Part shown: positions 1 through 31,227 of the stretch, one piece after another
Numbering within the stretch: the first letter of the stretch is position 1
Layout: each line of letters begins with the position of its first letter
Virus record (IMG/VR): IMGVR_UViG_3300008450_010443
Span: 1 to 31,227 of that record
Strand: one strand, 5' to 3'
DNA: 31,227 bases
From: a virus
The notes under the pieces: model-generated
The model's input: only the letters and a program-made list of their open reading frames with translations
The model's database searches: none
What the model was told of the DNA's origin: nothing
Program-made: the position numbers and the translations under genes

Positions 1-2
1 TA

Positions 3-2555
3 ATAAATTCATTTAGTACTGAATTTAATAAATTGAATACCTATTCTTCTGATGTTATTTTTTGGAAAACTGGATTATCTACAATTATAGAAAATGCAAG
101 AATTTCTCAAAATTCTATTTCAATAAATAATAATTTATTAATTACTGGCAATAGACCTACTGTCAATTCAACAGGTATTCTTTTAAGCGGAGAAGCGACA
201 ACGCAAGATTATGTAACTGGTATAAGTGGTGGATTACAAACTCAAATTACAACACTTAATAACGCTACGGGATCTTATGTTTTGGATTCTGAAACTGGTA
301 ATTTTATTACAAATAATCAGACAGGTTATTTTTATCCCGTTTCTAATCCATCAGGATATATTACTGGTGCAGTTGTACGACCAAGTGAAACTGGTAATTT
401 TATTACTATAAGTCAAACTGGAACTTTTTATGCTGCAAATAACCCTTCTGGTTTTATAACGGGAGTAGATCTTTCTACCTATGTAACAGGAGATGTGGTG
501 CGTCCAAGTGAAACAGGTATATTTATTACTCAATCTCAAACTGGAGTTTTTTATCCAATTTCTAATCCATCAGGATATATAACTGGAATTAATCTTTCAT
601 CTTATGCAACAATTAATTATACAACTGGCATAAGCGGTGAATTGCAAACTCAAATAACTAGTCTGAATAATCAAACAGGTTCTTATTATCCAAGAACTAA
701 TCCTTCTGGTTACATTACTGGGATTGATTTATCATTTTCTGGAAATTATTATACAAAAGGCGAATCTGAATCTAGATATGTTAATACAACTGGTACAGAA
801 ACAATACTTGGTGATAAAACTTTCCAAGATAAAGTATACATAAATAATCTATATGTAACTGGTCTTGAAACAATAGTTAATACAACCAACACAAATGTTG
901 CAAGTAATTACATAACGCTCAACTTAACTGGTGGGGCAGTAGATGGCGGCGTATTCTTTATTACTGGATCTGGCTTAACTGGAATAAATGATTCGGGCGC
1001 GATTATTGGTTTTGATCATTCTGATGAATTTAAGTTTGGTATTTCAACTAGAGCAAGTGATTTAAGTACTTTAAATACTATCGCTTCTGTTGAGCAAATG
1101 ACGGGAATTAGTGGTGGATTACAGACTCAAATCTCTACATTAAATAATCAAACAGGAGGTTATGTTTTAAAAATAGAAAGTGGTCAATTTTATCCAATAA
1201 GTAATCCTTCTGGATTTATAACTGGTATCGATCTTTCTTCTTATGCAACCCAATCTTATGTAACTGGTGTAAGCGGACAGCTACAATCTCAAATAACTAA
1301 TTTAAATAATTCCACTGGATCTTATGTTTTAGATTCTGAAACTGGTAGCTTTATTATTACAGCACAAACTGGCATATTTTATGCCGCGAGTAATCCATCT
1401 GGTTTTATAACTGGCGTTGATCTTTCGTCTTATGCAACAACTGTTTATGTAACAGGAATAAGTGGTGGATTACAAACTCAAATAACTAACTTATCCAACG
1501 CCACTGGTTCTTATATTTTAAATAGTCAAACTGGTCAATTTTATTCAATATCTAATCCTTCTGGATATATCACTGGAATAGATAATTTAATTTATACAAC
1601 TGGAGATCAAACAATTAGTGGTATTAAAAACTTTGCTACCCGTCCAACTATAAATGGTACTGGTGTTTTACTTAGTGGAGAGGGTGGTGGTAGCACATGG
1701 TCACAAAATGGCGCTAATATATATTATAATAATGGTAATGTCGGCATTGGAACATCTACACCAACAGTTAGTCTTGAAGTTACTGGTATGGCAATAATTC
1801 AAGATGATGCTATTTTTAATGGTAATGAAAATACAATGCCTAATCAGACGCTTGATGCTGGTGATAATAGTATAATGACCCGTGGTCTAACTAAGTTGGA
1901 CATGTTGATGAATGGTCCAGTTCAGTTTTCTTTGGGAGCTGCATCTAGATCAAATACTGCCAATGCTAGTACATCTCTTACACAAGGACTTATTAATTTA
2001 CTAGCTGGAGGTGCAGGCTCGGTAGCTGGTAATAACTCTAAAGCGTCTTGGGATTATTTTGCTAATATCGCGGGTTCTGGAGAACCAGGAATGAGATTAA
2101 CTACCAAATTTGCTATATCTGTATGTTTAAATGGTGTATTAAATCTTAGTGGAGCTTCATATATTCTACACGTAGGTACAATAGGAAATGATGGACTACT
2201 TACAGGTGTAGGAGTTGCTCTTAAAGTAAATGTAAATGAAATGGTTTTACAGGTTTATGATACAGCGCTAAGAACTGTATCAATTCCTTCGGGTGGTATA
2301 TATGCTCAAGGAATAATAAAATTGGTTTTAGTTTGGGATGGCATTACTAAATTAGAAGTTTACGGTTCTAAAGATAGTACGCAACCATATCAACCACCAA
2401 ATGTATCTCTTTTAGGCACTCTAACTTTATCATCTAATGCTCCATTTAGCTATTGTTCTGCTCGTTCTTTTGATATAACCAATATGATTAATGTTGGCGC
2501 TACAGAATCAAGAACTATTCGCATTCGAGATATTAAAGCATTATACACATTTTAA
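3..2555 (+). CDS. Tail fibre protein 1, repeat-rich, 5' end outside the window
   Basis: The frame is open to base 3, so the TTG at 33 is not a believable start and the gene is cut by the window edge. From 33 there are 840 residues. The first ~545 are a repeated module: an ETGxFI segment, then FYPxSNPSGYITG, then DLSSYAT, then YVTGISGxLQTQIT and LNNxTGSY. NPSG[YF]ITG occurs seven times. Around residues 530-560 is a GDQTISGIKNF / RPTINGTGVLLSGE segment whose RPTVNSTGILLSGE counterpart also occurs near the start. A VGIGTSTP...LEVTG motif follows, which is common before C-terminal domains of phage fibres. The last ~250 residues carry no repeat and look like a beta-sandwich: a segment near the end (KLVLVWDGITKLEVYGS) resembles laminin-G/lectin-type folds. 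This suggests a trimeric fibre shaft with a distal glycan-binding head; the head function is inference. The next gene starts 2 bp downstream. Confidence 0.85.
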   Translation: MNSFSTEFNKLNTYSSDVIFWKTGLSTIIENARISQNSISINNNLLITGNRPTVNSTGILLSGEATTQDYVTGISGGLQTQITTLNNATGSYVLDSETGNFITNNQTGYFYPVSNPSGYITGAVVRPSETGNFITISQTGTFYAANNPSGFITGVDLSTYVTGDVVRPSETGIFITQSQTGVFYPISNPSGYITGINLSSYATINYTTGISGELQTQITSLNNQTGSYYPRTNPSGYITGIDLSFSGNYYTKGESESRYVNTTGTETILGDKTFQDKVYINNLYVTGLETIVNTTNTNVASNYITLNLTGGAVDGGVFFITGSGLTGINDSGAIIGFDHSDEFKFGISTRASDLSTLNTIASVEQMTGISGGLQTQISTLNNQTGGYVLKIESGQFYPISNPSGFITGIDLSSYATQSYVTGVSGQLQSQITNLNNSTGSYVLDSETGSFIITAQTGIFYAASNPSGFITGVDLSSYATTVYVTGISGGLQTQITNLSNATGSYILNSQTGQFYSISNPSGYITGIDNLIYTTGDQTISGIKNFATRPTINGTGVLLSGEGGGSTWSQNGANIYYNNGNVGIGTSTPTVSLEVTGMAIIQDDAIFNGNENTMPNQTLDAGDNSIMTRGLTKLDMLMNGPVQFSLGAASRSNTANASTSLTQGLINLLAGGAGSVAGNNSKASWDYFANIAGSGEPGMRLTTKFAISVCLNGVLNLSGASYILHVGTIGNDGLLTGVGVALKVNVNEMVLQVYDTALRTVSIPSGGIYAQGIIKLVLVWDGITKLEVYGSKDSTQPYQPPNVSLLGTLTLSSNAPFSYCSARSFDITNMINVGATESRTIRIRDIKALYTF
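285..1580 (+). repeat. In-frame fibre shaft repeats (seven NPSG[YF]ITG copies)
   Basis: Imperfect in-frame repeats of variable spacing. NPSG[YF]ITG codons lie near 342, 440, 562, 697, 1198, 1390 and 1552, each preceded by FY/YY and usually by ETG/QTG. Most are followed by DLSSYAT and YVTGISG. Copies differ at synonymous sites, so they are diverging duplicates rather than recent slippage. Confidence 0.85.
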
Positions 2556-2557
2556 TT

Positions 2558-2929
2558 ATGCAACTAACAAACAAAACACAAACTGAAAAAAATATCAGCA
2601 ATCTCGAAAAGCGTATTGATAAAGCAACATTAGCATTAGCACAAACCGTTAACGCTCTTAATTCTGCTTATGAATGCGTTTGGACTTTACCTGACGAACA
2701 GTTAAGAGAGCTTTTACAATGTCTCTTTGATAATAATAAGTTGCAAGATATCTTTAATATCCATGCGCAATCTGCGGCTAATATTAATGCACTTCTTGAT
2801 GCAATTAATTATTCTGGAGCAAGAGCTAAAGAGGGTGCTGGTCGTGAATATACTATTACAGATGGAGTTATTAGTGTAACTCCTTTGTTGGAATTAGAAT
2901 CAGTTATAACTATAGAAGATTTTAACTAA
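2558..2929 (+). CDS. Conserved-looking 123-aa protein between fibre genes, function unknown
   Basis: I do not recognise a named family. The N-terminal ~80 residues are predicted helical, with heptad-like spacing in the first 40 (ISNLEKRIDKATLALAQTVNAL). Next comes a WTLPDEQLRELLQ segment. The C-terminus (REYTITDGVISVTPLLELE) is beta-prone. There is no signal peptide or membrane segment. It starts 2 bp after fibre gene 1 and ends 25 bp before fibre gene 2, so it is co-transcribed with both. The position suggests a fibre assembly factor or small structural protein, but that is only context. No Shine-Dalgarno sequence precedes the ATG. Confidence 0.75.
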   Translation: MQLTNKTQTEKNISNLEKRIDKATLALAQTVNALNSAYECVWTLPDEQLRELLQCLFDNNKLQDIFNIHAQSAANINALLDAINYSGARAKEGAGREYTITDGVISVTPLLELESVITIEDFN

Positions 2930-2954
2930 GGTATTTTTTTAATATTTCATTGAT

Positions 2955-4841
2955 ATGAGTAAACAAATTAAGATTAATATTATCCCAGATCAAAGTGTTT
3001 GTATCAACCCAATCACTTCAAGTCAAGGTATTAATATTACGCCAGATCAAAATGTAATTATAAATCCAATTACTTTAAATCAAGGTATTATCAATCATTC
3101 AGTTACTCATCAATCTGGAAGCAGTGATGAATTATTACATAATTTATTAGGAGGATTACAAGGAGGATTTACTAATCAATATTATCATATTTCATCTGGG
3201 CAATATTTTAATTTAACTACTGGTGATGTAGTTCGTCCAAGTGAGACTGGTCAATTTTACCCAATGTCAAATCCATCTGGATTTACGACTGGAGGAGATT
3301 TATCTCTTTACGCCACAAAGTCTTTTGTTACTGGAGTAAGTGGTGTTTTACAAATACAAATAACTAATTTAAATAATCAAACAGGTTCTTATTATCCAAG
3401 AACCAACCCTTCGGGTTATATTACTGGAATTGATTTATCTCCTTATGTTTTAGACTCAGAAACTGGAAATTTTATTACAATTAATGAAACTGGACAATTC
3501 TATTCATCCAGCAATCCAAACGAATATACTTCAATTAGCTATGTTACTGGAGTTAGTGGTGATCTTCAGTCACAAATAATTACTTTGAATGATCAATTAC
3601 CTTCATTTTATCCACGTTCTAATCCTTCTGGTTATATTACTGGAGTAAGTAATGCGGTTTTTACAATTGGGGATCAAAATATTAATGGAACTAAAAATTT
3701 CACCACACGTCCAACAGTTAATTCAATTGGTGTTCTTTTAAGATCTGAAACAGGAATCTTTTTGACTGACAGTGATTTATCTTCAGTAGTATTTACCACG
3801 GGTAGCCAAACAATTAATGGAACTAAAATATTCGCAACTGGTTTAACTATTCAATCAACCTCAAATCAACTTACATTAAGAACAGGAAATGCTGGAAATA
3901 CAATATCCATTACAGCTCCGACAATTAATGCAAACCGCATATATACCCTACCAGACGCAGGTGCTCCTGCATCATTTTTATTAACTGCTGGACAACAAAC
4001 AATTGTAAGTTTAAAAAACTTCACTGTTCGTCCAACTGTTAATGCAATAGGTGTTGCTTTGGTTTCAGAAATTACTAATTTAGTATATACAACTGGTGAT
4101 CAAAAAGTAAGTGGAATAAAAACATTTGGCGAAAATAATAATATCTATAATTCAGCTCATTCTCATATATTAGGTGGTGAAGTAAATATAATTTCTGGAG
4201 TTACTGGTAGTGGTTTAGGTGTGGGGAATGTTACTAGTTATACAGGATGTTTTATTGGCGGTGGAAATAAAAATGATATTATAAGTGCAAATTATTCTAT
4301 CATTGGTGGGGGGCAAAATAATCATATAAGCGGAGTGACTGGAACTGGCACATTAGGTAATATTTTTATTGATAGAGTGTTTTATTCAACTATAGTGGGT
4401 GGGCTTAGAAACGATGTATTTAAAAATTATGGATCTATAGCAGGTGGTCAAGATAACACAATTAGTGGCGATCATTCATTTATTGGTGCTGGAAGATTTA
4501 ATTCTGGTTTTGGTGATTATTCTGTAATAGTAGGTGGAGATAAAAATTTAATTGAATCAAATGTGGATTTTGGATCTATTCTTGGTGGTAGAAGAGCTTT
4601 AATTAATTCAAACCATAATGGAGCTACTATACTTACTGACGGACAAGATAGAGATCATATTTCTAAAGGTTCACATACTTGTTCATTAGATTTTGCTAGT
4701 GGAGTTTATTTAAGACTTCCATCCTTTACTGGTGTTAAAAATCAAACTGGAAATCTTGGTGAATTAAAAGTTAGTGGAGAGTATTTATATATTGCAACTG
4801 GTCAAAATACATGGGGACGTATTCAAATTTCAACATTCTAA
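2955..4841 (+). CDS. Tail fibre protein 2 with shaft repeats and a YadA-like beta-roll region
   Basis: 628 residues. Residues 7-25 and 26-44 are a tandem duplication (INIIPDQS.. / INITPDQN..). Around residue 65 is LLGGLQGGFTNQYYHISSGQ, a motif typical of phage fibres. Residues ~90-240 carry the same shaft module as fibre 1, with three good NPSG copies and one degraded (SNPNEYTS). Residues ~395-560 have repeated SIIGGGQNNxIS-type segments like the left-handed beta-roll of YadA/haemagglutinin heads. The C-terminus has GELKVSGEYLYIATGQNTWG, a recurrent end module of phage fibres. The likely role is a second fibre or receptor-binding subunit. Nucleotide similarity to fibre 1 is high in places (around 670-735 against 3372-3437). 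The start is ATG with no Shine-Dalgarno; a TAATAT lies 9 nt before it. Confidence 0.85.
   Translation: MSKQIKINIIPDQSVCINPITSSQGINITPDQNVIINPITLNQGIINHSVTHQSGSSDELLHNLLGGLQGGFTNQYYHISSGQYFNLTTGDVVRPSETGQFYPMSNPSGFTTGGDLSLYATKSFVTGVSGVLQIQITNLNNQTGSYYPRTNPSGYITGIDLSPYVLDSETGNFITINETGQFYSSSNPNEYTSISYVTGVSGDLQSQIITLNDQLPSFYPRSNPSGYITGVSNAVFTIGDQNINGTKNFTTRPTVNSIGVLLRSETGIFLTDSDLSSVVFTTGSQTINGTKIFATGLTIQSTSNQLTLRTGNAGNTISITAPTINANRIYTLPDAGAPASFLLTAGQQTIVSLKNFTVRPTVNAIGVALVSEITNLVYTTGDQKVSGIKTFGENNNIYNSAHSHILGGEVNIISGVTGSGLGVGNVTSYTGCFIGGGNKNDIISANYSIIGGGQNNHISGVTGTGTLGNIFIDRVFYSTIVGGLRNDVFKNYGSIAGGQDNTISGDHSFIGAGRFNSGFGDYSVIVGGDKNLIESNVDFGSILGGRRALINSNHNGATILTDGQDRDHISKGSHTCSLDFASGVYLRLPSFTGVKNQTGNLGELKVSGEYLYIATGQNTWGRIQISTF
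2973..3086 (+). repeat. Tandem 19-residue duplication at the N-terminus of fibre 2
   Basis: Two adjacent 19-codon units encode INI[IT]PDQ.V.INPIT..QG. The proteins match at most positions while the codons differ, so the duplication is old. Confidence 0.8.
3217..3660 (+). repeat. Shaft repeats of fibre 2, homologous to those of fibre 1
   Basis: Four NPSG-type units, one degenerate, separated by TGxSGxLQxQI segments. The unit around 3372-3437 is almost identical in DNA to that around 670-735 in fibre 1, differing mainly at third positions. Confidence 0.8.
4158..4635 (+). repeat. GG-N-IS beta-roll repeats in fibre 2
   Basis: Successive units such as CFIGGGNKNDIIS, SIIGGGQNNHIS, TIVGGLRNDV, SIAGGQDNTIS, SFIGAGRFN, SVIVGGDKN and SILGGRRAL. 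The spacing resembles left-handed parallel beta-roll heads of trimeric adhesins. Two units carry insertions (VTGSGLGVGN, VTGTGTLGN). Confidence 0.75.
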
Positions 4842-4867
4842 AATTAAAAATAAAATAAATAATAATT

Positions 4868-5080
4868 ATGAACAATTCATTTAAAGTATACGATTTAATT
4901 TGTGATAATATTTATACACAGAATATTTTAGGTAGTGTCAATTTTGATACAGTGCCAAAAGTAAGCGGAAATAATTTTATTTATAGTTTAGGTGGAGTTA
5001 ATTCTGTTTTAAAACTAACTCAAGATCAATATGATCAATTAATACCTGATCAAAATACACTTTACATTATAACAGAATGA
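4868..5080 (+). CDS. Small distal-tail protein with LTQDQYDQL...NTLYIIT motif
   Basis: 70 residues. The C-terminal segment LTQDQYDQLIPDQNTLYIIT is a recognisable phage tail-fibre motif (usually TxxEYDAL..DxxTLYxIxD). The N-terminal half is short and beta-prone. It sits 26 bp after fibre 2 and overlaps the next gene by an ATGA stop/start. In many phages this motif and the RIGxxxV..VYLGD..IWP motif of the next gene occur in one polypeptide, so the two genes may encode one split fibre-tip module. No Shine-Dalgarno precedes the start. Confidence 0.75.
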   Translation: MNNSFKVYDLICDNIYTQNILGSVNFDTVPKVSGNNFIYSLGGVNSVLKLTQDQYDQLIPDQNTLYIITE

Positions 5081-5322
5081 GTATATTAAATGATGCATAT
5101 GACATTAGAATTGGGGATGGTCCTGTAGATTTTGTATATTTAGGTGATCAATATATATGGCCACCAATTGGAAGTGGTTTTTGGACTTTTGATGCACAGC
5201 CATCGACTCTTTCTGGTATGACGCTTGGATTATCTGGTAATAATAATTCAATTATTTTTTGGGGTGATGGTAAATATAATAGAGCCAAAAATTTACAGTC
5301 AATAAGCCATACTTACATATAA
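5077..5322 (+). CDS. Small distal-tail protein with VYLGDQYIWPP motif, possibly C-terminally truncated
   Basis: 81 residues, starting in an ATGA overlap with the gene before. Residues ~10-30 (IRIGDGPVDFVYLGDQYIWPP) are a well-known phage tail motif. The rest (residues ~38-80) resembles the first half of a PKD-like or surface-protein unit: IIFWGDGK followed by SHTY, the usual WGDG...HTY pattern. The protein stops two residues into or just after HTY, where such domains normally continue with another strand. The stop codon abuts the terminator at 5323, so the gene may have lost its 3' part. Function is inferred from motif and context only. Confidence 0.7.
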   Translation: MSILNDAYDIRIGDGPVDFVYLGDQYIWPPIGSGFWTFDAQPSTLSGMTLGLSGNNNSIIFWGDGKYNRAKNLQSISHTYI

Positions 5323-5350
5323 AAAACCCCAGTCTTTCGACTGGGGTTTT
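5323..5350. terminator. Bidirectional intrinsic terminator between convergent blocks
   Basis: A perfect 12-bp inverted repeat: AAAACCCCAGTC (5323-5334), loop TTTC (5335-5338), GACTGGGGTTTT (5339-5350). The GC core is flanked by A and T runs on both sides, so U-tracts form on either strand. On the minus strand the loop is GAAA, a GNRA tetraloop. It lies between the end of the tail genes (5322) and the end of the minus-strand block (5371). Confidence 0.93.
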
Positions 5351-5370
5351 CTTAGTTAATGTGTTATATA

Positions 5371-5586
5371 TTAGACTTGAACTGCACCCATTGAAAGGCC
5401 AGACAAGCTGCTCTTAGCGAGCTTACGATGGCTATAACGATTTCTGTCGTAGATAGTAACATAGCTTGGAGACTCAGAAACAAACTGAGCGTTAATGCTG
5501 TCACCAGTCTTTGTAGTAAGGCCGAAGAAACGACCACGACTATTACGCATAGCCTTGACAATCTTGTTTTGATTAGTAGTACTCAT
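5371..5586 (-). CDS. Small basic protein, 71 aa, function unknown
   Basis: Not recognised as a named family. It is basic (NSRGRF, RNRYSHRKLAK) with alternating beta-type segments (FFGLTTKTGDSINAQFV, YVTIYDRN), which would fit a small barrel or nucleic-acid-binding fold; this is only inference. There is no membrane segment. It is the last gene before the terminator and is preceded by its own promoter (5598-5626), which lies inside the 3' end of the Clp gene. Base composition stands out: I count 92 G+C in 216 bases (~43%), while neighbours look near 30%. Codons favour AAG, TTC, CGT and GGC. This pattern suits a very highly expressed gene or a recent acquisition. Another minus-strand frame overlaps (5364-5561) but has no comparable support. 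Confidence 0.75.
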   Translation of the reverse strand: MSTTNQNKIVKAMRNSRGRFFGLTTKTGDSINAQFVSESPSYVTIYDRNRYSHRKLAKSSLSGLSMGAVQV

Positions 5587-5597
5587 ATTGTGAGATA

Positions 5598-5626
5598 ATC
5601 TTACCCTATCTTAATTGATTTGTCAA
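5598..5626 (-). promoter_or_regulatory. Sigma70-type promoter for the 71-aa gene
   Basis: On the minus strand: TTGACA (5621-5626), 17-bp spacer, TAAGAT (5598-5603), then 11 nt to the ATG at 5586. The predicted leader is about 5 nt. The elements overlap the last codons of the Clp gene. Confidence 0.7.
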
Positions 5627-8000
5627 TAACTTTTGCAGAAATTTTCTTCAAATCTGAATTTTTAATGATTAAATCAGCAATTGGAACCTCAATTTCTGAA
5701 CGAATAATTGAATTCAAAGATCTAGCATTAAAGTCCTCGCCAATTTTAGAAACAATAAATTGTACGAGATCCTTTGAAATGTTTAATTTAATGTTTTTAG
5801 AATTTAAATTATTTTTAATTTGTTCGATTCTTTCATTTACAATACTAATAAACTGCTGAGGTTTAAGAGGATTAAATACAACAATTTCGTCAATTCTTGC
5901 AACAAGTTCTGGTTTCAGTTGTTTTTTAATTGAGCTTTTATAAGACTCTTTATAGTCAACTTCTTGTTGTACAAAACCCATTGATTTTGATTCAAGATCC
6001 TTAGCGCCAATATTGCTAGTTAAAATAACAATAGAGCTTGTAAAGTCAATCTTACGATTAAGATTATCATTTATACATCCTTCATCTAAAATTTGAAGTA
6101 GTAAATCTAAGATGCTTCTATCGCATTTTTCAGCCTCATCAAATAAAATAACACTATTTGGATTATGACGAACAAATTCAGTAAGAAGTCCTCCTTCTTC
6201 AAAACCAACATATCCAGCACTTGTTCCAATTAGTTTAGAGATTGAATTTTTCTCTTGATATTCACTCATATTAATTTGTAGAATATTTGATTCATTACCG
6301 AAAAATTCTTTAGCAATATTTTTTGCAGCAAAAGTTTTTCCAACACTTGTAGGGCCAACAAAAAAGAAACTAGCAATTGGTCTGTTTGGTTTATTGAATC
6401 CAATTTTGGCACAAGCTAACGTGTCATAAATTTTATCAATATTTTCTGATTGACCGAAGATTTTAGATTTTAAATTATCTTTGAATAAACTAAAGGTGTT
6501 TTTAGCTGATTCTTTAATTGTTTCAATATTTACGCCACTCTTATCGGCAATGACATTGTAGATATCATTTTCTGTTACTTCAAATTTTGTCTTAGCGATT
6601 TTATACATCCAGTTTTCCATAACTGTAGAATACTTATCCATTAGTAATGAACATTGAATTTGATTCTCTTGAGAAAAATCTTCTTCTTTGGAGTTTAAAA
6701 ATGTTTTCAATTCGTCTTCAAGCTTTAAAGCTTTTTGTGGACGTTTAATTTTTTTAATTTTAACTCTTGAGCAAGTTTGATCAATTATATCAAAAGCCTT
6801 ATCTGGAAATCTTTTATTTGAAAGATACTTTGCACAGAGATTGATTGTTAAATTAATCAATTCATCAGAGTATTTAACATTGTGATATGATTCAAAAGAG
6901 CCAATTGAAGCCTTTACCATTTCAAAAACTTGAGATTTATTAGGCTCATTCACCTTGATGATGTCAAATCTTCTTGATAAAGCGCCGTCTTTTTCAAAGA
7001 ACTTCTTATATTCTGAGTAGGTGGTTGCTCCAATACAGCGAATATCTCCACGTGCAAGTGCTGGTTTGAGCATGTTTGCAACGTCCATTGAGCCTTCTGA
7101 GCTTCCAGCGCCAATCATTACGTGGATCTCATCAATAAAAATAATTACATCTTTTAACTCTCTAACTTCTTCTAAGAAATTACTAAATCTTTCTTCAAAT
7201 TGCCCTCTATATTTTGTACCAGCAACCATTAAACCAAGGTCTAAAGAGTATATTTTTTTATTAGCTAGTATTTCAGAGCATTCATTATTATTAATTTTTT
7301 GAGCTAAACCCTCAACAATTGCAGTTTTACCAGTTCCAGGTTCTCCAAGAAGTAAACAATTACTCTTAGTTTTGCGACAAATAATTTCAGTTAATGTTTC
7401 AATTTCTTTGTCTCTGCCAGAAATTTTTTGGTAATCATCTCTCGAAACAACATCATTTAAAAGAACACAGTAAGCTTCAATAGCTTTAACTTTTGGTTTT
7501 GATTTTACGGTTTCTTTTTCAGTAGGCACAGGTTCAATAGTTTTGCCTACAATAAATTCATGGATAATTTCCTTTAAATGCTCATAATCTATATCATTTT
7601 TTAACAAAAATTCTAAAAACTTCTCATTACATTCTAATACGCCAAATAAAAGATGTTCAATGCCTACATAAAAGTTTTCATGATCGTCAGCAAATTCTTT
7701 AGCTTTTTTAATAGCCATTTGGATATTAGTATCCCAAATTTCATTGTGAGAGCTAGACGTAAAAAGAAGAGCATGTTTTTTGGAAAATTTTAAAATAATT
7801 TCAGATAACTTTTCAAGCTCTAATTCAACTCCCATTATGCCAGCAAAATTAATAAAAGAAGAGTTTATATTCTTCCAACAACCATATAAAACATGGCAAT
7901 TATTAATTAAAGAATGACTATTTTGATTCGCAAATTCTTTAGCGTCTTTGAGAGCTAATTTAGCCTTTGGTGTCAGGTTGAAACTATCGATTTCCATCAT
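5601..8000 (-). CDS. ClpA/ClpC-type AAA+ unfoldase with double Clp-N domain and ClpP-docking loop
   Basis: 799 residues. Residues ~8-150 hold two Clp-N repeats. AAA module 1 has Walker A GEPGTGKT (219-226), Walker B IIFIDE (286-291) and sensor region GATTYSEY. AAA module 2 has Walker A GPTSVGKT (549-556), Walker B VILFDE (617-622), TSNIGA and ARIDEIVVF. The region between modules is short, without the long ClpB coiled coil. At 672-680 the sequence SKSMGFVQQ aligns with the IGL/VGF loop that docks ClpA/ClpC onto ClpP, so it should partner a protease rather than act as a ClpB disaggregase. No clpP is in the window; host ClpP is the obvious partner (inference). It probably unfolds or degrades host or phage proteins, or remodels replication complexes. 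It follows the polymerase gene by 18 bp. Confidence 0.93.
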   Translation of the reverse strand: MMEIDSFNLTPKAKLALKDAKEFANQNSHSLINNCHVLYGCWKNINSSFINFAGIMGVELELEKLSEIILKFSKKHALLFTSSSHNEIWDTNIQMAIKKAKEFADDHENFYVGIEHLLFGVLECNEKFLEFLLKNDIDYEHLKEIIHEFIVGKTIEPVPTEKETVKSKPKVKAIEAYCVLLNDVVSRDDYQKISGRDKEIETLTEIICRKTKSNCLLLGEPGTGKTAIVEGLAQKINNNECSEILANKKIYSLDLGLMVAGTKYRGQFEERFSNFLEEVRELKDVIIFIDEIHVMIGAGSSEGSMDVANMLKPALARGDIRCIGATTYSEYKKFFEKDGALSRRFDIIKVNEPNKSQVFEMVKASIGSFESYHNVKYSDELINLTINLCAKYLSNKRFPDKAFDIIDQTCSRVKIKKIKRPQKALKLEDELKTFLNSKEEDFSQENQIQCSLLMDKYSTVMENWMYKIAKTKFEVTENDIYNVIADKSGVNIETIKESAKNTFSLFKDNLKSKIFGQSENIDKIYDTLACAKIGFNKPNRPIASFFFVGPTSVGKTFAAKNIAKEFFGNESNILQINMSEYQEKNSISKLIGTSAGYVGFEEGGLLTEFVRHNPNSVILFDEAEKCDRSILDLLLQILDEGCINDNLNRKIDFTSSIVILTSNIGAKDLESKSMGFVQQEVDYKESYKSSIKKQLKPELVARIDEIVVFNPLKPQQFISIVNERIEQIKNNLNSKNIKLNISKDLVQFIVSKIGEDFNARSLNSIIRSEIEVPIADLIIKNSDLKKISAKVIDKSIKIG

Positions 8001-8018
8001 ATATTTTTACACAATTAG

Positions 8019-10577
8019 TTATTTAATTTCTGAAAGCTTCATGTAAATCTTCTCTTCAAGTAAAGAAAGTTTTTCAGCAAAAACAATATCTCTATTCTTC
8101 TTTCCAGAGATGATTACAATTGAATCCTTCTTAGGTAAGACCTTACCAGAGTTAAGATAATTTGTCAATCTACCTTCTCGTTCTGAGTCCATTAATAGGA
8201 CGGTTAACTTGCCAAGATCATCAAAAATATCCATTCTAGCATACTTATTGCCATTAGCACTAGTTCTTGTCATAATATCAGATACAGTACCAACAAATCT
8301 AACTGTTTGGTTTTCTTCAAGGTTTGATATTTCGTTAGAAGAAACTAAACTACCCTCGATCTCATTTCTAAAGACCTCTCTTACATTATGAGAATAACTA
8401 TAGCCTAATAATTTAGTTTCAAAGAACCAATTGGCAAATTTTAAATGCTTATGATTTTTTTCATAAATATCCTTATAGGGTTGATACTTTGTTTTAAATG
8501 TATTAAATCTTTTATCAGAGAAGATTCTTTTATTATCGTCTCCAACTAACTGATCCTTTGAGCAGTCAGCAATAGTTTTTAATATATCATAATTATATTT
8601 ATCACCAAGAGTGACAATATTTCGCTTTTCCCTATCAGTGAGTATGTTGAATGTTTGAGCTTCTAACACTAATCTACAGCGATCCTTAGACACAAAGGAA
8701 TCAAGCACCCCTGCTTGAATAAGTGCTGATAAAACACCAATATTTAAACTCGCTTGTTTAGCCGCAAGAAATACTTCATACTTATTAGAAAAGCTTTGTT
8801 CTCTAAATTCAAGCAATGACTCAAGAACTTTTGTTGAAACTCCTTTGATTGAATTAAGACCATATCTGATATTTTCTCCTTCAATTTTAAAATCAATATC
8901 TGATTTAGCCAAATCTGGTGGCAAAAGTTTAATATTAAAATATGGTAACTCTTGAACTATTTTATTAATTTCTTCATGTGGATTAGGTTCGTATTGAGCA
9001 TACTTTAATAAGCTTAAAAAGAATTGTTGAGGATAATTAAATTTAAGATAAACGGTAATCGCCGCTAGGTAAGCATATGAAATACTGTGAGATTTATTAA
9101 AAGAGTAATTAGCCGAATCTTCAGCAACTTTCCAAAGAACGTCTCCAACAACTGGATCAAGATTATTTTCTTTAATTTTATCTTCAATCTTTTGCTTCCA
9201 AGCGCCCATTTGATCGACCTTTTTCTTGCCAACAATACGTCTAAGCTGTTCTGATTCATCAAGACTAAAACCAACCTTTACGACCATTTTCATCAACTGC
9301 TCTTGATAAAGAGGAATACCGCCAGTATAGCTTAATACATCATCAAAGAAAGGGTGTACAGATTGAAACTGACCATTTCTAGCATAATCTGCATATCTAT
9401 CCATGAAGTCTAAAGCCCCAGGTCTTGCAATAGCTACAACAGCAGATAGCTGTTCAAGATTTTTAGGAGAGATTTTTTGACATACTCTAAAGTTAGTATC
9501 AGCTTCAATTTGGAATAAACCCTGTGGGGCTTGTAGTGTTTGAAGTGCGGCATAAATTGATTCATGATCGCAATCAATATCATTTACTTTAATGCCAAGA
9601 CGAGAGCATACATCATGAATCACAGAAAGAGTACGAAGACCAAGGATATCGAACTTAACCGTCAATTCTGCCACATTATTCATATCATAACCAGAAACCA
9701 CAGCATCTTCACCAGTATTTTGAATTGGCATGATTTCATCTAATTCATAAAAGCTAATTGCGATGCCAGATGGATGAACTCCAGTATTTTTAGCTAGACC
9801 TTCAATTTTTTTAGCAATACGATAGATTTTTTTATTTTTATTAGCAAATGATTTAAAAGTTTCACTTTCTGAATATGCCTGTTCAAGCTTAAATACTTTA
9901 CCGAATTTTTTAGGTATGCTATCGCTGATTTCATTCACAGCTGATTCAGACATTTCACCAACAATTTTACCACACTCTTTAATGCAAAGTTTACTGCTAA
10001 GAGTGTTCAATGTAAGAATTTTTGAAGTTCTCCCTTGATACTTACGGTTAATATAATCAATAACTTCTTGGCGGCGATCATAACTAATATCATTATCAAC
10101 ATCGGCCAAAAGAGAACCATCAAGAAAGACTTCTCCATTATGTTCAATTTTTCTAGCACGACTTTTTGAGACAAAGCGTTCGAAGAATAAGTCATACTTA
10201 ATCGGATCAATATTTGTTACCCCAACGACATATAAAACTAAAGATCCTGCGGCAGAACCACGTCCAGCACCAGTTGGAATACCTGTTTCATGACAAAAAT
10301 TTAAAATATCCCAATTTAATAAAATATAATCAATAAATCCAAGTTCATCAAGAACAGAAAGTTCCATTGATAGTCTATCATAATAGACTTGTTTGTTGGG
10401 TAGTTGATCAATTTTCTTTTCTTGAACCCCTTTAAAACAGAGCTTTCTTAAAAAGTTAAAATTACTTGTATCTGGAGAACATCCCAAAACATCATAATGC
10501 TTTTTTTCAATATGAATTTTTGGGAGCTTAACTCCAACTGGGCATGGTGTTTTATAAGGTTCAATTAGATTGCTCAT
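8019..10577 (-). CDS. dnaE: DNA polymerase III alpha (C-family) core lacking the PHP domain
   Basis: 852 residues. It starts just upstream of the C-family palm. GAGRGSAAGSLV (103-114) matches the nucleotide-binding motif. DVDNDIS (159-165) matches the DFDVDF active site, giving catalytic D161 and D163. VKFDILGLRTL supplies the third aspartate (D310). FNKSHSISYAY (493-503) is the conserved fingers motif. RYGLNSIKGV (571-580) is helix-hairpin-helix DNA binding, and residues ~757-800 form an OB fold. Bacterial DnaE proteins are about 1,100-1,200 residues; the N-terminal PHP domain is missing here and lies in a separate gene at 11181-11942. There is a ~14-residue insertion before the active-site aspartates. 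It overlaps the exonuclease gene by ATGA, implying coupled translation. It is the replicative polymerase of the phage; no clear clamp-binding peptide was seen. Confidence 0.95.
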   Translation of the reverse strand: MSNLIEPYKTPCPVGVKLPKIHIEKKHYDVLGCSPDTSNFNFLRKLCFKGVQEKKIDQLPNKQVYYDRLSMELSVLDELGFIDYILLNWDILNFCHETGIPTGAGRGSAAGSLVLYVVGVTNIDPIKYDLFFERFVSKSRARKIEHNGEVFLDGSLLADVDNDISYDRRQEVIDYINRKYQGRTSKILTLNTLSSKLCIKECGKIVGEMSESAVNEISDSIPKKFGKVFKLEQAYSESETFKSFANKNKKIYRIAKKIEGLAKNTGVHPSGIAISFYELDEIMPIQNTGEDAVVSGYDMNNVAELTVKFDILGLRTLSVIHDVCSRLGIKVNDIDCDHESIYAALQTLQAPQGLFQIEADTNFRVCQKISPKNLEQLSAVVAIARPGALDFMDRYADYARNGQFQSVHPFFDDVLSYTGGIPLYQEQLMKMVVKVGFSLDESEQLRRIVGKKKVDQMGAWKQKIEDKIKENNLDPVVGDVLWKVAEDSANYSFNKSHSISYAYLAAITVYLKFNYPQQFFLSLLKYAQYEPNPHEEINKIVQELPYFNIKLLPPDLAKSDIDFKIEGENIRYGLNSIKGVSTKVLESLLEFREQSFSNKYEVFLAAKQASLNIGVLSALIQAGVLDSFVSKDRCRLVLEAQTFNILTDREKRNIVTLGDKYNYDILKTIADCSKDQLVGDDNKRIFSDKRFNTFKTKYQPYKDIYEKNHKHLKFANWFFETKLLGYSYSHNVREVFRNEIEGSLVSSNEISNLEENQTVRFVGTVSDIMTRTSANGNKYARMDIFDDLGKLTVLLMDSEREGRLTNYLNSGKVLPKKDSIVIISGKKNRDIVFAEKLSLLEEKIYMKLSEIK

Positions 10578-11206
10578 ATCTCAATGTCGTAAATTTGTTT
10601 TTGGAAGATTTGGAAGTTCATTTCAATATCATAAAGTGCATCGTGAAGCCTCTTAGGATCATGAGGAATATTATAATGCTTTAGCAAAGTACCTTGTGAT
10701 GTTTTAAGACCTTTTTCCTTATGATTTAAAAGTTTGTATTGCCATGAAACTGGGTTTTGATCATCATGAAGAATATTTTTAAATATTGCTGTAGCTAAGG
10801 ATTTTGTATCAATGATTCTATCAACATAAGAATAATCACTTTTCAGACCAATCAATTTTCTCCAAATATTAATCATATAAACATCAAATCCAAGAAGATT
10901 CTGTCCAATAATTAAGTATTCTGGATCATAAAGATACTTAGAGAAATCGTTCCAAATTTTCTTTGGATCTTCAGCGCGATCTTCATAGATTCTTTCAGAG
11001 AATCCTGTTATTTTGGCTGCACCTTCAGATACTTGCAAATTATCCCATTTGATAAATCTATCATTTTTTGATTTGATATTTTTACCCTCAGCAGTAATCC
11101 AAGCAATTTGCCAAGGTCTTGAATTTATGAGATTCAAGCCTTCTGTTTCAGTATCAAAAATCAGATACTTTTGCTTGTGTTTAAATCGTAGTAAGTTTTC
11201 CTTCAT
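10574..11206 (-). CDS. DnaQ-type 3'-5' proofreading exonuclease (DEDDh)
   Basis: DEDDh exonuclease. From the longest frame (TTG at 11245, 223 residues) the motifs are FDTETEG (Exo I, D31 and E33), IGQNLLGFD (Exo II, D121) and RLHDALYDIE (Exo III, H201 and D206). The start is uncertain: TTG at 11245, ATG at 11236 or ATG at 11206. I chose 11206 because it leaves 17 residues before Exo I and the least overlap (26 nt) with the PHP gene. It sits between the PHP-domain gene and the polymerase gene, and its stop overlaps the polymerase start by ATGA. Its job is proofreading for the C-family polymerase. The order PHP, exonuclease, polymerase recalls PolC, where an exonuclease domain is inserted in the PHP region. 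Confidence 0.92.
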   Translation of the reverse strand: MKENLLRFKHKQKYLIFDTETEGLNLINSRPWQIAWITAEGKNIKSKNDRFIKWDNLQVSEGAAKITGFSERIYEDRAEDPKKIWNDFSKYLYDPEYLIIGQNLLGFDVYMINIWRKLIGLKSDYSYVDRIIDTKSLATAIFKNILHDDQNPVSWQYKLLNHKEKGLKTSQGTLLKHYNIPHDPKRLHDALYDIEMNFQIFQKQIYDIEI

Positions 11207-11942
11207 ATTCTTTAAATGATTCCCAACAAAATTCATCACTACCAAAATGATTTAAATTTGGAGATGATAATGTAGCCTGTCTACCAAACGAACGATTGCA
11301 AAGAATTTTATAAGTTTGCAACGCTTCAACATCACACTTATCCTTATAATAGATAGATTTTACAAGTCTAGTCTGATATTTATTACCATTGTCTGTAAAG
11401 GATAAAATTGCTTTTTCTATAACATGATCAAATGGTAAACTATTTCTTTCAATAAAGAAAATGGGTTTAATAGAACCAAAGTCTGGAATACAATTACCAA
11501 GCTGTAATTGATTATTAAATATAAAGGAATCGTAAAATGGTATTGCTAACAATAAGTTCTCGGTCCATAGATTTTGTAAATTTTCAGCATCAATTCTTCC
11601 ACCGAAACGAGTATTAATTGCACTGTAAAACTTATTTAAATCTTTACAACCATCATCATTTTTTGCAAACGCAATTAACTTGTGACAAGAGTCATTGTTT
11701 TCAAAACAATTACAACAAGTAAATCTATATCCAAAAACTAATTGTAGATTATTGCTCACGCATTTTTTAAATGCTTCAAGAAAACCCACCATAGAGTCTT
11801 CAACCAACACAACTTGTTTAAGATTATTTTCTAACGCAATAGAAAAAATACTATCTGCACCATCATCTTTTTGATCAATTGGATCATCTAAAGTAAGAAT
11901 ACTTTTACCAATTGAAAAAGTAGATTTAAAAAGTGGTATCAT
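11181..11942 (-). CDS. Stand-alone, degenerate PHP domain of DNA polymerase III alpha
   Basis: 253 residues that align by eye with the N-terminal PHP domain of DnaE. ALENNLKQVVLVEDSMVGFLEAF (36-58) matches the AxxLGMPALAITDxxNLxGxxxF region. HKLIAFAKNDDGCKDLNKF matches THLxVLAxNxxGYxNLxxL. TRLVKSIYYKDKCDVEALQTYK matches VVATNDVHF...DAHE. SPNLNHFGSDEFCWESF matches the YMRSEEEM segment that ends the PHP domain. The metal ligands are gone: HxH near the start is replaced by FKSTFS, and TDH by VED. It is therefore probably a structural, catalytically dead PHP that packs against the separate polymerase. It heads the operon of exonuclease, polymerase and Clp, with a strong promoter ending 7 nt before its ATG. 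Confidence 0.82.
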   Translation of the reverse strand: MIPLFKSTFSIGKSILTLDDPIDQKDDGADSIFSIALENNLKQVVLVEDSMVGFLEAFKKCVSNNLQLVFGYRFTCCNCFENNDSCHKLIAFAKNDDGCKDLNKFYSAINTRFGGRIDAENLQNLWTENLLLAIPFYDSFIFNNQLQLGNCIPDFGSIKPIFFIERNSLPFDHVIEKAILSFTDNGNKYQTRLVKSIYYKDKCDVEALQTYKILCNRSFGRQATLSSPNLNHFGSDEFCWESFKEYEGKLTTI

Positions 11943-11949
11943 GCATTAT

Positions 11950-11978
11950 ATCATAACGCATGTAAATACTAAGGTCAA
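11950..11978 (-). promoter_or_regulatory. Sigma70-type promoter for the polymerase operon, predicted leaderless
   Basis: On the minus strand: TTGACC (11973-11978), 17-bp spacer, TATGAT (11950-11955), exactly 7 nt, then ATG at 11942. Transcription starting 6-8 nt after the -10 begins at or within 2 nt of the start codon. The -35 lies inside the end of the upstream nuclease gene. Confidence 0.75.
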
Positions 11979-13018
11979 TATCTTTTTTGATGTTTGGGGC
12001 AACCTGCATATGATCTTTTTTCAAAATCATGTCCATCTGGCACAAGAGATTCTGAAAATTCTTGTTCAGTATAAGATTTAATTGCTTGTTTATCTTTATT
12101 TAAAATAACATAATAATCAAAAGCAAACTTCATTGGGCAATGCCACATTAACGTTCCATCAACCTTCAATTGACCTTTTTCTTTTGCAAACCCACATTGC
12201 AATGGTCCACCAAATGATTTATCGGTTGGATATGGTTGACTTGCGGCAAAATTACCCATTGCATCACTTTCAGAAAAGTTATCAATATAATCTTGAATTG
12301 CAGTTAATTGATATTCAAAACCCTCGATGTCATCGTCACCGATTGACTCCATTCGAATAGCGCCATCAGATTTTTCTAACAAATCTTTATCAAGATCAAA
12401 CTTTAAAAATAAAAATTCACTTTCACGTTTTTTATACTCTGGATACAAATGTTTGACAGCAAGACTGTACATATAATCTTGTAGATTATCAGACACTTCT
12501 TTACCAATAAATTTTTTCTTACTTGTTTTAAAGTCTCTAATCAAGGCATATTTATCTTTTTTATATAAAAAAAGCTTATCAATAAAGCCTTTAATTTTAT
12601 ATCTTACATCACGATCTTCGTCGTTAATAGTAATTTCAAAATCTTTTTCAGATAAAGCCTGAGTTGGTTTAGCGTGACTTTCACCATAAAAATCATAATT
12701 TAAACCATTAAGAATCATATCTTTAATTAACTCAATATTTTCTTCATCGTCTACTTGTAATTTTTTTGCATGTTTTAAAATTAAACGTTTAATTCCCTTG
12801 TGAGAAAAAACATCTTTCTTTTTTAAAAGTGATTGATAAATACCTCTACGATTTTTTTCACCAAGTAGTTCAAAAATTAAATGACAAATACTTCCTCTCT
12901 TAGCGCCATCATTTGATGCATCTGGAAGACCTAATTGATATTTAGCCCAATACAACCAACTACATGATTGTACTGTTTTAATTCTACTTGCTGAAAGCGG
13001 TGTCTTAGGTTCACTCAT
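11975..13018 (-). CDS. RecB/Cas4-type PD-(D/E)XK nuclease with four candidate Fe-S cysteines
   Basis: 347 residues. LSASRIKTVQSCSWLYWAKYQ (8-28) is the typical N-terminal motif of RecB-family/Cas4 nucleases. H46 (RGSICHLIFE), D147 (KGFIDKLF), D162-x-K164 (IRDFKTSK) and Q180 (LQDYMYSLAV) form the expected active site. Cysteines 19, 275, 294 and 340 are spaced like the AddB/Cas4 arrangement, with one at the N-terminus and three at the C-terminus, and could hold a 4Fe-4S cluster. It likely acts as a 5'-3' or end-processing exonuclease in recombination or genome maturation. There are no cas genes or arrays nearby, so it is not a CRISPR protein. It overlaps the primase gene by 8 bp and belongs to the helicase-primase operon. 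Confidence 0.88.
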   Translation of the reverse strand: MSEPKTPLSASRIKTVQSCSWLYWAKYQLGLPDASNDGAKRGSICHLIFELLGEKNRRGIYQSLLKKKDVFSHKGIKRLILKHAKKLQVDDEENIELIKDMILNGLNYDFYGESHAKPTQALSEKDFEITINDEDRDVRYKIKGFIDKLFLYKKDKYALIRDFKTSKKKFIGKEVSDNLQDYMYSLAVKHLYPEYKKRESEFLFLKFDLDKDLLEKSDGAIRMESIGDDDIEGFEYQLTAIQDYIDNFSESDAMGNFAASQPYPTDKSFGGPLQCGFAKEKGQLKVDGTLMWHCPMKFAFDYYVILNKDKQAIKSYTEQEFSESLVPDGHDFEKRSYAGCPKHQKRY

Positions 13019-14081
13019 GATGTTCTAGTATTTTAATTAAACCTGTGACATCCTTTTGACTAAAAAAGTTAAGATATTTTTTTACATAACTTTTTAAATT
13101 ATTAATGTATTGGTCTTTATCTGTACTTTGATTATACCAATTTTGGAGATTATATCCATTTTGATATGCATCAGAAAAATCATTAAATGGTTCTGGGGGG
13201 AGTCTAATTTCAAGCATGTTGAAATCAAAATATTTACGTAAAGACATCAAAATCTTAACAGCGCCATTATATCCATGATTTGCCACTGATTGGAAATCGT
13301 TATTAGTAGCAATGATAATTTTCTTAACTGGAAATGAGTTTAAGTAGTTAATGATGGATGGGCTACAACCGATTCCAAAAGTTACAAGATTGTTTTTAAT
13401 ACCACTTTCATAAAGAGCCATACTATCTCCAATACTCTCAACTAATACAACCTCTTCTTTTTCTTTAATGATTGAATCAATAGACTCTTCTTGAGGGAGC
13501 ATTGCTGGATATACCCAATTTCTTCTCTTGCCAAGATGTTTCCATTTAGGAAGATGTTCTGCATCGTCATCAATTTTACGACCGCTAAATCCTATAATTT
13601 GACTATGCTCATTATAAATTGGAAAAACCATGCGTCGATACATTTTACCAGCACCAGCAAGTCCAGTTTTATAAAATTTTAAAGTATCTTCGCTAAAACC
13701 TTTTTTAGTATAAAAAAGATAATTAGGAAAAAGCTTCTCTAACATTGATTCTGGGTATATTTCTTCCATTTCTATTGTTTCCTTTGGTATATAAAAAAAT
13801 TCATCAGATTTCTTTAAAGAGCTAAGTATCTCTTTTAGTTTTTTTGGATCTGAATTAAGTGATAATTGTAATAGTTTTTCAAAAGGTAGTGACTTTGAGC
13901 CATTAACAAAATCAGTCCATACTCCAGTATTTTTATAAATACGGACTGATGTTTGATTATCTCCACCACGATATAAAGCATTTGTTCGCCAATGATTTCC
14001 AAAATCTATAAGCTTATAACCAATACTTTCTAATGTAGATTGTATTTGTGTTGGATCAATTGAAATCTGGGAGGTCGTCAT
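13011..14081 (-). CDS. dnaG: DnaG-like primase with cysteine-free N-terminal domain
   Basis: 356 residues. The N-terminal ~70 residues follow the pattern of a primase zinc-binding domain (ALYRGGDNQTSVRIYKNTGVWTDFVNG, then an LPFEKLLQ helix) but have no cysteines or zinc-binding set. Residues ~110-190 are the RNA-polymerase domain, with MVFPIYNEHSQIIGFSGRKI as the diagnostic segment. The Toprim core follows: VVLVESIGDSMAL (211-223, E215) and IIIATNNDF (255-263), where the usual first Asp of DxD is Asn. PFNDFSDAY (298-306) may be the third acidic motif. It makes primers for the phage fork, probably with the DnaB-like helicase encoded just upstream (26-bp overlap). The region after residue 310 is short and would hold any helicase-contacting part. 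Confidence 0.9.
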   Translation of the reverse strand: MTTSQISIDPTQIQSTLESIGYKLIDFGNHWRTNALYRGGDNQTSVRIYKNTGVWTDFVNGSKSLPFEKLLQLSLNSDPKKLKEILSSLKKSDEFFYIPKETIEMEEIYPESMLEKLFPNYLFYTKKGFSEDTLKFYKTGLAGAGKMYRRMVFPIYNEHSQIIGFSGRKIDDDAEHLPKWKHLGKRRNWVYPAMLPQEESIDSIIKEKEEVVLVESIGDSMALYESGIKNNLVTFGIGCSPSIINYLNSFPVKKIIIATNNDFQSVANHGYNGAVKILMSLRKYFDFNMLEIRLPPEPFNDFSDAYQNGYNLQNWYNQSTDKDQYINNLKSYVKKYLNFFSQKDVTGLIKILEHHE

Positions 14082-15564
14082 CTTCGTTTTCTTCTAGTTC
14101 TGCATTTCCATCCATAAATCTGGCAATATCTCTAAGGTCTCCCTTTTCAGTAATTGCAAAATTTTTGAAATCCAAATTGACAAAGTTCTTTCTTAGTGTA
14201 TCTCCAATTCTAACAGGCTCAACAGCGCCAGCAATATCCTTACCAAGGTGTCGGGCTTTAACATTAATTAACTTATGTGTGCCAAATGATCTACCTTCGG
14301 TTTCAATTTCATCTGCTGTTTTGTTTCTTAAAATAAACATATGTGAACAGAATTGAGTAATTCTATCAGAAAGAGAAACAACACTCTCATCATCAATAAC
14401 ATTTTGTGAATTGCGGTTATTCGTAATACCACTTCGATTAGATTGAACAGAGGTAATCATTGGTATGATTGGATTTCCCTCATGTAGAATTTCTTTTTGT
14501 ACACATTTTTTAAATTTATCTACCATCTCTCCAACAACCTGCCATTCGTTTTTACCGCTACTGGATTCTGAGGTGGTCTTAATATAGTCAAAGGAAAAAA
14601 TCATTTGATTGCCTCTGCCAACCTTACCATAATAAAATCTCTTTAATGTTTTAATCATTGAGTCAACATCCATACCACCGACATTATAGTAGTAAAATTT
14701 CATTTGTTTGATCTTTGGCCAAACTGCTCTAATACGATCAACAATTTCCTTTCCAGCGCGTCTCCACTCACCAGTATCAATCAAATGCATTGGAACGCCA
14801 GAAAGAGCCGCACATTGACGCATAACAAGCTCTTCTTTGCTCATTTCACCATTATCAAAGTGAAGAACTGGTATTCCGTACTTAATTGCAACCTTTGTAC
14901 TATAATCCATACAGAATTGTGTTTTACCAACACCAGATCTAGCAACAATAACAGTAATGTTTCCTGGCCTTAAAAGAGAGCCATAAATTTCATTTACTTT
15001 TCTATGTGGCCCCATCATGCCAAATTCGACAACAGGATTATTACCACGATCTTCAACAATAAACTCCATTTCATCATATATGTTTTCAGGCATATCATTG
15101 CCTATTTCATATAGATTAATTTTTGAATTATAAGCTGAATCTGCTGATTCGATAATATCGGTATATGAACACTCAGAACCAATACCCTTCATTCGCTTTG
15201 CGATTTCTTGAGCAGACTCAAAAATCTCCCTTCTAACAGTGAACTTCTTTAACTCTTTAGCTGTTTTGATCAAGTTCCCCTTGGGGACTTTTCTCATAGC
15301 TAAAGATCTAATATAGTCAGATGGATTAACCCGATCTTCAAATGACAAACCTAAAGAGTTTACCCTTTGAGCAATAATAACTTCATCAATTTCCTCACTA
15401 GAATCAATTGATTGTTTTATAATAGTAAAAATAGTTCCATGAAGATTGCTATCTTCAGCATAGAAATCTTTTGAACTTATAAAGTTAGCTACTTCAGAAT
15501 AGCTTTCTGGCTCTTTGATGAGAGCCGCAAGTAATTGTTTTTCTAACTCGTAATTATAAATCAT
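14056..15564 (-). CDS. dnaB: DnaB-family replicative helicase
   Basis: 502 residues. The N-terminal all-helical domain (LEKQLLAALIKEPESY...) matches DnaB-N. The RecA-type motor has Walker A ARSGVGKT (208-215), catalytic glutamate in NGEMS (E240), Walker B MIFSFDYIKT (D326), and ITSVQSNRSG (371-380) matching the conserved Q-containing motif. The acidic C-terminus (EENEDDDLPDFN) is unlike bacterial DnaB. It unwinds DNA ahead of the C-family polymerase as a hexamer. No helicase loader was recognised. It is first in its operon and is preceded by a strong promoter with a predicted leaderless start. Confidence 0.95.
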   Translation of the reverse strand: MIYNYELEKQLLAALIKEPESYSEVANFISSKDFYAEDSNLHGTIFTIIKQSIDSSEEIDEVIIAQRVNSLGLSFEDRVNPSDYIRSLAMRKVPKGNLIKTAKELKKFTVRREIFESAQEIAKRMKGIGSECSYTDIIESADSAYNSKINLYEIGNDMPENIYDEMEFIVEDRGNNPVVEFGMMGPHRKVNEIYGSLLRPGNITVIVARSGVGKTQFCMDYSTKVAIKYGIPVLHFDNGEMSKEELVMRQCAALSGVPMHLIDTGEWRRAGKEIVDRIRAVWPKIKQMKFYYYNVGGMDVDSMIKTLKRFYYGKVGRGNQMIFSFDYIKTTSESSSGKNEWQVVGEMVDKFKKCVQKEILHEGNPIIPMITSVQSNRSGITNNRNSQNVIDDESVVSLSDRITQFCSHMFILRNKTADEIETEGRSFGTHKLINVKARHLGKDIAGAVEPVRIGDTLRKNFVNLDFKNFAITEKGDLRDIARFMDGNAELEENEDDDLPDFN

Positions 15565-15571
15565 CTAACGA

Positions 15572-15600
15572 AGCATAACACAAAAACACTGATTTGTCAA
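15572..15600 (-). promoter_or_regulatory. Sigma70-type promoter for the helicase operon, predicted leaderless
   Basis: On the minus strand: TTGACA (15595-15600), 17-bp spacer, TATGCT (15572-15577), exactly 7 nt, then ATG at 15564. The geometry is identical to those at 11950 and 27897. The -35 overlaps the stop codon of the 85-aa gene upstream. Confidence 0.8.
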
Positions 15601-15854
15601 TCAAAGTCTTCATCTGAGTTTAAATACTCTTGTTCATCTAAATTTTGTAAATAGCATTCTACAGCTTTACGCAAAGCTAGTTCTGTCATTTGGCTATCAT
15701 ATTTGGTATAAATTAATGGATTGCCATCTTCAGTTGCACATGCGAATATTAAACCTTTAAATTTTTCAGCACCCCCTGTTAATTCAAACAGTTGATTGAT
15801 AATATTATTAGGAATTTTAAACTGGGGGAGGGAGTCTGGATTGATTTCTGACAT
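15597..15854 (-). CDS. Small acidic protein, 85 aa, function unknown
   Basis: No family recognised. The N-terminal part (LPQFKIPNNIINQLFELTGGAEKFKGLIFAC) mixes a helix and a strand, the middle (GNPLIYTKYDSQMTELALRKAVECYL) is helical, and the last ~14 residues are acidic. There is no signal peptide or membrane segment. It lies between the Vsr-like nuclease gene (12-bp gap) and the helicase promoter. Its position in the replication-recombination block suggests an accessory role, but nothing in the sequence shows one. Confidence 0.7.
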   Translation of the reverse strand: MSEINPDSLPQFKIPNNIINQLFELTGGAEKFKGLIFACATEDGNPLIYTKYDSQMTELALRKAVECYLQNLDEQEYLNSDEDFD

Positions 15855-15866
15855 ATTTTTATCTAT

Positions 15867-16274
15867 TTACAGTATAACTCCAAAAGATTCAAATAATTCT
15901 TCATTAATTGTATCATTTGGGTAAATTTCTATTAATTTTATATTATTTACATCGCAGAATTTTAGTTTTTTTTCGTCTCTTCTGAGTTGATCTAGGTAGT
16001 TCAAACGACTTCCGTGAAAGAACTTTACATATTTCGTATGTTGAGCGCCTTGAACTTCTATTGCAATATTTTTATTTGCATTATAAAAGTCAAATGATAA
16101 TCTAGTACCAACTATTTTAAATTCTTCAAATACAATATCATTAAACCAATAGGGGTTTATAAAGTTTTTGACAGAGGTTTGAAACTTGCTGCGACTTGGC
16201 TTTTTCCAATTAATTAAATATTTTTTAGCATTTTTTAAAGTTGTTTCAGATCCCGTTATTGTTTTAAATTTCAT
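15867..16274 (-). CDS. Vsr-like PD-(D/E)XK endonuclease
   Basis: 135 residues. FDFYNANKNIAIEVQGAQH (61-79) is the Vsr-like fold signature: D62, then E73 and Q75 in EVQG, then H79. A conserved-looking DQLRRDEKKLKFCDVNNIKLIEI helix-strand tail follows (95-117). Related small endonucleases are common in phages as nickases, mismatch or junction nucleases and homing enzymes. It overlaps the recA-like gene by 11 bp, so a recombination-linked role is more likely than a free-standing homing endonuclease. The N-terminal 40 residues are basic and may contact DNA. Confidence 0.8.
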   Translation of the reverse strand: MKFKTITGSETTLKNAKKYLINWKKPSRSKFQTSVKNFINPYWFNDIVFEEFKIVGTRLSFDFYNANKNIAIEVQGAQHTKYVKFFHGSRLNYLDQLRRDEKKLKFCDVNNIKLIEIYPNDTINEELFESFGVIL

Positions 16275-17397
16275 TATTAATTGTCTTCTTAAAGTAAGAG
16301 ATTAAGAAAGATAAGAGTTCTTTATTTTCTTCAATTAATTTAAATAAATTATCATTACCTTGAATTTTTTCTGGAAGTTCTAAGTTGTTCTCAGCAAGAA
16401 GTTCTTTAAATTCTTCTGTGACAGTAATCCAAGATGTTTTCTTATTGATGAATTCCCAAACATAAAGCATATCTACAATTTCTTTTTCAATCCATATAGA
16501 ACTACCATTAGTTCTTCCATATCTAATTGGATAAGCAATAGTAAGATTTGTTTTTTCAATTGGGGATTTCTTAACTGTAACTTTAGCGAAATGTCCAACA
16601 ATTGGATTATTATTAATGTCAATTTTATTGTCAGCTGGATTTTGAAGAATTAAATCTCCTTTATAACGAGGTTCAAATTCTAAAATCCAATTAGCAAAGT
16701 GAAGAAGAGCATTACCTCCTGTAGCGGTAGTTTGGCGAACTGGTGCTTTTGAGTATGGATCAAGTTTAATATCGGCTCTTACTTGGCTAATAAATACTGC
16801 CATATGACCACGTTTTGCCAAACCAATAGAAAGACGCTTCATAAAGTTAGCAGCAATAACTGCACCACCAGCAACTTTGTTTGAGTCTTCAAAGCTTTTG
16901 TCTAAATCTCCCTTAGAGATAAGACCATCAACAGAATCAAGAAGAAAATAATAAATATTGCCTTCATCATTTTTAGCTACGAGTTGACGCATTACATCAA
17001 CAACAGTTTCATAGATATTGCTCTCAAAAACAAAACAAGTTCCATCTTGCCACTCTTCAGCAGAAAAAACAAATTTAATCCCAGACCTCTCCATCATTTC
17101 ATTAGAAAGGCGACCTTCAGCTTTAATATAAAACCCCTTTCCTTTTGGGATTTTTTCTAAAAAGCTTTTCATAAATGAAAGGGCGGCAGATGTCTTACCA
17201 CCCTCATTCATACCAACAAATCTATGTAAGCCAGGACCAAGACCACCACCCAAATGAAGGTCAAGCTGTAATGAACCGCTTGAAACTTTATAATCGACAG
17301 CTTCTTCAAAGTTATAATGATCACTTTGATTTTGTTTTAAGAAAGAACCTAAAACATCACTAGATTTTGTTACCTCTTTTTCTTTAGCTTTACTCAT
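16264..17397 (-). CDS. recA: RecA/UvsX-family recombinase
   Basis: 377 residues. Residues ~38-60 (SSGSLQLDLHLGGGLGPGLHRFVG) are the classic RecA entry segment. Walker A is GMNEGGKT (62-69), and the catalytic Glu is in YIKAEG (E94). Walker B-like YFLLDSVDGL is at 150-159. FISQVRADI (202-210) contains the gamma-phosphate-sensing Gln (Q205). TGGNALLHFANWILEF (226-241) matches the DNA-binding loop 2 region. The C-terminal ~60 residues are phage-type and helical. It promotes strand exchange for recombination-dependent replication and repair. It overlaps the 119-aa gene upstream by 8 bp and the Vsr-like nuclease downstream by 11 bp. Confidence 0.94.
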   Translation of the reverse strand: MSKAKEKEVTKSSDVLGSFLKQNQSDHYNFEEAVDYKVSSGSLQLDLHLGGGLGPGLHRFVGMNEGGKTSAALSFMKSFLEKIPKGKGFYIKAEGRLSNEMMERSGIKFVFSAEEWQDGTCFVFESNIYETVVDVMRQLVAKNDEGNIYYFLLDSVDGLISKGDLDKSFEDSNKVAGGAVIAANFMKRLSIGLAKRGHMAVFISQVRADIKLDPYSKAPVRQTTATGGNALLHFANWILEFEPRYKGDLILQNPADNKIDINNNPIVGHFAKVTVKKSPIEKTNLTIAYPIRYGRTNGSSIWIEKEIVDMLYVWEFINKKTSWITVTEEFKELLAENNLELPEKIQGNDNLFKLIEENKELLSFLISYFKKTINNEI

Positions 17398-17734
17398 TTA
17401 AAAATTGTTTAATTGTTATTTGTTTCTTTCCTACTTGGGAATCCTCTCCCACCTTATCTCCAAGATTATACCTTTCATATCGAGAATAGTCAATCTTAAA
17501 ATTAAAAGCTCTAAACTTTTGATCTAGCGTATCTTTCAACTTATCGCTAACTAAATAAGCTAAGGAGTCTAATTTTTTGTCAAATGTTAAGACGTTCATA
17601 AACTCTAATGAATATCTTTCGCATAAAATATTTAAAAAATTCATTTCACGCATATAAAATAAACGCTTATCCTTGATTGGGATAAGCGTCAGTTTGGCAA
17701 GAATATCTTTTTTATTAATCTTAGACTTGGCCAT
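17390..17734 (-). CDS. Basic 114-aa protein heading the recA operon, function unknown
   Basis: No family recognised. It is basic at the N-terminus (MAKSKINKKDILAKL), helical through the middle, with a basic/aromatic FRAFNFKIDYSRYERYNLGDK stretch near residues 75-98. The frame could extend to an ATG at 17749 (119 aa), but the ATG at 17734 is preferred because a consensus promoter places the transcription start at about that codon. The start lies 14 bp inside the end of the gmd gene. It overlaps recA by 8 bp, so it is probably a recombination accessory protein; that is context only. Confidence 0.72.
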   Translation of the reverse strand: MAKSKINKKDILAKLTLIPIKDKRLFYMREMNFLNILCERYSLEFMNVLTFDKKLDSLAYLVSDKLKDTLDQKFRAFNFKIDYSRYERYNLGDKVGEDSQVGKKQITIKQFLNE

Positions 17735-18845
17735 GCTCAAGTATATCATGTCTGATCATTTTGTCAACAAGTTCTTTAAAAGATGTTTTTGGTTTCCATC
17801 CAAGTTCTTCACGCGCTTTTGTGGAGTCACCTAAGAGAAGGTCAACTTCTGCAGGTCGATAGAATTGAGTATTAATACTGACAAGAATATTTTTTGTTTT
17901 ATTGTCTATATATTTTTCTTCTAGTCCAAGACCTTCCCAATGACCATCTATTCCTGCTGCTGAAAATGCCAATTCAACAAATTCTCTAATTGTATGGGTC
18001 TCATTTGATGATAAGACATAATCTTTTGGTTCGTTTTGATTAAGCATTAACCAAATTCCTTCAACAAAGTCTTCTGCGTCACTCCAATCTCTTTTTGCAT
18101 CTACATTACCTAGTTCTAAAGCGTCAAATGATTCATTATTATAAATGGCTTTTTGAATTCTAGCGACATTAGTAGTTATTTTTCTAGTTACAAACTCAAC
18201 ACCACGCCTTGTTCCTTCATGATTAAACAACCAACCTTGTACCGCATATAATCCATAAGACTCCTTCCACACCTTGAGAATTTGTCTCGCTGCGGCTTTA
18301 GATGCACCATATGGGCTTCTTGGGCGTAATGGATGATTTTCATCCTGTGGCACTGTAACAACATCACCGAACTCTTCAGAAGAACCAGCTTGATAAAAAC
18401 GACAAGTTGAATGATAATTACGAATTGCTTCCAGAATATTTAAAACAGATGTAGCGTTTGTTTCCCATGTTTGTTGAGCGAAGTCCCAGCTACTACCAAC
18501 AAAGCTTTGGGCTGCTAAATTAATAAAATAATCTGGTTTTAGTTTTTCAATTATTCTAGAAATAGAATGACAGTCAGTAAGATCAAAATTAATTAGATGA
18601 AATCTATGATCTTTAATATGCGAAAGATTTTTATGGTTATAAACACTTAATCTACGAACACATCCAAAAATTTCATAGTCAGTATTAGCTAAAAGAAAAT
18701 CAACCATATGGCTACCATCTTGACCAGTAACGCCAGTGACAATTATTGTTTTTTTTCCGTTGGCAATTTTTGCTGCATCTTCAATATTTAATATATTCAT
18801 ATGATCTATTTTTTTACCTATATATTTATCTTGTAAATTTTTCAT
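17721..18845 (-). CDS. gmd: GDP-mannose 4,6-dehydratase
   Basis: 374 residues, an extended short-chain dehydrogenase. The NAD(P)-binding motif is GVTGQDG (38-44). GSSEEFGD (154-161) and the YxxxK pair Y179/K183 (YGASK) form the active site. LFNHEGTRRG and RDWSDAEDFVEG are GMD signatures. It converts GDP-D-mannose to GDP-4-keto-6-deoxy-D-mannose, the branch point to GDP-fucose, GDP-rhamnose and GDP-perosamine. No reductase, epimerase or aminotransferase for the next step is in the window, so the host or another phage region must finish the sugar. The N-terminus is ~30 residues longer than usual; an internal ATG at 18800 is an alternative start. It is the last gene of the glycan cassette. Confidence 0.93.
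   Translation of the reverse strand: MKNLQDKYIGKKIDHMNILNIEDAAKIANGKKTIIVTGVTGQDGSHMVDFLLANTDYEIFGCVRRLSVYNHKNLSHIKDHRFHLINFDLTDCHSISRIIEKLKPDYFINLAAQSFVGSSWDFAQQTWETNATSVLNILEAIRNYHSTCRFYQAGSSEEFGDVVTVPQDENHPLRPRSPYGASKAAARQILKVWKESYGLYAVQGWLFNHEGTRRGVEFVTRKITTNVARIQKAIYNNESFDALELGNVDAKRDWSDAEDFVEGIWLMLNQNEPKDYVLSSNETHTIREFVELAFSAAGIDGHWEGLGLEEKYIDNKTKNILVSINTQFYRPAEVDLLLGDSTKAREELGWKPKTSFKELVDKMIRHDILEHGQV
17740..17767 (-). promoter_or_regulatory. Sigma70-type promoter for the recA operon, predicted leaderless
   Basis: On the minus strand: TTGACA (17762-17767), 16-bp spacer, TATACT (17740-17745), 5 nt, then ATG at 17734. The A of the ATG is the sixth base after the -10, a normal start position. 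It lies inside the 3' end of gmd. Confidence 0.75.
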
Positions 18846-18862
18846 TTTAATTTAGTAGTTAA

Positions 18863-19441
18863 TTAAATTTTATTAAAAATTAATTTAGGATGTCCATCAT
18901 CAGTTAAAATATTTTTCAAAACATATCCTTTATTTTTTAAAAATGTTTCATGTTTTTCAATTTCTTCTTCATAAGAAATATTTAAAAAATTATAATGGCA
19001 TTCAATTTCTATGTTAGAAAAACTAGTTTTATCAAAATCAATACCATTGATAATCTCAAACTCATACCCTTCAGCGTCTAAAAATAAATGTTCAACTAAC
19101 GATATGTCTAGTTCGTTTAAAATAGATTGCAATGTTCTAGCTTGAACTGTAATTGAGTTTGGAAAACTTTCCGATTCTGGTTTCACTATAGAATTCATTG
19201 CTGAGTAAATTTGATGAACTCCCATTGTAATTTCATTGCCGATGAAATCATTAGAAACTAAAGCGCAATTATACACTTTACATAAATCATTGCCTCTTGA
19301 CCATAAACAATGTTGAAATGTATCTGGACTTGGTTCAATTAAAATACCAAAATATTCTGGATTATCTTTAAACTGAAGAGAACGAGATTGAAAATAACCA
19401 TCGTGAGCGCCAGCTTCTATATAAATTTTTTTGTTTTTCAT
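18863..19441 (-). CDS. FkbM-family SAM-dependent methyltransferase
   Basis: 192 residues. IYIEAGAHDG (6-15) is the SAM-binding motif I of FkbM proteins. GILIEPSPDTF (32-42) holds the acidic residue at the end of strand 2. HLFLDAEGYEFEIINGI (118-134) is the FkbM DxEGxE signature. Family members O-methylate sugars or other small acceptors. Here it probably caps a sugar hydroxyl made by the cassette. No signal peptide or membrane segment was seen. It lies 1 bp after the GT15-like gene and 17 bp before gmd. Confidence 0.88.
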   Translation of the reverse strand: MKNKKIYIEAGAHDGYFQSRSLQFKDNPEYFGILIEPSPDTFQHCLWSRGNDLCKVYNCALVSNDFIGNEITMGVHQIYSAMNSIVKPESESFPNSITVQARTLQSILNELDISLVEHLFLDAEGYEFEIINGIDFDKTSFSNIEIECHYNFLNISYEEEIEKHETFLKNKGYVLKNILTDDGHPKLIFNKI

Positions 19442-19442
19442 A

Positions 19443-20267
19443 TTAATATGTATTTATTATTTCTCTATTATGATAAATCTCTCCATGCTGATAAACAATA
19501 TCTTTAAAAAATAAAAATTTGTCTTTTGATTCTAATGAGTTTAGAGCTATATATCTTATTATGTGGTCTCCCCATCTATGCATATATATTCCTCCTGTTG
19601 CATCTAAATAATTATAAAAAGATTGATATTCATTTGATTTAAACCATTGTAAATCTAAAATTTCAAAATTTGTATAAAAAACTCTTCTATAATGAAAATC
19701 TTTAGTTTCGTCAAAAATTTTACTTTTGTTTATTTTTCTAAAATATTTTTCAGATATTTCCCATAAATCTTTAATTACAGCAGGGTGATCGTGCTGTATA
19801 TTAATATAACCATATATGGCTTTATTTCTATTCATTTCATGGAAAACATTAGATTCGATTTCGCTTAGAATTTTAGAATCTGTGTCTAATCTCCAAATAT
19901 ATTTATAATTATTTAAAATTGACTGATCAAAAATATCTCCAGCAAAAAATCTACACATATGCCTATATCCAATTGGGAACCCAACATTATTAGGGTCTTG
20001 TGGGTGAGGAAAATATTCTGGTATTTTTTTTATTATTTCTTCTTCATAATTTGGTATTTTAAAATCAATCTCTTGAAAAATTAAATTAATTTCATATAAG
20101 TTTTTTAAATATTCTAATTCGTTTATAGGAAAGTTTTTTTCATGAAAACAAATTACATCACAAGGATGATTTTTTAGATAAAATTTTACTAATCCACTTA
20201 AAGAGGATTTAAAATCATTCTTATCCTCTTCTGAATCATTTAATAGATAAACAACTGCTCCTTTCAT
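19443..20267 (-). CDS. GT15-like (Kre2/Mnt1-type) alpha-mannosyltransferase homologue
   Basis: 274 residues from the chosen ATG at 20267, which forms an ATGA overlap with the gene before; an ATG at 20276 is also in frame. Motifs (277-aa numbering) follow fungal GT15 in order: YRHMCRFFAG (104-113), YIWRLDTDS (126-134), IYGY (154-157), NFEI (203-206, with the conserved Glu), YLDATGGIYMHRWGD (223-237) and a final FFKDIVYQH. GT15 enzymes transfer mannose from GDP-mannose. There is no transmembrane anchor, unlike the Golgi enzymes, so it should act in the cytoplasm. The neighbouring gmd also uses GDP-mannose. The substrate and linkage here are unknown. Confidence 0.82.
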   Translation of the reverse strand: MKGAVVYLLNDSEEDKNDFKSSLSGLVKFYLKNHPCDVICFHEKNFPINELEYLKNLYEINLIFQEIDFKIPNYEEEIIKKIPEYFPHPQDPNNVGFPIGYRHMCRFFAGDIFDQSILNNYKYIWRLDTDSKILSEIESNVFHEMNRNKAIYGYINIQHDHPAVIKDLWEISEKYFRKINKSKIFDETKDFHYRRVFYTNFEILDLQWFKSNEYQSFYNYLDATGGIYMHRWGDHIIRYIALNSLESKDKFLFFKDIVYQHGEIYHNREIINTY

Positions 20268-20884
20268 AATATCCATCCAATTTGATATCCCTCAAAATAT
20301 TTTTCAGCGCCAATGTCTTCCATAAATTTATTTACATATTGAGATTTGCCTATTTTTCCATTTGTAAAAAACGCATCATGATCATCAATAACAATAAGAG
20401 TTCCTTTGTTTAATTTACTAATTAATGCACAAAGCTCTTTTAAATGATGTAACTGTGATGGTATTGGATTGTCAATTTCAACATCAAAAGAATCTAAGTA
20501 AACAAAATCTATGTTTTCATTAATATTTAAATTCCATAAAAATTTAACAGAATCACTAGTAGTTATTTCTGTTTTTTTGGAAACCATTTTCCTAGCGTGT
20601 CCACAGCTGTCTTCAGATATATCTACAGATAAAACTTGGCCATCATAATAATTAATAAACTTATCAAATAAATATGTACTACAACCATCGTCGCCAAAAC
20701 ATAATTTTCCAAATGATGCTCTCATACATCCAGTTTCAATTATAGTATAAAATTCTTTATTTTTTGATTCAAGAAATTCAAAAATTTTCAAGAACGAATC
20801 CGCTCTATTTCTTATTGGATTACCGAAATTAGGTGTTAGTAATTTATTATAATACCTTTCTTTAAATATTTGAGAAAATTTCAT
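20264..20884 (-). CDS. Class I SAM-dependent methyltransferase
   Basis: 206 residues. IIETGCMRASFG (48-59) is motif I. VLSVDIS (84-90) ends with the ribose-binding acid. FVYLDSFDVE (127-136) and LIVIDDHD (163-170) match the O-methyltransferase/TylF-like layout, with metal-type acidic residues. Its position between fucosyltransferase-like and mannosyltransferase-like genes points to sugar methylation. It overlaps both neighbours by ATGA, so translation is coupled. Exact acceptor unknown. Confidence 0.82.
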   Translation of the reverse strand: MKFSQIFKERYYNKLLTPNFGNPIRNRADSFLKIFEFLESKNKEFYTIIETGCMRASFGKLCFGDDGCSTYLFDKFINYYDGQVLSVDISEDSCGHARKMVSKKTEITTSDSVKFLWNLNINENIDFVYLDSFDVEIDNPIPSQLHHLKELCALISKLNKGTLIVIDDHDAFFTNGKIGKSQYVNKFMEDIGAEKYFEGYQIGWIL

Positions 20885-21747
20885 ATGATATTAGAGTTTG
20901 AAAAAAATGGTTGTGTTGGAAAGCTGAAATTATAATTTGTATTTTTTAACATATACTTATCTGGTTGATATATAACAAGTTTATTATAAGCTGACGCTGA
21001 TGAACAAAATGATGAATTTGATGATATTATATTTTTACTAAAAAACAAACATAACCAATCTATATAAAACTCATTATTAATATATAAAAAATTTAAATTT
21101 GGAAACTTTTGTTTTAAAAAGTTTAAATTTTCAATAAAAGATTGATCTTCTGTGAAAATGTTTACATTTTTAATCCAAGGATAGTTTATTATCATATTTT
21201 CTAAACATTCAATATAATATTTTAAATTAAGCCTAATGTCTCCAGCTAATTTAGCATAATAATGTTGAAAATCTGTACCTCTATAATGCATAGAAATAGA
21301 ATCATTTTCAAATAAATTACCATATTTATTGTAAATATAATTTTTTATATCTTCTTTAATAATCAATTTATCAAATATTTTTTTTGTTGGATAAAGCGGA
21401 CAATTATAAAACCAACCACTTAAAATTGAATTAGTGGGAAAATTTATAGAGTTGTTGTATAACAAGTTAATAGAATTTATTAAATTTGATTCATCTTGCG
21501 CTTTATAGGTATTTAGATCATCGCTAAATGATTCTGAAAAAATACTTACAATATCGTTTGGTATTGATTGCTTATATTTTTTTAAATCAAATACTTTATC
21601 AAGATTTGAATCGATTGGTATTTTTAAATTTAAATTTTGTTTTTCGCTTAAATTTAAACAAAACATTAAATGCAGCATGTGGTTTCCAAATGAAGCATTT
21701 GGCCCGTTTGCTGACAAAAAATTAGGATTAAGAAATATATTCTTCAT
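20881..21747 (-). CDS. Fucosyltransferase-like glycosyltransferase (GT11/GT23-like)
   Basis: 288 residues. ASFGNHMLHLMFCLNLSEK (18-36) matches the N-terminal LGNQLFQYAxxxxLA element. SMHYRGTDF (152-160) matches the HxRRGD donor-binding motif. NVNIFTEDQSFI (195-206) matches the IFSDD segment, and DWLCLFFSKNIISSNSSFCSSAS (from 230) matches the D..LMS.C...IxANSSFSWWA motif. These features define the alpha-1,2/1,6 and O-fucosyltransferase-like superfamily, whose donor is GDP-fucose. GMD in the same cassette makes the precursor of that donor. No membrane anchor. It overlaps both neighbours by ATGA. Confidence 0.82.
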   Translation of the reverse strand: MKNIFLNPNFLSANGPNASFGNHMLHLMFCLNLSEKQNLNLKIPIDSNLDKVFDLKKYKQSIPNDIVSIFSESFSDDLNTYKAQDESNLINSINLLYNNSINFPTNSILSGWFYNCPLYPTKKIFDKLIIKEDIKNYIYNKYGNLFENDSISMHYRGTDFQHYYAKLAGDIRLNLKYYIECLENMIINYPWIKNVNIFTEDQSFIENLNFLKQKFPNLNFLYINNEFYIDWLCLFFSKNIISSNSSFCSSASAYNKLVIYQPDKYMLKNTNYNFSFPTQPFFSNSNII

Positions 21748-23216
21748 ATCATGTTTAAAATTTTATTGCATACAGAATCTAAATTAAAATAGTTATTGCA
21801 TACATATCTACCAGATTCAATCATTTTATTATATTTTTCATCAGAAATACTATTTAATAATATTTCTAAGTTATCAATATCATTTTCTCTTATTAAGATA
21901 CAAAAATCACTCCAATTAATTTCATCACTAAATGGTGTTAAAAACTCATCTGATATATAAACTGGAACTGATCCAAGTTGAAGTATTTCATAAAATCTAA
22001 ATGACGATCTTATGTTCCCTCTTGGAGCTAATGAGAATTTTGATTTTTTTGTAATTTCTATAAAGTTTTTTAATTCGTTTTCTGATATTAATGGGGTCCA
22101 GTTTTTAATAGAAAAAATAAAATTATTATTATTTTTAAATAGATTATAAACTTTATGTCTAATGGGGTGAGTCATTGATCCAACAAAAGAACATAAAATG
22201 TTTTTGTTTTCAATATTATTTTCAACACTTAATGGAGTCGTTATTAATGGAATGGGAATAATTTTACCATTTCCATTTTCACTACAAGAAAAAACTAATG
22301 TATCTTCTGGTAGGTTATATTTAACTCCATCGTCGTGTTGAATAACTGTAAAATATTTTTTATCTTTTGGCAAAGAGTCTAGAATAGATTGAATATCAAT
22401 TTGGTAATTATCATTATACAATGTTGTCCAAAAAGCTGGAATATACTGTCTCTCTTTTAGATTAAAACTTTGAATATTTTTATTAAAAAATTTAAAAAAT
22501 GAATGTTCTATATAATCTTCTATATTGCTATACGGTGGATATGTTGGGTACTTTGGTGGATATGGGATTAGTAATTTTTTTTTATTGTTTAAAAAATTAA
22601 ATACAGAAGTCATAAGATCTGTTTTATCTTTTAAATTTGCTGTAAAATTAGCATGGAATATTTTTATGTCAGAGGGAATATTAAAAGACTCTTGTTGTGA
22701 GTACATTTTGTTTTCCATTCCAATTGTGTATGTTTTATAATCAAATAATCCCCATTTTAATAATGAGAAATCTTGACTATTTAGTAATGAGTTGGCGCAA
22801 TATTGATCATCAACATGAAAATCAAGATTAACTAATAATTCATTAAAAAATTTAATTGTTATATCGTTTTTAATACATGCAAAAAATCCCATACACACCC
22901 CAGAAGAATCCCATTGAAATAAAATATCTTTATCTATGAGTGAATCTCTTATATAGTTTTCTATATCTGAACATATTAGAATATCACAATCTGAATGAAT
23001 CATAACTTCTCCATTATCACACTGATTTAAGCTATCAATAATATATTGTATTTTATTAACCATAGAGTCTTTCCACCCATTGGAATGGTAGTCTCCAGAA
23101 CATTTTTGCGTTATCTTTCTAACAATTAAATCTAAATTACAATTTTCAAAAAAAGATTTTAAAAAAAGATCTAATAAGTGTTTGTGTGAATCGCTATAAA
23201 ATGTAAAAATTTTCAT
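21744..23216 (-). CDS. Two-domain glycosyltransferase: GT77-like N-half fused to exostosin (GT47) C-half
   Basis: 490 residues. The N-terminal domain (1-~215) looks like a GT-A nucleotide-sugar transferase of the GT77/DUF273-like type: MIHSDCDILI carries D76-x-D78, and VDDQYCANSLL (135-145) is the later acidic motif. The C-terminal domain (~255-490) is exostosin-like: FVGSMTHPIRHKV (344-356), KSKFSLAPRG (391-400), SFRFYEILQLGSVPVYISDE (405-424) and PFSDEINW. Two catalytic domains suggest two successive sugar additions. A lysine/proline-rich linker (KKKLLIPYPPKYPTYPPYS) joins them. GT47 and GT77 are best known from animals and plants. No signal or membrane segment. No promoter is evident at its start, so it probably rides on the promoter upstream of the GT2 gene. 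Confidence 0.8.
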   Translation of the reverse strand: MKIFTFYSDSHKHLLDLFLKSFFENCNLDLIVRKITQKCSGDYHSNGWKDSMVNKIQYIIDSLNQCDNGEVMIHSDCDILICSDIENYIRDSLIDKDILFQWDSSGVCMGFFACIKNDITIKFFNELLVNLDFHVDDQYCANSLLNSQDFSLLKWGLFDYKTYTIGMENKMYSQQESFNIPSDIKIFHANFTANLKDKTDLMTSVFNFLNNKKKLLIPYPPKYPTYPPYSNIEDYIEHSFFKFFNKNIQSFNLKERQYIPAFWTTLYNDNYQIDIQSILDSLPKDKKYFTVIQHDDGVKYNLPEDTLVFSCSENGNGKIIPIPLITTPLSVENNIENKNILCSFVGSMTHPIRHKVYNLFKNNNNFIFSIKNWTPLISENELKNFIEITKKSKFSLAPRGNIRSSFRFYEILQLGSVPVYISDEFLTPFSDEINWSDFCILIRENDIDNLEILLNSISDEKYNKMIESGRYVCNNYFNLDSVCNKILNMI

Positions 23217-23237
23217 GTATGTTTATATTTAAATTTT

Positions 23238-23954
23238 TTAAAAATTTGTATTGAGATATTTTGATTTTATTTTTAATACTTCATCTATAGCTTTTTGTAA
23301 AGTATCTTTATTGCTAGATACGCCAAGAGGGTTTCTATAATATAAACCAGAAGTAATATCCATTCTGCTTAATTTACCACCGCCTTTTAGAACTCGAAAC
23401 CACATATCATAATCAGCTGCAGAAAAATAAGAGGTATCAAACAATCCAAATCTATCATGAATAGATTTTCTCCACATGGGGAGACAATGTGGTGAATTAT
23501 GAGTTAACTGATTTTCTAATGTTCCATCTAATGCTGGATAAACTTCTTTATATTGACAAAATTCAAAAAATTCATTTTCTTTGTGAGTTACAATTGTTTG
23601 GCCATAACAAACATCAGAATCTAAATTTGATTCTAAAAACTCAACTTGTTTCTGTAATGAGTTGTATGATCTCCTATCATCAGTATTCCAATTTGTTAAT
23701 AGATCTGATGTAGATAACTCCACTCCTTTATTCCAAGCTTCATAAACAGAACAGTTACCAATATTGATATATCTAATATTCTTAAAAGATAAATATGGTT
23801 CTATTGATGATATTTCATTATCTGGAGACCCAGCATCTAATAATAAAAATTCACATTCATGAAAAATTGACTGCCTTTTAATGTCCTGCAGAAAATGATC
23901 AATAAACTTACCAGCTTTAAATATTGAAACAATAACTGATACTCTGTACTTCAT
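23238..23954 (-). CDS. Family 2 glycosyltransferase
   Basis: 238 residues. VSVIVSIFKAGKFIDHFLQDIKRQ (5-28) is the GT2 entry strand-helix. LLLDAGSPDNE (37-47) is the expected donor segment. NTDDR (90-94) holds the DxD-like metal site, and AADYDMWFRV (179-188) holds the catalytic-base region. Soluble and single-domain. First gene of the glycan cassette, with a promoter 11 nt upstream of its ATG. It probably adds one sugar of a short glycan; donor and acceptor cannot be told. Confidence 0.88.
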   Translation of the reverse strand: MKYRVSVIVSIFKAGKFIDHFLQDIKRQSIFHECEFLLLDAGSPDNEISSIEPYLSFKNIRYINIGNCSVYEAWNKGVELSTSDLLTNWNTDDRRSYNSLQKQVEFLESNLDSDVCYGQTIVTHKENEFFEFCQYKEVYPALDGTLENQLTHNSPHCLPMWRKSIHDRFGLFDTSYFSAADYDMWFRVLKGGGKLSRMDITSGLYYRNPLGVSSNKDTLQKAIDEVLKIKSKYLNTNF

Positions 23955-23965
23955 GCTAATGCATG

Positions 23966-23994
23966 ATTATACTATCAAAGCTCTTCTTCTTCAA
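23966..23994 (-). promoter_or_regulatory. Sigma70-type promoter for the glycan cassette
   Basis: On the minus strand: TTGAAG (23989-23994), 17-bp spacer, TATAAT (23966-23971), 11 nt, then ATG at 23954. The predicted leader is ~6 nt. The -35 and most of the spacer lie inside the end of the upstream 327-aa gene. Confidence 0.7.
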
Positions 23995-24958
23995 GAAAAT
24001 CTTCAACATTTTCAAGATCTGGGTTTTCTGTAAAAATTTGATCTTGATCAATGAATGTAGAATCATCCCATCCCCAATCTAATCCATCATCATCACTTAA
24101 TAAAAGCTCTTCAGCAGATGCCATTGATGAAACAGGTTTAGCTGACCAGAATTTACAGCTCCAATAACGAGCTTTCCATTTAGGACCAACATTAGTGTCA
24201 CACTGATGACGCGCTCTAAAACTCTTTCTACGCTCTGGATCATCACGACGAATTTCCATATTTGGATCGCCAAACTTAACCATTACGGTATTACCTTTAT
24301 CGTTTTTTACATAGACACCAAATTTTTTATTTGATCCACTAGGTAATCTAAATGGTTTATTGAGAGTCTTTTTTTCGGCTTCTGAATAATCAATATCATC
24401 TAATTCAATATTACCTTCTTCTTCAATATCAACACCTGCCTTAACTAAATCAATACGAGCTAAATCAAAATCAATTGAATCGAATTCCCAAAAACAGTCT
24501 TCTGGTTTTCGCTCATAATAAAGTTCCTCACCTCTAGCAACATCTTGATCAGCAGCGCGATAGGAGTCTTTAACTTTACCACCTTTTTGCATTTTTAAAA
24601 ACATATTAACTCTAGCCATTGCCCAACTGTTTCTAGTTTGGCCAGGTCTGTGAGAAACAGAAAATGCACCAAGTCCACGACGATAAACTTTTTTAAGCTG
24701 TTCTAATGTAACTTTTTTATCGTATTTTTCATTATGATCGCTAACTTTTTGTTTTAAAGAGTTAATTACTTTTTCAGTAAAAGTAATTTTTGAATCAGAG
24801 TCTGAAGAGGCTGAATCTGGTTTATTTTTATCAGAACCCTTTCTTTGCTCAGATGGTTTGGATGGAGTTTGCGCTCCGCTTTTTGGTCCAGATCTAGATG
24901 CAGCATCTGACTCAATACCAAAAAAACTCTTTAATTTTGATGAAAAATCAACTTCCAT
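23975..24958 (-). CDS. Probable virion-associated protein with two conserved phage domains, function unknown
   Basis: 327 residues from the ATG at 24958; the frame runs on to a TTG at 24976, but the ATG fits better. The first ~60 residues are short, Ser/Lys/Pro-rich and disordered. Residues ~60-140 contain TLEQLKKVYRRGLGAFSVSHRPG and WAMARVNMFLK, a domain I recognise from many uncharacterised phage proteins. Residues ~205-275 contain FGVYVKNDKGNTVMVKFGDP, then RARHQC and GPKWKARYWSCKFW, another recurrent phage segment with two conserved cysteines. The C-terminus is very acidic (DLENVEDFLEEEEL). A role in head assembly or scaffolding is plausible but unproven. TAATAT lies 7 nt before the ATG without a clear -35. 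Confidence 0.75.
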   Translation of the reverse strand: MEVDFSSKLKSFFGIESDAASRSGPKSGAQTPSKPSEQRKGSDKNKPDSASSDSDSKITFTEKVINSLKQKVSDHNEKYDKKVTLEQLKKVYRRGLGAFSVSHRPGQTRNSWAMARVNMFLKMQKGGKVKDSYRAADQDVARGEELYYERKPEDCFWEFDSIDFDLARIDLVKAGVDIEEEGNIELDDIDYSEAEKKTLNKPFRLPSGSNKKFGVYVKNDKGNTVMVKFGDPNMEIRRDDPERRKSFRARHQCDTNVGPKWKARYWSCKFWSAKPVSSMASAEELLLSDDDGLDWGWDDSTFIDQDQIFTENPDLENVEDFLEEEEL

Positions 24959-25002
24959 TATATTAATATTACACAATTTTTTAAAAAAAATCTATATTTT
25001 TA

Positions 25003-26655
25003 TTAAGATTCACATGTAGAACACGATAGAATAGATCTACTAAGCTCTTGAGATGGATTGCTAGAGCGTTGGTAATATAACCCCTTAATCCCCTGTTCCC
25101 AAGCAAATATCATTAGTTCGTTTACTTCTTTTGGTTTTGTGTTTGGTGGAATCATTATATTTAAAGATTGACCTTGGTCAATATGTTTTTGTCTTTGAGC
25201 CGCCTGTATAACAATTTCTTTTTGTGAAATTTCACCAAATGTCTTAAATACATCTTTTTCTTCTTGCGTTAAGAATTCTAAGTGTTGAACAGAGCCGCCT
25301 TTAACCAAGATAGACTTCCAAGTTTCTTGATCATTTTTACCTTTCTCCTTGAGAAGTTTTTCAAGGTGTGGATTTTTATATGTAAATTTACCCTTCGCAA
25401 GATCCTTAACAAAATAATTGCTGTTAAGAGGTTCAATAGATGGAGATGCTTGACCAAGAATGAATGAGCTGCTAGTGGTTGGGGCTACTGCAAGAGTAGT
25501 CGAGTTACGACGACCGTAACCTTTAAGCATAAAGGGTTCTCCAAAAATATTTGCAAGCTGCGATGTTGCAATATCTGATTTTTCCCTAATAGTTTTCCAA
25601 ATTTGATTATTCATCATTTTTGCTTCTATTGACTCAAATGATATTAACTTCGATTGAAGAAATGAATGCCAACCAAGAACTCCGACACCCAACGCTCTTT
25701 GGTTGATTGCGAATTTACGAGGCGCTTCCATAAATTTAACATTATCAGTTTTAATAATAAACTCTGACATTACTGCATCAAGAAAATAAACAAGGGTTTG
25801 TACAGCATCTGTTTCTACAATCTCGTCCCATTTCTCAAGATTAAGAGAAGAAAGATTACAAACGAATGATTCATCTTCATTATTTGAAAGCATGATCTCA
25901 TTGCAAAGATTAGAATTATTAATTCTTAGACCTTTATCTTTATACATTTGTGGAGCCTGATTGTTTGCATTATCAGAAAAGAAAATGTAAGGATATCCAG
26001 ATTCAAAACGTTTTTTAATAACAAGACCCCATATTTTACGGGCATCCTTATCTCCATCAATCATCTTATTCATCCATTCATCAGAAACGCAAACACCAAT
26101 TGACATTTCTTGGATTTCATGACCCTCTCCACGAATTTTAAGAAACTCTTCGATGTCTGGATGATCAATTGGGAGGTAAGCAGCAAACGAACCTCTACGA
26201 ACGCTTCCTTGAGAAACTACATTCATAAGTTTATCGTAAAGCTCCATAAAGTGAACTGAACCAGTAGATTTACCGCCAGATGAAATCTCAGATCCTCTAC
26301 CACGGAGAGCACCGAAATATGCACTAGTACCACCTCCGCTTTTAGTCATTTGACCAACTTCTGCAACCTTCTCAAGAATAGAAGACATTTCATCAGCAAT
26401 GAAACTTCCAAAACAAGAAATAGGCAAACCTCTTTTACGACCAAAATTTGACCAAATTGGACTTGATAAAGAATAAAAGCCCCTAGCCATGTAATCGCAG
26501 AATTTATCTGAGAATCCATCCATATCGCCTAATAAAGACTGCGCTCTATCACCTATATCTTTAATTCTTTGTTCTGGTGATTCACCTTCAAGTAGATAAC
26601 CTCTTTCAAGAAATTTTCTTGAATCTTTATTTAACCAATATATTTCGCTCTTCAT
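25003..26655 (-). CDS. nrdA: Class Ia ribonucleotide reductase large subunit, compact form
   Basis: 550 residues. Catalytic set: C81 (LPISCFG), N249/C251/E253 (NLCNEI) and C266 (SFVCNLSS). Radical-transfer tyrosines Y527/Y528 are in GLYYQRSS, and the C-terminal redox pair is C545/C548. GSVRRGSFAAYL and APTTSSSFILG are family signatures. The N-terminal ATP-cone is missing: the usual NrdA is ~750 residues and here the catalytic body begins almost at once, so dATP shut-off of activity is probably lost. It reduces NDPs to dNDPs with the NrdB partner encoded 3 bp upstream. Confidence 0.95.
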   Translation of the reverse strand: MKSEIYWLNKDSRKFLERGYLLEGESPEQRIKDIGDRAQSLLGDMDGFSDKFCDYMARGFYSLSSPIWSNFGRKRGLPISCFGSFIADEMSSILEKVAEVGQMTKSGGGTSAYFGALRGRGSEISSGGKSTGSVHFMELYDKLMNVVSQGSVRRGSFAAYLPIDHPDIEEFLKIRGEGHEIQEMSIGVCVSDEWMNKMIDGDKDARKIWGLVIKKRFESGYPYIFFSDNANNQAPQMYKDKGLRINNSNLCNEIMLSNNEDESFVCNLSSLNLEKWDEIVETDAVQTLVYFLDAVMSEFIIKTDNVKFMEAPRKFAINQRALGVGVLGWHSFLQSKLISFESIEAKMMNNQIWKTIREKSDIATSQLANIFGEPFMLKGYGRRNSTTLAVAPTTSSSFILGQASPSIEPLNSNYFVKDLAKGKFTYKNPHLEKLLKEKGKNDQETWKSILVKGGSVQHLEFLTQEEKDVFKTFGEISQKEIVIQAAQRQKHIDQGQSLNIMIPPNTKPKEVNELMIFAWEQGIKGLYYQRSSNPSQELSRSILSCSTCES

Positions 26656-26658
26656 AAA

Positions 26659-27630
26659 TTAAAACAAATCGTCTTCGCTGAATGATTGATTTTTCTTGCT
26701 GTACTCCACTGGTCTTGAGTGGAAAAAGTCAGTCATGTTGTTACCAAGAAGTTCTTCATCGAACCATGTTGTTGATGATAACAGTTCTTCGTCAATTTTA
26801 AACACTTTTGGGAAATTAATTTGAGATAATGATTCATTAATTCTGTTTTTGATAAACTCCTTTAAGATTGGCGCTGACAAACCTTCTTCATTAATTCCAT
26901 TTACCATCCAATCAACAATTTTTGATTCTGATTTAAAGGCTTCTTCCGCTTCATGAAGAATTCTTTCTTCAAGCTCTTTATCAAAAAGTTCTGGATGTTC
27001 TTCTCTAATTGTATTAATAATTTTAATACCAACGAGCGCGTGAATATTTTCCTCATTGCGAGTATACTTTACTTGTTGATCTGTATCTTTAAGAACATTC
27101 TTAAAGCGAGCGAACCAATTGATAATATAGAATTGTGAAAAAAGCGAGACATTTTCAACAAAAAGAGTGAATAAAATTAAAGCATAAAGATATTGCTTCT
27201 TAGAGTCTTTATAAAATTTGTGAGTATATTTCTTTAAATATTTAACTCTACCTTGAATCCATTCAAGTTTAAGATTTTCATCGAAAATATCTTCAAGATC
27301 CAATACGCTCAAAAGCCTTTCGTATGCGCTGTTATGAATAACCTCAATGTTAGCCATTACATAACCAAGATCTTGAAGAGATGGGTGAGGGAGATTTTCT
27401 CCAAGTTTAGCCCAAAATGTTTTTACAGCAACTTCAATTTGTCCAACTGCTGATAGAGTGCGAACTATAATTTCTCTTTCTTGGTCAGAAAGTTCAGTTT
27501 TAAACTGTTGAACATCAGCCTTAAACGAGAATTCTTTATCTGTCCAAAAGCCATTATGCATAGCCTCAATAAATTGTTCAGTCCAAGGGTAAAGATTCGG
27601 TTTGCGGGAAATTTGTTCTTCAAAAATCAT
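26659..27630 (-). CDS. nrdB: Class Ia ribonucleotide reductase small subunit
   Basis: 323 residues from the ATG at 27630 (MIFEEQ). The frame runs upstream to 27708, but that part covers the promoter. IEVIHNSAYERLL provides iron ligands E96 and H99 and the radical Tyr Y103 (ExxHxxxY, as in E. coli E115/H118/Y122). FVENVSLFSQF (E159) and NEENIHAL (E194/H197) supply the second half of the di-iron site, and E66 (QIEVAV) is the likely first ligand. It generates the tyrosyl radical passed to NrdA. The order nrdB then nrdA is the reverse of the common bacterial nrdAB. The C-terminus (SFSEDDLF) is acidic with a terminal Phe, as expected for the NrdA-docking tail. Confidence 0.94.
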   Translation of the reverse strand: MIFEEQISRKPNLYPWTEQFIEAMHNGFWTDKEFSFKADVQQFKTELSDQEREIIVRTLSAVGQIEVAVKTFWAKLGENLPHPSLQDLGYVMANIEVIHNSAYERLLSVLDLEDIFDENLKLEWIQGRVKYLKKYTHKFYKDSKKQYLYALILFTLFVENVSLFSQFYIINWFARFKNVLKDTDQQVKYTRNEENIHALVGIKIINTIREEHPELFDKELEERILHEAEEAFKSESKIVDWMVNGINEEGLSAPILKEFIKNRINESLSQINFPKVFKIDEELLSSTTWFDEELLGNNMTDFFHSRPVEYSKKNQSFSEDDLF

Positions 27631-27645
27631 AGTAATATGTTTTAC

Positions 27646-27673
27646 ACTATACCCTAAAATTAAAATTTTACAA
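27646..27673 (-). promoter_or_regulatory. Sigma70-type promoter for nrdB-nrdA
   Basis: On the minus strand: TTGTAA (27668-27673), 16-bp spacer, TATAGT (27646-27651), then 15 nt to the ATG at 27630. The predicted leader is ~8-9 nt with no Shine-Dalgarno. Confidence 0.55.
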
Positions 27674-27790
27674 GACGAAAATTTAGTATTTTTTTTTCTT
27701 GACATCATTTTTTATTTGGTGTATACGATAAACAAGTAGCTTTACTTCTAGCGACGAAAAGAAAAAAACGTTTTCTAAAAACAATAAGCT

Positions 27791-27883
27791 TTACGAATAA
27801 AATATATTTTAAAGTAAAGTGAGAAGTAAAAGTTGACGTAATTTGTTAGAGATAAGAGATCTAAAATATATTTTATTACGAAT
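27791..27883. repeat. Duplicated 14-bp palindrome with TTACGAAT arms
   Basis: TAAAATATATTTTA, a perfect palindrome, occurs at 27798-27811 and 27862-27875, 64 bp apart. TTACGAAT precedes the first copy (27791-27798) and follows the second (27876-27883), both in the same orientation. The second copy ends 21 bp before the -35 box of the plus-strand promoter, a suitable place for an operator. Confidence 0.8.
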
Positions 27884-27896
27884 ATTTTTTTAAATA

Positions 27897-27925
27897 TTGA
27901 CATTTTGGATTATTTAAATTATGAT
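27897..27925 (+). promoter_or_regulatory. Consensus sigma70 promoter for the dUTPase operon, predicted leaderless
   Basis: TTGACA (27897-27902), 17-bp spacer, TATGAT (27920-27925), exactly 7 nt, then ATG at 27933. This is the best match in the window to the sigma70 consensus. Transcription should start within a base or two of the start codon. Confidence 0.85.
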
Positions 27926-27932
27926 CTGACAA

Positions 27933-28229
27933 ATGCTCCTAAGTAATAAGGATGTTAATAAATTATTCCTATGCGCAAGTGCAAGTTGGCAGTGCGTAAT
28001 AGAGGCGCTTAATTATGAACAAGCGGCTTCTAGAGCTGTACAGGAAATGGTCGATGAAAATGGAGCAAACTTTTCAATAGGCGCTGTAATTTCCGTGACT
28101 GAACTTTCCCCAAGAAAAAAAGACTCTATCTTGATTTTTTCACCAAAGGTCTTAGCAGATATTGGTATGCACACTTTATCATCAAATTTATTAAACATAA
28201 TAGACAAAGATACAAATGACGACAGTTAA
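27933..28229 (+). CDS. 98-aa protein heading the dUTPase operon, function unknown
   Basis: No family recognised. Residues ~10-45 are helical (LFLCASASWQCVIEALNYEQAASRAVQEMV), then two strands (FSIGAVISVTEL, DSILIFSPKVLADIGM) and a short helix. Soluble and mildly acidic. The ATG at 27933 sits 7 nt after a -10 box, so the mRNA is predicted leaderless; a downstream AAGGA at 27948 has no in-frame start at a useful distance. It overlaps the dUTPase gene by 14 bp. As first gene of this operon it is probably made early. Confidence 0.75.
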   Translation: MLLSNKDVNKLFLCASASWQCVIEALNYEQAASRAVQEMVDENGANFSIGAVISVTELSPRKKDSILIFSPKVLADIGMHTLSSNLLNIIDKDTNDDS

Positions 28230-28719
28230 AGTAAATACATTAAGTACTATAAGGTATCCAGCAAATGAAACTGATTCTGGTTATGACATTATAGCTGCAT
28301 CAGATCCTTTCATTCAGGGGATCGCTATAGATAAAACAGATGATTATCTTGCAATTGATTATATTGAGTATGATACTAATTTAGTTATTGAACCACAGGA
28401 TGGTTACTATACTTGTGTTTTTCCAAGATCCTCAATATCAAAATATAACCTTACCTTGGCAAATTCAATAGGCTTGATTGATAATGGATATAGAGGTGCG
28501 ATCAAGCTAAGGTTTAAATATAACGCACAACCAATTGATTATAAAATGCATGATAATGGTAAATTATCAATCTCTCTTAACAAAAATAAGATTTACAAAA
28601 AGGGAGATAAAATTGGGCAACTTGTTTTTGCAAAAATATTCAACCCCACAATTGAAGTTGTAGAATCATTTGAATCAACAGATAGAAATAATGGAGGCTT
28701 TGGAAGCACAGGTCAATGA
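28216..28719 (+). CDS. dut: dUTP pyrophosphatase (trimeric dUTPase)
   Basis: 167 residues with all five dUTPase motifs: ETDSGYD (18-24), PRSSISKYNL (70-79), NSIGLIDNGYRG (83-94, with catalytic D89 and Y92), KGDKIGQLV (129-137) and the C-terminal arm RNNGGFGSTG (157-166). It hydrolyses dUTP to dUMP and PPi, keeping uracil out of phage DNA and feeding dTMP synthesis. An insertion of about 20 residues (32-53) precedes motif 2. It overlaps the kinase gene by ATGA. No Shine-Dalgarno is seen. Confidence 0.95.
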   Translation: MTTVKVNTLSTIRYPANETDSGYDIIAASDPFIQGIAIDKTDDYLAIDYIEYDTNLVIEPQDGYYTCVFPRSSISKYNLTLANSIGLIDNGYRGAIKLRFKYNAQPIDYKMHDNGKLSISLNKNKIYKKGDKIGQLVFAKIFNPTIEVVESFESTDRNNGGFGSTGQ

Positions 28720-29306
28720 CTACAATAATTGGAATTTCTGGGCCAGCAAGAAGCGGCAAAGACACTTTATGTAATCAATTTCTTGAGATTTTTCAAGAGA
28801 TGGGTATAAAGGCTAAAAGGTCAGCTCTAGCAGATCAATTAAAGTTAGAATCGAAAGATTTTATATTTAATACTCTTGGTATCGATGTTTTTACTGAAAA
28901 AACTGAAGAGAAAAATATAATTAGGCCGTTTTTAGTTACGTGGGGTACACATGTTAGAAGAAAGCTTGATCCAGATATCTGGATTAAGAAAATTCAAGAA
29001 TCAATTGAAGAGAACTCTGTTTTAATTGTTCCTGATATAAGATTTAAAAATGAATTTGATTGGGTTAAAAATAATAACGGATACATGTTTTTTATAGATC
29101 GTATTAATGAAGATGGTGAACTCGTCCCAGACGCAAATCAAGATGAAGCTGAAAACAATACATTTTTAAGAGAAAACTCCGACCATTCATTTGTATGGAC
29201 TACAACTGATGATAAAAAAATATTAATTTCTGTTGCTTTTGAAATTATTTCTAATACAATTAGTGAAGAACAACTTTCGCTATGGAAACAGACTTACTCC
29301 TTATAA
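28716..29306 (+). CDS. Deoxynucleoside monophosphate kinase (T4 gp1-like)
   Basis: 196 residues. The P-loop GPARSGKD (9-16) opens the protein. TWGTHVRRKLDPDIWIKK (75-92) and VPDIRFKNEFDWV (105-117) are characteristic of phage dNMP kinases of the T4 gene 1 type. It phosphorylates dNMPs to dNDPs, linking salvage of host DNA and dUTPase products to dNTP supply. ATGA overlap with dut and 25-bp overlap with the sigma-like gene show one translational unit. Confidence 0.88.
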   Translation: MTTIIGISGPARSGKDTLCNQFLEIFQEMGIKAKRSALADQLKLESKDFIFNTLGIDVFTEKTEEKNIIRPFLVTWGTHVRRKLDPDIWIKKIQESIEENSVLIVPDIRFKNEFDWVKNNNGYMFFIDRINEDGELVPDANQDEAENNTFLRENSDHSFVWTTTDDKKILISVAFEIISNTISEEQLSLWKQTYSL

Positions 29307-29851
29307 ATAGAATAAAAGATCAAAACGACAATTATAGTCTTAAAGAATTAATTGATAGACATTCTGGTATTTATATGGATATAGTTAATAAGATTATATC
29401 TGATTCTTGCGATTTTGTTAACAAAACAGATGTTATAGCTGATAAGGATTTCACTATATACAACGCAGCATTAAAATACAACCCAAACCTAAATACAAAA
29501 TTTCCAACATATCTAGCAAATGAAACACGTTGGAAGTGTTTAAATTTATACAATAAAAATAAAAAAAGAAAAGAAGACCCTTTAGATTATCACGAAAATG
29601 ATAAAGAAGTTTCTGGAGATTTTATTGTTGATTTACAAAACTCAGAAATACTTAAAAAGATTTATAAACTAGCTGAATCAAATGAAGATAAAAGAGTTAA
29701 AAAAATTCTTGACATGCGTTATGGTTCAGACTATAATAAACTCATACCTTGGAAGAATATTGCGAAAAAACTTAGAATGAGCATACAAGGATGCATCAAT
29801 ATTCATAATAAGTTTATAGAACAAACAAAGAAAGAATTAGAAAATGTTTAA
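29282..29851 (+). CDS. Small sigma-70-like factor (regions 2 and 4)
   Basis: 189 residues. Residues ~5-95 resemble sigma region 2: LLLINRIKDQN, a hydrophobic core helix, then ALKYNPNLNTKFPTYLANETRWKCLNLY, the counterpart of FDPxxGxxFxTYAxxxIRxxI. Residues ~118-186 resemble region 4: KKILDMRYG, then WKNIAKKLRMSIQGCINIHNKFIEQTKKEL as a helix-turn-helix. There is no region 1.1 or 3. It is probably a phage sigma that redirects host RNA polymerase, perhaps to late genes like T4 gp55, though this is inference from size and context. It overlaps both neighbours. Confidence 0.8.
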   Translation: METDLLLINRIKDQNDNYSLKELIDRHSGIYMDIVNKIISDSCDFVNKTDVIADKDFTIYNAALKYNPNLNTKFPTYLANETRWKCLNLYNKNKKRKEDPLDYHENDKEVSGDFIVDLQNSEILKKIYKLAESNEDKRVKKILDMRYGSDYNKLIPWKNIAKKLRMSIQGCINIHNKFIEQTKKELENV

Positions 29852-30266
29852 TACAATCGTAACACTAGCACATCTTGTAAAAGATCCAGAAATCAAACAA
29901 ACCCAAAGTGGTAAATCAGTATGCACAATGAGAATTTGTGTCTCCGAAAGTCAAGCAAAGACAAAGTGCTTTATTGATTGTGAAGCGTGGGATAAGACAG
30001 CAGAAGCCTGTGCTAAATTCATGAAGAAGGGGAGAGAGATTATGGTTGAGGGAGAGCTTTGCATGTCTTCTTGGACTAATAAAGAAGGTGTAACACAAAG
30101 TCGCCACTTTATCCGCGCAAACAAAGTTAAGTTTATGAACTCAGCGCTTAAAAAAGATGATGGTTCTGGACCTGCAGAAAGTGAATCTACATACAAAACA
30201 AACAAGAAGGCAAACACTCCAATTTCAGAAGACTCTGGAGATAACACTGAAGATATTCCTTTTTGA
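29844..30266 (+). CDS. ssb: Single-stranded DNA-binding protein
   Basis: 140 residues. An OB fold with family signatures is visible: an N-terminal strand FNTIVTLAHLVKDPEIK, then TKCFIDCEAWDKTAEACAKFMKKGREIMVEGEL (39-72) and a closing strand near 88-95. The linker (100-130) is Gly/Ser/Asn/Lys-rich. The C-terminal tip TEDIPF matches the acidic protein-interaction tail of bacterial SSB (DDDIPF). It protects ssDNA and probably recruits partners through the tail. It overlaps the sigma-like gene by 8 bp, and its stop shares one base with the next ATG. Confidence 0.95.
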   Translation: MFNTIVTLAHLVKDPEIKQTQSGKSVCTMRICVSESQAKTKCFIDCEAWDKTAEACAKFMKKGREIMVEGELCMSSWTNKEGVTQSRHFIRANKVKFMNSALKKDDGSGPAESESTYKTNKKANTPISEDSGDNTEDIPF

Positions 30267-31227
30267 TGAAATTACTAGTAGAAGCTCCTCTTAACTCTCT
30301 TAGTTTTGGAAATGTTTCCTTTAATATTCTTAGAGAGTTTTATAAGAAAAATGTAGATATTGGAATTTTCCCAATTGGGAATTTAGATATTTCTACTTTT
30401 GAGGTTCCTCAAGATTTTGGTCAATGGTTACAAAAATCTATTGATACTAGATTTGATTATCTTTCAAAAGATATTCCTGGTTTTAAACTTTGGCATCTTA
30501 ATGGAAGTGAAAATAGAAAAAATGCAACTCAAAACTTATTAACATTTTATGAATGTAGCGAACCAACGGAACTCGAAAAAACCCTCTGTAAAGCCCAAGA
30601 CAAAGTATTCTTTAGCTCTTCTTATTCAAGAGATAAATTTTTATCTAATGGTTGCGAAAATGCAGTCTATGTCCCTATGGGATTTGATAAAGATTTTACC
30701 AAAACTAATAAAACATATCTTGAAGGTATAGTTCATTTTGGTTTGATGGGTAAGTATGAAAAGAGAAAGCACACTGGTCAGATTATTAAATCTTGGTTGA
30801 AGAAGTATGGCAATAATAATAAATATCAGTTGAGTTGCTGCATTACTAATCCGTTTTTTAAACCAGAACAAATGCAAGCTATTATTGAAAATGTTCTTGA
30901 AGGTAAGAGATACACTAATATTAATTTTCTTCCATATCTGAAAACAAACAAAGAAGTCAACGAGTTCTTAAATGCAATTGATATTGACTTGACTGGTTTG
31001 AGTGGTGGGGAAGGATGGAATTTACCAAGCTTTAATGCGACAGCTTTAGGTAAATGGTCTATCGTTCTTAATGCAACATCTCATAAAGATTGGGCTACTC
31101 AAGAAAACAGCATTCTTGTCGAACCAACTGGCGAGATGACTGTTGAAGATGGAGCGTTCTTTAAAAATGGAGATCCATTTAATCAAGGTGTCTTTTATAC
31201 ATGGACTGAAGAGGACTTTAATCTTGC
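30266..31227 (+). CDS. GT-B glycosyltransferase, 3' end outside the window
   Basis: At least 320 residues; no stop codon before the window edge. It starts MKLLVEAPLNSLSFGNVSFN at the ATG that shares one base with the ssb stop (TGATG). Around residues 118-140 it has FFSSSYSRDKFLSNG and then VYVPMGFD. Near 158-180 comes FGLMGKYEKRKH, the usual opening of the C-terminal Rossmann domain of GT4-like enzymes. Around 244-275 are GLSGGEGWNLPSFNATALG and IVLNATSHKDW, matching the donor-binding EG(W/F)xLPxxEAMAxG region. Its place at the end of a DNA-metabolism operon, away from the main glycan cassette, allows a role in DNA base glucosylation, but a protein or glycan acceptor is as likely. Confidence 0.8.
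   Translation, partial: MKLLVEAPLNSLSFGNVSFNILREFYKKNVDIGIFPIGNLDISTFEVPQDFGQWLQKSIDTRFDYLSKDIPGFKLWHLNGSENRKNATQNLLTFYECSEPTELEKTLCKAQDKVFFSSSYSRDKFLSNGCENAVYVPMGFDKDFTKTNKTYLEGIVHFGLMGKYEKRKHTGQIIKSWLKKYGNNNKYQLSCCITNPFFKPEQMQAIIENVLEGKRYTNINFLPYLKTNKEVNEFLNAIDIDLTGLSGGEGWNLPSFNATALGKWSIVLNATSHKDWATQENSILVEPTGEMTVEDGAFFKNGDPFNQGVFYTWTEEDFNL

Follow-up and report, generated by a model that had tools for sequence, protein, structure and literature searches.

The minus-strand open reading frame (ORF) at 19443–20276 of a 31,227-nucleotide viral DNA (the whole of IMG/VR record IMGVR_UViG_3300008450_010443, hereafter the window) raises the question of how a phage comes to encode a relative of fungal mannosyltransferases, and what such an enzyme would do during infection. 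Among 153 surveyed genomes, the domain of this family, PF01793 (Glyco_transf_15), was found in fungi only (PMC5225481). No description of a phage or bacterial GT15 protein was found in the open-access literature, and a prokaryotic or viral branch of the family is apparently undescribed. An earlier note on this DNA had recognized the gene as a GT15 homologue from the order and wording of its motifs, all of which are found in the ORF (the last reads FFKDIVYQH).

The ORF encodes a GT15 glycosyltransferase. PF01793 matches the protein far beyond chance (E = 3.7e-34, 119 bits; cut-off 25) and is the sole Pfam family to do so at E values up to 1. All 36 aligned viral homologues likewise match this Pfam family alone. 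No family in PHROGs or NCBIfam was matched by the GT15 protein, and tblastn with three different GT15 proteins gave no match in the ~50,700 phage records of INPHARED; in these collections, phage GT15 genes are thus without useful annotation. Against the PDB, phmmer matched only three solved GT15 enzymes (ScKtr4p, 1.2e-24; Kre2p, 3.2e-23). An AlphaFold2 model built from an alignment of 36 viral sequences (mean pLDDT 93.8, pTM 0.91) has a GT-A fold by computation, and its top 11 fold matches in the PDB are all chains of Ktr4p or Kre2p/Mnt1p from S. cerevisiae or of CmsA/Ktr4 from A. fumigatus (E values 7e-22 to 1.4e-20, TMq 0.78–0.85). They are separated by 11 orders of magnitude from the next fold family, xyloside xylosyltransferase 1 (1e-9). 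The best fold match in BFVD, a library of viral structures, is the Megaviridae environmental protein A0A5J6VLB3 (E 3.2e-17, TMq 0.75), and phage proteins match at 5e-10 or weaker; the Megaviridae protein differs from that of the window in its size (536 aa), its origin in a giant virus of eukaryotes and its identity of 23%, and was left out of the tree described below. The profile search and the structural comparison with Kre2 that the earlier note had proposed as checks therefore both uphold the homology, and no better match to an unrelated GT-A family was found.

The second in-frame ATG of the ORF, at 20267, overlaps the stop codon of the upstream methyltransferase gene within a 4-nt ATGA, and the N-terminus that it yields (MKGAVVYLL) resembles that of relatives (MKNAIVYLL). 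For both reasons 20267, the start adopted in the earlier note, is the likelier one. The GT15 start of a sister phage (L002) has the same ATGA arrangement. Scores from a promoter and terminator scan barely exceed those of shuffled sequence.

The structure of the Ktr4p–GDP–Mn complex (PMC4546622) allows the donor and metal contacts to be mapped onto the window protein by alignment, with conservation scored over 90 non-identical viral sequences. The metal-ligand acid (Ktr4p Glu262, window D131), the metal-ligand histidine (His411, H264) and a beta-phosphate tyrosine (Tyr235, Y104) are each found in 90 of 90, and the acid at the guanine N1 position (Asp173, window E46) is D or E in all 90. Met238 (M107) is invariant across the same set, the aspartate of RWGD (D237) occurs in 90/90 and the glutamate of NFE (E205) in 80/90. 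Thus, the active-site residues of GT15 are present (D131, H264, E205, D237 and Y104), and the replacement of Glu by Asp as metal ligand is a conservative one. The fungal EPx metal motif is replaced by D-x-D in 90/90 viral sequences (DTDS in the window; DxDS is the motif of the branch). Conservation of the acid and histidine at the metal, of the tyrosine and of the acid at the guanine site supports an Mn-dependent GDP-sugar transferase. Conversely, the second beta-phosphate tyrosine (Tyr229) and Asn172, which contacts guanine, are not conserved and correspond to V and H in the window; donor preference could therefore have changed.

Fungal GT15 enzymes and the window protein share the Mn-ligand histidine, the beta-phosphate tyrosine, NFE(I/L), RWGD and the order of the motifs, in addition to PF01793 and the fold. 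However, the window protein is only 25–29% identical to them and shorter, and it would work in the cytosol of a phage-infected cell rather than in the Golgi. Fungal Kre2/Mnt1 (KTR) proteins are type II membrane proteins with an anchor and a stem, whereas the window protein has neither: its catalytic domain begins at residue 6 and no membrane segment was found (highest 19-residue hydropathy 0.67), as expected from its earlier description as soluble and anchor-free. Fungal KTR proteins are further characterized by three disulfides conserved in their C-terminal subdomain; the window protein is predicted to be cytosolic. Lacking the anchor and the EPx motif, and not grouping with fungi, the window protein belongs to GT15 at the family level and lies outside the KTR subfamily.

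The contig carrying the gene is a phage, as indicated by its genes for a DnaE-type polymerase, DnaB helicase, UvsX and NrdA/NrdB-like proteins (the last assigned from their sequences), and by synteny with the 140-kb contig of its nearest relative, L002, which encodes a terminase large subunit. A primase gene is also present. L002 keeps the order NrdB, NrdA, DUF5824, GT2, GT47, a 288-aa protein, methyltransferase, GT15, GMD (GDP-mannose 4,6-dehydratase), p119, UvsX, endonuclease, DnaB and primase, and the outline NrdB-NrdA-DUF5824-GT2-...-GT15-...-GMD-p119-UvsX-endonuclease-DnaB recurs in L006. A terminase was matched in 7 of 47 GT15-bearing records, and such records fall on both sides of the main viral split in the tree. 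The INPHARED matches of terminase and DnaB are ~20–25% identical and belong to phages of scattered hosts. A search for capsid proteins of nucleocytoplasmic large DNA viruses (NCLDV) gave no match in any record, the controls likewise being without a match. The replicase of the window is seemingly split into a PHP/N-terminal-like piece (11181–11942), a DnaQ-like exonuclease (10574–11245) and a polymerase core (8019–10577), and L002 keeps the first two in the same order. In another GT15-bearing record (G014:C1:16609-18729; the record holds L017 and is partly in L149), a thymidylate synthase match lies in three pieces with stops and a ~1.2 kb gap, as if an intron or insertion interrupts it.

The GT15 gene is surrounded by GMD, GT2, GT47 and methyltransferase genes (Table 1), in agreement with its earlier placement in a phage glycan cassette.

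Table 1. Genes of the glycan cassette, in window coordinates
Feature	Position	Strand	Remarks
GDP-mannose 4,6-dehydratase (GMD) homologue	17721..18845	-	PF16363 2e-114; TIGR01472 gmd 368.6 bits, under the equivalog cut-off of 415
FkbM-family methyltransferase, between GMD and GT15	18863..19441	-	PF05050 1e-13; TIGR01444 over cut-off
GT15-family glycosyltransferase	19443..20276	-	277 aa; 274 aa from start 20267
Class I SAM-methyltransferase-like protein	20264..20884	-	phrog_24975 3.5e-50; PF13847/PF13578 weak, below cut-off
Unclassified protein with HYRGTDF motif	20881..21747	-	Fucosyltransferase-like by eye only; no family match
Glycosyltransferase with C-terminal exostosin GT47 domain	21744..23216	-	PF03016 1.1e-19
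GT2 glycosyltransferase	23238..23954	-	PF00535 4.8e-14; GT15 neighbour also in L003, L004, L006

The GMD gene is near GT15 but does not adjoin it as had been stated, since the FkbM methyltransferase gene intervenes; that gene is missing from the corresponding position in L002. The class I methyltransferase-like neighbour recurs within 6 kb of divergent viral GT15 genes (L002, L007, L010, L016, L058 and L072). Its homologues in Prochlorococcus phage P-TIM68 (50% identical) and Synechococcus phage S-EIVl (36%) are annotated as hypothetical. For the protein with the HYRGTDF motif, an AlphaFold2 model intended for comparison with fucosyltransferases was uninformative (pLDDT 41) and was discarded. 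From FkbM to GT2 the GC content is 0.22–0.29, compared with 0.31–0.34 for the replication and Nrd genes. It is 0.34 in GMD and in DUF5824 (window 17721–24976), so the history of GMD may differ from that of the other cassette genes. The gene content of the cassette differs among related phages, as for an exchangeable glycan module.

These features suggest an account whose donor, linkage, acceptor and biological role we infer as follows. The GT15 protein would be a soluble, cytosolic GT-A enzyme of a viral/bacterial sub-branch that is the sister group of fungal Kre2/Mnt1 or, at the least, distinct from it. It would bind a GDP-sugar through E46 (guanine), Y104 (beta-phosphate) and an Mn2+ ion coordinated by H264 and by D131 and/or D133. 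As a retaining enzyme it would extend a glycan by mannose, or by a 6-deoxyhexose that the GMD of the cassette helps to make. The GT2, GT47 and methyltransferase proteins encoded in this low-GC cassette would work alongside it, and the glycan would be built in the cytosol of the infected cell on virion proteins (tail fibre or capsid), where it would mask or tune the particle surface. We regard this account as a whole as probable, with modest confidence. No protein of the cassette has a transmembrane segment and no flippase or polymerase gene was seen there, which makes cytosolic glycosylation of virion proteins the likeliest role. A functional model, likened by function and not by homology, is the glycosylation of mycobacteriophage virions, for which phage-encoded glycosyltransferases are described as building capsid and tail-protein glycans (Freeman et al. 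2023, as cited in PMC12619734). The window also encodes two long fibre-like proteins (33–4841; BppL_N matches) with repeats such as TGxFYPxSNPSGYITG, which are possible acceptors of the cassette glycan.

GDP-mannose is a plausible donor, and the fungal members of the family use it. GMD converts GDP-mannose, and the donor may therefore be another GDP-sugar; if the enzyme used a GMD-derived GDP-6-deoxyhexose in place of GDP-mannose, it would not be a mannosyltransferase. Of the 47 GT15-bearing viral records, 16 encode a GMD-type dehydratase scoring >310 bits (a raw count, without a large-phage baseline), a recurrence that ties GT15 to GDP-mannose metabolism and fits either GDP-mannose or a derived 6-deoxyhexose, and some donor-contacting residues differ from the fungal ones. 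However, about two thirds of the records have no strong GMD (many are fragments), and no enzyme completing a GDP-fucose or rhamnose pathway, such as the reductase, was identified in the window. Exclusive use of a 6-deoxyhexose donor is thus possible, although we lean against it.

The main rival to glycosylation of virion proteins concerns the acceptor: the cassette could modify the host surface (LPS or capsule), for instance in receptor change or superinfection exclusion, with GT15 adding a sugar there. Loci for surface polysaccharides often include GMD and FkbM methyltransferase genes. Three GT15 genes of Verrucomicrobiota are chromosomal, one of them beside a kdsA-like gene (Kdo-8-phosphate synthase), one beside TruB and an acyltransferase and the third in a polysaccharide locus with flippase-like, GT11, GT17 and pyruvyl-transferase-like genes; the first and third of these settings favour a surface role. 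By contrast, the phage cassette shows neither membrane segments nor a flippase, polymerase, O-acetylase or integrase, and the phage looks large and virulent, a less usual setting for serotype conversion. A host-surface role is therefore rather unlikely.

Glycosylation of hypermodified bases in the phage DNA is less likely again. Phage glycosyltransferases can act on DNA, according to work cited in PMC12619734, and the window holds a dNMP-kinase-like gene (28716–29306, assigned by eye). However, no gene of the thymidylate synthase (ThyA)/hydroxymethylase family was found in 27 of 28 searched GT15-bearing records (contigs of up to 226 kb; controls were detected), and a multi-step cassette with GMD, GT47 and methyltransferases suits a heteroglycan better. 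We therefore consider a DNA target very unlikely, and virion proteins remain the preferred acceptor.

The origin of the gene depends on where its relatives occur. Alignment-based scans of IMG/VR found GT15 relatives at 61 loci in a first round and on 121 contigs in a second; a single-sequence scan found none, and neither did a scan of viral contigs with a fungal-only alignment, for which the patterns chosen were narrow. Five loci (L032, L035, L038, L041 and L047) carry two diverged GT15 genes ~1–8 kb apart, which suggests that the gene was duplicated repeatedly or that a single glycan contains several linkages. A bacterial profile search confined to Verrucomicrobiota found GT15 in 1 of 388 sampled genomes of the phylum and in 3 of 162 of one order. 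The three Verrucomicrobiota proteins (L141/L144, L142/L145 and L143/L146) match PF01793 at 73–96 bits and have DxDS; they are ~33% identical to the window protein and, unlike it, have bacterial neighbours. A further candidate, L063 (JAIYDP010000042.1, 1-10301, from a 'Verrucomicrobiaceae' metagenome-assembled genome), was rejected as a eukaryotic contaminant because its exons are split by GT..AG introns and it has a PHD-finger-like ORF. It represents contamination of a species-representative genome, and its GT15 fragment points to the presence of GT15 in a pond eukaryote. Together, the 121 viral contigs and three bacterial chromosomes bear out the suggestion of an overlooked prokaryotic and viral GT15 branch.

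The earlier note had also suggested cross-domain transfer and called for a tree of fungal, algal, giant-virus and phage members. The maximum-likelihood tree comprises 68 rows (62 viral, 3 bacterial and 3 fungal; no other eukaryotes and no outgroup) and includes some long branches (L059, L129 and L131). A branch with 100/100 support splits the three fungal rows from all viral and bacterial ones. The window pairs with L002 (100/98), the two are joined next by L003, L004 and L006 (99/91), and all five lie inside a 28-row set (99/95) that also holds the three bacteria. A grouping of the viral rows without bacteria is rejected (p-AU 0.015), which suggests exchange between phages and bacteria. A single clade of the window's group and the fungi is likewise rejected (p-AU 0.008). 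An ancient transfer may have occurred in either direction, as far as a tree with only three fungal sequences and no outgroup can indicate. One such scenario, in which GT15 is primarily prokaryotic and viral and the fungal Golgi mannan enzymes descend from an ancestral phage/bacterial pool by one ancient transfer, appears doubtful. The cross-domain suggestion fails in its recent form: the idea that the phage lineage recently acquired a fungal Kre2/Mnt1 gene by horizontal transfer would fit the clear resemblance to fungal GT15 in sequence and fold and the survey that placed PF01793 in fungi only, but it is highly improbable given the many other phages and the few bacteria that carry GT15, an identity of 73% to the protein of another phage against the far lower fungal values, the position of the fungi in the tree and the DxDS motif of viral proteins in place of EPx.

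A family treated in the open-access literature as one of the fungal cell wall thus has a soluble branch in phages and bacteria, present on more than 100 viral contigs. This branch provides compact, membrane-free GT15 enzymes with which to study the mechanism of a family for which crystallography of the donor complex with bound mannose has not succeeded, and GT15 can serve as a marker for phage glycan cassettes. It also offers a way to test the origin of the fungal mannan enzymes.
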